Assembly (NCBI GenBank): GCA_009829735.1
Contig: CM020620.1
Location: 25,146,020 to 25,210,019 of the forward strand
Length of the DNA stretch: 64,000 bases
DNA from: Pyropia yezoensis
Taxonomy: Eukaryota > Rhodophyta > Bangiophyceae > Bangiales > Bangiaceae
Direction of reading: 5' to 3'
Positions 1-64,000 of the stretch are shown piece by piece; position 1 is the stretch's first letter, and the number at the start of each line of letters is the position of its first letter. Below the pieces are notes generated by a model. The model was not told the origin of the DNA. It saw nothing but the letters and a program-made list of their open reading frames with translations, and did not search any database. Position numbers and translations under genes: made by a program.

Positions 1-1541
1 GCCAGAATCATGTCCATAGAGCGCTGGAAAGTTGCCGGCGCGTTACACAGACCAAACGGTAGGCGCTTGCACTGGTAGGTACCACAGTGACAGGTAAAGG
101 TAGTTTTATGCCTGTCCTCCGGGGCAATGGGAATTTGCCAGTACCCCGCGTTACAGTCCAGGGTAGAGAACACGTTTGCCTCCCCCAGAGAGTCCAGACA
201 GTCATCCATCCTAGGTAGGGGATAACTGTCCTTCACCGTGCTCTCGTTGAGCTTACGGTAGTCGTTACAAAACCGGGGGGTCCCATCAACTTTGGGGACG
301 ATAACCACCGGACTCGCCCACTCGGCGTTGCTGGCCTCGATCACATCGAGGGCCTCCATGCGAGCAACTTGCTCCTTAACGAGGGCCCTTGAACGAGGTC
401 CTCCCCTATACGGTTGTTGGCGTATAGGGGGTGCACCGGGCTTCAACTCGATCCGGTGTTGGGTGGCTCTCATGAGTCCCAATTGACCATCCCACAGCTT
501 GTGATATTGGTCCAAGAGGCGTTCAACTTGAACCCTCAACCTGGGGGGGACACCCTCCATGTTCACATGGGGTCGAGGAGAGGCAGCCGACTTGGTTTGA
601 TGCTTCTCCTTTCCGGACTTCGGGTCGCTACTTGCGCCCGCGTTGAGGGTGACCGCTACTATCGGTCCCTCGTGTTGGTCGATATAGCCGAACTTGGCTC
701 CCGACTTGAAGTACTTGGGCGTCGAGCTCAGATTCATCACCTGGATCCTCCACGGGACTCCGGCTTTGGAGTCCATCGTGCCAAGGGCAACATGCACTTG
801 GTGCTTGCGAGCAAGACGGGGGTGAGGGTGCACCAACCCGTTCCCCGTAAAATCAGTTACAACATCAACGAGCGCCACCGAGTTGGGGGACAACGTGACT
901 TTGCGGGCTAAACGCAGGGTAGCAGTACACCCTTCCCTCACAGAGCAAACAGGCTTCGACTGTGAGACTGTCACAGGAGCCACAGACTTTCCCTTACCAA
1001 GGATGGGGATAGTCTCCCCATTCATCAACTTGACCCAGTACTCAGGGCCACGAATCAAAGGCACTTGTGTAACAACATAAGGGGTACCCAGAAGCAGGGG
1101 TACCGATATATTCTCAACTACGCCATAGGTCACGTCGACCTCATGGGTCCCCAACCTAGTTAGTAGGGTCACGGCACCAACGATGGGAAGTACCCCACCA
1201 TTGATGTCAATCATATGGTCAGCTTTGGACCTCCAGCGTTGGAGCTTCACCTCCTTTGGTAATAGCGACTGGCGTATCAAGGAGGCTCCTGACCCGGTAT
1301 CTAGTACGATACGGGTACAGCATGCACGGCCGGGGGCAAGTTGCACCCGTCCAGCCACCTGGAAGTTCTCACCCGTCAGCACCGCGATGACCCGACGTGG
1401 GTTTACGTTCTTGGGGAGTCCTACCCGAGGTGGGCGGACTCGCTTAGGTCGCCGCAGTATCCGGCACGGTTGGTTCGTCCTCCTGGCCCACTTGGCCGAG
1501 GCTGCCGTTGTGAGCTTCGGACGACCAGCCCCAACGGTCAT
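1..1541 (-). CDS. pol: Pol polyprotein, element 1 (N-terminal part: protease and RT start)
   Basis: The frame opens at the ATG overlapping the gag stop (1541) and stays open to the window edge. It encodes an aspartic protease with VLDTGSGAS and then the reverse transcriptase fingers and palm (FCxDYRKLNES, the first catalytic segment STLDCNAGYWQIP, and the LPFGLCNAPATFQR turn). The YxDD box falls outside the window. No internal stop was found in this frame, so element 1 may be less damaged than element A. Product by family: protease, RT/RNase H, integrase. Confidence 0.85.
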   Translation of the reverse strand, partial: MTVGAGRPKLTTAASAKWARRTNQPCRILRRPKRVRPPRVGLPKNVNPRRVIAVLTGENFQVAGRVQLAPGRACCTRIVLDTGSGASLIRQSLLPKEVKLQRWRSKADHMIDINGGVLPIVGAVTLLTRLGTHEVDVTYGVVENISVPLLLGTPYVVTQVPLIRGPEYWVKLMNGETIPILGKGKSVAPVTVSQSKPVCSVREGCTATLRLARKVTLSPNSVALVDVVTDFTGNGLVHPHPRLARKHQVHVALGTMDSKAGVPWRIQVMNLSSTPKYFKSGAKFGYIDQHEGPIVAVTLNAGASSDPKSGKEKHQTKSAASPRPHVNMEGVPPRLRVQVERLLDQYHKLWDGQLGLMRATQHRIELKPGAPPIRQQPYRGGPRSRALVKEQVARMEALDVIEASNAEWASPVVIVPKVDGTPRFCNDYRKLNESTVKDSYPLPRMDDCLDSLGEANVFSTLDCNAGYWQIPIAPEDRHKTTFTCHCGTYQCKRLPFGLCNAPATFQRSMDMIL

Positions 1542-2980
1542 TCGTTTCCCGCCGACTTGGCGTCCGAGTCTGAGGGCGGGGAGGAAGACGACGAGTCCGA
1601 GGACGACGTGTCCGCCTCCTCCGCCGAGGGTGTGGCGACCGCAACGAGCGGTCGAGACCCACCCTCGCGGCGTGAGCGTACTTCGTTCGTAGCCGACTTT
1701 TTACTCGCATTCCTAACAAGTTGTTGGATGCGTTTACTCAACTTGGGGCAATCATATGCCCAGTGACCATCGGAGTTGCAGTTCCAACACCGATGGTCCG
1801 GTCCGGGTGGGGTCTTCCCAACTGGGGAAGACGAAGGGATACCCTGGGAAGTTCCCACGGCAGCTACCACCCTCTCCTTGCGGATTCGGCGTGCCTCTCT
1901 CAACTCTCTGGCCTGGCGCGCCTCCTCCCGTTCCTTGGCCAACTCGGCCTGACGCTCCTGGCGTTGTTCCTCCCGCAACTTGCGGTAGGCCTCGCCTCTG
2001 CGATAGGCGAACCTAGCCAACTCGGCCAGGGTCGCCCGGGCAGTGTTATGCTCCCGGGTCTCCATCCGGACTGACCAATGGAGTCCCTCCACAAACCGAC
2101 TCTTCACCACAGCTTGTGGATGAAGAAACCCACAAAGATTGTTGAGCTTACGGACTCGCTCCGCAAAGGACAACTCGTCCTCCGCCTCTTCCTGATGGGC
2201 TTGCGTAAACTCCCCGACTTGAGAAGCCAACGCTGCCTCATCAACCATGGCTCTCAACAACCAGTTGACGAGCTCCAAATAGGACGTCACCTCCCCAGCG
2301 CCTCCACTTGAGAAGCTGGGCATGACGGACATAAGTTCTGTCCGTAGGTCGCCCTTCGTAAACTCCTGTAGCATGTAAAAAGCCATGCCTTCACTTATGG
2401 CATTGTCGTCACAGGCTTTTGTGAAACGACGTAGGAACTCAAAGACACGGAGGGGGGGAGTTCCGTCCCACTCCGCTTTGTGCCCAAAAGAATGAAGTGC
2501 ATTCTTCTTGGCACGGCCCATGGCTCGGGCCTGGTCAGGACCATACGCCACCGACTTGTTGTGGAGGGCGTAGGCCTCACAGTCAAAGATCCTCTGGTAG
2601 ACCGGGTTGGCTACCTGGATCTTGGGCGGCACCTCACGTTGAGGAAACAGCCGCTGTGGCACTGGGGTAAGTTCACTCTCAGTGCCTGTAGTCCGGCGCG
2701 GCGCGCTTGGTGTAGCCGCCGGCGTTTCCGGGGGGAACTCCCCCGTGAAGGGCGTACGCCCCACCGAGTATGGTGTGGCTCCCTCGTTGGGAGTCACAGG
2801 TGTCGCCCCCAGTTCGGGGCGACCAGAGATAGGCGTAAGGGGGGATTCCCCCTGCGCCTGCGGGCTCGAAAGCCCCAATCCGGTCTGGACATTAAGGCCA
2901 TCTGGCAAACTCGCCACAATCTGATTCAGAATAGTATTCGTCATCGTGACCACCAGGTCCGGCAAAGTCTGCCGCAACAC
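1538..2980 (-). CDS. gag: Gag polyprotein (capsid and nucleocapsid), element 1
   Basis: 480-residue ORF. It has a Pro/Thr-rich N-terminus, a helical capsid-like region around residues 140-330 (containing FEFLRRFTKACDD and a WSVRMETREHN segment), a long charged Arg/Glu coiled stretch, and then a CCHC zinc knuckle (CWNCNSDGHWAYDC, C-x2-C-x4-H-x4-C). It ends in an acidic Ser-rich tail. Gag packages the element RNA into particles. The gag stop and the pol start overlap as ATGA (1541-1538), so pol translation probably depends on termination-reinitiation. In element A this boundary is altered by a 1-bp deletion. Confidence 0.85.
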   Translation of the reverse strand: MLRQTLPDLVVTMTNTILNQIVASLPDGLNVQTGLGLSSPQAQGESPLTPISGRPELGATPVTPNEGATPYSVGRTPFTGEFPPETPAATPSAPRRTTGTESELTPVPQRLFPQREVPPKIQVANPVYQRIFDCEAYALHNKSVAYGPDQARAMGRAKKNALHSFGHKAEWDGTPPLRVFEFLRRFTKACDDNAISEGMAFYMLQEFTKGDLRTELMSVMPSFSSGGAGEVTSYLELVNWLLRAMVDEAALASQVGEFTQAHQEEAEDELSFAERVRKLNNLCGFLHPQAVVKSRFVEGLHWSVRMETREHNTARATLAELARFAYRRGEAYRKLREEQRQERQAELAKEREEARQARELREARRIRKERVVAAVGTSQGIPSSSPVGKTPPGPDHRCWNCNSDGHWAYDCPKLSKRIQQLVRNASKKSATNEVRSRREGGSRPLVAVATPSAEEADTSSSDSSSSSPPSDSDAKSAGNE

Positions 2981-3508
2981 ATTGGTCGCCTCCCGACGGA
3001 CAGTTTCCGCGAGGAGTGGATTGACGACTCCAGTTGAGTCTCGGTCCGCCTCCGGGAGTCCACCTCAGGGGTAACCACGTTCCTCAGGGGTCTCAACCGG
3101 GGGCATGGGCGCGAGCCCATCGCCGACCAACGGAGGTCCACCGTCCTCCGAAAGCCTAGTTGGCGACGACTCCAAGCCAAAGTTGGCTCCAACCCGAGTG
3201 GAACCTGCGGGGACAGTCCTCACCCCTTGGGACGTTCACGTTGAGTATACCACGCGGTGGCCAGACTTCGGCCCACCCACATCAGAAGTGTCACCCGAGT
3301 GAACTCCCGACTGAGTCGGGGTGGCCTGTTGCCCGCCCGTACTTCCAGTCCTGCTGGCTTGAGGGACCTCTAGTCCCTCTGCGACCCCAGGTAAACCCAC
3401 CTGTGTCTCACCAGTATTCAAAGGCACTGAAGTACGTGCGTCACCCGTGTACTCCCCGGACGACGGGGGGTCCGAGCTAGCCATGTTGGCTGACGATCCG
3501 TATGACAC
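2981..3508 (-). pseudogene. gag: Disrupted N-terminal part of element 1 gag
   Basis: The minus strand opens with a start at 3508 (residues MSYGSSANMASS...) and runs 90 codons to a stop at 3236. The frame used by the rest of gag is reached only after a frame change. Sequence matching the start of element A gag (around PMPPVETPEERG) lies at about 3040-3120 in another frame. It reads as the Ser/Thr/Gly-rich N-terminus of Gag broken by indels. An alternative is that Gag really starts at the Met at 2980. Confidence 0.5.
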
Positions 3509-3583
3509 GGTCCAAGACCACCGCTCCTCTGAGACAGAGGGCCCCCTACACCCGGGTGCACCCGGAGGTAAAGTTTACCTCTG

Positions 3584-3601
3584 TCCCCTGCTGCTCTACC
3601 A
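3584..3601 (-). other. Putative primer-binding site of element 1
   Basis: Two bases inside the LTR, the minus strand reads TGGTAGAGCAGCAGGGGA. It starts with the TGG that pairs with a tRNA CCA tail. The primer tRNA is not identified here; a tRNA whose 3' end reads ...GCTCTACCA would match. Confidence 0.55.
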
Positions 3602-3603
3602 AA

Positions 3604-4073
3604 TGTGGCAAAAACCACAAGCACACACGGCACCCAAGTTGGGGCGGTGTGCTAGGGCTGCCTCCCGTGTTGGGGGAACCGGAAGAAGTGCAAGTCGCAC
3701 ACACTCTGTCCCTGTTGTGGGGCAAACCCCCCACGGACAAACAAGAGGATGGTGTGTGGTCCAACAGTTTCTTGGTCGGGACGGGGACGCAGGGCCAAGC
3801 CCCGCTGTCCCTCCCCTTATCCCCCCAGGGTCCACTCAGAATCTCGCCACTCAGAATCTCCCACCCCAGCACCTGCCCACCGGGCCACACGAAAATTCAA
3901 GACGATAAATGCAGAAAACCCTCAAATCCAAGTTGGATTTACTACTAAGCTAACTATCCCAAACTTAGGGAATATGGACCCAAATGCAGGGGGAGGAACG
4001 GATCAGGCTAGTGGCCTGCCGCCCCTTGCAAGGCACGTGTTGCCCCCCCTACCTGGGGGTCAATACTGCCACA
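3604..4073 (-). repeat. 5' LTR of element 1 (470 bp)
   Basis: Matches 27276-27744 over its full length in reverse complement. It starts TGTGG and ends CCACA, giving the canonical TG...CA ends with a 5-bp terminal inverted repeat. The next sense bases after CA are TT and then a primer-binding site, which fixes the inner edge. The outer edge is fixed by loss of similarity to the other copy. Confidence 0.9.
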
Positions 4074-5194
4074 CCTACGGCGGTGGCGCCCTGGAGAATT
4101 GCCCAGCCGCGCTCAAAAAGCTCGGTCGCAAGCACTGACGCGGCCGTCGTCTCCAAAATGGACAAGACTCCCTCGGGCCAGCCCGACGACATGACGTTTG
4201 TGTCGGCCTTGGCGCCCAGCGCAACCCGTGCGCCCGCGTTGACCATGTACGCCTTCGCCCGGGCGTCCGCGTCGTACCAGACGCCCAGCTCCAGAAAGTC
4301 CCGCGCCTGGTGCTCCAGCGGCAACAGCGCCGCAAATGGAGGCAGTACCTCTCCCTGCGGCGCCGGCGGTGGCGCCACGCGCGCGTCCTCCTGCTCCTCC
4401 TCGTCAGCAGCAGCAGCACCAGTAGCAGCCACCGCCAAGCGCGGCGGTGGTAGAGGGCAACCAAGCGCCGCCCGCCTCGCAGTAGCGTCGAGGGCTCGGG
4501 AGGCCGCCACTGGCGGCACCGTATCGGTGTACGGCCGCGTCGAAGGGTCTACCCCACCGCCGCCCGAGGGAGCACGCCCTGCTGCTTAGGGGCTTTTACC
4601 CACTTGGTTCTTGCCCGCGCCACGCGTGGCCTTGCTGGATCCGCGCGGCGTGCGCTTGGACTCCCCGTCGCTCTTGTCGGCCGCGTTGGCGGCCGCCATG
4701 GCCTGAGGGCGGCGCGCACGGTTGGAGCGCGCATTCTTCTTGGTCAGTGGTCTGGACCCACCACCGCCGCCGTGTGCCGCCCCCGCGACGGACGCTTGTC
4801 GCGTCGCCCGATTGGCGGCGCTGCGGGCGTGGCGCCTCCGAAATGGGGTGGCCGACGTCGAGCCATCCGCCGACCCACCACTACCACCCGCAGCAGCGGC
4901 AGCGGCAGCGGCAGCGGCAGCGGCAGCTGCGGCGGCAGCGGCAGCTGCACGAGCACCTGCACGGGGAGCGGCACCGGCAGCCTCAGCCGCAGCCGCAGCA
5001 GCCGCCAAAGCGCTCGCTGCTGTATCCGTGACTTCTGCGACGGCTGCTGCCGGCGCTGCCGGCGCTGCTGGTGCGGGTGCTGCTGGTGCGGGTGCTGCTG
5101 GTGCGGATGCTGCTGGTGCTGGTGCTGCTGGTGCGGGTGCTGCCGGTGTTGGTTCTGGTGCTGCTGGTGTTGGTGCTGCAGGTGCTGGTTCGGG

Positions 5195-5227
<33 letters not shown>

Positions 5228-6217
5228 GCGCACACCTGCATCAGATCCAGCACCCTTACTCGCCGGACCAGAACGGGCACCTGCACCGGCACTGGCACCG
5301 GAATCGGCAGCAGCAGCCGTAGCCGCAGCCGCAGTACCCGCCAAGGCGCTCGCAGCTGTTCCTCTGGCTTCTGCCTCGGCTGCACGCGATGATGCTGTTG
5401 CTGTCGTTGCTTCCGGTACGGTTGTCGGTGCTGCTGCCGGTGCTGCTGCCGGTGCTGCTGCCGGTCCTGCTGCTGGTGCTGCGGGCGCATCCTCGGGATT
5501 TGCAGGTGCCTCCGGCGGTTTGGCCGACAGAGCCCGTGTTGGCGACTGGGCCGGCGGCGGTGAGGACGGTGATGACCGAAACTGGTCGTCTACCTGCGTC
5601 AAAACGGCGGGAACGAGCGGCCGCCGCACCGTCTCCACGGGCGTCTAAAAACAGTCCGACCGCGAGGCCGCGGCGTCGCCGGATCCGTGGCTCTTGTCGT
5701 GTCCACCACCGCCACAGTCCGCCTCGTCACGATCTCTGGCGTCGCCGTCGTACCGCTGGGTGTCATTGGCGGCCCTCTTGATGCCGCCGACGTCAGCATT
5801 CACAGCGGGAACGACTGTGACCTGGGGCTGCTGCTGCTGTACCGGCCGCACCTTGCCTGCAGTTGCTGTGGCAGCGGCCGCAGCAGCAGCGGTCGCCACA
5901 ATGTCCTCTGCAATTGTGCTCGTCGGCGGCGGCGGTGGTGGTGGCGGCGGCTCTGTCTTGACAAACGCGTCAAAGTCCTTGGCCCACGCAGCAAAGTGGA
6001 CAGTCATAAACGGCCGATGACGAACTTGGGCACCATCCCTCCCGCCTCCGTGTTGTATGACAGTCTTGCGCTGGCCAGTGACCTTGTTTACTCTTTCCAC
6101 CGTGGCCGTCATTTCTTCGCACGTGTAGTGGCGTACGAAAACGCCGATCAACTCGTGCCGAAGCGTCCGCGAGCGGCCCGGCCGGCGCTGCTGCAGCACT
6201 TGCAACGCCGACGCCGC
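4074..6217 (-). pseudogene. Same-frame continuation of the ParB-like gene, cut by stops and by the element 1 LTR
   Basis: The frame of the ParB-like ORF continues through 6205-5645, 5638-4586 and 4519-4074, interrupted only by TAG (6220-6218), TAG (5647-5645) and TAA (4588-4586). None of the three pieces starts with ATG. Content: a segment with HELIGVFVRHYTCEEM and FAAWAKDFDAFVK, a long Ala/Pro repeat array (about 4880-5480), a basic Ala-rich region, and a final segment containing DFLELGVWYDADARAKAY. At 4073 the frame runs straight into the element 1 LTR. I read it as one large decayed gene split by the retrotransposon. Separate exons or chance openness in GC-rich DNA remain possible. Confidence 0.4.
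4880..5480 (-). repeat. Low-complexity (GCN)n / APAAP-coding tract
   Basis: Runs of GCT/GCAGC/GGTGCT trinucleotide and 15-bp units. On the minus strand they encode Ala runs and APAAP-type repeats; on the plus strand they give Cys/Trp/Leu-rich nonsense. Confidence 0.8.
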
Positions 6218-7393
6218 CTAGTCGTCGAGGGCGAGTTTTGCGTGGCGTGCAGGAAACGACTTTGCCTCAGCCGTCGCCGAAGTCGTCTGCACCTTGGCGA
6301 CCGTCGCAGGCTGCACGCGCTCATCCCCCCCCTCCCCCTCCCCCGTGGTGTGTGGCTCGTGCTGCTTATGCTGCTCCAATCCACCACGGGTGATCCGATA
6401 CAAGCGCTCAGCGGTGACCGTGTTGATGACGTGCATGATGAAAATCAATACGCACCAGTAAAACGGGCTGTCCGCGCCCCGAGTCAGACGGTTCATGTGG
6501 CCGTCTGCTGTGAACCCCGCGGACCACGCCCAAGACGTATCGACCATCAGCACACGTGCAGAGTTCCTCTCAGCTGGCGGCACTCCGGGAAGATGGAGGA
6601 ACGGGATGGACCCAAGTGCCCCAAACGCGAGCGTCCTGTTCGGGCGCTGGCGCAGTAACTTGCCTCGGCCGTCACGGGCGGGTCCCTTGCCAAAGTCACG
6701 TGAACCGCCATCGCCGCCGTCGACGCCATCGTGATCGTCGGAATCGTAACAGTCGTCGTCGTCTTCATCGTCGTCGTTGTCGTCCTCGCCACTGACAGGG
6801 CCGCCGGCGACACGCGCGGCACGACGTCGCACACCGCGGGGCTCACGAGAGCGAGCCGCAGCAGCACCCCCGGCGGCTCCGTTCCTGTCCTTGGCGGCGG
6901 CTTCCTCCTGCAGCTTGGTGACAATGTGCTCGATAGACTCGCGCTCTGTCACGGCAGCGGCACCCAAGCTGAGCAGCGTACGCAGGGACTCGTCTCCCAA
7001 CTCCTTTTGTGTTGTGATGCTACGGGGCACCGCCCCATGCGAGCGTGCTTCCTTGATGAGCGAGCCAACAGCTTTCGCCAGGTCCGCTGGCGGCATGCCC
7101 GGTGTGATGCAGTGGTACGCGCTGGCCAGTGTGGCTTCGTTGGGCGCCGTCACCCACCCAATGGCCCAGGTGAGCTGGTCACGCGCACTCATCGGCTCTG
7201 TGCGCACCGTGACAAACTTGGCGGCGCCGCCCAGGACGATAATGTCCGTCGTGGACAGTGGCCGCCCGTCACGACGGGATACGAAAGCAATGAGCTCCGA
7301 CGCTCGTGAGAGTGGGTGACGCTCGTTCAGGTGACGCATCAAGGCAGTAAACCGGTGGTAACCATCAATGAGCCAGTACCGTTTTCGGCGTTG

Positions 7394-7451
<58 letters not shown>

Positions 7452-8044
7452 GGGTCCTTATCAAAGTCATCCCCGCCTTGTTCGCACACGCGACGGGAGC
7501 CTGTTACCCAGCAGTAGCCCGTCTGCTTAAACTGTTCGTAGTACAAGCCGATGACGTAGGCCCGTGACGCGCGCACACCCTCGCCAAGCATGTCAATGTC
7601 TCGAAGGGACAGCGACTCTTGAACCGTGCAAAACGGGGATATAGGGCCGTCGTCGGGCGCGGCGTCGGGCCCGTCCGTGATCCGCCACGGTGCCGGACGA
7701 TCATCCGGGGGATTCCCCGGACGTTCGTCCCCTTGGACGGTACCGGCCCTGTCGTCGCCGCCCAAACAGGAGCTGCTGATCTCGTCCGGCTCCGGCTCGT
7801 CCACCCCACCAGTCTGCGGCTGCGTCAACGGCGGTACCGGTACCGAAGTCGGGTCGACACGACCGTCGAGGTCGCCAAAGTCCAGCAGAGCGTCGTCATA
7901 GCTCAGCGACGGTGAGGCCTCCCGGCCGTTGTCCTCGACGTCCATGTCGTCCGCGAGGGGCGGACTGGCCGCCCCAACGGATGGCGGAGGGGATGGCGGG
8001 GGGTCAGAACACTCCATACCTGACCCCGGCGCAGAGCCCAGCAT
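6218..8044 (-). CDS. ParB/sulfiredoxin-fold domain protein, probably mobile-element derived
   Basis: 608 residues from the ATG at 8044; the frame is open further upstream but without ATG. After a Pro-rich acidic N-terminus there is a segment with SLRDIDML, a helix, and then YWLIDGYHRFTALM at about 7352-7380. That is the aDG-x-HR-type signature of ParB-like nuclease/sulfiredoxin folds. A poly-Gly run from a GGC repeat (7392-7450) interrupts the domain in a loop. Downstream are a helical region and an Asp/Glu run. The frame ends in TAG at 6218 but reopens at once (next entry). Family ParB domains bind or cut DNA or act as NTPases; the role here is unknown. Confidence 0.55.
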
Positions 8045-10108
8045 ATAACAAGGGCACTCGGTCGTCCGTGCCGCGCGGGGGGGGACGGAGGCCGGCGTCG
8101 TTGGCGGGGGGGGGGGGGGGGGCGGGGAGGTTGTCTGTCCTCGGGGGCGGAGGGAAAGAGGGTTGAAAAAGAAAGGCAACCCGGGAGGCGGCGTCGGGGG
8201 GTCGACAGATGGGTGCGGGGTGGGTGGGGAGGGCGGTGCGCGAAAGGGAGAGGGGGCGGGGAGGGTGTGTGAATAGGGGAGATTGGGCCGGTGGCAGTGA
8301 AATGGGTCGCGTCTCGATCCCGCGACACGACCGCGGCCCAGACACGAGAATTAGAGCAGTGGGGGGGGGGGGGCGGGACGTCACGCCGATGGTGGCAGGA
8401 AGCACCCCCCGGAAGAGGGGAGCGGGGCGAGGACGAGGAGCCGCGTGCCTCGGCGCATACGCACAGGAAGGGGGGGGGTGGGGGGAGGGGGGCGGGCGGG
8501 GTCGTGCCACGTCGGAAGCCCTCGGGTTCATGCGTTTGTTGCTGCCGGCGCAGGTGACAGCAAGCGGGGCACGTGCGCTGCCAGTGTGTGTGTGTGGAAT
8601 CCGCAGGCACGCGCCAGTTGGATATACAAAATGGAAAGAATGGTTTCCCACCAGGACGGTGAGGCCCGTCCAACGCGTGCACCGTCGGTTCAATTTAGTG
8701 CACTTTTTGAGCAACGCCTTTGTCGTGACGGTCCTCGTGAATGATTTGACAAGCGAATATGTACCAGTTTCGCCGACGGGCCATTTGGTGTTGACAGTCG
8801 TACGTGCAACGGGCCGCACAAGCCGCGTTGCCTGTCAAATCGGCCGTCTGTTAAGGACATGGTGTGAGACCCGCTGCGCTGGCCCTCGCCGGCTGCGGCG
8901 CCCGGATGCAGCTGCGATGCCCGGCGCCTGGTCGCCTGCCAAGCGCTGCCGCCCTTCCCGCCCACGCCTCAGCTGCCGCCGCGCTTTCCCCCAATGCCAC
9001 AGCTGCCCCCCCCTGCCGCCCATGCCGTCGCTGTCAACGTCCACAGCGCTGGCGGCGGCTGCAGCAGCGGCGGCAGCCGCCACAGCTGCGTCACGAAGTG
9101 CTACTCCCGCTGCGGCGGCGGCGGCACGGGCTGCGCTTGCCGCGTGGCGCGCCGACCCTCGGATGGGGATGGCGGCGGCGATGAAAGCTATGCGGGGAGA
9201 GCTCCCCCCGGGGTCGCCGGCGGGCTCTCCCAGTGGCTTCCCTGCCGGACTCGCCCCTGGACTCCCGGCTGCGTTTCCTGTCGGCTTCCCGGGGGGGTTC
9301 TGGACCGCCTCCCCAGGGGGCTTCCCGTGAGGCTTCCTGGCGGGTCCCTTCTCAGGCCTGGCAAGCCTACCTGGCATGGCCGGCGGCGGCGGCGGCGGCG
9401 ATGTCGGCGGCGGTGGCAAAGGTGGTGGGCTCCGCGCCGTCATTGGCATTGGCGCGGGCGACCATGGCAGCGGTAGTGGGGACCTAGGGGACACCATCGT
9501 GGTCGCTGACTATGTGCATCCTTCTGTGGCAGCCGATAGCGGGCTGGTGGCGTTTGTGCGCGGTGGGGGCGCGTGGGTGGCGGCGGCTGCTGAGGAGCGG
9601 CAGTTGACTTTTCCAGGTGGCTGTGCCGGCTGTGGCGGCTGCTTGTGTGGGCTGCCCGGGGGGGGGGGGGGGGGGGGGTGGGGGCCGGCGATTGCCTGGG
9701 CTTCCGCTGGGATGGGGGCGGCGGAAGGAAGCGCGTCGCTGCCGGGGGGGGGTCTCTAAATACTTCATGGCAAAGGAGTTTGAGCTGAATGTGGGCTTTT
9801 GGGTGTCCCCACCCGTCGGGAGGGGAGGAGAAACAGGAAGGTGGATCGCCGCGAGGGGTGGGCTCGGGGGATGGCGCAGCCACCGGCGACGCCTGTGCCG
9901 CCGACGGAAAACTACACTGGCGATGATGGCGCTACCCACCCCTTTCCTCCATAAAAGACCGACGCGCCCGTACTCCGCCCGCCCAACCGCCGACCGTCCA
10001 CCCAGTCTGCACCGCAACGCTCCACACCTCCACGCATAATGCAAGCACCCCCCCACTGACATGCACGCAACCCAGCAGCCGTCACAACCCACACCACCTG
10101 GGAAATTG

Positions 10109-10144
<36 letters not shown>

Positions 10145-10206
10145 GGCGGAGGGGGGGGGAGTTGCAGGGGGGGGGGGGGGGGGGGGCGGGGGGGGGGGGG
10201 GGGGGG
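8045..10206. other. GC-rich stretch with no gene I can support
   Basis: Holds several poly-G runs (for example 8107-8122 and 9659-9678), a CT/GA-rich segment at 8150-8500 and a Gly/Pro-coding imperfect repeat at 9220-9370. A less GC-rich island lies at 8600-8870. ORFs on both strands overlap and consist of Arg/Pro/Gly/Ala, without a domain I recognise. The 5' end and promoter of the ParB-like gene should lie in its left part. Confidence 0.5.
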
Positions 10207-10215
10207 GGGGGGGGG
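10099..10215 (+). repeat. Poly-G cluster
   Basis: Nearly 100 of about 117 bases are G, in runs of up to about 35 on the plus strand, broken by single A, C or T. Such runs can form G-quadruplexes and are unreliable in assembly. The tract sits directly in front of repeat copy R1. Confidence 0.9.
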
Positions 10216-10567
10216 CGACGCGTCAACAGCGGCACCAGCACGGCTGGAAAAACCGCACCGGCGGTGCGGGCGGGCGCCCCCCTCCCCAGAGGAAGGAGGC
10301 GGCGCGCACGGTGGGATGGACGTATCGCCACACCGCGCGGAATCCCCGCTCGCGGGCGCATGCAGGGAGCCGCCAACGGCAAAGTCTTTTGCGGACCCGG
10401 CTGGCCGGATCCCCACCCGGCCGGGTCGCCGCACAATCATTATGCGTGCACCGGCCACCCAGGACGTGGCTGTCGGTGGAGATGGAGGCGACGGACGTGG
10501 CAGTCGGTGGAGGCGTCGGTGGTTGTATCAATTACCTTTACGACAGTCCTGATTGTCAAGTCTCGCT
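10215..10567 (+). repeat. Dispersed repeat R, copy 1
   Basis: Shares with the copies at 11844-12378 and 14749-15163 a chain of blocks: GCGACGCGTCAACAGCGGC at the start, a GTATCGCCACACCGCGCGG block, the block ACCCGGCTGGCCGGATCCCC, ATTATGCGTGCACCGGCCAC, and an A/T-richer end with GTTGTATCAATTAC. This copy ends at GATTGTCAAGTCTCGCTAGG, earlier than the others. No coding function or terminal repeats were identified. Confidence 0.85.
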
Positions 10568-11339
10568 AGGCGGCCTGGCGGGCCGCGGCGGCGGGGGCGG
10601 CCGCCGCCGCCCGGGCTGTGGCGGCATGGGTGGGCGGCGGCGGTGGCGGCGGCGGCGGGCGGGGGGGGGGTGGGGGGGGAGGGGGGGGATGGAGGGGCAG
10701 GGGGGGGGCGGGGGGCGTGCAGGGAGGGCGATCCCGGGGATGAGGGAGGTGAGGGAGGGTGGGCGGGGGAGGTACCCTAGCGTCTCCCGCACGCGCACCA
10801 CACCACCGCCGCACACACACGTTGCTCTGTCTGCCGCACAAGGGGCGACGTGGATTGGGTGGGAAGGGGGGCGTTGCGGGTTGTGGTGGGGGGCACGTGC
10901 CCCTGACCTCCCCAGGGAGTGGGACGTTGCGCGGCTGTCTCGGGCTGGCGGGGTGCTCTTGGGTGGCGCAAGCAAAAACAGCCCCCAAGAGAGATGGGGG
11001 GGGGGGGCACAGGGGGCGCGGAGGAGGCAGGCAGGGCGGGGCGGGTGCACGAGCGGGTAGTGCGGTGGGCTCCCCAGCGGGGCCGCCGCCGCCCCCCGCC
11101 AAGGGGGAGGGCGGTGCCCCCGCCGCCGCCGCCGCCCCCGCCGCGGGCCTCGAGCTCGCGGCCATTGCCCGCACGCTGGGCGCCGCCGCCGCCCGCCGTG
11201 GGCACGCCCCCGCGGCCGCCGCCGTGCGGCGACGGTGGTGGGCGACGTGGCCGGCGGTGCGGCCGTCGCCGCCCGGTCTGCGGGTGGTGGGGGGGGCACT
11301 GCCGGCGGCGGCGGGGGGCGGGGGCAGGGAGCGGACAGC
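10568..11339. other. GC-rich region without an assigned gene
   Basis: Open frames exist on both strands (Ala/Pro/Arg-rich). The plus frame contains GLELAAIARTLGAAAARRG near 11140, which could be the upstream part of the small coding piece that follows. No domain is recognised. Confidence 0.3.
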
Positions 11340-11611
11340 GGCGGCGGCCGCCGCCCCGCACATCCAGGCGGCGCTCGACGCGGACGCGACGGGGGCGACG
11401 GCCGCGGCGGCCGACGCGGGGGTGGCGGCGGCGCTGGTGGGGGTGGTCGGGGCGGTGCTCGGCGTGGGGGGGGGGGGGGGGGTTGGGGGGGGCGGGGGGG
11501 GGGGGCGACGCGCGGAGGGTGCTGGCGGCGTTGCCCGCCGACCGCAAGGAGTTGTTCAAGGGGCTGGTTGCCGCGTGGGAGGCGGGTGGGAATTACGATG
11601 GCAAGGTCTGA
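11340..11611 (+). pseudogene. Possible C-terminal gene fragment, frame-broken by a poly-G run
   Basis: One plus frame gives HIQAALDADATGATAAA up to a poly-G run at 11465-11505. After the run a different frame gives VLAALPADRKELFKGLVAAW, then EAGGNYDGKV and a TGA at 11609. Both halves look like ordinary protein, unlike the surrounding low complexity, and they join only if the G-run length is wrong or mutated. The family is not recognised. Confidence 0.35.
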
Positions 11612-11632
11612 GAGAGGCTGGGGAGGGCACGC

Positions 11633-11698
11633 CGGGGGGGGGGGGGGGGGGCCAACACCCCCCCCCCCCCCCCCCCTCTTGGCGGCCCCCCCCCCGGG

Positions 11699-11737
<39 letters not shown>

Positions 11738-11740
11738 CCG
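11633..11740. repeat. Poly-G / poly-C compound tract
   Basis: A run of about 18 G is followed by CCAACA, 18 C, TCTTGGCGG, C12, G8 and about 35 C. The G and C runs are complementary and could form a hairpin or a quadruplex/i-motif pair. Confidence 0.9.
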
Positions 11741-11843
11741 CCGCCGCCGCTGCCGCCCCGCTCACCGTCGGGCGTGGCGGCTACAGCGTCGGCAGCGTCG
11801 GCGGCCGCCTCCCGTGCGGCCAGCCGCCCATCCCACCCCCGCA

Positions 11844-12378
11844 GGCGCGCACGGTGGGGTGGGCGTATCGCCACACCGCGCGGAATCCCCGCTCGCGGGC
11901 GCATGCGGGGAGCCGTCCACGGCAAAGTCTTTCGCGGACCCGGCTGGCCGGATCCCCACCCGGCCGGGTCGCCGCACAATCATTATGCGTGCACCGGCCA
12001 CCCGGGACGTGGCAGTCAGCGACGAACGTGGCAGTCGGTCGCCGCATATCCATTAGGCGTGCACCGGCCACCCGGGACGTGGCAGTCAGCGACGAACGTG
12101 GCAGTCGGTCGCCGCACATCCATTATGCGTGCACCGGCCACCCGGGACCCGGCTGGCCGCATCCCCACCCGGCCGGGTCGCCGCATATCCATTATGCGTG
12201 CACCGGCCACCCGGGATGTGGCAGTCAGCGACGAACGTGGCAGTCGGTGGTGGCGACGGTAGTTGTATCAATTAACATTACAGCAGTCCTTTCTTCAATG
12301 ATTGTCAAGTCTCGTTACTGTAGAACGGTTTGTGAGGGGTGGGGGGAGGGGGGAGTTGGCGGGGGGGTATTCCCGTCA
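11844..12378 (+). repeat. Dispersed repeat R, copy 2, with an internal 70-bp tandem array
   Basis: Same blocks as copies 1 and 3, but the ATTATGCGTGCACCGGCCAC unit is expanded. Units beginning GTCGCCGCA start at 11969, 12039, 12109 and 12178 (spacing 70, 70, 69 bp), each followed by the CACCCGGGA block. It ends in the shared TATTCCCGTCA. Confidence 0.88.
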
Positions 12379-12525
12379 TTAGAGACGGGGTGAGCGCTGG
12401 AAGGAAGTAAGTAACTGTTGATGGTAGTAAGGTTGGAACTCATGTGACGATGGCAATAAGGTTACCTGCTGTTTTCAGCCGTATGTACCTGTAGTCGATG
12501 GACCCCCCCCCCCTCGTACTGGTAG

Positions 12526-12910
12526 CCGCCGTCACGCCCCCCCTGTCGGCACCCCCTCCGCCCGCGGCTGCCCCTGCCCGCTGCCCGCTGCTTCCCCCCT
12601 GACCGCGGCTGCCCTCCTGCTGGCGGTCAGCCCCCTCCTGCTGGCGGTCAGCCCCCTTCTGCTGGCGGTCACCCCCCTACAGGCGCTTACACCCCCCCTG
12701 GCGGCGGACACCCCCATGCCACAGGTCACCCCGCTCCTGGCGGTCACCCCCCTCGTGGCGGCGGTGACCACCACCCTTGCGGCGTTCCTCCCCCCTCATG
12801 GCGGCGGTCACCCCCCTCCCGGCGGGCACCCCCCTGACGGCGACTTCCCCCATCGTGGCGGCGGTCACCGCGTTCCAAGCAGCCACTCCTCTTCTGGCCT
12901 TCATTCTCCT
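12526..12910 (+). repeat. Degenerate minisatellite (about 18-21 bp unit)
   Basis: Variants of CTCCTGCTGGCGGTCACCCC are repeated roughly 18 times with drift (12600-12680 is the most regular part). Both strands stay open across it, so the flanking short ORFs are byproducts. Confidence 0.75.
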
Positions 12911-13596
12911 TCTGGCGGTCAAAAATAATTCTCATCGGAGAACAAGCCACCGCGTGCTGGGCACAGGCGAACCACTGCCCGGGTGATGTGTGTCCTGAGC
13001 GCTGTTTGAGGGGCAGTGAGCGCAAGTCCCGTGGCGTGGTGGCAGGAGGGTGCGGGGGGGGGGGGGGGGCAGTACGACCTTGTGCCCGGGGAAAAGGCCC
13101 ACGCCGTGCTCGAGGCAGCGTCACGCAGCGCCTCAACAAGCGTGTTGCTCACAACGGCACGTGAAGGCCGTCATATGTGCAGGGGCAGAGCAGTCGTCAG
13201 CCCTGTTTAGGCACTCTGACTGGGCCGAGGGGCTCATGGCTCGTCGGATCGAGGGGGGCGCGTGGGGGTGCAGACGGCGAGGAAGGTTGGAACGGCGAGG
13301 GGGGCAGAGCCGTCGACGTGGGTGGGGAGAAGGAAGCAGGTGCGAACGGAGGGGCTTTTGGGCATGATTGTTGAGATGCCGAAAACGCAGTGGCAAGGGG
13401 TGTAGTGGGGCGGAGGAGGGCAGCGGGGACAAGGCCGAGGATTTGGTGGCGGCGAAGGTGGGGGCAGAGCGGAAGGGGCGGCGGGGTTTTCTTCGGGCGG
13501 CGTCAGCGCCCGGGGTGACGGTGCTTTTCCCACGGCCGCGCCCTCCCCCTGCTCTGGTACCCGCTTTCCACCGCTGCGTTGAACGTCCCTTGCAGT

Positions 13597-13627
<31 letters not shown>

Positions 13628-13901
13628 TTCCGCCTCCTCCTTCCCCCGCGCCCACTTCTGCGATGGCGACCACGGCAGGCGGGGGCGGGCGGTCGAGTAT
13701 CAGCGTCTCGACCTCCCATGCCCGGTCCTGGCAGGGGCATTGTGCGCCACCCCCCCAGGGGCCTCGGCGGCGCAGCGGTGAGCGACGGCGAGGGCGGCCA
13801 ACAAATACGCTACGGCGATGCTCCTCTGGGCCGTCGTGTGGCGAGACCCAATGGAGCGTTCCATTCGGATGGTGCCGGCCGGGGCGCCCAGGCTCCCCAC
13901 C
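12911..13901. other. No gene supported
   Basis: Moderate-GC DNA with one poly-G run (13056-13067) and a poly-C run (13600-13627). Overlapping ORFs on both strands lack recognisable domains. A minus ORF 13234-13740 is Pro/Arg-rich and likely spurious. Confidence 0.4.
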
Positions 13902-14573
13902 CTAGCCAGTAGGCGCCAACAGCAGCGCCGTGCATGTGAAGCGATGGGAAGGGGGGCGCTCGCGTCGCCACCGCGTCCTTGCCGGTTGTTGTCGCGCCCT
14001 CTTCCGCATTCGCGTCGGAGTTGTCCGCCGCCGCCTCAGCCGTCCCAACCCCGCAGTGGACCCCTTGAGCGTCGCGGCCAGGTTCCGCAACGCCCGCACG
14101 CCACTGACGCGCACCTCAACCGTGGCGGCACGAACAGCGTTGGCCGGCACAGAGAGGGCGGCGGCGGCCACGGACGGCAGCTCCCATGTGTCGCGGCCGC
14201 GGTTGACCAGAGCGGACAGCATCGCCCACAGCTGCGCCGTGCAAATGCGCGCGTTTTTGGTATCCATGTCCCGCCCCGCGGCTGCTGCCGCTTCCGCCGC
14301 ATGGCATGGGCAGCCAGCCGCTCTTCGGGCAGCGGCCGCCGACGGTCGGCAAATAGGCCCCGCGGCGACCACCGCACGCCGTCGCACAGCATCGGAAGGA
14401 CCCTCTTGAGGTGGACGAGTAGCCGCGACGAGTCCGCCCGACGGGGATGACGTTGAGGAACACTGCCGAGCCACAGCCGCGCGCGAGCGCCGAACACACC
14501 CCCTCCACCAGCGGCCGGCGCGCAGTCCTTGCACGCCACCGGGGGCAGCTGTCTTAACTCTGCAAGTATGCAT
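13902..14573 (-). CDS. Hypothetical protein, Ala/Arg-rich, possibly helical repeats
   Basis: 223 residues from ATG at 14573. The central part (containing ICTAQLWAMLSALVNRGRD, then a VRVSGVRALRNLAATL segment) has the Leu/Ala spacing of alpha-helical ARM/HEAT-like repeats. The two ends are Arg-rich and may not be translated. No family was recognised. Competing minus frames are also open, so this could be an exon or a remnant. Confidence 0.22.
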   Translation of the reverse strand: MHTCRVKTAAPGGVQGLRAGRWWRGCVRRSRAAVARQCSSTSSPSGGLVAATRPPQEGPSDAVRRRAVVAAGPICRPSAAAARRAAGCPCHAAEAAAAAGRDMDTKNARICTAQLWAMLSALVNRGRDTWELPSVAAAALSVPANAVRAATVEVRVSGVRALRNLAATLKGSTAGLGRLRRRRTTPTRMRKRARQQPARTRWRRERPPSHRFTCTALLLAPTG

Positions 14574-14748
14574 TCATACTGTTGTCAGCAAAGAGCTGTG
14601 GGACTGAGAATGGCCGTCGTGAAGACCTGTAGGCGGGTAGACCACCCTGACGGTACATCACCTGAGAAATGGTGGGGGTGGAGCGGGCAAAGCAGGGCAG
14701 GGGATCTGCGGTCGCGAGGAGTGGGCGCGACTCAGGGGGAGGGGGGGG

Positions 14749-15163
14749 GCGACGCGCCAACAGCGGCACCAGCACGGCTGGAAAAACCGCACCGGCGGTG
14801 CGGGCGGGCGCCCCCCTCCCCAGAGGGAGGAGGCGGCGCGCACGGTGGGATGGGCGTATCGCCACACCGCGCGGATTCCCCGCTCGCGGCCGCATGCGGG
14901 GAGCCGTCCACGGCAAAGTCTTTCACGGACCCGGCTGGCCGGATCCCCACCCGGCCGGGTCGCCGCATATCCATTATGCGTGCACCGGCCACCCGGGACG
15001 TGGCAGTCGGTGGAGGCGACGGACGTGGCAGTCGGTGGTGGCGACGGTAGTTGTATCAATTACCATTACAGCAGTCCTTTCTTCAATGATTGCCAAGTCT
15101 CGTTACTGTAGGACGGATCGTGAGGGGAGGGCGTGGAGGGGTGCGCGTGGGGGTATTCCCGTC
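14749..15163 (+). repeat. Dispersed repeat R, copy 3
   Basis: Longest uninterrupted match to copy 1 (from GCGACGCGCCAACAGCGGC) and to the end of copy 2 (CAGTCCTTTCTTCAATGATT ... TATTCCCGTCA). It joins the left block seen in copy 1 with the right end seen in copy 2, so it probably represents the full unit. Confidence 0.88.
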
Positions 15164-15518
15164 AACACGAACAACACGAGCAACACGAGCACCACGTCCG
15201 ACACGTGCAGCGCCGGCGTGGGCCCCTCAAGTTGGACTTGAAATCACTCAAGTCCCGAGTCCATATTAGACCAAGCCTGGCTGTCAGAGCACAGGCACCG
15301 GCCTGAGCCGCGTCACGCACGAGTGTCGGCGCCGTTTTTCTCGTACTCGCCCGGACCCGGCCCTCCCCCCGCCACCCTTCTCACCCACCCACCCACCGAC
15401 GCCCCGCCTTGCCCCCCGTCCCCCTCCTCGCCGCCGACGACTTTTCCTGGCAACCGGACGGCAGCCCCTCGTGCGACAAGCTGTCGAGAGCAGTAGCCCC
15501 CCGGAGAGCGTTGCCGTC
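15164..15518. other. Upstream region of the 15519 ORF
   Basis: Contains a short ACACGAGCA-type triplet repeat (15166-15200) and a C-rich stretch at 15355-15430. No gene seen. Confidence 0.4.
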
Positions 15519-16304
15519 ATGCCGGGGCATGCGGCGCACAGCCTTCATGGTGGGGCAGCTCACTTTGCTGTCGAGGTCTTTGTAGACTACTGGCGCTTTT
15601 TTGGCTTGCTCACGGGTGCCCCCGGCGCCGCCGCCTCCCGTATCAGCGAGGTCGGCGCGGCAATGTGTCACGGCGGAATGGCCCTAGCAGCAGTGGCCGT
15701 GGCTGTCCAGTGGGAAAACTCGTACTGTGTCGCTGCCCGTGCGAGTGTCGGGCGCCCTCCGGCTCGGGAGCGGCCGGTGGCCTGCCAGCACGTTCCCACG
15801 GCCTTGCTCATTGCGTGTCGTGCTGTCTGTCTGCGGCTGCAGAGTTGTGGCCTGGCAGCGGACACGGCGGAAGCCGACCAAGAGCCCGTGCGGCTGATCT
15901 ACTCTCTGATGGCGTTCAACGAGGCCGAGGGGCTGTCCGTCGCGCTGGCCGAGCTGGCCCTCCGCGCGGTGTGGCAGGACGCCCATCCCACCGTGCGCGC
16001 TGCCTCGCTCGTTTCCGTCGCAGACGCTGCATCCATGCGGCGCTGCGTGGACGCGGCAATGGCTCCCACAGGCACGGGCACGGGTGCACGGCCGTCTGCT
16101 GCTTGTATTCCGGCGGACCTAGCCGTTGCCAGTAAGTATCCGGACATGCACCTCGTCTTTGGAGCTGGCACCACCGCGACAGCGGCCGCTGCCTCGGGAG
16201 TGGCTACAGGGCAGCACGTCGAGGCTGCATCGTCCCCGGAAGCCACCCCGCCGTCCCGTCGCCGGAGTCTGCGCCTGGCCATGCGCAACACACGGGGGCG
16301 ATAG
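15519..16304 (+). CDS. Conserved hypothetical protein, plus-strand member of an inverted paralogous pair
   Basis: 261 residues from the first ATG (15519); the frame is open upstream without ATG. It is paralogous to the minus-strand copy at 16773-17677, sharing RFFGLLTGAPGAA, VPTALLIACRA, and LALRAVWQDAHP followed by a CVDAA block. Conservation of protein blocks with diverged DNA argues for a real gene. The middle (LIYSLMAFNEAEGLSVALAE) has a helical-repeat look. The C-terminus is a basic Ser/Arg tail. No known domain was recognised and the function is unknown. Confidence 0.55.
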   Translation: MPGHAAHSLHGGAAHFAVEVFVDYWRFFGLLTGAPGAAASRISEVGAAMCHGGMALAAVAVAVQWENSYCVAARASVGRPPARERPVACQHVPTALLIACRAVCLRLQSCGLAADTAEADQEPVRLIYSLMAFNEAEGLSVALAELALRAVWQDAHPTVRAASLVSVADAASMRRCVDAAMAPTGTGTGARPSAACIPADLAVASKYPDMHLVFGAGTTATAAAASGVATGQHVEAASSPEATPPSRRRSLRLAMRNTRGR

Positions 16305-16772
16305 TAGAAGAGAGGGTCGAAAAGACCTCTGGGGGGGGATGGCGGGGGGGGGCGATTTCCCATGTCCTACCACTCAGAGCTGCTTTTTCGAGTGTGGAAC
16401 GCCACTGTGCCAACACGTGACAACGTTTTCTGTACATGGGAAAAGATGTGGGCGGGTAGGAGGCGTGTCTTGTCTTGGGTCTTGGGTAGATTCATTTCCA
16501 TGCGTCTAGACGGTGTTTTCTCTTGGTCATTTCCTAGGCCGACCGCGCGTCGGCGTTGTGCAGCGTGCCCCCGGCCCACCACCCGGCCCACCACCTTTAC
16601 TAAAGACCGTATCGGCCGCGCCCCCTACTCACCAATGCGCGGGGAGGGCCGGAAGACACGTACTTTTCAACCTTTTTGTCCTCGCGCAGCTACGCGAGCT
16701 GCCGCGCCGCACAGGGCGACGCGGTAGACACGTCGGCCTACGCGCACGTGCCCGTGGTGACCCGATTGGCCG
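16305..16772. other. Spacer between the inverted paralogs, start
   Basis: Follows the TAG of the plus copy. Includes a poly-G run at 16331-16352 and A/T-richer sequence at 16360-16530. No gene supported. Confidence 0.4.
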
Positions 16773-17677
16773 TCACAGCCTTCGTGCGCTTTGGCATGGG
16801 AGCTCCCCACGGGCCGCGGCGCGGGCGTCTGGGGTGCACCGTGTGCGCACCCCCCATGGACTACAGACGAGAGCCCGGGGACTCGACGAGGCCATGGCTC
16901 CCAGCAGCCGACACGCGATGAAAATCATTTTGTACAAGAACCACCCACACAATTCCCGCGGCCACCCGGCACCCGTCGTGCGGACAAAACGCCCACAAAA
17001 CGCCGGCTCCGTGGACCAACCTACGGAGAGAGGTTCGAAAAATAATCCCCCTCGGGATACCCACTCGCACTGAACAAGCCGGCGGGGGGGTCCCAGCGCC
17101 GACGCGGGCCGGTCCCCATTGTCTCCGATAGGGGCCTTGGCAGCGTCCACACAGTGTCGCATTGCAGAGACGTCCGCCGCAAACGCCGGTGCCACGTGTG
17201 CCACTGGCGGGTGAGCGTCTTGCCACACCGCCCGGAGGGCGAGCTCTGCAACCGCAACAGCGAGTCCGTCGGCCGCGTTGAGTGCCACCACAGAGGAGAT
17301 CAGCCGCAGGGCTCTTGTCGGCTGGCCGCCCCTCGGGGTGTCAGGCCCGATCCCTGCAGGCAGCCACAAGCGGCCCTACAGGCAATGAGCATGGCAGTCG
17401 GTACAAACTGGGCGGCCACAGGCTCTGGCCGCGCCGCCGGCCGGGGGTTGTTGAGACGGCCAGGAACGGAGTACGTGTTGTCCCATTCAAGCGCAATAAA
17501 GATCGCCGCCGCAGCCATTCCGCTGCGGCTCCTCCCTGCCGTGAGGTCGTTGACGCGGGAGGACGCGGCGCCGGGGGCGCCCGTCAGCAGGCCAAAAAAC
17601 CGCAGGACGAGCACGAAAGACTCGACGGCCCCGTGCAAAGCGCCGCCATTGGCGGTTTGCATGGACCGACGCGGCAT
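16773..17677 (-). pseudogene. Minus-strand paralog of the 15519 gene, frameshifted
   Basis: Starts with ATG at 17677 (MPRRSMQTANGGALHG). It matches the plus copy through RFFGLLTGAPGAA and VPTAMLIACRA in one frame to about 17345. It then continues in another frame (17369-16773) with LRLISSVVALNAADG, LALRAVWQDAHP and CVDAA. One frameshift near 17330-17370 therefore separates two halves of the same protein. Sequence beyond about 17060 no longer matches and is probably not part of the gene. It could be a pseudogene, an assembly error, or an intron boundary. Confidence 0.5.
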
Positions 17678-18802
17678 GGTCACGACGAGAACCGCCCGCC
17701 CGCCGCGCAGGGACAGTGCACACAAGGAAGGGTACGAGGGACAGGGGACAAGGCTACAATGCCAAGAGGGATAATCCAGCAGGATGATCGCGTCCGTCGT
17801 CTCGCCTTGCACCCTGTTGGCACGCCAGTCGCCGGTCGACTCTTTCGCCAAGAATTCATCCATTCAGAGCCACGTCAGAGTTTGTATTCCCATCGGCTGA
17901 ATAGAGCACCGGACTGGCAGTCGCCCCACCAATCCCAGCCGCAGTCTCCTTGGCCCAATCTTCCACAGAGGGTGCTTGTAGCCTGACCGCGGACGACTAC
18001 TTGCTGCACCATTCTACATGGCCGTCCCGCGCTCGCCTGTTGCCGGCTATGTATACGCTGTACAGTCAATATCCACTTGTATGGCACCCTTGCGCACTTT
18101 GTTTGTCCCCCTCCCATGCAAGACATTTGACGGCTGCGTCCTGCCATTGATGACTGGGCCGCGGCCGCCTTGGCCGCCGCCTCCGTTCCATACACCCCCT
18201 TTCTCTCCTCCATCCCCAGCACCCTTTTTTTTTTTTTTATGTGCTGCGTTGACGGGGGGGGGGGGGGGGGGAGTAGCGCTGGGGATGCGCCCGCACCCGC
18301 CCCACTTCAAACGCCCCCCCCACCCCGCTTCCCCCCTCGCCAGTGTGGCGCCCCTGCTGCTGTCCTGTCTCGACCGCGCGCGCTGTTGCTCCGTCATGCC
18401 CCGCTCCGTCCCGTGACGGGTGCCACGGCAGGGGACGCCGTGGCCGACTCTTCGCGCGCGCCCCCCTCCCCTCGCCCGCATTGCGTCGCGACTACCATCA
18501 GCAGCGGCGCGTGTGCTCTGCCAGTTATGCCCGAGCGCCTTGCTGAGGGCAGCGGGTTCCGTGGCGGTGGGTGGCTACCCGCCGCCCCACCAGGCACCCC
18601 ATGCAGTACACACCCGCCAGAGGGCTACTCAGTGTGGTTGGCTACTCAACGGTGGTGGCGGTGGAGGCGAACGCCGTGGAGGCTGCGGCGACGCTGGTGC
18701 CGTCGCGGGCGTCACCGTTGCGGCACCGAGCGGGGCTGGCGCGTTGGGGAAGAGCACCCTCGACTCCTTTGACTTTTGAGTAGGAAGAAGGGAGAGGGGA
18801 CG
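17678..18802. other. No gene supported, up to the assembly gap
   Basis: Contains a T11 run at 18228-18238, a poly-G run at 18257-18271 and several overlapping GC-driven ORFs. I expected element B 5' sequence before the gap if the nesting is simple, but did not recognise any. Confidence 0.4.
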
Positions 18803-19302
18803 NNNNNNNNNNNNNNNNNNNNNNNNNNNNNNNNNNNNNNNNNNNNNNNNNNNNNNNNNNNNNNNNNNNNNNNNNNNNNNNNNNNNNNNNNNNNNNNNNN
18901 NNNNNNNNNNNNNNNNNNNNNNNNNNNNNNNNNNNNNNNNNNNNNNNNNNNNNNNNNNNNNNNNNNNNNNNNNNNNNNNNNNNNNNNNNNNNNNNNNNNN
19001 NNNNNNNNNNNNNNNNNNNNNNNNNNNNNNNNNNNNNNNNNNNNNNNNNNNNNNNNNNNNNNNNNNNNNNNNNNNNNNNNNNNNNNNNNNNNNNNNNNNN
19101 NNNNNNNNNNNNNNNNNNNNNNNNNNNNNNNNNNNNNNNNNNNNNNNNNNNNNNNNNNNNNNNNNNNNNNNNNNNNNNNNNNNNNNNNNNNNNNNNNNNN
19201 NNNNNNNNNNNNNNNNNNNNNNNNNNNNNNNNNNNNNNNNNNNNNNNNNNNNNNNNNNNNNNNNNNNNNNNNNNNNNNNNNNNNNNNNNNNNNNNNNNNN
19301 NN
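18803..19302. other. Assembly gap, exactly 500 N
   Basis: Round-number N block, so its length is nominal. It hides the 5' LTR, PBS and gag start of element A, and probably the 5' part of element B. Confidence 0.99.
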
Positions 19303-21002
19303 ACGGCGGACCTCCGTTGGTCGGCGATGGGCTCGCGCCCATGCCCCCGGTTGAGACCCCTGAGGAACGTGGTTACCCCTCAGGTGGACTCCCGAGGCGG
19401 ACCGAGACTCAACTGGAGTCGTCAATCCACTCCTCGCGGAAACTGTCCGTCGGGAGGCGACCAATGTGTTTGCGGCAGACTTTGCCGGACCTGGTGGTCA
19501 CGATGACGAATACTATTCTGAATCAGATTGTGGCGAGTTTGCCAGATGGCCTCAATGTCCAAACCGGATTGGGGCTTTCGAGCCCGCAGGCACAGGGGGG
19601 ATCCCTCCTCACGCCTATCTCGGGTCGCCCCGAACTGGGAGCGACACCTGTGACTCCCAACGAGGGAGCCACACCATACTCGGTGGGGCGTACGCCCTTC
19701 ATGGGGGAGTTCCCCCCGGAAACGCCGGCGGCTACACCAAGCGCGCCGCGCCGGACTACAGGCACTGAGGGTGAACTTACCCCAGTGCCACAGCGGCTGT
19801 TCCCTCAACGTGAGGTGCCGCCAAAGATCCAGGTAGCCAACCCGGTCTACCAGAGGATCTTTGACTGTGAGACCTACGCCCTCCACAACAAGTCGGTGGT
19901 GTATGGTCCTGACCAGGCCCGAGCCATGGGCCGTGCCAAGAAGAATGCACTTCATTCTTTTGGGCACAAAGCGGAGTGGGATGGAACTCCCCCCCTCCGT
20001 GTCTTTGAGTTCCTACGTCGTTTCACAAAAGCCTGCGACGACAATGCCATAAGTGAAGGCATGGCTTTTTACATGCTACAGGAGTTCACGATGGGCGACC
20101 GACGGACAGAACTTATGTCCATCTTGCCCAGCTCCTCAAGTGGAGGCGCTGGGGAGGTGACTTCCTATTTGGAGCTCGTCAACTGGTTGTTGAGGGCCAT
20201 GGTTGATGAGGCAGCGTTGGCCTCTCAAGTCGAGGAGTTTACGCAAGCCCATCAGGAAGAGGCGGAGGACGAGTTGTCCTTTGCGGAGCGAGTCCGTAAG
20301 CTCAACAATCTTTGTGGGTTTCTTCATCCACAAGCTGTGGTGAAGAGTCGGTTTGTGGAGGGACTCCATTGGTCAGTCCGGATGGAGACCCGGGAGCATA
20401 ACACTGCCCGGGCGACCCTGGCCGAGTTGGCCAGGTTCGCCTATCGCAGAGGCGAGGCCTACCGCAAGTTGCGGGAGGAACAACGCCAGGAGCGTCAGGC
20501 CGAGTTGGCCAAGGAACGGGAGGAGGCGCGCCAGGCCAGAGAGTTGAGAGAGGCACGCCGAATCCGCAAGGAGAGGGTGGTAGCTGCCGTGGGAACTTCC
20601 CAGGGTATCCCTTCGTCTTCCCCAGTTGGGAAGACCCCTCCCGGAACAGACCATCGGTGTTGGAACTGCAACTCCGATGGACACTGGGCATATGATTGCC
20701 CCAAGTTGAGTAAACGCATCCAACAACTTGTTAGGAATGCGAGTAAGAAGTCGGCTACGAACGAAGTACGTTCACGCCGCGAGGGTGGGTCTCGACCGGT
20801 CGTCGCGGTCGCCACACCCTCGGCGGAGGAGGCGGACGCGACGTCCTCGACTCGTCGTCTTCCTCCCCGCCCTCAGATTCGGACGCCAAGTCGGCGGGAA
20901 ACGAATGACCGTTGGGGCTGGTCGTCCGAAGCTCACAACGGCAGCCTCGGGCAAGTGGGCCAGGAGGACGAACCAACCGTGCCGGATACTGCGGCGACCT
21001 AA
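19303..21002 (+). pseudogene. gag: Gag of element A, 5' end in gap, frame-altered 3' end
   Basis: Open from the gap to 21002. Same Gag as element 1: Pro/Thr-rich N-terminus, capsid-like helices (HSFGHKAEWDGTPPLRVFEF), charged stretch, and CCHC knuckle CWNCNSDGHWAYDC at about 20660-20702. At about 20849 element A lacks one base that element 1 has (CCTCGACTC against CCTCGGACTC). The acidic Ser-rich tail and its stop are thus replaced by a readthrough into another frame ending at 21002. The normal Gag end would be at the ATGA at 20905. Confidence 0.8.
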
Positions 21003-24000
21003 GGGAGTCCGCCCACCTCGGGTAGGACACCCCAAGAACGTAAGCCCACGTCGGGTCATCGCGGTGCTGACGGATGAGAACTTCCAGGTGGCTGGACGGG
21101 TGCAACTTGCCCCCGGCTGCGCCTGTTGTGCCCGTATCGTACTTGATACCGGGTCAGGAGCCTCCTTGATACGCAAGTCGCTATTACCAAAGGAGGTGAA
21201 GCTCCAACGCTGGAGGTCCAAAGCTGACCATATGATGGACATCAATGGTGGGGTACTTCCCATCGTTGGTGCCGGGACCCTGCCAACTAGGTTGGGGACC
21301 CATGAGGTCGACGTGACCTATGGTGTAGTTGAGAATATATCGGTACCCCTGCTTCTGGGTACCCCTTATGTTGTTACACAAGTGCCTTTGATTTGTGGCC
21401 CTGAGTACTGGGTCAAGTTGATGAATGGGGAGACTATCCCCATCCTTGGTAAGGGAAAGTCTGTGGCTCCTGTGACAGTTTCACAGTCGAAGCCTGTTTG
21501 CTCTGTGAGGGAAGGGTTTACTGCTACCCTGCGTCTAGCCCGTAAAGTCACGTTGCCCCCCAACTCGGTGGCGCACGTTGACGTTGTAACTGATTATACG
21601 GGGAACGGGTTGGTGCACCCTCACCCCCGTCTTGCTCGCAAGCACCAAGTGCATGTTGCCCTTGGCACGATGGACTCCAAAGCCGGAGTCCCGTGGAGGA
21701 TACAGGTGATGAACCTGAGCTCGTCGCCCCAGTACTTCAAGTCGGGAGCCAAGTTCGGCTATATCGACCAACACGAGGGACCGGTAGTAGCGGTCACCCT
21801 CAACGCGGGCTCAAGTAGCGACCCGAAGTCCGGAAAGGAGAAGCATCAAGCCAAGTCGGCCGCCTCTCCTCGGCCCCATGTGAACATGGAGGGTGTCCCC
21901 CCCAGGTTGAGGGTTCAAGTTGAACGCCTCTTGGACCAATATCACAAGTTGTGGGATGGTCAATTGGGACTCATGAGAGCCACCCAACACCGGATCGAGT
22001 TGAAGCCCGGTGCACCCCCTATACGCCAACAACCGTATAGGGGAGGACCTCGTTCAAGGGCCCTCGTTAATGAGCAAGTTGCTCGCATGGAGGCCCTCGA
22101 TGTGATCGAGGCCAGCAACGCCGAGTGGGCGAGTCCGGTGGTTATCGTCCCCAAAGTTGATGGGACCCCCCGGTTTTGTATCGACTACCGTAAGCTCAAC
22201 GAGAGCACGGTGAAGGACAGTTATCCCCTACCTAGGATGGACGACTGTCTGGACTCTCTGGGGGAGGCAAACGTGTTCTCTACCCTGGACTGTAACGCGG
22301 GGTACTGGCAAATTCCCATTGCCCCGGAGGACAGGCATAAAACTACCTTAACCTGTCACTGTGGTACCTACCAGTGCAAGCGCCTACCGTTTGGTCTGTG
22401 TAACGCGCCGGCAACTTTCCAGCGCGCTATGGACATGATTCTGGCCGGAGTACGGTGGCAGATCTGTCTTGTGTACCTAGACAATATCATTGTGTTCTCC
22501 CGAAGTCCGGAGGAACACATTGGCCATCTTGGCCAGGTGTTCAAGCTACTTGCTGACGCCGGTGTGTCACTGAAGGCGAGTAAGTGCCACCTCTTCACTC
22601 AAGAGGTGGAGTACTTGGGACATGTTGTCCGTCCGGGGCGTCTCAGTGTCAAAGAGAAGAACTTGAGGGCCATTCGTAAGGCTCAGTACCCCCGGACCCA
22701 GACCCAGAAGAGGAGCTTCCTCGGGATGTGTAACGTGTACCGACGTTTCATCAAGGGCTTCGCCAAGGTGGCGAAGCCATTGAATGAGCTAGTTAGCTCA
22801 ACGCTACCGAAGAACCTGCCTCCCCCAAGTCGGGTGGAGCAGGAATCCTTTGAGACTCTTCGGGACCTTCTGCTGAAGCCCCCTGTCCTGGCTATTCCCA
22901 GGTTGGGAGGCCACTACATCCTGGATGTGGACGCCAGCTACGACCAAATTGGTTGTGTGTTGCTTCAGCAGCAGCCGGACAAGGAGTACTTGCCGGTGGG
23001 ATACTTCAGTAAGGGGCTGAACTCGGCCGAGAAGAACTACGGAGTCACCGAGTTGGAAGGACTCGCAGTGGTGTGGGCGGTGACGTCACTTTGTCACCAC
23101 CTAGAGGGTGAGAAGTTCCTCATCCGCTGTGACCACCGCGCGTTGCAGTTCATCTTTAAGACGGACTGTACGAACACTCGTCTCAATCGGTGGAGGGTGC
23201 GACTGGCACCCTTCAACTTTGACATTGAGTACCGACCTGGCAGGCAACATGCCCTTGCCGACGGCCTCTCTCGGGTACCTACCGAGGGGCTGGACACTAA
23301 CCCAGTCGATGAGGACATCCCCATCGTGGGGGTAGTCACGCGCTCGGGTCAGGCGTTGAACCCCGAGGCGCCAGGGAACAAGAAGTACTTGCCCCTGTCC
23401 CTGGACGAGGTGGTGAAGGCCCAGGCCGAGGATCCCTTCTGCAAGTCGCAGAGGGATACACTGGATACAGTGGTGGAGACGCGTTTCTTTCTGGGAGACG
23501 ATGGCCTCCTCATGAGGAGGGGGGTATTCCAAGGGGCTGAACAACTTGTCGTCCCCGCATCCCTCAAGGACAGTATCCTTGAGAGGGAGCACAACGCTCC
23601 CATGGGTGGACACCTGGGGTCTAGTAAACTGTACCAGACCCTGAGGACCAGGTACTACTGGCCGTCCATGGTGGTGGACATCTACAGTTAGGTGGCTGCC
23701 TGCACAAGTTGTGCACAGAACCGTCTGATGGAACGGCGGCCTAGTACGGCTATGCTATTGTTCCCGGCCAAGGAGCCCTTCGCCGCGTTGGCGATGGACA
23801 TCCTTGGGCCACTGCCAGTAACCGAGGAGGGCAACCAGTACCTCCTGGTCATCTGTGACCGCTTCACGAAACTTACGCGAGCGATCCCACTGGCAGAGAT
23901 CACGGCCATGTCGGTCGTGTCAGCCTTCCTAGATCACTGGGTTGCCGCGTATGGCATCCCGGATAGTACACTATCGGACAATGGACCGCAATTTGCGTCT

Positions 24001-24888
24001 GTACTGTTTCAGGGAGTGCTGGATATCTTGGGGGTTAAGGCAAACTATGCCACCCCCTACCACCCACAAACTAATGGGCAGGTGGAGCGCTTCAACAAAA
24101 CTATTGTTAGGCAGCTGCGCCACTATGTGAGTGAGCACGTGAAGACGTGGGACCAATACATTTCTATTCTTACTACCGCCTACAATTCGCAGGTTCACTC
24201 ATCTACCGGGGAAGTACCCCGCGCTTTTGTGACCCCCCGTCGTGTGCGGTCTATTGCCGTGCGGCGGTCGCTCCCAACTAGGGAGGATGGTGGCAGTACG
24301 CCTACTCCTACTGAGAGTAAGGCGGAGTTCGCTGCTAGGCTTGAAAACCTCATCCCTAAAGTCAGGGCTGAGATGGACAAAGCACAAAAGCGCTACGAGC
24401 GTACCTTTGACAAAACGGTGCGCAATGCTAAGCACGTCCCCGAGCAGGGTGACTGGGTGCTGGTACACTCGCACACCCCAACTGGGGGTAAGGTGGTATT
24501 CCAGACGAAGGGGCCGTACCAGGTCCTTCGTACTGATGGGCGGCGCTTCACCATCGAAAGTGACGATGGGGTCCGCACAGTGAACGGACAGGACGTGGTC
24601 AAAGTTGCACCACCGCCTGCAGGCGACCCAGCATGGGCGCGTGCTTTGGAAGCGTGGCGCCTCCCCCCACTGCCTGCGGCCAAACAGGGCCCGCAGGAGT
24701 ACGTGTTTGATACGTTCATCGACCACGGATGGGATGAAGACACTGACCGCCTCATGTTGAGGGTGCGTTGGTTCGGCTACAAAGCCAAGGACGATACGTG
24801 GGAGTATGTGGAGGACCTTCCCGCTGAGAAGGTCCGGGCGTACTGTGCCCGGAATGAGATAGACCCTAACAGCCCTCCCTCAACGTGA
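20905..24888 (+). pseudogene. pol: Pol of element A: protease, RT, RNase H, integrase, chromodomain; one nonsense codon
   Basis: Counting from the ATG at 20905: protease DTGSG at residue 81; RT with FCIDYRKLNES, STLDCNAGYWQIP and the box YLDN at 524-527, where the family has YxDD; RNase H first Asp (LDVDAS) at 676. In the integrase, the first zinc-finger His precede and CxxC follows a TAG at 23689-23691. The core Asp965, Asp1025 and Glu1061 fit D,D-35-E. A C-terminal chromodomain (FDTFIDHGWDED, then LRVRWFGYKAKDDTWE) marks the chromovirus clade and would steer integration to chromatin. Both RT and full-length integrase should be inactive in this copy. Confidence 0.92.
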
Positions 24889-24993
24889 GGGAAGGCCGAG
24901 CAACAAGAGAGGGCTTCAAGTCTAAGTGGTACGCAGAGTGGCTTTTAACTACAGCCCTAACCCTCACACTCTCACAACAAAGGCAGCTGCCAA

Positions 24994-26937
24994 CTAGGCA
25001 CGCATGCTAGACTCTCCCACTCCACGGCCCTCGCCCTCACGTGGAGGCGAGCGGCGAGACCCACGCCGATAACGGTCTCCACTCGTTGGAAGGGGCGGCG
25101 GCTCCAAGTCGGAACCGTCGCGCCCTTCACGGTCGCGCAAGTGGCGCCGACCGTGGCTACTCTTCTGCCTGGTCTTGCGCGCAAGTTTGCGACGCAGACG
25201 CTGGACAGACTCCGTCTCCGACGGGGTAGAGGACTCCGAAGCAGAGTAAGACAACTCGTCTTCCGACACGGAGGGAGAGCGCCGCGAGTGTCGGCGACGA
25301 CGGCGAGGAGGCGAGTATGCCCGGCTCGCGCGACGTTTGCCACGCCCAAGTGGGGCTGGCTGGGGCTTAATAGCCCCAATGCGAGCCAACTCGGCTGTCA
25401 TAAACTCCGCCACCGACTCGCAACTCGCGGTCGCCACTGCAGTACGAACGCGCTCCTCAAGTTGAGGAGTCTCGGAACTTTGGAGGGTTGCGGTCGACGC
25501 GGCCAACCAGGAAATGGTGCGCTCCAACGTGGTGATCATCATCTCTGAGGTTAGAGGCGTGGGCGGTAACACCAACTTGGGGTATACCGTCAGGAGGGTG
25601 GCGCCCAAGTTGGGGGACACGGGGGTGGATGACTCCACGGCCACGCTGATCGGGATGTTCCCGTGGGGCTGGAAAGGAACAGGAGGAAGCGGAGGGGCAC
25701 GCCGAGGTGGCGGTACCCGGGTATAACTGCGACCCCGACTTGGGGCCCCCGCAGTAGGTTGAGTCATATGGTCATCATATGAGGGCACAGCCATAACTAT
25801 GGGCTTGTCCGGGGGTGGCGCAGTGTGGCGATCCACCCCCGGGGCATACGGGTAGTCCCCGATGCCCAACCCCTCTCGTAGGACCACACGGCCGTCGTGA
25901 AGTTCACGAGCGACCCACACGAACTGGCGAAGTGCGCCATCGTCCTTGGGCCCACGAGTGGGGCGGCGCAACATGTGCTCAATGCTCTCCCACTCGATGA
26001 ACTTATGGAGCCGGTGCATCTCCTCAAGTAGAGTGAGTTGTCCTGATGAGCACCCCTCAGCAACTAGCTGAGGGGTGAGCTGTTCCAAACCTTGGATGAG
26101 CCGGAGGGGGAGATGCCAGAGCATCCCCCGCCGCTGAACACAAGACACCCAGGTCGACATGACCTCGAGGAGCCACTGGGTGGCCAACATGGCCCACACC
26201 AGGTGATCAGGGCCAGCCGTCAACATGACGGAGCCGAAGTGGTCAAGCAACCGTGGCAGCAACGCCGGGAACCCGTAGGGGACCTCAACTTGAGGCCACC
26301 ACTCGGGCTTCTTCGGATAGTACTGCTCCTTGCTGGCAGCAGACTGTTGAGGAAACTCAAGTTGAGCCGAGGTCACCAAGTAGGGACCTCGCCGGAAGTC
26401 TTTCTCCATCCGCACATCAAAGTGATGAGTGTGCGGATCGGCCTCGTGGAGGTACGGAGGGCGAGTTGCCACCGCGTCCCAAGTAATGGTCGGCAAGTCG
26501 CCGGGACCCGGAATAGTTCCCCCGCGGTCCACCATGGCCTTGGCCCGCTGTATGTCTTCGACCTCCTCGTCGTCCAGGAAGGCAAACTGGTCCGTCCTGA
26601 AGCCGGCAGGGAACCCGACCCTACGGGGATACTTCTCCCGTAGGCGGTCCCATACCCGACCCATCGCTGCGCCAAGTCGGCCACAGCGAAGAACAGTCAA
26701 CCCCTCTTCATAGAGAGGCCAAGCGGGGTAAAACCACCGCCCCAAGGCCTCACGCGGGACAACTTGTCCCGCCTCCGGGGGAGACCCCGCCGTCAACCCA
26801 AAGCCGGGTGACGCGGGAGTCCCATCCCACGGAGCAATCGCGGAGCCCCCGCCGGAAGTCCCGGCGGGTGCTGCACCGTAGGTGGTGTCCTCCATACGCT
26901 CATCTAGAGAGTCCGTCTCCACTCCCGGGGTCGCCAT
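24994..26937 (-). CDS. Antisense accessory ORF of element A (family shared with element B)
   Basis: 647 residues from ATG at 26937, reading opposite to gag-pol and ending 106 bp from the pol stop; the frame is open 57 codons further without ATG. Layout: acidic and Gly/Pro-rich N-terminus; a folded-looking core around residues 60-370 (REALGRWFYPAWPLYEEGL; PYLVTSAQLEF; YYPKKPEWWPQVEVPYGFP; WAMLATQWLLEVMSTW; FIEWESIEHMLRRP); a Pro-rich linker; a predicted helix; and an Arg/Ser-rich C-tail resembling SR or nucleic-acid binding tails. Element B has a related ORF of nearly equal length at the same place and orientation. It matches no retroelement protein I recognise. Function unknown; antisense ORFs are known in some plant Ty3 elements. 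Confidence 0.75.
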   Translation of the reverse strand: MATPGVETDSLDERMEDTTYGAAPAGTSGGGSAIAPWDGTPASPGFGLTAGSPPEAGQVVPREALGRWFYPAWPLYEEGLTVLRCGRLGAAMGRVWDRLREKYPRRVGFPAGFRTDQFAFLDDEEVEDIQRAKAMVDRGGTIPGPGDLPTITWDAVATRPPYLHEADPHTHHFDVRMEKDFRRGPYLVTSAQLEFPQQSAASKEQYYPKKPEWWPQVEVPYGFPALLPRLLDHFGSVMLTAGPDHLVWAMLATQWLLEVMSTWVSCVQRRGMLWHLPLRLIQGLEQLTPQLVAEGCSSGQLTLLEEMHRLHKFIEWESIEHMLRRPTRGPKDDGALRQFVWVARELHDGRVVLREGLGIGDYPYAPGVDRHTAPPPDKPIVMAVPSYDDHMTQPTAGAPSRGRSYTRVPPPRRAPPLPPVPFQPHGNIPISVAVESSTPVSPNLGATLLTVYPKLVLPPTPLTSEMMITTLERTISWLAASTATLQSSETPQLEERVRTAVATASCESVAEFMTAELARIGAIKPQPAPLGRGKRRASRAYSPPRRRRRHSRRSPSVSEDELSYSASESSTPSETESVQRLRRKLARKTRQKSSHGRRHLRDREGRDGSDLEPPPLPTSGDRYRRGSRRSPPREGEGRGVGESSMRA

Positions 26938-27258
26938 GGCTTTCCCCAAGTTGGGGAGAGACGCTCTGGCTATCGCGGCACGAGACCCGCCTCGAGTTGA
27001 GGGGGACTCGGATCGTGGGTATACGGGTGGCCTCCCCAGCGTGGGGCGGCCCAGTGGAAGGTGAAGGGGAGGTGGTGGTGATGGTGAAGTGTGAACTGAG
27101 GAGAGCAAGCTGCCGAGTGGGCAAGCTTGAGGAGAGGGCCGGTCAACGAGACCGCCTCCACATCCGTGTTACGTACTCGATGGGGGACAGCAAGTCGCGC
27201 CCCCAACGCCGAGACGTGCGTTTACACACTCCCTCACAGGGCCGACCGGGTCGGTCGG
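26938..27258. other. Leader of the antisense ORF, between it and the LTR
   Basis: About 320 bp without its own gene. The antisense frame remains open over its left half. A promoter for the antisense gene would have to lie here or in the LTR read backwards. Confidence 0.4.
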
Positions 27259-27275
27259 AACTGAGGAGAGGGGAG
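27259..27275 (+). other. Polypurine tract of element A
   Basis: AACTGAGGAGAGGGGAG directly abuts the TG of the 3' LTR, the normal position of the plus-strand primer. Confidence 0.8.
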
Positions 27276-27744
27276 TGTGGCAGTATTGACCCCCAGGTAG
27301 GGGGGCAACACGTGCCATGCAAGGGGCGGCAGGCCACTAGCCTGATCCGTTCCTCCCCCTGCATTTGGGTCCATATTCCCTCAGTTTGGGATAGTTAGCT
27401 TAGTAGTAAATCCAACTTGGATTTGAGGGTTTTCTGCATTTATCGTCTTGAATTTTCGTGTGGCCCGGTGGGCAGGTGCTGGGGTGGGAGATTCTGAGTG
27501 GCGAGATTCTGAGTGGACCCTGGGGGGATAAGGGGAGGGACAGCGGGGCTTGGCCCTGCGTCCCCGTCCCGACCAAGAAACTGTTGGACCACACACCATC
27601 CTCTTGTTTGTCCGTGGGGGGTTTGCCCCACAACAGGGACAGAGTGTGTGCGACTTGCACTTCTTCCGGTTCCCCCGACACGGGAGGCAGCGCTTGCACA
27701 CCGCCCCAACTTGGGTGCCGTGTGTGCATGTGGTTTTTTCCACA
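27276..27744 (+). repeat. 3' LTR of element A (469 bp)
   Basis: Full-length match to the element 1 LTR, TGTGG...CCACA ends, preceded by a polypurine tract. It is followed by GTCGC, which would be the target duplication if the hidden 5' LTR is preceded by the same five bases. Confidence 0.92.
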
Positions 27745-28989
27745 GTCGCTCTAGCACCAGCGAGACTAGTTCCTCCAGCTCTGAGGAGGGATATGACTGG
27801 GACGCATCTCCTGGTCCCACCCGGCGCAGGCTAGTCCAGTTTGACTTCCCTGCCCACCAAGTGGGGGATGCCACCCTGAACAAGGTCACGTATTGGGGTA
27901 ACTACCGGCTGGAAAACCAAGACCAAGGTTACACTCGGAAGATGGCCAAGAACATGGCATCCCTGAACTGGCGAATGCAGCCGAGCTTCGGGGGACATCC
28001 TAAGTTTTCCGGGAAGAGACCGGCGCTTATCTTTGCCTTCCTGCGCCGGTTTGTCAAGGCATGCAAATACAACGATGTGTGCGAGGGCAAGGCACTCTAC
28101 CTCCTGGTTAACTTCATGACCGGAGAAGCGGAACAGCGGTTCGCACAGGTTCTACCAGATTCTGCCGGACACATTGTCGGGCGTACCGTTGGGAGCTATC
28201 CGGAAGCAGTCAACTGGCTCCTGTCTAACTACGCTGACGCGGACTCCCTGCGCAAGGCAGTGGGCAGGTTGAACCGGGCAACCATGGAACGACAAGGGGC
28301 TCTAGAGGCCTTCGCCCGCCGTGCCCGGGAGATGAGCGAGGCTTGTGGCAACGTTTGACCTGAGGACAGGCTCAAGATGATCTTCTCGGAAGGGCTTCCT
28401 GAATACCTTCAAGTGGACGCGGAGAACTACAACCAGGAACATCAAAAACATACCTTCCAGCAGTTGATGGCCTACACCCAGGGCAAGTACCGGCAAGCTA
28501 AGGCCCTCCAAGCTCCCATGGTATCAACTCCCAAGCCGTTGTCGCGAGTTCGTCCCGGACCCGACAAGTATAAGGGAGGATAGCCCTGTACCGGCACTCG
28601 CAGTTGGCGAGGCCTCACCCGTGGGGTCAGGAGACAAGTGGAGCGGCTTCGTTTCTAAGGAGCAACCTTCCCTAGTCGCCCCCAAGCAGGTCAAGAACCA
28701 GCGGTTCCGGTCTTGTTGGCTGTGCCAGAAAGAGGACCACATGTCCTACCAGTGCCCGACCATTCCCAAGGACCTCCAGGAGAAGCTCAAGCGTCAAGGA
28801 CTGGTGTTTGCAAAAGCAGTCAACTGGGCTGACCGGCGAGCACCCTCCAAGATGGACAAGGCACAGGTACACGCAATCCGGGTGGCAACCTTGCAGAGCA
28901 TCACGGAGGCTCTGGCAAGGGAAGCTCCTACGGATTTTGACCTGGAGACCGAAACCTCTAAGGAGTCCTCGGACCCGGGAAACGAGTAG
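27745..28989 (+). pseudogene. gag: Gag of element B, truncated and frame-broken
   Basis: Enters in frame from the LTR junction with a Ser-rich segment, then capsid-like sequence (FSGKRPALIFAFLRRF, YPEAVNWLLSNYADAD). An in-frame TGA at 28356 and an in-frame TAG at 28581 interrupt it. After a frame change the nucleocapsid follows with a CCHC knuckle, CWLCQKEDHMSYQC, at about 28715-28760, ending at 28989. The N-terminus was separated by the insertion of element A. Confidence 0.82.
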
Positions 28990-29117
28990 GGCAGGCGCTC
29001 TCCCCAAGTGTCTTCCCGAATCTCCGACGGCAGGGTACTTCTACCCGTTCTTTCCTTGCGTGCCGGGAGAAAGGACGGCAGTTACCTGCTCAACTCGTAG
29101 CCGCCTGGACACCCTGT

Positions 29118-29830
29118 TTGTTCAAGGGGACCTTGCTTGTCCTGCGTAAGGAAAACCTCAAGATTAATGCTCGTATGCGTGTGGGGGATAGCCTCCCCCA
29201 AGCTGTTACTTCGGTGGTTGACACGGGAGCCGGACCAAGCGTCATCACTGAGAACCTGCTACCTCCGGGCTGGCGTCGACATGCCTGGAGAGCGCCTACC
29301 AGGACCCATATTGCAGACGCTTCGGGTCAAACCCTACGACCGCTTGGCCGTCTTCCTGTCGCCATCTATGTCAACAATGGACCAATGCTTTTTTCCTTTC
29401 TAGTAGTCAAGACTCTATCAGTCCCCCTCATCCTAGGCTGGGACTTCCAGAAGCAGCATGTCAAGAGTATCCTACCCGGAGAAGGAAAGGTGCAGTTCAA
29501 CCATGGGTTTGTGTCACCGGTGCTGGAGCATCTGGACGCCAAGGTTCGTGTAGTCAAGAACAAGAAGGAACGCATCCCACCCTCTACCTTGACTCTCTTC
29601 AAACCGGTGCTCCTACCTCCTCGTTCGGAGACCAAGGTTCAAGTAACCACCCGGACTACGGGTCAATGCCTGATCAACGGACGTAAGGAATTTCTGGCGA
29701 AACACCGGTTATACTTGGCCCACGGACATCACAAGAAGGTGGAAAGGCACACCCCATTCTCGGTGCTAATCGTCAACGTGAGCCGGAAGCCGATAACCCT
29801 CGCCAAGGGCACTCGAGTTGGCGCAAGAGC
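29118..29830 (+). pseudogene. pol: Aspartic protease region of element B pol
   Basis: Open frame with VVDTGAGPSVI (catalytic Asp codon 29220-29222), AIYVNNGPMLF and the LILGWDF strand typical of retropepsins. No ATG at the start; it is presumably expressed as part of a Gag-Pol fusion. A frameshift near 29820 separates it from the RT frame. Confidence 0.8.
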
Positions 29831-30940
29831 CTTACCGGGGGTCTGCCCGTGCCATGAGCAGGGAGGACGTCTTGAACCTGCAACAAGAACTGGCATCCAG
29901 CCTAACGGCCTTAGACGTACCTCCGGAACAAGGGCAGGCTGGCAGCGTCACCCCGAAGCCCGATCAAGCACCACCCGGGATGCCGAAGGTCAAACAAGAA
30001 AATGTTCCTCCCGACTTGAAGGAGGCACTGGAGAGGCTTCTCCAGGAATATCGGCACCTGTGGTCTGGAGAGCTGGGCAAGATGGACGCCACTCTACACC
30101 GGATTCAACTCAAGCCAGATGCCAAGCCAGTACACCTGCAACCATACCGGGCTGGACCTCATCGCCGGGATGAGATTGAGAAGCAGGCTAACAAGATGCT
30201 CAAGATGGATGTCATCGAGCCGTCTGATGGCGAGTGGGCCTTCCCGGTGGTAGTTGTCCCGAAACCTGGCGGTCACTTCCGTTTCTGCGTTGACTACAGG
30301 CGCCTGAACGAGATGACGGTCAAGGATGTATACCCGATACCCCGGATGGACGATTGCATCGACTTTCTTGGTGATGCCACCCTCTTCTCAACGCTGGATT
30401 GTAATGCCAGTTACTGGCAGATCCCTCTGGCTGACGAGGACAAGGACAAGACCACCTTCACGTGCCACCTGGGACTATTCCGGTGCAAGCGTCTTCCCTT
30501 TGGTCTCACCAATGCTCCGGCGACCTTCCAGAGAGCCATCGACATCATCCTGTCGGGGCTAAGGTGGAGAACATGTTTGGTCTACCTGGACGATATTATC
30601 GTTTTCTCCAAGACTCCGGCGGAACACCTGGAGCACCTTCGAGAGGTCCTGGCGCTCCTGTCTAAGGCTGGAGTTACCCTGAAGGCCGAGAAGTGCCACC
30701 TGTTTGAGACTGTAGTGGAGTACCTGGGGCACGTGCTGAGTCCGGGGGAGCTCCGGGTCCACGAGAAAAACATCAAAGCCCTCCGGCATGCACGGCAACC
30801 TAAGACCCAGACGGCACTCAAGAGCTTTCTGTGTATGTGCAACGTCTACCGCCGGTTCGTACGGGACTATGCCCTGATTGCCCGGCCATTGACCAAGCTC
30901 ACCAGCAAAAAGCTCCCCGCACAACTCCCGGTGTTCGACG
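29818..30940 (+). pseudogene. pol: Reverse transcriptase region of element B pol
   Basis: Contains FCVDYRRLNEM, STLDCNASYWQIP, LPFGLTNAPATFQR and an intact YLDD box (30583-30594), then thumb and connection sequence. The frame shifts near 30930-30950 into the RNase H frame. Confidence 0.88.
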
Positions 30941-33074
30941 AGAGCAGACCGCTGCCTTCGAAGAGCTCAAGAAGCGCCTGACCACAACTCCAGTACTGGC
31001 GTTACCCAAGCGGGAGGGCCAGTTCGTCCTGGAGACTGGTGCCTGTGGCGTCCAGGTGGGGTGTTCTCTACTCCAGCAGCAACCTGATGGGCACATCCTC
31101 CCGATAGGCTATTACAGTTGCGTCCGGACTCCAGCCGAGATGAATCATTCCACGACGGAGCGCGAATGCTTGGCGGTCGTCTGGGCTTGCTTCCTGTTAC
31201 GCCCATATCTTGAAGGACAAGAGTTCCTCATCCGCACGGATCACGCCAGCCTAAGGTGGCTGCTTTGCATGGACAGCAGCCAAGGGAGAGTCGCCCGGTG
31301 GCTCCTACGCCTTTCGGAGTTCAAGTACAAGGTGTGCACCAGAGCAGGGAGGGAGCACCACTGCGCCGACACTATGTCCCGGTTGGAGACTCCTGCAGCC
31401 GACACTGGCCCTATCCCGGAGGAAATACCTTGTTTTATCCTCACGAATGTCGGACGTGGCTGGCATGCTCCCCTATATGAGACACCTGAAGCTCACCAAC
31501 TGGCAACCATTCACCGGATGCTGGAGGCACAACTGACGGATCCTCAATGCTTGGAGCTTCGCCACCAAATGGACCTGAACCGGAATAGTCGCTTCTCCGA
31601 GTCTAGAGATGGACTCCTGATACGGGTGTCACCCTTTGATGGGGCAACACAAGTCTACGTACCCCGGAGTCTACGAGCTGACATCCTCCGTCTGGAGCAC
31701 TCGTCTCCCCAGGCAGGACATCCTGGCATCAATCGGATGTATGCCTCGATGCGACGACACTACTACAGGGAAACCATGGCCAGTGACGTCCATAAGCACC
31801 TTGAGGCTTGTGTCTCCTGTGTAAGGAACCGGTTGTCCCAGAGGAATAAGACTTCTAAGCTACGCCTATTTCCTGCGGCGGAGCCCTTTGCAAGCCTAAG
31901 CATGGACATCCTGGGGCCCCTACCTGAAACATCCAGTGGCAACATATGCCTGCTCATCATTTGTGACCGGTTCTCCAAGTTCACTCGAGCGATCCCGCTG
32001 AGGACCATTACGGCCCTGGATGTCACGTCAGTCTTCTGCGAGTACTGGATAGCTGCCTGCGGCCCTCCAGACTCCGTCTTAGCCGACAATGGCCCCCAGT
32101 TTGCATCCCTGTTCTTTCAAGGAGTCTGTGACTTGATGGGTATCAAGAACTTGTTCACCACGACGTATCACCCGCAAACGAACGGCCGGGTGGAACGATT
32201 CAACCGGACCCTGGTGGACAAGCTACGGCACTACGTGGAGGAGCATCAAGAAGACTGGGACGAGCCCCTGGCTGTCCTCACGCTAGCCTACAACGCCCGA
32301 GTTCACCGGAGAACGGGGGTCGCTCCACTCGACTTTGTCACCCCAAGGCGGCTGACCAACTTCTCCCTGGAAAGAATACCAGACGGTCTCCAGCCTGCAC
32401 TGAAGTCAGGTCCTAAGGCAAAGGATGAGTTCCTGGAACAACTGAAGCTCCTGCTCCCAAGAGTCAAGGAGTCAATCTCAAAGACCCAGGAGCGATACAA
32501 GCGGGACTATGACAAGGGTGTCCGGGAAAAGAACAAGGAACTGGGTGGTGGCGACTGGGTTTTTGTGGACAGTCATAGCAAGACTCGGGGGAAGCTGGAC
32601 TCCAATACGGATGGGCCCTATGAGATCCTGAATACGGTCGGCTGGACCTTCCTTCTGGACGTGGATGGCTCCCCGTACCGGGTGAGCAGCGACCATGTCA
32701 CCCGAGCTCCACCGTCAAGCAAACGGGATTTGACCCGGCGCAAGCGGGCCGCAGTACCCTGGTTATCCCAAGAAGAAGGCCGCGAATATGTCTACGTCAA
32801 GTTTGTCGACCACGCCTGGAGGGACGGGCGCTTGTACCTGCGAGTACGCTGGTTCGGTTTCAACCCTGCGGATGATACCTGGGAACCCTCAAACCGGTTA
32901 TCCATTGCGGACGTCTGCGCCTACACGCGACGGACCGGGATTGAGGGCACTTCGGTGGCCAGAGCCGGCAAGATCCTGGAATCGGACTCGGAGGATGACC
33001 AGGAGGAAGGAGCTGATCAAGACCCGCGGGACGAGCCGAGCTCACCCGCAACAGACGCGGAACAAGAAGATTGA
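30930..33074 (+). pseudogene. pol: RNase H, integrase and chromodomain of element B pol
   Basis: RNase H is recognised from LLQQQPDGHILPIGYYS, the Glu in ERECLAVVW and FLIRTDHASL. The first catalytic Asp is missing: VLETGACG has Gly (31038-31040) where the family has Asp (TDAS). The integrase has HHCC, then the core Asp at 31905, Asp at 32085 and Glu at 32193 (D,D-35-E). A chromodomain (VKFVDHAWRDGR, RVRWFGFNPADDTWE) is followed by an acidic tail. Confidence 0.88.
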
Positions 33075-33405
33075 GAAGAAGGGAACGGGTGTATCAAGGA
33101 AAACACGCAATGCAAGCATGGAACTATCAAGAAAAACAAGCACCCGCTCGAGCAACCCTTCTATCCGCCTCTTCCCTCCTCACTCCTCCCTAGACTCTCA
33201 TCCTCCCTGCCTCCAAGGATGACTCCCGGCGCGGACGCTGCGCCGCAGGAGCGTCCTCCAGTGCCGCCTCGGCGGCACGATGGGACCCAGGGGAAGGCGG
33301 GATGACGTAGTGCGGTGGACGAGGCGCTTCCACGTATGACGCCACCGGAACACTACCGGTAGTTGCCGGGCGCTCCCGCTCATCCAGAAATACCTGTCGG
33401 CGCCC
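33075..33405. other. Spacer between pol and the antisense ORF of element B
   Basis: 331 bp in which the two convergent genes end. Pyrimidine-rich around 33165-33215. No gene seen. Confidence 0.5.
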
Positions 33406-35337
33406 CTAGAAGCTAGTGAAAGTCTCCGACCACTGCTGGGCCAAGTCATGCCGCGTCAAGGTCGCCAGAAGTTCACCAACCACCGGGCTGTCCGACATCT
33501 GGCCGCTGTCCGCGCAAGCAAGCACCCGGTCGACCACGTCGTTCAAGACGCTGGCATGTGTGCCCAGAACCAAGGAAGACCCGACGCCTTCGACCTGCAC
33601 CGGAAGACGACCCAGCTGGTCCTCAATCATGCCGACGTCATACTGGTCGCTCGTCGGGCTACCTTGGTTCAGGTACCAGTCAGGCACCCGAAAGCGGGAA
33701 AGGCGCAGAGTCGGCGCCGGGATCTCGAACCGACTCGAGGTTGCCACCACCGGACGGTCAGCAATAGCCCCAGAAACCGAAGTCCCCAACTCAAGGGGGG
33801 GCACAGGGCCGCCGACAATTGAAGAAGGCGCTCGAGGAGGAACGGCCGGAGTAGTCCGCGACCGGACGGCCACGCCAAGACTCGCTGCAGACAAGCGCGG
33901 TGCCGGAGGACCTTGAAGTACCGGCACAGCCAGAGCGGGGCGCAACCGCGCCGGCGACGGTTCAGGCAAGGCCACCGGGGCGACAGGCGCAACTGGAGGA
34001 AGTGGGGCCACCGCAGACGCCCGACCGACCGCCGCGGCCCATCCCGACTCTTGCACCGGCGGCCCAGTTGGCAGGAGATCGAGGGCGACCGGAGCAGGAA
34101 GGCTGCCTAGCTGCGGCCACGCCGGCAGCGGCGTCGCCAGCTGCACCTTGGCCGGAGAAGACTGGTAGACCACCTGCACCCAACCTGAGCCATCCCGACG
34201 CGGACTGTTCTGGTCGGCGATCGCGTTCAAGAAGCTCCGGTCATGCACCGGGAGCTGACGCTGGAAGTCAATCATCGCCTGAAAGAGCTCCTTGTACTCC
34301 TCGTCCTGGCTGCACAGGAAGTCGACGGTCAACTTGTCGACGATCCAGACCATCAGGAGATCAGGGAGAAGCCAAAGCCGGTTAGACACCAAAACCTCAT
34401 GGAGCCAGTGGTTGGCCGCCGAGACCGTCATCACGGAAGTGTACATCATGTACGGGATGGAATGGAAGAAGCCCTTGATCGACGCCTGGGTCAAGGCGTC
34501 CAGAAAGTACCAGGTGAAGGGGATGCTGGATGGAGCAAACCCGGCCGGGATCTCGACCTCCTGCTGCTGCGGGATGACCTTGGGGAAGTACGCCGCCCGG
34601 TTGGCCTTGTCCAGCTTCCAGAACTCTTGATGGTTGCAGCTCACGATGAAGTCACGCTGGCGCCCGCGCCGCTCGCCTTTCTCCCGCGCCGGCGACAACA
34701 CGGAGTACTTCCGCGTCAAGAAAGGTGGCTCCAGAGCGACCATGCTCGGACGGGGATCACAGTTCAGGCTCCCCGACCCCTTGAGCGCCTCGTCCCAGAC
34801 CTTGAGTGCCCGATGGACGTACCCTTCCTCCTCTGGCCACCGGAGAACGGACGCAGACGCGCGACTCTCGGTCAAGGGCAGATCCAGCACCAGCGCGAAG
34901 GGGAGATGTTTCAGGCGAGCAACCCAAGAGGAACCCGAAAAGCTCCGGGAGCGGTCTTGAGCCAGGCGCATCTGGTCCGCCGCATGGAGACGAGTCTTGT
35001 ACATCTCCGTCAAGACTCCGCGCTGGAGTTCCTTGCGCCAGATGACCAGGCACTCCTGCTGGCACTGGGCCGCGCTGGCGTTGCCGACCACCGTAGAGTA
35101 GCGCCGGCCCGCCAGAGGATCCTGCCCAAGAAGCATCTCCGGGAGACCCGCCGGGGGGGTCTCGACCGGGCGCGACGCTGAAGCCGAGGAAACTCCATCC
35201 GCCTCCGCCGTGGCGACCGACGCCGGCACCGACACCCGAGGAACCGGAGGCAGGAGAGGGGCACGGCCGCCCGAGCTCTCCTCTGCAACACTCGTCGCCG
35301 GAACCGCGGGCTCAACTTGGATCTCGGAACTGGACAT
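33406..35337 (-). CDS. Antisense accessory ORF of element B
   Basis: 643 residues from ATG at 35337 (MSSSEIQVEPAVPATS). The frame is open another 109 codons upstream, but that part reads like LTR-adjacent DNA. Layout mirrors the element A antisense protein: acidic Ser/Ala/Pro N-terminus; core with RDFIVSCNHQEF, AAYFPKVIPQQQEVEIPAGF, VSAANHWLHEVLVSNRLWL, and an Asp/Glu-rich helix; a Pro-rich linker; and a C-terminal helical domain. Spacing of YfPK, VE-I/V-P-x-GF and the W-L-x-EV segment agrees with A. Unlike A, it lacks the Arg/Ser tail. Function unknown. Confidence 0.75.
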   Translation of the reverse strand: MSSSEIQVEPAVPATSVAEESSGGRAPLLPPVPRVSVPASVATAEADGVSSASASRPVETPPAGLPEMLLGQDPLAGRRYSTVVGNASAAQCQQECLVIWRKELQRGVLTEMYKTRLHAADQMRLAQDRSRSFSGSSWVARLKHLPFALVLDLPLTESRASASVLRWPEEEGYVHRALKVWDEALKGSGSLNCDPRPSMVALEPPFLTRKYSVLSPAREKGERRGRQRDFIVSCNHQEFWKLDKANRAAYFPKVIPQQQEVEIPAGFAPSSIPFTWYFLDALTQASIKGFFHSIPYMMYTSVMTVSAANHWLHEVLVSNRLWLLPDLLMVWIVDKLTVDFLCSQDEEYKELFQAMIDFQRQLPVHDRSFLNAIADQNSPRRDGSGWVQVVYQSSPAKVQLATPLPAWPQLGSLPAPVALDLLPTGPPVQESGWAAAVGRASAVAPLPPVAPVAPVALPEPSPARLRPALAVPVLQGPPAPRLSAASLGVAVRSRTTPAVPPRAPSSIVGGPVPPLELGTSVSGAIADRPVVATSSRFEIPAPTLRLSRFRVPDWYLNQGSPTSDQYDVGMIEDQLGRLPVQVEGVGSSLVLGTHASVLNDVVDRVLACADSGQMSDSPVVGELLATLTRHDLAQQWSETFTSF

Positions 35338-36089
35338 GATGTCCAGAATCCGGGGGAACGGGAGGGTCAAGGTGAAGGAGGAGGGGGGGGGGCAGGATTG
35401 GGGCAGGTGATCGTACTCGGGGTGAAGACGCTCGACCTCGGCACCGGTGTGGACGTGCTCGAGGCTGTGCACGGTGGCACCTGGTTCGGCCCGAGGACGT
35501 GCCGGACTGAGGAGAGAGCTATGTAGCATCCATGGCCCCGACTTGGCGCCAACCCGGGACTGCAACCAGAGGGCACCAGGTGCCAGAACACGCCCGCCGT
35601 GTGGTGATGGTTGGCGGCCGTGGCCCGTGCCCGGCACTGGGATGCGGTGGAGTACGCTACCCACACGTGAGAGAGGGATTTCTAATAGGTTTTTGCATAC
35701 TTGTGAGGGACTTGACTTGAGAGAATTTGGGTGTGAGATTAGAGAGTGGGAATAAAATTAGTAGTGATAGTGGCCCCCGACCTGACGAGGTTAGACTCGG
35801 GTCGGGGCCACTCGGGGGTATGGGGGGGCTACCTGGCCAACGTGCCGAGGCTCCCCCCGATGCACGTTAAGAGGGACAGCCAGGCGCCCTTGGCCCGCGC
35901 CCTCAGGAAAAAGACAACTGCGCGTTTGCTTTCCTCTTCCCCGTGTGCACTACCGTGCGTATCTGTTTGCTCTGCGAGCAGGCACGTGAGGCAACAGGCA
36001 TACCACTCTCGTAGTTCCCCTTTCTGTGTTACCTGTCCCTTTCCTCCGAGGGATATTGACACGTGTCTGAGAGGATCGAGTTTTATACC
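35338..36089 (+). repeat. Probable 3' LTR/untranslated end of element B
   Basis: A purine stretch GACTGAGGAGAGAG (about 35504-35517) resembles the element A polypurine tract and is soon followed by TGTAGC. AATAAA lies at 35751-35756 and a strong stem-loop at 35770-35811. A 5' partner is not in the window, so the LTR status is inference. Confidence 0.45.
35770..35811 (+). terminator. Stem-loop after AATAAA in the element B 3' end
   Basis: GTGGCCCCCGACC (35770-35782) pairs with GGTCGGGGCCAC (35800-35811), with one bulged C and a 17-nt loop, 14 bases past AATAAA. It could be part of the R region or a 3'-end processing structure. Confidence 0.4.
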
Positions 36090-36440
36090 ACACAATCCCC
36101 CCACAACGACACAAGAAGATGGTGTGTGGGCCAACAGATTCTTGGTCGGGACGGGGAAGCGAGGCCAAGCCCCTTTGTCCCTTCCCTTATCCCTCCAGGC
36201 TCCTCTCCGAATCTCGCCACTCAGAATCTCCTACCCCAGCACCTGCCCACCGGGCCACACGAAAATTCAAGACGATAAAATGCGGAAAACCTTCAAATCC
36301 ATGTTGGATTACTGTCAAGCAAAGTATCCCCGACTTAAAAAATTCGAGATCAAATGCAAAGGGAGAAACGGGTCAGACCAGCTGTCTCCCGATCCCGTTT
36401 GGCGCGTCCTGTCCCCTGCGTTGGGCCCTGTGTTGCCACA
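36090..36440 (-). repeat. LTR fragment related to the A/1 family, inverted
   Basis: On the plus strand it reads in the same direction as 3700-4073 (the antisense of the LTR), including GGCCACACGAAAATTCAAGA and ending TTGCCACA at 36440. More diverged than the A/1 pair, and the first 100 or so bases of the LTR are missing. Confidence 0.7.
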
Positions 36441-36489
36441 TCACCGACTTGAACGCCACCTCGTCAGGGAGCGTCCACAGGCGCATGCA

Positions 36490-36872
36490 TTTGATTTCGG
36501 ATGTCCCAAAGGCAATGATACTTTACTTGATAGTAAATCCAACGAGGATTTGAAGGTTTTCTGACTTTTATCGTCTTGGATTTTCGTGTGGCCCGGTGGG
36601 CAGGTGCTGGGGTAGGAGATTCTGAGTGGCGAGATTCGGAGAGGACCCTGGAGGGTTCAGGGGAGGGACAGCGTGGCTGGGCCTCACTTCTCCGTCCCGA
36701 CCAAGAAATTGTTGGCCCACACACCTTCATATTGTTTCGCGGTGAGGGGTTTGCCCCACAACAGGGATAGCTTGTGTGCGACTTGCACTTCTTCCGGTTC
36801 CCCCGACACGGGAGACAGCCTTTGTGCATTGCCCCAATTTGGGTGCTGTGTGCGCGAGTGGTTTTTGCCACA
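36490..36872 (+). repeat. LTR fragment related to the A/1 family, sense
   Basis: Matches the element A LTR from its TTTGG/AGTAAATCCAAC part through GTGTGGCCCGGTGGGCAGG to GTTTTTGCCACA at 36872. It forms an inverted repeat with 36090-36345. No internal region of an element follows. Confidence 0.75.
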
Positions 36873-38214
36873 CATTCGTCGGACGATATACAGTTGGAAA
36901 TGGCGGCGACTATAAGACGCGAAAAGGCGCGAAGCGCCCCGACTCGCTCTGGATTTTGAGGCGCGCGTTGGGGGCGAAAAAATTTAGCCATATGGCCAGC
37001 TGGATGATTCCCAGAAGTCGAAAGGGTCCCTGGCGGACCAGAACCAAGCACAAGCCGCAAGCCACCAAAACTAATTATATGGCCAGCTCATTAGGGGGAC
37101 TACCGTGTTACGTTCAAAAAATTATTTGGTGGGGGGCTACAAGGGTGCTTTCAGGGCGCGATGACGGATCTCGCAGCGCTAACAAGCCGCGGTTCAGCGC
37201 CGCCGCCCGGCGCCCTTTCAAAAAGAGGGGCGCGATGCGCAGCCCTGCCCTCCTGCACCCATCCTGCCCGCTGTCTCCAACGTGGCACGAATCTGGGAGA
37301 ACACACTGGTAGAAGTGCTCCATATGTGGCGCCTTACGATAGAAGCCTCATCTTTTTTGAGCCCCATGGAGCCGAGGTAGCGGGCTTCCAAGAATGTGCA
37401 TTGTAAAGTCCCCCCGACTGCACTGTCAGCAGCAACGCCGATCGACATGACACTGCTCTGCTGGAAAACGGCCACAACGGCTAGGGCCCGGACGCCACAC
37501 CGTCGCCTTCACGCGCAGCTGAGGGAGCACCGACGGCAACCGACAAGCGCTCGCTTCTCCCACCGGCTCTTGCGTACGGGTCGACATGCGCTACGTTTGT
37601 TCATGCGAGGCGGTCCCAGCAGGTGCGTTGGTCTGGGCAGCTCTCAACGACTGAGCCAAGTGTCTGGCCCACGTGGTCCTTCTTGCGTTCTGTTCTTTGG
37701 CTACCAGTGTGGCGTCACCAGCTTGCCTATCTTTCGGTGTCCCGCGTCTCACCGCCCCGATGCACTGATACCCACCGGCTGTGCTACCGGTGTCCCCATC
37801 ACGCCCACACGAACAGCGCACTGGTCATGCATCTCTCCACGTCTTTTTGCGCTGCTCTCTACGTACTCATCGATCCCCACCGAGTTCTAGCCCGGTCTTC
37901 ACGGCCGATCAGTGCAGTCGCACCAGGGGGCACCGCGCCAGTCCCGGTAGCTGTGAGGGTCCGATTGACAACACCCGTGCGGTGGAATGGACCGCGCTGA
38001 TAGGAACTGCAGAGCAGCCTGGTACCGCTGTTGACTGTGCACTTGGCTCGTTAGCGTGTACGTGCTGGCACTTTAAGTCGCATGCGCAGCCTAGTGTGGC
38101 TCGCTGTCGGGTGGGCGACGGCATCATTCACTGTTCAGCTGCAGTGAAGGTGGTCGGGGAGGGGACGGTAGTGTGGTGGAGGGGGCAACGCGGACGGATT
38201 TTGAAGAGGAGGCG
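36873..38214. other. No gene supported; left flank of the split transposase
   Basis: A/T-richer DNA with two copies of a CATATGGCCAGCT-like word (36989 and about 37077). The word TTTGGTGGGGGGCTAC at 37125-37140 is loosely echoed in inverted form at 42679-42693. ORFs here are short with no recognised domain. Confidence 0.4.
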
Positions 38215-39957
38215 ATGGAAGGTCTGCAGCAATGGATGAAGGAGAACCGCTTTTCCGACTACTTCTCGGCCTTTGTGGACAAGCTGGGCGTTGAGTGCGT
38301 GGATGATCTGCAGCTTGTGATGGCTGCGGACCTGCCAATCGTCGGCCTCAAGCCCGTTCAAGCCCGGCGCTTCACCAGCCTACTTTCTGCGCGCGGCAGC
38401 GTGCCAGTTGCGGCCGCGCCGTCGTCATCACCTCAGCCAGCTGAGCCCCCTACCACCAACACGGCGGTTGCGTCGCAGTCAACCGACTCCACGTGGCTGT
38501 CCGCCGATGAGCGGCGCAACAGTCGTGAGGCGGCTATCGGCGGTGACGGGCGCAGTGACAGCCCAAGCGACTTTGAAGTCGACAGCGATGGGGACTACGA
38601 TGGGAACCCGGGGGCACGCGTCACGCCGCCGACTAAGCGGCGGAAAATCAACCGGTTGTCCAAGAAGCAGCGCGTTGGCGCCCTCCGCAGCGACATGGAG
38701 AGGACTGCGCGCGTCCGTTTGCATGAATCGTATGGCAACGGGCGGCAGAAGAACACAAGCGAGGCGGCGTCGCATCGTGGCACCGGCCACGCCGCACGGG
38801 CCGACGACAACGACTGTCCGTGCTCGTCTGTGTTTTTGACGCTAGCTCTGCAGTTTCTAGTGGCTAAGAGGACGGCCCGGGAGCTGCAGCGCACGACGTC
38901 TACTGACAGTGATCGAGTTCAAAAAGCCCAGTCACAGTACAACTACGCTCGGCTTGGACGTGTGGCGATCGACGTACTGTTTGACGGACGTGGGAACTGG
39001 TTGGTGCACGAGGCTTGCGCACGCCGGCACCTGAACGTGTCCAACTCCTGGTTGGCCCGCTGCCATAGCCGCGCTATCGAGGCTGCGCACGTGCCCATCG
39101 TCAAGATGACCAAGAGTGCCACTGCTAGCAGCCCCAACGTCGACGCTCTCGTCGCGCGCATCCGCCGTCCTGACGACTGCCTCCTCTCTGCGCAACAGTT
39201 CTTCAAGTCCAGCGCGCTCAACACGGTCTTTGACGTCACTGCCAGCGTGGAGCACGGCCTATGCGGCGCGCCTTCAAACAGGACAAAGGTGGCGGAGCGC
39301 AACCTGTTTGTTGAGTTCGTACGTGCCCACCGCTCGCCCACCGGGAGGACGGCGGACAAAAACGGGCGATTCCATGGCGCTGCTTTCTATCTTGACTCCA
39401 AGTGGGCTGTGCTGCGCAACATCAAGTCGGACGACACCCGCGTGTCATTTTCTTCCTCTTTCAATGCGGCCTTGGCAGCTTCGGGACGGCAGCCCGTGCA
39501 CACCGACATCCCTTTGCGTTGGCTGCGGTCCCTCTTTGGAAGCACTACCCGTATCGGCGGCCGGTTGGCACCGTCGGACCAGCACACGACTCTGTACCCG
39601 CACAAGACGGATGCACGCTCAACCTGTGAGTTTCTCCACGCCGACTTGCGTGCTGCTAAGCAGTCGCTCAAACGCCACAACCAGCAGAGCGACCAGGCTT
39701 CTATGCAGCGCCAGGATGCCATCCGGGAGGTTAAGACGGCCATCGAACACATGGAAGAGGCTTTGATGGGGCACAAGAACGAAGCAAGCGTGGCTATGGA
39801 CTTCCACAAGCAGACTGTTGCGGGTGCTGCCGAGCGATACGAGGTCCTGGTCAACATGTTCGACCGCGTCACGTGTGTGACTCCTAGGGAGGGCGATCAG
39901 ACTGACGGTGTGATGGACGTCACTAACGACTTCATCAGTCGTGCTTCGAAAGACTGA
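38215..39957 (+). CDS. SAM-domain, DUF7869-type transposase, N-terminal half
   Basis: 580 residues from ATG 38215, preferred over a GTG at 38173. Residues 3-60 (LQQWMKENRFSDYFSAF ... ADLPIVGLKPVQARRF) form a SAM-like domain. After a Ser/Asp linker come hallmarks of the family: CPCSSVF, ACARRHLNVSNSWL (the C-x-F-L-x-I-s-x-L helix), HRSPTGRTADKNGRFHG, YPHKTDARSTCEFL (the usual PxTDxCxxC) and a long charged coiled coil (HKNEASVAMDFHKQ). The frame ends in TGA (39955-39957), but the family match carries on in the same frame at once. SAM domains mediate protein-protein contacts. Confidence 0.7.
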   Translation: MEGLQQWMKENRFSDYFSAFVDKLGVECVDDLQLVMAADLPIVGLKPVQARRFTSLLSARGSVPVAAAPSSSPQPAEPPTTNTAVASQSTDSTWLSADERRNSREAAIGGDGRSDSPSDFEVDSDGDYDGNPGARVTPPTKRRKINRLSKKQRVGALRSDMERTARVRLHESYGNGRQKNTSEAASHRGTGHAARADDNDCPCSSVFLTLALQFLVAKRTARELQRTTSTDSDRVQKAQSQYNYARLGRVAIDVLFDGRGNWLVHEACARRHLNVSNSWLARCHSRAIEAAHVPIVKMTKSATASSPNVDALVARIRRPDDCLLSAQQFFKSSALNTVFDVTASVEHGLCGAPSNRTKVAERNLFVEFVRAHRSPTGRTADKNGRFHGAAFYLDSKWAVLRNIKSDDTRVSFSSSFNAALAASGRQPVHTDIPLRWLRSLFGSTTRIGGRLAPSDQHTTLYPHKTDARSTCEFLHADLRAAKQSLKRHNQQSDQASMQRQDAIREVKTAIEHMEEALMGHKNEASVAMDFHKQTVAGAAERYEVLVNMFDRVTCVTPREGDQTDGVMDVTNDFISRASKD

Positions 39958-39963
39958 TTTGAG

Positions 39964-40290
39964 ATGCCATCTGACTACCAGCAAGACAAGTCTGTTCCGG
40001 CGTGGATCCTGTCGCCGCAGCCGGGTCCGACGTACTTCATGTCGGGGGTGACGCACTACGTCCACATCTTTTGCGTTGAAAGCTGTGGAGAGACTACCGG
40101 TCCCTCGCGCTTCTCGCGCAACGTCGTTTACTCCCGCAGTGAGCGCGTGGGGGGGGCGAAGTCGTCAGACGATACGTTGTCAACACTGAGCGACATGCTT
40201 CTTGGCGGGGAGTGCATTGGTGTCGGCGACCCCCCTGTGTACCGGTCTGGCTTTGGTCCTGACGGTGCGCTGGGCCCCTTTGAGAAGTAG
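39964..40290 (+). pseudogene. In-frame continuation of the transposase after a TGA
   Basis: Same frame as the preceding ORF, three codons after its stop. It contains PSDYQQDKSVPAW, QPGPTYFMSGVTHY and VGGAKSSDDTLSTL. These match the segment of DUF7869-type transposases that precedes the DxCxGxNK motif (DxAQQVxxP, QPGPxYF, KGANxxxSxL). It stops at TAG 40288-40290 just where the catalytic motif would follow. The catalytic part is on the other strand. Confidence 0.65.
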
Positions 40291-40414
40291 ACACTGTGTT
40301 GGTGTGCGCGCGTGCTAGAATCCATCAGACAAGAAATCTGTTGCGGACCATAGAACCGCTAAGAACGTCTCCTCCCTCCAACACACTAACAACGACGCAG
40401 AGTAAAACAAAACG

Positions 40415-42484
40415 TCAGCCGGCTATGTCCGGACGCTTCTTTGCCAGCACCTTTGCGTGTCGCTTCAAGGTCAGCACATCCCACACCAGCCCGCTCCCAG
40501 GAGCAGGCATCTCGGTCACAAGCGCTTCCCAGTCAGCGGCCTTTCTGGGAAGTACTCCATTGAACGGTGGTGCCAACAGAGCAGATGCGAGCGGTTGTGC
40601 ATGAACAGCTCCCGACCATCGCACCTTGCCGCACTTCTGCAATGACTGCGCGCTGACCGGCGCGGCGGTCCGGCCCGTGTTGTTGCCACTTGTGTGAGTA
40701 GCATTCCGCGGGGCGGCTTGCATGCCCGGCGTGCCCAGCGTCGTCTGAGTCATTGTACCCGTGCACCCACGGTCTGGGAGCAAATAGCGGTCAGGCACAA
40801 ACTCGGGCGGAACGAACTTGGCGTACTGGTCGGAAATGTCTTTCGCCTTGGAGCCATACGCCTCCTTCCGCATCTCTGGGTGCGAGGCGTACTGATCCAC
40901 TGTCGCCAGCGCCGCGTTGACAGCTTGTAGCGATGGGTCTCGCATCCACCTTGCCTGCTCCCTCCAGAACTTGTCCGACACGCTCCGTCTCGTAAACAGC
41001 CGTACAGCCCGACAGGACCCCACGGAAGCAGGCAACAAGCTTGAGCCAACGGGAGCATCAGACAGATGCGGAACGGCACGCTCGCCGACGCCACGATACG
41101 TCTTGCGACGTAATGAAGGGAACACGACCGTGCGTAGACGCCGTTCTGCCACTCCTTCGCATTCGCGCATGAGGTCGGCGTCATGGAAGACATTACCACC
41201 ATCCGGAAAGGGCTCGAAGTCCGCGGGTGGAGCGACAGGATCCAGGCGAATTTTGCCATCGTCGGCGAGCAGCACCATGCATCGATAGGACATGATGTGC
41301 GCAATAGGGGCAAACAGCTCCTGGGTGCCCAACTTCCACGTCCGCAGCATTTTCTCTTCGTACGCGCCTGACGTGGCGTACTTGGAGATGTGCTCGACCA
41401 GCTGTCCATGGTTGAACGTGTCCTGCGTATTATACCGCCCGGCAATTTGCCTCGCGACTAGGTCAGGTTCGAACTTCGTGTGTCCAACCACCATGTACAC
41501 AACCATCGCGCAGTCCAGGAGCCCAGTGGCGAGCATAAGCCCAATGCCACCGTAGAAAAACTGCGACTTGTTTGTGCCCGGACAGGAGTCCATGTGGAGC
41601 CGTACCTTGCGAACGAACGGGAGGGGTACCACACGGCGAAGGTGCGCCACCAACCGGTCAGGGGATGACTCGTTGTCCCGTTCACCGCCAAAAGGTCGCG
41701 CGATGTCATTCGCAGCGGCCTGGGCCAGCGCCGTGTCGTCGACCAGACCGGCCCCACCGGCCTCACCAACATCGGCGGGGCGGGCCGAGAAGAGCGCGCC
41801 ACCGTCACCGACGCCGCCACCCAGTCGGCCGCCCCCCTGTGCTGCAGCACCATTGTCCTGCGGCGTACGACGGGCGGCCGTGCCACCGGGAGCACCCCCA
41901 CCGGGTACACCGACGTCAGCGGGAGCCGCGAGAAGGAGAGCACCACCTTCACCAACACGGCCGCCCAGTCGGCCGCCCCCCCGCGCAGCAGCACCACCGT
42001 CCTGAGGCGAAAGACGGGCGGTCGCGCCACCCCGAGCACCCCCACCGGGTACACCGACGTCAGCGGGAACCGCGAGAGGGAGAGCCCCACCGTCACCATT
42101 ACGGCCGCCCAGTCGGCCGCCCCCCCACGCTGCAGCACCATCGTCCTGAGCCGTAGGACGGGCCGCCCCTCCACCACGAGCACCCCCACAGGGTAGACCG
42201 AGGTCAGGGGAAGCCGCAAGAGGGAGAGCACCACCGTCACTAGCGCGGCCGGCCAGTTGGTCGTTCTCCCGCACAGCGGTAGGAGCTTCACTTGGGGGAG
42301 GAGAGGTAACGCCCCCACCGGGAGCACCCTCACCGGGCGCACCGACGTCAGCGAGCACCGCCAGCGGGAGAGCACCACCGCCACAACCGCGGCCGCTCGG
42401 TCGGTCCCCCCCCACTGCAGCAGCAGAATTGTCACTTGGGGGGAAGAGCGCACCGTCGCTGTGACCGGCAGCTGACATGTCCAT
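40415..42484 (-). CDS. DUF7869-type transposase catalytic half with an N-terminal 48-residue repeat array
   Basis: 689 residues from ATG 42484. Residues 1-250 are five imperfect repeats of about 48 residues (GGGRLGGR, GGALPLA, ADVGVPGG, TPQD). From about residue 290: FVRKVRLHMDSCPGTNKSQF, the acidic DxCxGxNK motif of the family, then TGLLDCAMVVYMVVGHTKFEPD (GHTKFxPD) and RQIAGRYNTQD. The rest is mostly charged and ends AKVLAKKRPDIAG. These motifs normally sit in the same protein as the segments found on the plus strand at 38215-40290. The two convergent ORFs therefore make up one transposase in two inverted pieces. Confidence 0.7.
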   Translation of the reverse strand: MDMSAAGHSDGALFPPSDNSAAAVGGDRPSGRGCGGGALPLAVLADVGAPGEGAPGGGVTSPPPSEAPTAVRENDQLAGRASDGGALPLAASPDLGLPCGGARGGGAARPTAQDDGAAAWGGGRLGGRNGDGGALPLAVPADVGVPGGGARGGATARLSPQDGGAAARGGGRLGGRVGEGGALLLAAPADVGVPGGGAPGGTAARRTPQDNGAAAQGGGRLGGGVGDGGALFSARPADVGEAGGAGLVDDTALAQAAANDIARPFGGERDNESSPDRLVAHLRRVVPLPFVRKVRLHMDSCPGTNKSQFFYGGIGLMLATGLLDCAMVVYMVVGHTKFEPDLVARQIAGRYNTQDTFNHGQLVEHISKYATSGAYEEKMLRTWKLGTQELFAPIAHIMSYRCMVLLADDGKIRLDPVAPPADFEPFPDGGNVFHDADLMRECEGVAERRLRTVVFPSLRRKTYRGVGERAVPHLSDAPVGSSLLPASVGSCRAVRLFTRRSVSDKFWREQARWMRDPSLQAVNAALATVDQYASHPEMRKEAYGSKAKDISDQYAKFVPPEFVPDRYLLPDRGCTGTMTQTTLGTPGMQAAPRNATHTSGNNTGRTAAPVSAQSLQKCGKVRWSGAVHAQPLASALLAPPFNGVLPRKAADWEALVTEMPAPGSGLVWDVLTLKRHAKVLAKKRPDIAG
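41740..42460 (-). repeat. Five tandem repeats of about 144 bp in the catalytic-half ORF
   Basis: Recurring CCGCCCAGTCGGCCGCCCCC and ACACCGACGTCAGCGGGA words at intervals near 144 bp keep the frame and encode 48-residue Gly/Ala-rich units. Confidence 0.8.
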
Positions 42485-44008
42485 GGCTCGCCGCGGTTGG
42501 CGGGCGTCAACGATGAACGAGAGCGGTGGACAAGCTGAGCAGTGAGGAGCGCAACAGCGCGAGCGCGCCAGAGCGCTCTAGGTCTGTTCGGCGGCAGTTG
42601 GCGCGCGCGCGCTCACGCGCCTCATGGCCAACTGCCCCCTGTGTCCTCAATAATCGGGTCCGGGGCCCGTTTCAAAAAGTAGCCCACCAAAAATCTCTAT
42701 GGCTCCTGCAATTTTCTCTGCGTCTCGAAAGTCAGCGGAAGTGTAAAATTCTGCCTACACTGGAGAATGTTTGCTGGATTTCATGTACTTAGAAAAAAAA
42801 CAAGCGCAACATGAGCCATCTGACATGAGCACACTGGACAAAGTCAGCAGGACGCTGCCTGCCCACATCCGCGCCCTTCCATTGGCAGCACGTCTTCATT
42901 TAGAAGCCCCGCGCCGCAGGACCACATCCACGCGCCCGACGCGGATCTGGAAGGGTGGACCTCAATACAAATATCTTGCGCCTCCCGTTTGCATGGAGCC
43001 AATCCAGTGGCAGAGAAGGGGGGGTGCACTGCACCCCCCCTCGCGGCAGGCCCAGCGGGGTGCCGCAGCAGAGCAGCAGCGTCTGGCGCGACTGCCCGGC
43101 GGGATGGCCGGCTCAAACCGCCGCCCGCGGTCGGGCGTGCGTTTCCTGTGGCTCCATTGGACGTATGCATTGGCGGCCAATAGGAGCGCGGTGACGGGCC
43201 ACCCCCCCTCAACACCAGCTGCTGCCGCGCTTTCGCTGTGAGGTTCTTGCTCTCACAAGCGGGCGTGGTGGCGTCCCCCCTCCCCAGCAGCGGTGGACGG
43301 GGGGGGGAGTTGGTGAGGGTGTCAGCGTCCCCTCCAGAGGGGCGGGCGGCACACGCGCCCTTGGGCCGACGGCCAGCAACGCGGCGTCCGCTGGGAGCGT
43401 CCCTCCCTCCCTGCCTGCGGGGGAGGGGCGCCTTGGGCCGCCCACCCCCCCCCCTCCGTCATCCCTCTCCCGCCTGTTGATGCTTCCACGCTGGGGAGCG
43501 GCGCCCCGCCAGCGAGGGGGGTGTTGGCGTGGCTGGGCCCGCGTGACGTGCGCCCGCGTGGGGTCGCCCCACCCTCCCCTGGCAGGGGGGGGCGGGGTGC
43601 CGTGGGGGCCAGTCGGCAGCCCCCACTGTCGGGACGGGGTCCCCGGCGCAGCGGGACGCCTGCGGCAGCAGACACCCCCCCCCACGCCCACTGGCGAGAG
43701 GGGGGCGCTGGCAGCACCCCCCCGCCGCCCCCGCACGGGACGCGGGCGGCCCCGCGCGGGGCCGCGGCAGAGCCCGTCTTTAGCGCCCCCGCTGTGGCGG
43801 TGGGGATGGCCGCCTGCACAACCTATCCCATTGTCCACGGCCCTCACCCCCCGCCCCCCGCCCGCGCTATCTGTGCTCTCCCCTCTCTAGACCGTCCCCG
43901 CCCCTCCGCCCCCCTCCCCCCCTCACAACATCCCCGTTCCCTTCCCCCCCAAGTCTCGCCGCCCTCACCCCCCTCCCCCGCCATCCCCCCCCTTTCTTGC
44001 CATCCACC
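42485..44008. other. Intergenic region; no gene supported
   Basis: First 350 bp are A/T-richer, with GTAGCCCACCAAA at 42679 (possible inverted echo of 37125). From 43200 to 44000 it is C-rich with overlapping Pro/Arg/Gly ORFs on both strands. Pyrimidine tracts at 43860-44000 precede the next start codon and may be its promoter/5'UTR. Confidence 0.4.
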
Positions 44009-45853
44009 ATGGCCCCTGCGTTTGTACCTGCCGGCGGCGTTCTTGCTGCCCCGCCCACCCGACATGGCCTCGGAGGCCGCCCACCGCCGCTGACGCAGCG
44101 TTGCCGCCGCCCGCGCACCGGTGCGGCGGCCGCCGGCGGCGTCGGCGGCGGCAGCAGCAGCAGCAGCAGCAGCCGGCGCGGCAGCCTGCTGCCGTCGATG
44201 CTGTCGGCGTCGGCGGGTGGTGGTGGCGGCGGTCGCGGTGGGGCGGGGGAGGGGGGGGATGTGGACGGCGGTAGCCGTGGCTACACGGCGCTCAACGTGC
44301 CCAACAAGTACCTCTCCGACTCGTCGGTGGTACAGGTCAAGGACCTCCTCACCGCCCGGGCGGTGCGGACGGTGATGGTGTACATGACAGAGTTTCACGA
44401 TGGTGCGTGCGGGTGCAGAGCTGGGTGTCGGGGGGCAGAGCGGGCGTCGGCCGGCGGACGGGGACTGCTGGTGTGGCGGTGGTGGCGTTTTGGGGGGTGG
44501 GGGAGAGGTGGTGCTACGGTGGTGGTTGGATCTCTAGGGTGGGTGCTCTGGCCGTCGGCATCGACTGACGTGTGTTTTTGATTTTGTGTGCACGCTATCT
44601 GGTGCTCTGTTTGCGTGTGTACGATGCGTGACTGGGTGCCCGTGCTCCCCCCCGCGTTGTTGTTTCTGGATGCGACAGGCATTGGGGCCGCGTGGCTGCG
44701 GTCGTTCCGCAACTTTGACGCGCGCGAGCGGGCGGGCACGTTTTCCAACTCGGACGCGTACCTCCTCGACATGCTCACCGCCCCCCCCCGCACCATCACC
44801 GTCTCGGCGGGCTATGGGCGCTCCCCCATCCGCCGCGAGTACACGATGGATATCGTGCCGTCCAAGCTGGCCGCCCGCGTCCTTGCCGCCCGCCGCGCGC
44901 TCGCCGCCGAGTGGGTGGCGGACCTGGCGCGCATCGAGGCGGACAACGCGGCGGTGCGGGTGCGGGCGCTGGAGCGGTCGCTCCGCCCGGAAACCCGCCG
45001 GTGGATGCCCCCGCCGCTGCCCGCGGGGGTGGCGCCGGCGCCCATGTCGACGGCGGCCATGGAGGCGGCTGCCGCCGCCACCGCCGCCGCGGCGGCACAG
45101 GCGGCGGCGGCCGAGGCGGCCGAGGCGGCCGCCGCCGCGGCGGCGGCAAGCGCCGAATTCGCGTTTGGCGCCGCCCCGTCCACCGGGTCTGCGACCGACG
45201 GAGGGGACGCCGACGCCAATGGCGACGCGGATGAGGAGTATGTGTCGACGCCGCTGCGGGCGCGCAACTACGCATCGCTCAAGCTCCTGGCAACCAAGCA
45301 CGCGCTGACCCGCCTGCTGCTGGGTGCGCGCGACATGGACGGCCGCAGCCCCGAGTACCTCTTCCTCCAGCGCTTCCTGCGGGTGCAGGCGGCAGCGGGT
45401 GACGGCGCGCCGGCGGCAACATGCGGGGACGCGCTGCTCGCGTCGCTCGCCGCCACCGCCGTCGTGTCGGCCGTGACCGCCACGTCGGTGCCGTCGCCGG
45501 TGCGGGTGTTTAAGGGGAGGCAGGGCGGTGCCTCTGGCGCCGCCGCCGCCGGCGGTGGTGGTACTGGTGGTGCTGGTGGTGCTGGTGGCCGGGAGGGGGC
45601 CAATGGCTCCCCACAGACGGTCCACGGCTTTACCATCCCCACGATGGTGGCGCTGGTGGGCGGCGGCATTGACGGTGCTGAGATGCTGGGCGTGGCGCTC
45701 GACGTGCGCGCGGCGATTGCGGCCGACTGGGCGGCGGCGCTCCGCGCGGTGCCCGCCGAGCAGCACGCGCTGCAGGTGCAGCTGCTCCGCCGCTCGCTCG
45801 ACGTGGCGTCGGGGGATGTGTGCGCCCCGGCAAATGGGGAGGACCGCGCCTAG
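44009..45853 (+). CDS. Two-exon conserved protein, probably plastid targeted (exons 44009-44402 and 44679-45853)
   Basis: ATG 44009 sits in CCACCATGG. Exon 1 ends in phase 1 at 44402. The intron 44403-44678 begins GTGCGT and ends GCGACAG. Exon 2 runs to TAG at 45853, giving 522 residues. The N-terminus (MAPAFVP, then Ser/Arg/Ala-rich and Gly-rich) resembles a red-algal plastid transit peptide. The mature part begins near YTALNVPNKYLSDSS. Two segments resemble each other: LAARRALAAEWVADLARIEA near the splice-proximal half and VRAAIAADWAAALRAVPAEQ near the end, each followed by an LxRSL. An Ala run (45060-45160) links the halves. I do not recognise the family. Confidence 0.72.
44403..44678 (+). 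other. Spliceosomal intron (276 bp)
   Basis: GT...AG, donor GTGCGT, acceptor GCGACAG, and phase 1 joining two frames that are each open. The same donor word opens the intron of the CtpA-like gene (63160 on the minus strand). Confidence 0.7.
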
Positions 45854-46717
45854 GCAGGCAGTGAACGGCTGGGGTGGCGACGGCTGCTGTGGGGATGGAC
45901 GGTGGCTGGGAGGGAGGGTTGAGGTTGGTTGGTTGGTTGGTTGGTTGGTCGGTTGGTTGCACATAGTGATGGCCCTTGTCGTCTTGAGGAGGGCGGGACC
46001 GCCCCGTGGCCGTGGTGTGTCGGATGGGCCGCCAACCCTGCCGGCCACCCGGCGTCTGCGGCGACCGCCCGCCGCTTCGTTTGTCTCTGCCCGTTTTCGC
46101 TGCCCAGACTCGCTTTGTTGTGTGGGAGTTTGTGCGTTGCTGGGTGCCCTGTTTTTTCTTCCCTTGGCGGGACGGCGCGGCCCACGCGTGGGGCGGTCCC
46201 CCCGCGTGTTCCGTGCGTCTCCTGGTGGTGGTGGTGCTTGTGGGGGCTGACGCGTGCTTCCGTTTCTGTTTTTTCTTCTATTTTTGTGGGAGGGGGGGGG
46301 GGGGGCTGCTGCCGGGGGGTCATGTGCGTAGTACACCCCTCTAGGGACCGCCGCCCTTGCGCTTTTTTCCTCCCATTTCGTTGTATACTAGTGTATCACA
46401 CGCGCGCCGCCTGCCAGACGGTTTTCCTTTCTTCATCCACTCCTGCTCTTTTTTCCCACTGCGTATTCACTTCTTTGCGGGCCAGCCCGCCGCATGAACA
46501 TTGCGAGTGCGCACGCGCACGCCCCGCGGGCGTGGCGTGGCGTGGCGCGACCGATGCATTGCCTACCGTCATAGAGGCGCCGTCCCTCCCCCCCCTCGAC
46601 CCCTCTTCCCCTCACCCTCCTTCATCCTCCCCCCCCCCCCCCACCCCCCCCCCCCCCCCCCCCCCCCCCCCCACTGACAAAGACCCCACCATTCCCCTCC
46701 ACCCACCACAGCATCCA
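45854..46717. other. Intergenic region between convergent genes
   Basis: Holds a (GGTT)n tract at 45921-45957, a poly-G run near 46291-46304 and a 49-bp poly-C tract (46629-46672, broken by one A). The 3' ends of the 44009 gene and the giant minus-strand gene face each other here. Confidence 0.5.
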
Positions 46718-49013
46718 TCAATCAAGCACACGAAACACCGTCGACGCGCCCACCTGCGCCGCCTCGGCGCGCCCCGCCCGCGTCAGCTGCTCCACCCGCC
46801 CGCGGAGGAGGTGGGTCTTGACGGGCCCGCCCAGCGACCGCGCCAGCGCCGCCGACAGCGCGGGGACGGTGAGGCCCGCTGGCGCCGCCGCCCGGAGGGC
46901 GCCCACAATCTGGTCCCCGCTGGGCATGGTCGCCACCGCCTGAACCGGCCCGGGGCTGGCGTGGACCGCCAGGGGGCGCCGCCGCCGGTCACCGCGGCCG
47001 CCGCCGCCGCCGCCGGGAGCGTCGCCGCCGGGGGCGCCCGCCGGGGGGGGTGACACTGACGGCACGCGCGGCGGCGGCGGCGGCGCCGACGGTGGCGGTG
47101 GCGGTGGCCGAGGGACCGCGGGAGCGAGGACGGGTGACGGCGGCTGCGGCGGCGGCATGTGAGCTGGGAGGGCCGCCACCGCCCGCGCAGCGCCGTCGGC
47201 CGCGGCCACGTCGACGGGCGCGGCGGTGGTGGGGGCGGCCGCCGCCACCGCCGCGGCGGTGGGGGGGACGGCGGGGGCGCCAGCGGTGGGGCGGGCGCTC
47301 CGACGGGTGCGCTTGGGCGCCACGCCCGAGCCTCCCACCGCCACGGCGGGGCGCTTGCGCGCCGCCGCCGCCGCCGTCGCGGCGGATGCTGCCGCGGCTG
47401 CCTCCCCCGCGCGCCCTCCCCCCCCGGTCGTGGGCGCGGCACGCACCGCCGGGGACAGCAGCAGCGGCGGCGCTGGCGGCGCCGCCGCCGCCGCCGCTGC
47501 GGCCGCCAGTGTCGGTGACGGCGGCGGCAGCGGCACCGCCGCCGCCGCTGCCGCCTCTGCCGCCACCGCCGCCACCACCGCCGCGCGCGCCTCTGCCGCC
47601 GCCGCCTTGGCCGCCCGGCTGGCGCGCATCCGGTCGCTCATGGCGCGAGTGGCGGCCTTGACCACCACCGACCCCCCGCCCTGCCCGCGCGGCGCTGGCC
47701 GCGGCGCCGCCACCGGTGCGAGGGCGGCCGGGCGACCGCCGCGTCCGGCGGCACCAACGGCACGTGCACCCCCACCAGCAGCAACGACGCCAGCAACACC
47801 ACCACCGCCCCCACCACCAGCAGTGGCGGTGACAGCAGCGCTACCTCCACCCCCACCACCAGCAGTGGGGGCAACAGCGCTACCCCGACCGCGAACCCCA
47901 GCAGCGGCGCCAGCAACGCGACCCCTACCCCTACCGCGACCCCTGCCACCACCCCCACGCCCCCCCCCACCGCCGCCACCATCGTCACCACCACCACCAC
48001 CACCACCACCACGAGGTCGCCGGGTGGGCTCGACGGCGCGCAGGCGGGCCACCGCCATGCGGCGACGAGCAGCTACCGCCGCTGCCGCAGTGGCGGACCG
48101 CAACACGGTGGGCGCCACCTCCCCAGCGGCGGTCGGCACCGGCGACGGCGACGACACCGACGCTTGCGATGGCGGCGACGATGGCGGTGGCGACGATGGC
48201 GGCGGCGGTGGTGGCAGCGGCGGAGGAGACGGCGGCGGTTGCGGCGGCAGCGACGCGGCCCACACGGGGGTGCTCCTCGCCGCATCAGGCGGCGGCGGGG
48301 CGGACCCACGCCGCGGCCGCGCCGGCCGTCCCGCCTGCGGCGGCGGCGGCGGCGGCGTCTGCGGCGGCGGCGGCGGCGTCTGCGGCGGCGGCGGCGGCGT
48401 CTGCGGCGGCGGCGGCGGTGTCTGCGGCGGCGGCGGCGGCGTCTGCGGCGGCGGCGGCGGCGTCTGCGGCGGCGGCGGCGGCGGCGTGGGTGCCGGCGGC
48501 GTCGGCGGCGTTGGCGGCTGTGGCCGCCGCGGCAGCGCAACGGCGGTCAGGTCGGCGGCGGCGGCCGCCGCCGTGGACGACCGGCGGCGCCGCTTGGCCA
48601 CGCCCGACGACGCGGCGGCCACCGACGGCGGGCGCCGCCGGCCGCCGGCCGCCCTCGCCGTCGCCGCCGCCGCTGGCTCCCCGCCGGCGAGGCGGCCCCC
48701 CGGGGTGGGGGAAGGGGGCGCGCCCGCCGCCGCCGCCGCCACTCGCGGCGGCGGCCGCGCCGGCTGAGGCGCTTGCCGCACCGCCGACGGCGGCGGTATC
48801 TGCTTTCGTGGCGGCGGCCGCGGCGGCGGGGTCTGCGTTATTAGCGGCAGGTGCGACATCATCTTGAGGGGCGACAGTGGCGGTGACAACGACGGCGACG
48901 GCGGCGGGGAGCGCGCGCGCCTGCTGCGGCAAAGGGCAGCCGCGGGCGTGGCGACGGTCTCAGCGGCCACCGCAGCGGCAACGGCACGGCCGCCACGGCC
49001 CGCCGCGACGCCG

Positions 49014-49044
<31 letters not shown>

Positions 49045-52000
49045 CTCCGCCGATGCGTGCCGCGGGCGGCGGCGCCGCTGCGCCCGGCCGCCGCCGCGGG
49101 GCGACTGGCGCGGGGGCGGCCACCGGGGTGGGGGCAGGGGCGGCAGCCGCCCGCCGGGTCGGCCACGGCGCGGCCGGCGGCGGTGGCGGCGGGTCCTCTG
49201 ACGGGTCTGACTGCGCGACGGGCGGCGGCGACGCGGGCGGCGTCGGTACCATGGCGCTGCGTTGGGTGTCGGGCATCAAGAGGGCGGCAGCGTCGTGGGC
49301 GTCGCCGTTGGGGACACCGCCCCCACCACCGACGGCGGCAGCGGCAGGGGTGGCGGCGGCGGTGGTGGCCGCGGCGGCGGCAGCGGCGGCGGCACGGCGG
49401 CGGGGGAAGCCGCCCCCCGCGCCCGTCTGGCTCAGCGGCGCCACCCCCCCGCGGCCTGGCCGCAACGTCCGGTCGCCCCATCTGCCGGCGCCTGGTGGGC
49501 GCGCGGGCCCGTCGCGGTCCTCGGCATCGAGGGCGGCGAGCGCCGCACCCAGCGCGTCGTCGTCGTTGTCGTCGTCGCTGGCAGGGGGCGGCGGCGCGCC
49601 CACCCCCCCCCTCGCCGCAGCGGCCGCGCGGCCCTGGCGGTCTTCGTCAGTGGGGGGAGGCACCGGCAGGTCACTGCTGGCCGCGGTGCCCGCCAACAGC
49701 CCAAGGACCGTCCTTCTTGGCGGCACCGCCAGCGGGTGGGCACCACCGCCGCCGCCGCGGCCGCCGCCGCCGACGCCGCCATCGCCGGTTTCGTGGTTGC
49801 CGCTGCCGTCGTCACCGCCGTCCCTGTCCCTGCCTCTGACTTGCGGGACGGCGTCGGGCGCGTCGAGCGGCGGCGTATCCGGCGCGAGCGGCCGGATGGG
49901 CGGCCACGGCCGCAGACGACGACGCACGGCCGGGGCGGCGGCTGCCGCCGTCTGTGCCGCCGCCACCGTCGCGAGCGGGGAGCCAGCCGCTGCCGCCGCC
50001 CGCGGCAGCAGCACGACGGGCGCGTCGGCGGCGGCGGCAACGCTGGGCGAAGGGGGCGACAGCAGCAGGGAGGCGCCGACGCCGACAGCCAACAGTGGCG
50101 GCGACCGCGGAGCGAACAACGGCGGCGGCATGGTCGTTGCGTCAGACGTGGCCGCCGCCGCGGTCGGTCGGGCGGTCCCCGCCGCCACAGCTGGGAGAGG
50201 CGGCGTGGTAGACGGGCCGGCGGCCGCCGCGGCCGCCGCCGTAACGGGTGCCGTCGCCGCGAGCGTCGCTGCGGGCGTCGCCGCGCCGGGCGTGGCAGCG
50301 ACGCGCGGCGGGTGCGGCGCGGCGCCGGCGCCGGCGCCGGCGCCGCCCCCCCCTGCTAGCCCTCCCCCGTACAGCGCCGCCGTCGGGTCCGCATCGTCGT
50401 GGTCGTCATCCCCGCCCGCCGCCCCCCCTCCCGCCCCCGCCCCCCCCCCTCCTCCCGCGCCGCCGTCCCCCGCCCACCCCAACAACGCCGCCGCCACCGC
50501 CGGCTCCCTCGCGGCCGCCGCGGAAACGGCCGCGGCCAGCCGCCGCAGCCGCAGCACCGCCGTCTCCCCCCGGCTGCGCTCAATCGCCAGCCGCAGAGAC
50601 AGGTCCGTCACCGCTGACCGGGCGGCGCGGAGGTCGGCCGCCGCGGCGGCGGCCGCCGCCACCGCCTCGGCGGCGGCGGGCCGCACGCGGGGACCCCGCC
50701 GGCCCCCGGCCGCGCCCGTCGCGCTGCCGCCGGTAGCGGTGGGAGCGGGGCCGGGGGCGGCGGCGGCGGCCGACGCGCGGAGGCTGGCCACCTCGGCCCG
50801 CAGGGCGGTCACTTCCACGCGCCACGCGGCGGCCGCCTGGTGGGCGGCCGCCGCCTCGGCGGTCGCCGACGCGGCGCGGGCGGCTTCCGCGGTCGCCGCG
50901 GCACGGGCGGCGGCTACTGCAGTCGCCACCGCCGCGGCCACGGCGGGGTTGCCCTCCCGGTCAGAAGGGGGGGCGCCGTCGCCGGCGGACGCCGCAACGC
51001 TGATGTCGGCGGCCACGGCAGCGTAGGCGGCGGTGGCGGCGGCGGCGGCGGCGTTGGTGTCGGCGATGGCGGCGTCGGCGTCGGCGTCCGCGCCCGCGTC
51101 CGCGTCGGCGGCGGCAGCTCTAGCGGCAGCGTCAATGGGGGAAGGGGCGGGACGCCGGGGGGGAAGCGGAGGGAACCGCGCCCCTGCGAGGCCGCCCAGG
51201 GGGGAGACCGCCGTGGTCGCCGCCGCCGCCGCCACCGGCCGGCCCGCGGCGGTGGTGCGTGGCCGAGCTGGCGTCCCACCGTCGGCGGCACCAGGCCGTG
51301 GCCGCGCGGGGCGGCGCGGGGAGACGCCGCCGTCGGCCACCGTGCCACCGCCGGCCACCGCGCCGGTGGCGGCCGGCGTCACCGCCGCCGGCGCCACTGG
51401 CGCCGGTGCTATGCGCGCCGACACCACGGCCACGGGTGCGGCGCGGCGCTTGCGCGCCGACGCCGCCGCCCGCCGCACGCGGCCTGGCGCAGGCGAGGCC
51501 GCGGCGGCGGCGTCTGGGCCGCCCCTGCCGACCGCGGGTGCGCCGGCGGCGACAGGTGCCGCGGGCGAGGCGGCGGCGGCGGCGGCGGCGGCAACGTCGG
51601 CAGCGTCGGTGGCAGCGTCGGCAGCGTCGGCGGCCGCCGCCGCCGCACCCGCCGCGGCAATCGCCACGGCGGGGCGGGTGGCGCCTGCGCCAGGCGACGG
51701 GGGCGCTCCCGTGGTCGACGCCGGCGCCGGCGCGGCCGATGGCGGAGGCGCTACCGCCGCCGCGGCCGGCAGCAGCGGGGTGGTGATGCCGTCGTCGGCG
51801 GCCACGTCCATGGGCGCGTCAGACCCGTCGGCGGCCTCGCCGGCCGTAGCTGTCCCCCGCGCCGCCGTCGCCGCCCCCGCGGGTGCCGCCGCCGCCGCCG
51901 CTCGGTCGGGCGGCGTCGGGGGGTGGGAGCCCGGAGAGGCACCCCCCGCAAGGGCGTCCACGTCCATCCATTCGGCGGCAGGAGGGGGCAGCCGCGGCGG

Positions 52001-54920
52001 CGGCGGCTGTGACGGCAGAGGGGTCGACGGCAGCTGCGGGCGGGGAGGGGAGGGCGCGGCGGCAGGCGGCGCGCGGCCACCCCGCCAGTGCCGCGGGAGC
52101 TGCGTCAGCGGGGGGAGGCTGCTGGTGGTGGCGCCGCCCGCCGACGCGTCGCCGGCTGACGCGGCAGGCGCCAATGACGCGGGGAAGGGGGAGGCCGGCC
52201 CGCCCGGCGGCGGCCGCGAGGGACGGGTGGGGGACCCCGCCGCCGCCGCACACCGCGCAGCCGCCGACCCCGCCGCCGTCGCTAGCGGCGGCGGCGACGC
52301 CACGGGTGCACCGGCCGCAGCCACCGCCGCCGCTGCGGATGACGCTGCCGCCGGCACCGGGGCGGGGGCTGGCGCCCCCTGCGTGGCCACAACCGCAGCA
52401 GCCGCGAGGGTGCCCGCGGCGGCCGCCGTGCGTGGCGGCACGGCCGCGGCCGCACCGCCGTCCTGAGGGGGCGCGGGGACGGTGGCCACCACCATGACCT
52501 CACCACTGCTGCTGCTGCTGGCGCTGGCGGTGGTGCTGGCGTTCGTGCTGGCGCTGCCGCTGCCGCTGGGGCCCCGAGGAGCTTGCGAATGGGACGCCTG
52601 CGTCGACGAGGCCAGGTCGACAATAACCGTCGCCACCGGCGGCGTGGCCGCCGCCGGTGCGGCGGCCGCCGGGATGGCCTCAGCGGAAGCGCCACCGCCG
52701 ATGCCGCTGCCGGCCGGCGGTGGCGCCACCGGTAGCGCCGCCTGGGTGGCGCCGCCGGGCGCAGGCGCCTGCGTCAGAGCCACCTGCGTAGGGACCTCGC
52801 CGTTGGCACCGCTGGCACTGCTGGCGCTGCTGCTGCTGCTGCTGTTGCTGCTAGAGCCACTGCCGCTGGCAGCCGCTCCTGGCGGCGGCGGCAACGTCTG
52901 CGTCGCCACCGCGACCCCCGCCGTCTCCGCATCCTCTGCAGCGGCAGACGCACGCGCGGCGTCCCTTGAGAGGCTGGTGCTGTCGCTGTCGCGGTCGGGC
53001 GCAGGCGCCTGCGTCGGAGCCACCTGCGTGGCGACCTCGCCGTTGGCGCCGCTGGCACTGCTGGCACTGCTGCTGCTGTTGCTGCTAGAGCCACTGCCGC
53101 TGGCAGCCGCTCCTGGCGGCGGCGGCAACGTCTGCGTCGCCACCGCACCCCCCGCCGTCTCCGCATCCTCTGCAGCGGCCGACGCACGCACGGCGTCCCT
53201 TGAGGAGCTGGTGCTGCCGCCGTCGCGGCTACCGCTGCTGCTGCCGCTGCTGCTGCTGCCGCTGCCGCTGCCGCCGCTACTAGCCGGTGGTGGGGCCACC
53301 GGGGGCGCCGCCTGGGTGGCGGCGGCCCCGCCCCTGGCATCCCCGTCGGGTGCAGGCGCCGGCGTCAATGCCGCCTGCGTGATAACCCCGCCGCTGGTGC
53401 CGCTGTCTCGGCTACCGCTGTTGCTGCCGCTGCTGCCACTGCTGCTGCCGCTGCTGCCGCTGGCAATCGCTGCGGGCGCTTGCGAGACCGCCTGTGTTGC
53501 CGCCGCACCCCCTGCAGTCGCCGCCGCACGCTCCTCCATCGGTGCATTGTCCGCAGCGCTCACGGCAAGCACAGCGCCCACCGAGAGGGTGCTGCTGCTG
53601 CTGCCACTGCTGCTCTCAATTCCTTGAGGGGGCGACCGTGCCGCTTGCGTCGCCGCCGCGCCCGCCGCAGTCCGAGGCCCCGCCGACAACGGTTCCAAGG
53701 CTGGCGGAGCGCCAGACCCGCCTTCCGCACCGGGCTTGAAACGCACATCCTTCACTGGCTTCGAGAGGTCGCTGCCCGACGACAACGCCATCGCAGCACC
53801 TGCGCCCGAGGACACCGACGCGGTACCAGTGCTGCCGCTGCCGCTGCCGCTGCCGCTGCCGCTGCTGCTGCCGCTACCGCTACCGCTGCCGCCGTCACTG
53901 GTGCTGTTGCCGCCGCTGTCGCCGCTGGCATTCCTGCCTGGTGCGAAAGCCTGCGTCCGCGCCGCTTGAGCTTGAGTCAGCGGCAGCAAAGACTGGGGTA
54001 GGGACCTGCTCGGGCCGGTTCCACCGCTGTTACGGCCGCTACTGTTGGCGCTGCCCATTTCTGTACCGAGCATAGCATACACATCCTCGGCGAGCAGCGA
54101 AACACCGCTGCCCGAAGACGATGACGTCGCCGCGCGCGCGCCCGAGGGCATCGGCGCAACACCACCGCTGCCGCTGCCGCTGCCGCTACCGCTGCCGCTG
54201 CCGCTGCCGTTACCGCTGCCGCTGTCGCTGCCGCTGTCGCTGCCGCTGTCGCTGCCGCTGTCGCTGCCGCTGTCGCTGCCGCTGTCGCTGCCGCTGTCGC
54301 TGCCGCTGTCGCTGCCGCTGTCGCTGCCGCTGTCGCTGCCGCTGTCGCTACCGCTGCCGCTGCCGCTGTCGCTGCCGCTGTCGCTGCCGCTGCCGTCGCG
54401 GCTGCTGCCACTGGCGCCACTGCCATCGCCGCTGCGACGGGAGCTGCTGCCGGTGGACGAGTCATCCTCACCCAGCGTTTCGCCCGTGCTGTGGGTGCTG
54501 CTGCTCCACTGGCTGGTGCTCCGGCTGCCGCTCCGTGACCCCGACCGCGTGTGGCTGCGGCTGGAGGTGTCCGCGGTGCTGCGGCTGGTGGCGCCGCTGC
54601 CACTTAACGGGCCGCTGCCGCTGTCCCCACTCACAATGGTGTGGTCGCTGCCGCTGCCGCTGGCGGTGCTGCCGCCGCGGGTGAGAGGGGCCGCCTCACC
54701 TGCCGCGGGCCCGCCTGGCGTGGGCGCTCCGCCACGGGCCGCCGCGTCTGCAGGCACGCCGATGTCTGGCGGCGGCCGGATGCGCTGACGGCGGGGCGCC
54801 CCCGCCGGCGGGGCGGCTCCCCTTGCCCACCCCCCCACCCGGCCCCTCCCCGCCACCGCCGCTGCCGCCGCCGACGCCGATATGGTCGCTTTGGGTGCCT
54901 CTTCCTCGATCGCCGCTGCA

Positions 54921-54961
<41 letters not shown>

Positions 54962-56518
54962 CGCGTCGGTGGACGGATGCGGCGCCGTCGCGGGGGTGCG
55001 ACGGCCGCCCCCGCCCCCCCCCACGACGCCCACCAACCACCCCCGCCTGGCATAGGCGGGGTCGACACGGCGGCTGATGCCGCCGCGCCGAGCAGGGGTG
55101 GCCTTCCGCGGAGAATGGGCCGGCGGGGTGCGCACGCCCCCCCCCCCCCCCCCCCCCCCCCCCGCCCCCGCCGCCGCCCCTGCCGCCGCCGCCGCCGCCG
55201 CCGCCGCCGCGGCGGCGGCCGCCACCGCCGTCCCCGCCGCTCTGCATGGCGGCACGGGCGGCACCGCCGGCGGCGGTCCACGCTCACGGGACGGGGGGGA
55301 CGGCGGGGATGGGGGCAGCGGGTACGCCCGCTCGAGCGGCAGCGGGGGAAACCGCTCGCCAGGGGGGGTGCCACGGCCGCCACCATCCTCCCCCCCCCCA
55401 CCACCAGCGCGGCCGCCACCACCACCCCCCCGCCCCCCCCCGCCCCTACCCCCACCCCCTCCACGGCCTCGACTGCGAATCCGCTGGATGGGTGGTGTGA
55501 CCGGCCCACAGGCGCCGCCGCCCCGCCCGCCACCCCCACCGCGGCCGCCTCCACGGCGGCGGAAGGGGGTGGTGACCACGCCGCCGCCGCCGCCGCCGCC
55601 GCCACGGCGGCCGGCGGTGGACCTCGGGGGGACCATCGCGGCCGCCGCCCGCGACGGAGGCAGCGGGCGCGGCGGTGTGACAGGGGGGCGTGGGGCGGGG
55701 GGCGGGGGGCGGGGGGGGGAGGGGGGGATACGCGGCGAGCCCCGCGGGGACGGGAGGGCGGGGGGGGTGGGCGGCGCCGACAAGCGGAGGGAGGGAGAGC
55801 ACGGGGGCGCCGGAAAGGGTTGGGGGGGGGGGGGGGGGGGGAAGCACCAGACCGAACAGCAACAGGGAGCGGGGGGAGGGGCGGCCGCGGTCCACAGACC
55901 GCCCGCGCCGCGCGCGGCGCCGCGCGCACGGCGGCGGCCGCGTCGGCGGTGGGGCGGTGCCCGCGGTACCGCGGCGACGCGCGGAGAAGCCGCGCGTCGA
56001 CCGAAGGGGCACGCGCCGCGTGGCCGAGGCCCAACCCGCCGCCGCTCCCCACGTGGAGCGGGGGGGGGGGGGTGGCCATCCCCCGCCGGCGGCGGCAATC
56101 CCCCCCCCCCCGCGCGCGTGCGCGCGCGTGCGCACGGCGGGGGCGCCCGTTTCAATTGCCGCGTTCCAGGTGGGGCGGGGGGGGGGGGGGACTTGATCCG
56201 ACGCGATCCCGCCGCCGCCACCGCCGCCCGACGTGTGCCTCCCCCCACCCGCTCGGCTGACGCGGGCGTGTGTGGGGTTTTTGGGGTGTGGGGGTGGCGT
56301 TTTTTTCGGCGGTCGGGGGGGGGGGGGGGTGTCGTCGGCGGGCCGCTGGTGCCCTCGTCTCCTCTCCTCCCCTCCCCTCCCCGCCCCGTCACGGGGGAAC
56401 GGTCTCCCCGCACGCCGTCGACGCTCCCCTTGGCAGCAGGTGGGAACGCCGCTGGCTGCGGTCCTCCATGGATGTGCCCGCAGCGGAACGCCGGCGGCCG
56501 CAGAGGCAGGGCGGCCAA
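46718..56518 (-). CDS. Giant Ala/Pro/Ser-rich protein with a C-terminal winged-helix-like segment
   Basis: A single frame of 3266 codons without a stop. The true start is uncertain: the first 550 or so residues are Pro/Arg/Gly noise-like and may be 5'UTR. From about residue 610 there is a Ser/Gly/Asp region including an (SD)n array, then Ser/Ala blocks separated by AATQA-type words. An Ala-rich coiled-coil stretch lies at about 1850-2020 (VEVTALRAEVASLRA; LSLRLAIERSRGETAVLRLR). Next come basic AT-hook-like clusters (VAKRRRRSS, APKRTRRSARPTAG), PPPPPQT repeats and a GRGRGRGRV tract. The last 65 residues (IVGALRAAAPAGLTVPALSA ... LTRAGRAEAAQVGASTVFRV) fit a winged helix. A chromatin or transcription role is inference. 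Confidence 0.55.
48336..48495 (-). repeat. In-frame PPPPPQT-coding tandem repeat
   Basis: About seven units of a GTCTGC plus (GGC)n word, close to 21 bp each, encode repeats of PPPPPQT in the giant protein. Confidence 0.85.
54160..54400 (-). repeat. (GCTGTC)n hexanucleotide tract encoding Ser-Asp/Ser-Gly repeats
   Basis: GCTGCCGCTGTC units on the plus strand read GSDSGSDSGSD on the minus strand, 30 or more dipeptides, inside the giant ORF. Such SD/SG arrays are candidate phosphorylation or linker regions. Confidence 0.88.
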
Positions 56519-56764
56519 GGTGCATGGGGGCTGGCCATACCTACTGCCGATGCTGCTTGTGGGCGATGAGGCTGTCCGGGGCGGGGCACCGGCCCCGGCG
56601 TTTCGGATGTGGGAGCCGCTGCTGCCCGCGGGCGCCGTCGTATCGTGGGCAAGCGCGGTACAACGTCCGCCATGTCACAGGCGCGCCAGAGGTCGCCCGC
56701 ATGATGTTGCATGCTGCGTACCCAGCGGTGTGCACGGACGAGATGGAGGACATGCGTCCGCCTG

Positions 56765-57272
56765 TCGTCACATCATGTCGGTGAGTACGACGGGTATCTA
56801 CTCAGGCAGTATGACCGGATCTTGAGGCTGGAAAAAAAAATAGAAAGAAAAAAGAGGGAAAAAGTGGGGGGTCAGTCTCCCAGAGCGGCGGGGAAAAAGC
56901 AGACTCGCCGGAAGCAGACATTTCTACCGTCCGGACGTAGATACAAAAGTGTCACAGTAACGGAGAAGGGGCTTTCTCAGTTTTCACTCGAACCCTCGAC
57001 TTTCGCGTTATTAGCACGACACTCTAACCAGCTGAGTTACACCGTCTTTGGATGACAGCAGGCCGTTGGCGGCATCCTCGATCCCCGCGATATTGTCGTA
57101 TGCATACGCGTAGAGTGCGCCTTGTACCACGCATCACGTCCCACTTGGAGCTTCTGGCATGAAAAAACGTTAATACGCTGCCCACGGTCAGGTAGCGGGC
57201 TAGGTTGGCGTCAGATGAGCTGGCGTAGACCGCGTCGGTAGTTCCGACCCGCAGCCGCTCCTATCCCCCTCA
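56765..57272 (-). repeat. Left arm of a long inverted repeat
   Basis: Matches the reverse complement of 58807-59640 in two blocks: 56765-56870 with 59539-59640, and 56873-57272 with 58807-59215. It includes a polypurine block and the tRNA-like sequence. The arm is almost identical to the right one over the tRNA and its flanks. Confidence 0.85.
56986..57046 (-). ncRNA. Truncated tRNA-Ile(AAU)-like sequence, left arm
   Basis: Reverse complement of the right-arm copy: 5' acceptor strand, D arm, anticodon arm with AAT and T loop are present; the T-stem 3' strand and 3' acceptor strand are absent. Confidence 0.6.
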
Positions 57273-58806
57273 TCAACGTCGCAGCGGCACGGAAAGTCCC
57301 TGCAGGAAACACTCTATGTAGGGCGTCCTTATGAAAGGCAGAGACGGCCCAGAGGTGGTTGCCAAAAGTGCTGAGGTGCGCAATGAAGAAACATGAGAGA
57401 TTACGCCTGCCTCCATGACGCAGGTGTGCCGAAAGATACACGTTTATAAGTTGGCCCGTAGCGCCGCGTGCGTCCAAAAGATCGCCACGCGTGCCAGGCA
57501 AAGCAGTGGGCGCGGGTAGCTGCCCGTGCCCACAAAGAGAGAGGGTAAACAGCGTGCCGCGCCAGGGAGGCAGGCACTGACGGCTCCTCGGTGGCGAGGG
57601 CCAAGTGGGCCCAAGCCGGGAAGGAGGGCAGGGATGACGCTGCGGCGAGAGCGCCGCCGCGAGGGCAACGAACGTGCCGACCATCTTCGGCCGCCTGGGA
57701 CCGCCCGCGCCTCCTGCGTATCTACCCTGTTGGAAACGGACACACCCGCTGTGACCTCCGCGGGTGCCTGGTGTCGAGGCTGGACTCTCAATGAACGGTC
57801 TACCTTTCCTTTTCCCCCGTGGCTAGTCCACGGGGGGTGCCCTACTTGTACCCTAGGCACCGCTCGGACCTCAGTCCCCCGCGCCCCCCTGCGTGTTTCG
57901 CTGCGCAGTCGTCCCTCTCCCGCGCCCTCCCCACAGTGCTGCGGTCCCTCTCCCACTGTCGTCCCGGCTCCCACCGAGTGAGTGTGTCGTCCCGGCTCCC
58001 ACCCGGCGGGTGCCGCAGTCGCACTCATTAGGAGTCCCGGCTTTCAGCCAGTGCGTGCCTCAGCTGCACTCACTACGCCACCGGCGGGGGAGACCTTCCC
58101 ACCTCCGCCTCGAAGAGTGGGGGTCGTCTGATTGTTCGGCGGCCCCGATCCGATCACATACGGCAATTAGAAGCAATGTCAATAAGCCCACCCGCTGGGC
58201 GCAGACGTAACAAACAAACAATACATAGAAGTCAAGCACATGCAGGGGGAACACTTTACAACCCAATGCTTCGTGCACCATCCTGTCGACATGTTCTGTT
58301 GAGTTTCACGTGCGAATGCGAATACATTCTTCCATAGGCCCTGCGGTCACGACGCGCACGCGCACAGGTTCTTATACAAGTAATGAAGGTACTTTCACAG
58401 ACGCCAAGGTGACGGCTGGGTCGCGCCGAAGTTTGGTTGGCGACAGCCGAGCATACGTGCGCGCTGTTCGCCAGGTGGGTAAGGTCAAAGTCGGCTTGTA
58501 AGCAACGCTTGTGCCCGAGGGCACAGCTTGAATAAGCAGCCAGTGAACGGAACGCAAGGGGCTCGTCGACGGTGGGCACGATCAGAAGCCTAAGATCGCG
58601 GTGACCTACGTAGCAGAATTGAAAACAAAGGAGCGAAGATGCCACGTGCGCACGAGGGAGCGTACGTGCGTCGCGCTCAGAAGCGTCCCCGCGGGAAGTG
58701 CACATGGAAAGAGACAGACAGAGATTGGAATAGGCAGGGCTGTACCGCAGCATGTACACCTGCCCCTCCGTTGGGCTTGAGTGACCATCTCCACGCTCTT
58801 TTAAGC
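57273..58806. other. Unique interior of the inverted repeat; no gene supported
   Basis: 1.5 kb of moderate GC. Short direct words such as GTCGTCCCGGCTCCCACC recur at 57955-58030. ORFs of up to 194 codons lie on both strands without a recognisable domain. No transposase remnant was seen. Confidence 0.4.
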
Positions 58807-59028
58807 AGGAGTAGGAGCGGCTGCGGGTCGGAACTACCGACGCGGTCTACGCCAGCTCATCTGACGCCAACCTAGCCCGCTACCTGACCGTGGGCAGCGT
58901 ATTAACGTTTTTTCATGCCAGAAGCTCCAAGTGGGACGTGATGCGTGGTACAAGGCGCACTCTACGCGTATGCATACGACAATATCGCGGGGATCGAGGA
59001 TGCCGCCAACGGCCTGCTGTCATCCAAA

Positions 59029-59090
59029 GACGGTGTAACTCAGCTGGTTAGAGTGTCGTGCTAATAACGCGAAAGTCGAGGGTTCGAGTG
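59029..59090 (+). ncRNA. Truncated tRNA-Ile(AAU)-like sequence, right arm
   Basis: GACGGTG acceptor strand, TA, D stem ACTC/GAGT with loop AGCTGGTTA, anticodon stem TCGTG/CGCGA with loop CTAATAA (anticodon AAT at 59063-59065), variable AAGTC, then GAGGG TTCGAGT. The following GAAAACTGAG cannot close the T stem or the acceptor. A-box and B-box-like words (TAACTCAGCTGG, GGTTCGAGT) remain. A TTTT lies at 59127. Likely a tRNA pseudogene or a SINE-like head, not a working tRNA. Confidence 0.65.
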
Positions 59091-59309
59091 AAAACTGAGA
59101 AAGCCCCTTCTCCGTTACTGTGACACTTTTGTATCTACGTCCGGACGGTAGAAATGTCTGCTTCCGGCGAGTCTGCTTTTTGCACGCCGCTCTGAAAGAC
59201 CGAGGGCATACCCACCCACGTGGACTAACGGGGCGACTAAAACGAGGCCATATATTGGTATTCGGCATGCAAGTCTTACTTACCCTTCGTCACAGCTTGA
59301 TAATCACTT

Positions 59310-59443
59310 CAGCCAATCAGACGCGCGTATCACCACGGGCCCGAGAGTCAGTCGACTATCAGTGTGATCAAAACTCGCTGCGTTGGTCACCCCGATAGTT
59401 AACCGACCAACGGAAGTCTCCGTGAGCTTCATCTGATTGGCTG
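59310..59443. repeat. Small fold-back element in the right-arm insertion
   Basis: CAGCCAATCAGA (59310-59321) and its inverse TCTGATTGGCTG (59432-59443) flank 110 bp that hold further weak inverted words (GACTATC / GATAGTT). MITE-like; no target duplication identified. Confidence 0.45.
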
Positions 59444-59640
59444 TCGCATCGTTACAAGAACATGCTATTTCTCTATGTAACGTTACATTATAGTCCATTG
59501 TCGGATATTCAGTCAATTCGGTGGCTTCGACGTGATCCCCCGTTTTTTCTCGTTTTTTTCTTTCTTTGTCTTTTTCCAGCTTCAAGATCAAGTCATACTG
59601 CTTGATTAGATTCCCGTCGTACGACATGAAGTGGCTGCGG

Positions 59641-60075
59641 GGTGCTGGGAGGGGGGTGCCGGCTCCAGCCAATGGCGGGGGGCGGATGCATGGAGCTACT
59701 GGGAGGGCCGAGCTCGGGCGTGGTCAAAACAAACTCAAGGACAAGAAGGAGGAAGGTGGCCTGAGCCGAGCAGAGACGACGTGAGCGGCAGGACCCTGTG
59801 CTTCAGACTCGACCCCGCACGATACGATCCAACTATGCGTGACAAAAGAACAAACATGTTCCTGCTCATTCTTTACGTAGCAGCAATAGAAATGTACATG
59901 TGCATCCCCCCGGGCTGTCTAGCACGTGCTCCGCCGCGGGCCGCACCGGGGGCTGCTCTGTTCATCCGCATAGACATATCCGCTGATGGGCGCCGCGGTG
60001 AGGCCCCGGGAAGTGACACAAAACTGCAACACAAGCCGGCTTGCTCGGTCACGCCAGCAGCCGGATCCGCGCGGC
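59641..60075. other. Downstream region of the LEA-like gene; no gene seen
   Basis: Probably carries the 3'UTR of the minus-strand gene. The ORFs here are byproducts. Confidence 0.4.
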
Positions 60076-60510
60076 TCACTCGTACTTGGCTGCCGTCTCC
60101 TTGACGGCCGTGGCTGCTTCGCTCTTCTTGGCCTCGGCAACGTTGGCCGCCTCCGCCGCCTTCTGGTCGGCAGCCGCCTTGGTCTCCTCAGCCTGCGCGG
60201 CGGCCGTGTCCTTCGCCTCCGCCGCCTTGGCCGCGACCGCGTCCTTGGTCTCCACCGCCGACGCCTTGGCCTCCTCGGCCTTGTCCGCGGCGGTGGCCTT
60301 GGCGTCCTCCATCGACGCCGCCGCCTCGTCCTTCTTCACCGCAGCCGTCTCGGCAATGGCATCCTTGGCGGCCACGGCGCTGGCGACAGAGTTGTCCTTG
60401 ATGACGGTAGCCGTTTCGGCCACCTTGGTCCCCACGTCAATAGCGGCTTGCTTCACAGTGGCGCCCAGCTCCCCGAGCTTCTCGCCCGTCGTGGGGGTGG
60501 TGGAGCTCAT
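60076..60510 (-). CDS. LEA-like hydrophilic Ala/Lys/Glu-rich protein
   Basis: 144 residues from ATG 60510 (MSSTTPTTGEKLGEL). The frame is open far upstream, but that sequence has a different composition. From residue 20 on it is built of imperfect 11-residue amphipathic helical units of the A-E-x-K-D-x-A-A-x-K-A kind (AEEAKASAVETKDAVAAKAA), without Cys, Trp or membrane segments. This is the pattern of group 3 late-embryogenesis-abundant proteins, which protect membranes and proteins during drying. That fits an intertidal alga. An apolipoprotein-like or YtxH-like helical protein is the alternative. Confidence 0.7.
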   Translation of the reverse strand: MSSTTPTTGEKLGELGATVKQAAIDVGTKVAETATVIKDNSVASAVAAKDAIAETAAVKKDEAAASMEDAKATAADKAEEAKASAVETKDAVAAKAAEAKDTAAAQAEETKAAADQKAAEAANVAEAKKSEAATAVKETAAKYE

Positions 60511-61656
60511 TGTGGCGATGGAGGGGGGGGGGGGGGAAGGCAAACAGTCGAACGGTGTAGTGCGCCGGGCGTGCGAGTTGCGAGAGATGCGTGCGTGGTG
60601 GAGGAAAACGGACGAGGGTAAAGTGCAGCGCTCGAGGGAGCCCAAATGAGCAGCGTGCAGCGGTCGAGCCACTTTAGAAGGACAGTCTGCAGCGGACGGT
60701 CGGCCGAGGGCCGCCGAAGTTTGCACGCAACGCCGGTCCAGCACAGGATGCCCAACAGCCCGCACCGAGGCGCTCGGCTGGTCCATCTCGCTGACAGTGA
60801 CCGAAGCCAGAGACGCGGGCGTGTCCCGAGCCTGCAGTGCCAAAAGAGCACCGTTCCCAGGCGGCTGGAAAAGAGGCGGGCGTGGCTGACGATGCATCGT
60901 TGCTGCGAGATCTTTCTTGGCCCATGCTGGTCGGGCCCCAAACGGGATCCGTGCATGCAAAACCGACGGCGATACAGTACGTCCAACTGTACTCGAGCCT
61001 CGAGGGGGGGGGAGGTGTCGTGGCATGACGTGGACACGCAGTCGAGGGGTGGCCTGTGCTGCAAAGGGACGCGGACAGGCCTGGTTTGCGTGCAACGAGC
61101 CACCTGTTCAACCGACTGAAGCGCTGCAGCGAATCACCGTCGCGTCTGTTCGAAAGCAGTGGGCTGGCAGAAAGGGTTATGTATATATCCTGGTCACACC
61201 CCTTTCCCTTGGCAGTGAGCCTTCTGAGGGGAGAGGGGCGATGGATGCCTCGGCCATCTAGGCAGGGGTCTGACGCCGCCGGCGTCATTCACAGATTACT
61301 CTATGAAGCCGCCGGCTTCATTCGCCCCTGCCGATCGCCGGCACCATTGACGGATGTAAGTGTATGTATGTGCATGTACTGTTTGTACTGTACATAGGTA
61401 TTGTACACCGCTGGCTGCTGGAGACGGAAACACTCGCGTTGAGATGAGCAAGAGAAACAAAATGCGTTCGGTGTTGGGGCGCCTCACCCCCGGGGGCGCC
61501 AGTCCAGCCGACCCACCCAACGGCGTGCCGTCAAACACAGCCGGCACAGCCAGCGAAGTGGCAAGGGGACACTAAACCGTATCATCTCACGCTGACCCGC
61601 CCCGACCCGCCCCGACCCGCCGCGCCCACGGGGTCCCGCCGCGCGCGTCGCAGGCC
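60511..61656. other. Region between the LEA-like gene and the CtpA-like gene
   Basis: Upstream of the LEA-like start lie a poly-G run (60526-60537) and, at 61178-61190, TATGTATATATCC, whose complement is TATA-like for a minus-strand promoter about 670 bp away. 61270-61350 has repeated GCCGGCGTCATTC / GCCGGCTTCATTC words. 61590-61625 has three GACCCGCCCC units just past the CtpA-like stop. Confidence 0.4.
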
Positions 61657-63920
61657 TCATTGATCAGCAGCGTCGGGCCTCCGTGCAATCTGGGCGACCG
61701 CCCCCACCTCGGCGTCCACCCCCCCCGCCCCCACCGCCGCGCCCGCAAAGGTCACCGTTGGTGAGCGGAGGACGCCCGCGTAGCGCTCGCCGTCGCGGAC
61801 CACCTCGAGCGCCACCCGCAGCGCCTCGTCCGTCTCGAGCGCCGCCACCATCCGGTCCGAGTCGGGCTGTAGCCGCTGGCGAATGGCGTCGTCGAGCGCC
61901 GCGCGCAGTGCCTTTTCGTGGCGCGTAAAGTCCGCGCGGAGCTCCGCGGCTGTCGCGGCCTTGAGCGCCTCCACCGACGCGATGGCGTTGTCGTAGCCGG
62001 CCGATCGGAGCGCCTCCTCTAACTGGGCGTACGCCTCGACAAAGCGAGACTCGAGCTTGATCGAAGGGGGGGGGCGCCGCGCCGCACCTCCTGCCGACGG
62101 GGACGACGACGACTTGGTGGCGGAAGGGCCTCGAACAGAGGCGTCGGACGCGCCGACCGCCGGCAGCGCCGGCCCGCCATCTGACACGACCGCGTTGTCC
62201 GACACCCAAGCGACGAAGTCGGCGTACAGGGCGTCGGTGACAGCAAAGTCGTCGGGGAGCACCTCCCGCAAGCCCGCTGGGAGCCCCGCCGCGTAGTCGG
62301 CGGCGTAGTAGAAAAATGCCGCCTCCATCCGCAGGGCCGCCTCGAGGTCACTCGGCGGCGGTGTGGGCACGGTCACGTCCGCCTCAATGCCGCCGCCGTC
62401 ACGGACCAGCCGGCCAGAGGCGGTGCGAAAGTCTCGCCGCTCCGACTCGGTAACAGCGCGAGATTTGTACGCCGCGCCGGGGGGGCCCACGGGGCGGCTC
62501 GGCGGCGCCGGTGGGCGGCTGGCGGGCCCGGAGCCAGGTGAGGGTGGCTCTGGTGACGCGGCCGGCGCCACTTCAGGAGCCCCTGTCGCGGGAGACGCGT
62601 CCGTGATGGGTGAGCCGGGCTCCGCGTCGTCACCAGGGGGGAGAAGTGGCGCCGGCGCCGACGGCACAGACAGGGGGGCGGGCGTGACTGGCATAGGCGG
62701 GGGGGGGGGGGAGGCAGTGCTGGGGTAACGGAAGCGGTGCTGTAGTTGGTGGCCTGGATGCATCGTCCACTTGGCGTGTAGTACTTGCCAACGGTATACT
62801 GCAGGGTGTAGCGGCCAGCGCCAAGAGGGGGCGTAAAGAGGGTGGTTGTTCAAGCAACGACATGCCAAACGTGAGTGAGCAAAAAGGGACGGCGATCAGT
62901 CAAAGCAATCGGGCGAGGTACCATCACAGCGGACACAATCAGGAAACGGAGCGTCAGCACGAGGACCAGAGGAGAGCAGCGCCACTGAAATCCCTCGAGA
63001 CCGTGCCATACGCTTCAAGATACCGCGAGACAGTGCCACACGCTTCACCCCAGCAACGTCGTCGACGTGATGACACCCATCCTCAGTACGCCGTCGCCGT
63101 ACCTCTCCCTGGGACATCTCCCCTTCCCCGACTTCCCTCCCCATGGGCTCGCGGACGCACCTTGAGCGCTGTGTCGTACGGCAGCGTCTGCACGTTTTGC
63201 ACAAGGCCCTTGCCAAACGTGCGGCTGCCAACCACCACCCCCCGGTCCAGGTCTTGCACGGCCCCAGCAACAATCTCCGACGCGGAGGCGGTCCCCCCAT
63301 TGACCAGCACCGCGAGGCGGACGGCGGGCCCAATGGCCGGCTCGGCTGAGCTCACGTAGCGGGGTTCTTGGCCAAGGCCGCGGCCCTTAGTGGACACGAC
63401 GACACTGCCCTTGGGCAGCACCACCTCCGCCACCTCCACCGCAGACGTCAGCAGGCCCCCCGGGTTGCCCCGCAAGTCTAGCACTAACGACGTGACGCCC
63501 GAGCCGCCCGCTTCACGAACCGCCGCGTCAAGGCCGCGCAGGGCAAAGCGGCACTCCTCAGCCGCGTCGCGAGCAAACGACGCCAGGCGGATATATGCCA
63601 CGCCCTCGGCAGGGGCGCCCAGCAGCGCCGCCACGGGCACGTCCTTGATGACCACCCGCCGGCGTGTGAGAGAAAAGGAGAGCGCCGCGGGCTCCCCACT
63701 CCGCGCGACGGTGATGGAGACGGGTGTGCCGGGGTCGCCGCGCAGCAGGTCAGACGTAGCTGACACGCCCAGGTTGGCCACCGGCTGCCCATTGACCGTC
63801 TCGAGGACGTCGCCGGGACGGACGCCAGCGTCGTAAGCGTATCCTTCGAATGCCGAAATCACTACCACCCGGGACGGGTCGCGGCGGTCCAGGGAAATGC
63901 CCAGGCCAACGCCGCCGTAC
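61657..63920 (-). CDS. CTPA: Carboxyl-terminal processing protease (S41, CtpA/tail-specific type), 5' end off the window
   Basis: Minus-strand exons 63920-63161 and 62798-61657. The first starts after an acceptor (pyrimidine tract, CCCCAG) with YGGVGLGISL, then a PDZ domain (AGVRPGDVLETVNG) and the S41 core: SLVLDLRGNPGGLL, catalytic Ser in VNGGTASASEIVAGA, catalytic Lys in GSRTFGKGLVQ. It splices ...TALK to YTVGKYYTPSGRCIQA (donor GTGCGT, acceptor CTGCAG). Then come a Pro-rich insert, the GRLVRDGGGIEADV motif and a helical C-terminal domain. Family members cut C-terminal tails; CtpA matures the D1 protein in the thylakoid lumen. The frame changes at a 13-G run at 62699-62711. Confidence 0.85.
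62799..63160 (-). other. Intron of the CtpA-like gene (362 bp)
   Basis: Minus strand: CTCAAG|GTGCGT at 63161/63160 and CCTGCAG|TATACC at 62799/62798. Joining restores the family order ALK then GKYYTPSGRCIQ. The interior holds stops in the exon frames. Confidence 0.75.
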
Positions 63921-64000
63921 CTGGGGCCAGGGGGCAAGAGAAAAGAGTAGGCGGACGACGCAATGCGGAGCACCACAAGCGAGATAGTGGGACAGGAGCG

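Follow-up and report, generated by a model that had tools for sequence, protein, structure and literature searches.

Among LTR retrotransposons, accessory genes in antisense orientation have been described from flowering plants and from a fungus. The fungal gene, brtn, was reportedly described in Boty-like elements of Botrytis by Zhao et al. in 2011. On the plant side the Retand/Tat group, including RIRE2 and Grande with its gene23, comprises Ty3/gypsy elements with a long region between pol and the 3′ LTR that harbours an antisense ORF in many copies, and these ORFs are described as being under constraint like that of the other element genes (PMC11963269, PMC7264820). The TRP28 proteins are described as confined to flowering plants (PMC11963269), and GENE23 of Grande as a nuclear protein transcribed from its own promoter (PMC7264820). 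Boty-like elements are listed with the extra antisense gene brtn (PMC4227169, PMC8365987) and with the order gag, ZnF_C2HC, RP, RT, IN, CHROMO (PMC4227169). Among the retroviruses HTLV is likewise described as having an antisense accessory gene (PMC11963269, PMC7264820), with an antisense promoter reported inside the 3′ LTR (PMC7264820).

The window analysed here, a stretch of 64,000 nucleotides from the red alga Pyropia yezoensis, contains two Ty3/gypsy elements, A and B, each with one long antisense ORF downstream of pol. Retand is a non-chromovirus of plants, whereas A and B are chromoviruses of a red alga in which PF04195 (Transposase_28, TRP28) was not detected; the constraint described for Retand is matched by that on ORF A. 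Boty is a chromodomain LTR element with an antisense gene, as A and B would be by their weak chromodomain matches, but has a fungal host, and the likeness to brtn is one of description. The likeness to HTLV lies in the arrangement, the promoter of A and B being putative. The two genes are of a known kind, that of Retand TRP28, Grande gene23 and Boty brtn, and the protein family is apparently new. Two abundant red-algal families in which such a gene appears to be under purifying selection represent a third, distant case, with a protein not detectably related to TRP28. This case bears on the question why opposite-strand genes recur in Ty3 elements.

Layout of elements A and B

The original prediction placed the ORFs on the antisense strand between pol and the 3′ end, at 24994-26937 (647 residues) and 33406-35337 (643 residues), and these positions were reproduced exactly. 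The features of the two elements are:

19344..24888, plus strand: gag and pol of element A, in overlapping or adjoining ORFs
24994..26937, minus strand: antisense ORF A, 647 aa
26938..27275, no strand: non-coding stretch from the ATG of ORF A to the 3′ LTR, with a purine-rich tract at its end
27276..27744, plus strand: 3′ LTR of element A, 469 bp, TGTGG...CCACA
27745..33074, plus strand: gag-pol of element B without its 5′ end, in several frames in the window copy
33223..35337, minus strand: antisense ORF B in the extent matching the 705-codon frame of other copies, with an in-frame stop in the window copy
35522..36092, plus strand: 3′ LTR of element B, 571 bp, TGTAGC...ACCACA

Both elements show the pol order protease, RT, RNase H, integrase by which Ty3/gypsy chromoviruses are recognised. 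In a Pfam-type domain search the gag of element A contains a CCHC knuckle (zf-CCHC, 25 bits) and its pol is matched by RVT_1 (117.7 bits), RT_RNaseH (98.8), H2C2 (44.4) and rve (47.1), the protease match being weak (Asp_protease_2, E 0.13). Element B has an RVP match of 23.6 bits, above the cut-off of 20.7. Chromo matches lie in the correct place in both elements, at 20.5 bits in A and 21.1 bits in B, under the Pfam cut-off of 25.1; other elements of the same genome reach up to 66.5 bits. Pol ends with stops at 24888 in A and 33074 in B, and in the window copy of A a further stop codon (23689-23691) splits pol downstream of the H2C2 finger and ahead of the integrase core.

Each antisense ORF fills the stretch of about 2.4 kb from pol to the 3′ LTR, which is the arrangement termed aORF-3R. 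The ORF A protein is composed of an N-terminal part, a core common with B (about residues 124-310), a Pro-rich linker and an Arg/Ser-rich basic C-terminus. Should the antisense gene have its own promoter or 5′ leader, the stretch 26938..27275 would be the location. ORF B of the window (33406-35337, minus strand, 643 aa) is truncated by an early in-frame stop at 33406-33408, past which the frame continues for 61 residues corresponding to the C-terminus of other copies; this longer C-terminus is reached in 18 of 30 loci.

The right border of the A 3′ LTR is supported by matches ending at 27744-27748 in 28 of 29 other A loci, the remaining one meeting a run of N at 27714, and a second copy of this LTR lies within the window at 3604-4074 on the minus strand. 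For the B 3′ LTR all 29 other B loci end at 36090-36097, and the left border was set by the repeated unit in loci L048-L051 together with the TG start. The 5′ end of element B is missing and the end of A's LTR abuts the cut point. One B copy, L062, has 32 different letters ahead of the cut point and then a run of N; these 32 letters have no match in the window.

Coding potential and selection on the antisense frame

Long, spurious-looking ORFs are numerous in the window, as might be expected if the antisense frames were chance products of GC-rich DNA or shadows of a sense-strand gene. Shuffles of the same spacers, however, fall short of their length: the longest ATG-started ORF measures 647 codons in A and 643 in B, against at most 362 and 490 in 500 dinucleotide shuffles each. 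On the sense strand no ORF contained in a spacer exceeds 183 aa (A) or 312 aa (B), and in dN/dS the frame S1 of that strand gives a fainter signal (0.17-0.36), as expected of a shadow cast by the antisense frame. Chance or shadow origin is accordingly given next to no weight, and judged by their sequence both antisense ORFs look protein-coding.

When copies are compared, as the original prediction had proposed, synonymous changes predominate, with dN/dS of about 0.08 for ORF A and a median of 0.24 for ORF B. The window copy of A compared with five listed copies gives 0.076-0.088 in the ORF A frame, and the INT-chromodomain of A gives 0.101-0.133 in six of seven copies; the seventh, L015 (0.676), was dropped as its comparison was spoiled by gaps, and the pol comparison for L002 and L008 was left out for gaps as well. 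In A, the family for which the comparison with pol was made, the antisense protein is thus conserved like other element proteins in the sense of aORF-3R. ORF B has a median of 0.242 over 276 pairs from 24 rows, six of 30 rows (L032, L040, L048, L049, L050 and L055) having been excluded as rearranged or cut loci, and its core gives 0.107-0.190 in eight listed pairs. The antisense frame is the lowest of the six in 253 of the 276 B pairs. Among the A pairs, 266 of 435 have a dS above 0.005 and the antisense frame is strictly lowest in only 163 of these 266; the 237 that do not involve the window have a median dS of 0.012 and a median dN/dS of 0.

It has been proposed for plant elements that antisense transcripts may act as RNA, and that the RNA and protein modes may coexist (PMC7264820). 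Position and orientation would suit such a function here, in which the transcript would anneal to gag-pol RNA and so contribute to silencing or keep copy number down, the ORF being incidental. An RNA function does not predict that dN/dS in the antisense frame lies below that of the other five frames in the listed pairs of both families, nor that substitutions between the window copy of A and L002 fall 6, 6 and 42 on the three codon positions, that is 42 of 54 on the third. A role as RNA only is for these reasons considered quite improbable. The codon comparisons instead show purifying selection on the antisense frame, in A about as strong as in pol.

Some non-coding DNA diverges no faster than ORF A, so that it is the codon pattern which carries the case for selection. 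Compared with L009 or L030, the window differs by 6.2-6.5% in the stretch 26938..27275 and by 2.9-3.0% in ORF A; the A LTR (2.6-2.8%) and the gap of 105 bases that follows pol (2.9%) are close to the value for the ORF. Since the copies share ancestry, part of the low dN/dS could also come from a small number of active source copies.

The genome of about 107 Mb yielded at least 150 scored matches to ORF A and at least 150 to ORF B, and the A copies are almost identical to one another, which makes them material for expression and proteomic tests. All the ranked matches listed are copies of A or B. Among the matches listed, best first, all 68 full-length ORF A copies scored are stop-free, and the cores are stop-free in 149 of 150 (A) and 146 of 150 (B); the ranking means that these figures overstate intactness. 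For A, copies were also picked by their pol end, and the three fetched out of 39 other hits all contain ORF A sequence, broken or cut in every case. The expectation that copies of the element do not lack the ORF thus holds for A as regards its presence (3/3), whereas none of the three is intact. When 12 of the 39 other pol-end hits were compared by eye with the best 150 ORF A cores, none lay at the expected distance, a mismatch attributed to the best-first ranking of the listed matches since all three fetched copies carry ORF A sequence. With purifying selection in two families and this number of matches for each, the proposal of a retained accessory gene in a chromovirus lineage is upheld. 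The other parts of the original prediction, a promoter of the gene's own near the 3′ LTR and a role in silencing control, particle assembly or transport, stay conjectural.

Relationship and origin of the antisense proteins

Elements A and B are 62% identical in RT, 47% in the INT-chromodomain and 32% in gag, and on these sequence identities are grouped as sister families of one chromovirus clade. They are two families, as first described, but their independence was overstated. Given this relationship the antisense gene was most likely inherited once, in the common ancestor of A and B, rather than acquired twice. The proteins themselves share one alignable region, A156-288 with B200-337, with 26% identity, found by BLASTP with 38.5 bits (E 6e-7 for the single pair); none of 2000 local shuffles reached this score, the best attaining 30.8 bits. 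The shared motifs claimed for the two proteins are genuine and make up this region. Profile comparison scored 43.0, where 150 column shuffles gave no more than 33.0; the match is nevertheless modest, its probability being only 56%.

The ORF A core suggested a resemblance to Transposase_28 (PF04195), and both domain and residue tests for it were negative. PF04195 has no candidates in the genome, and the control genomes were also without a match over the cut-off. Of the six conserved TRP28 residues G, P, L, P, N and F (PMC11963269) at most three (A) and four (B) fall in register, counts that were equalled in 116 or more of 1000 shuffles, and no flexible match was found. As all PF04195 and TRP28 tests were negative, no relationship is claimed.

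Other searches gave a similar picture. The ORF proteins matched no family in hmmscan up to E 10, where HMMER filters limit sensitivity, and none in PHROGs up to E 1; an NCBIfam match for B (E 0.29) is at chance level. None of these sequence searches assigned a domain or fold to either protein. The antisense proteins apparently form a new family, in a comparison made by sequence for TRP28 and by description for brtn.

Reverse orientation is compatible with a nested insertion, and for TRP28 both a host-gene route and an inserted-element route are discussed (PMC11963269). By analogy, the gene in A and B could be a hitch-hiker, either a host gene captured not long ago or a piece of some other element that landed in reverse. 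Capture of this sort is unlikely given that the gene occupies the same place in two sister families and is still under selection. Neither protein convincingly resembles the gag of the elements themselves (best E 0.017, for B against the gag of A, and 0.15 for A), and among the matches listed from 5.8 billion proteins A and B have only one close relative each, in a search that requires shared 5-residue words and in one run of which the best 8000 candidates by shared words were scored.

Possible function of the antisense proteins

The ORF A protein contains basic clusters, KRR-534, RRRRR-545 and RRK-582. The truncated ORF B protein of the window is devoid of any run of three basic residues. An RRRR cluster is present in the C-terminal region of P0004, a relative of B that is longer. 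In retroviruses env occupies the location of these ORFs, and the Pro-rich linker might be in keeping with a structural protein, which raises the idea of a structural or envelope-like protein for particles or cell-to-cell transfer. The gene lies on the opposite strand, however, and neither protein has a strong membrane-like hydrophobic stretch, the maximal 19-residue Kyte-Doolittle means being 1.23 (A) and 1.59 (B). PDB sequences gave no match at E 1 other than one at chance level (E 0.58 over 39 positions, against a minor capsid protein fusion), which is also the sole hit to solved capsid or envelope proteins. A structural or envelope-like role is hence considered unlikely.

The favoured explanation, held with moderate confidence, is that the antisense strand encodes a nuclear accessory factor which is ancestral to the A and B chromovirus clade and has been kept by both families; an accessory protein of this red-algal clade that probably acts in the nucleus. 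In this proposal the region from pol to the 3′ LTR of the common ancestor already encoded the protein, in antisense. Leftward transcription from a putative promoter in or beside the 3′ LTR would give a separate transcript, from which the antisense protein could be made independently of gag-pol RNA. The protein would most likely bind element nucleic acid or chromatin and might regulate expression or a nuclear step of retrotransposition. Such a mode would resemble that of Grande gene23, the TRP28 proteins or the retroviral antisense proteins, kinship to which is not implied.

More tentatively, the protein may be a regulator of the clade's own and of a new family, with its own antisense promoter and acting in trans on all copies. 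The antisense genes of Ty3 elements in plants, fungi and red algae could then have separate origins, or might descend from one ancient module that has diverged too far to be recognised, and self-regulation by antisense proteins might be a general Ty3 strategy.

At the three loci of other chromoviruses that were read in the genome, the spacer is absent in all three. Downstream of another chromovirus, at L066, there is an antisense ORF of 569 aa that is RT-like and belongs to another element, and by eye this is a neighbouring insertion.

Setting of the antisense genes in elements A and B

The two antisense genes are carried by two Ty3/gypsy chromovirus families, elements A and B, which lie next to each other in the window, at 25.146-25.210 Mb of contig 3 in a searched genome of 107.48 Mb and 11 contigs, three of them large (43.6, 34.3 and 29.4 Mb). 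The coordinates and lengths originally predicted for both ORFs are exact:

up to 24888, + strand: gag and pol of element A
24994-26937, - strand: ORF A (647 residues), followed by a purine-rich tract
27276-27744: 3' LTR of element A, with TGTGG...CCACA ends
ending at 33074, + strand: pol of element B
33406-35337, - strand: ORF B (643 residues), between pol and 3' LTR
35522-36092: 3' LTR of element B, with TGTAGC...ACCACA ends

Counting the window's own copies, a pol 3' end lies to the left of the antisense ORF at all 30 A loci and at 24 of the 30 B loci. The match to A ends at 27744-27748 in 28 of the 29 other A loci, with varied flanks beyond, the last locus stopping at an N run, and the match to B ends at 36090-36097 in all 29 other B loci. 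The pol of the window's A copy is divided by a stop codon at 23689-23691. An insertion of A into B is most likely, since B sequence starts sharply at 27745, directly after the LTR of A, and since in L062, another B copy, the point matching 27745 is preceded by 32 different letters with an N run before them. The 5' part of B was looked for within the window and not found, while the 5' end of A borders a run of exactly 500 N (18803-19302) that resembles a scaffold gap. A second, partial A copy occupies 1943-4074 (- strand); its 5' LTR (3604-4074) is 98.3% identical to the 3' LTR of A (compared over 27275-27744) and is directly followed by a possible primer binding site, TTTGGTAGAGCAGCAGGGG (within 3541-3620, - strand), which starts with TGG shortly past the LTR. 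Two A-like LTR fragments, both 85-87% identical to the LTR of A and one of them inverted, lie outside the 3' end of B (36093-36376 and 36531-36872).

Selection on the antisense frames

The longest ATG-started ORF in the spacer between pol and 3' LTR has 647 codons in A and 643 in B, whereas 500 dinucleotide shuffles of each spacer never exceed 362 and 490 codons, respectively. The 54 differences between window A and the copy at L002 are distributed 6/6/42 by codon position. Comparison of dN/dS between copies, a check proposed with the original prediction, finds the antisense frame selected in both families. It is 0.076-0.088 for window A against five listed copies, with the other five frames at 0.17 to 4.8, and has a median of 0.242 in B (range 0.068-0.752; 276 pairs from 24 of 30 rows), where 253 of the pairs have the antisense frame lowest among the six. 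In eight listed B pairs the core, the part shared by A and B, gives 0.107-0.190 and the tail 0.179-0.286. In A, 266 of 435 pairs have dS above 0.005, and 163 of the 266 give the antisense frame a strictly lower value than any of the other five; the 237 pairs of the 266 that do not involve the window copy differ little (median dS 0.012, median dN/dS 0). The integrase-chromodomain of A gives 0.101-0.133 in six of seven copies, the seventh being misaligned. In plain divergence from L009 and L030, two further A copies, the ORF of window A stands at 2.9-3.0%, the integrase end at 3.4-3.5% and the ORF-to-LTR stretch at 6.2-6.5%, but the LTR at only 2.6-2.8% and the short gap past pol at 2.9%; as these last two diverge no more than the ORF, plain divergence alone cannot separate coding from non-coding DNA. 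Constraint on the protein is shown by the codon pattern: a protein frame is under selection on the opposite strand. The same pattern contradicts antisense control by RNA only, which for this reason ranks below a nuclear regulatory protein. The finding is real, with better support than the window sequence could offer the original prediction.

ORF A is stop-free over its full length in all 68 scored copies (best 68 of 3633 first-look candidates), the A core in 149 of 150 (best 150 of 3017) and the B core in 146 of 150 (best 150 of 1716), figures that overstate intactness because the scored copies are the best-ranked candidates. Copies lacking the ORF or carrying stops were originally named as evidence against a retained gene; three A copies selected through a match to the end of pol all contain ORF A sequence, but none is intact, one showing both a gap and a break in the frame, one being cut and one split by a stop. 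The common C-terminus of B is reached in 18 of 30 loci, and in seven of these 18 a protein of exactly 705 residues begins at the first ATG of the open frame. The window's ORF B has an in-frame stop, beyond which the frame continues for 61 residues that match the C-terminus of other copies. At L048-L051 (C2:16967002-16975647, on contig 2) the B antisense core and LTR are repeated head to tail with a period of 2673 bases; frames are open over 555-749 codons, and no pol 3' end was found beside the ORF at L049, L050 or L051.

Kinship of the proteins and their host elements

BLASTP aligns A156-288 with B200-337 at 26% identity and 38.5 bits, above the best score of 30.8 for 2000 locally shuffled B sequences against A. 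The profile alignment that had been proposed scores 43.0 over 170 columns and exceeds all 150 column shuffles (maximum 33.0), although its probability is only 56% and both profiles are shallow. The motifs first noticed (the EF pair, Y-Y/F-P-K, VE-V/I-P-x-GF and W-x-x-E-V-M/L) lie inside the homologous region, the last being in register in the profile alignment but not in BLASTP. The elements, initially described as two different families, are distinct but on sequence comparison are sisters, with identities of 61.7% in RT (316 residues), 39.7% from RNase H to the zinc-finger region (295 residues), 46.6% in INT-chromodomain (395 residues) and 31.6% in gag (187 residues, E 3e-25). As the hosts are sisters, one inheritance would account for the common gene, which is less similar between A and B than pol and gag.

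A Pfam chromodomain search of the genome gave scores up to 66.5 bits (best 150 of 2351 candidates), against 20-21 bits for A and B with the same profile in another search. Downstream of such chromodomains three contrast loci were read (L064, L065 and L066, the first and last mutually related), and in each a purine tract and TGTAAGGA come directly after the stop codon of pol, leaving neither a spacer nor space for such an ORF ahead of the LTR-like region. At L064 and L065 the longest ATG ORFs antisense to pol reach 141 and 122 aa, respectively, and that of ~560 aa in L066 is plainly the RT of another element. As far as the three loci show, chromoviruses here do not generally carry the antisense gene. 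At L064 (1020-1996) the LTR and leader of an A element lie inverted beside the LTR-like region, which suggests that A inserts into other chromoviruses.

Known antisense genes and a proposed role

Antisense accessory genes of LTR elements are known already and have been reviewed for Grande, RIRE2, Retand and the fungal Boty (PMC7264820). Among Retand clusters with recent activity in flowering plants, 97% are reported to have antisense ORFs with the TRP28 domain (PF04195; PMC11963269), and a Virology 2011 paper, cited in PMC8365987, names "the additional antisense gene brtn" in its title. A Boty-like element carries both a CHROMO domain and brtn (PMC4227169), so a chromodomain element with an antisense gene is not new as a kind. 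PF04195 was not detected in searches for a relationship with ORF A or ORF B, the conserved positions reported for TRP28 were not found in either, and Pfam, NCBIfam, PHROG and PDB held no relative above chance. A search of 5.8 billion proteins, which depends on shared 5-residue words, found only the close relatives P0003 and P0004, the first matching A at 95-97% and the second matching B at 92% over the region searched. The proteins may be distantly related to TRP28 or brtn. In the open-licence literature searched, no paper is titled as dealing with an antisense gene of this kind in red algae, which is weak evidence of absence. The protein family is apparently new, and the chromovirus clade that carries it is probably red-algal.

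Transcription would start within or beside the 3' LTR and run leftward, and the protein would have an accessory role, most likely as a nuclear, nucleic-acid-directed regulator. This role is favoured by the Arg/Ser-rich tail of ORF A with its KRR, RRRRR and RRK clusters, by RRRR in P0004, the longer B relative, and by analogy with GENE23 of Grande, for which a nuclear location and a promoter of its own are reported (PMC7264820), whereas the window's truncated ORF B, without such a basic cluster, counts against it. The nuclear regulator is also placed ahead of an envelope-like role, which is unlikely because the protein has no membrane stretch.

Elsewhere in the window, a 594-aa ORF (38173-39957) has a weak SAM-like match near its N-terminus (SAM_TNK 21.5 bits, cut-off 25), and a tandem repeat of four copies with a period of 144 bases (41752-42425) lies inside another ORF (40415-42484, - strand).
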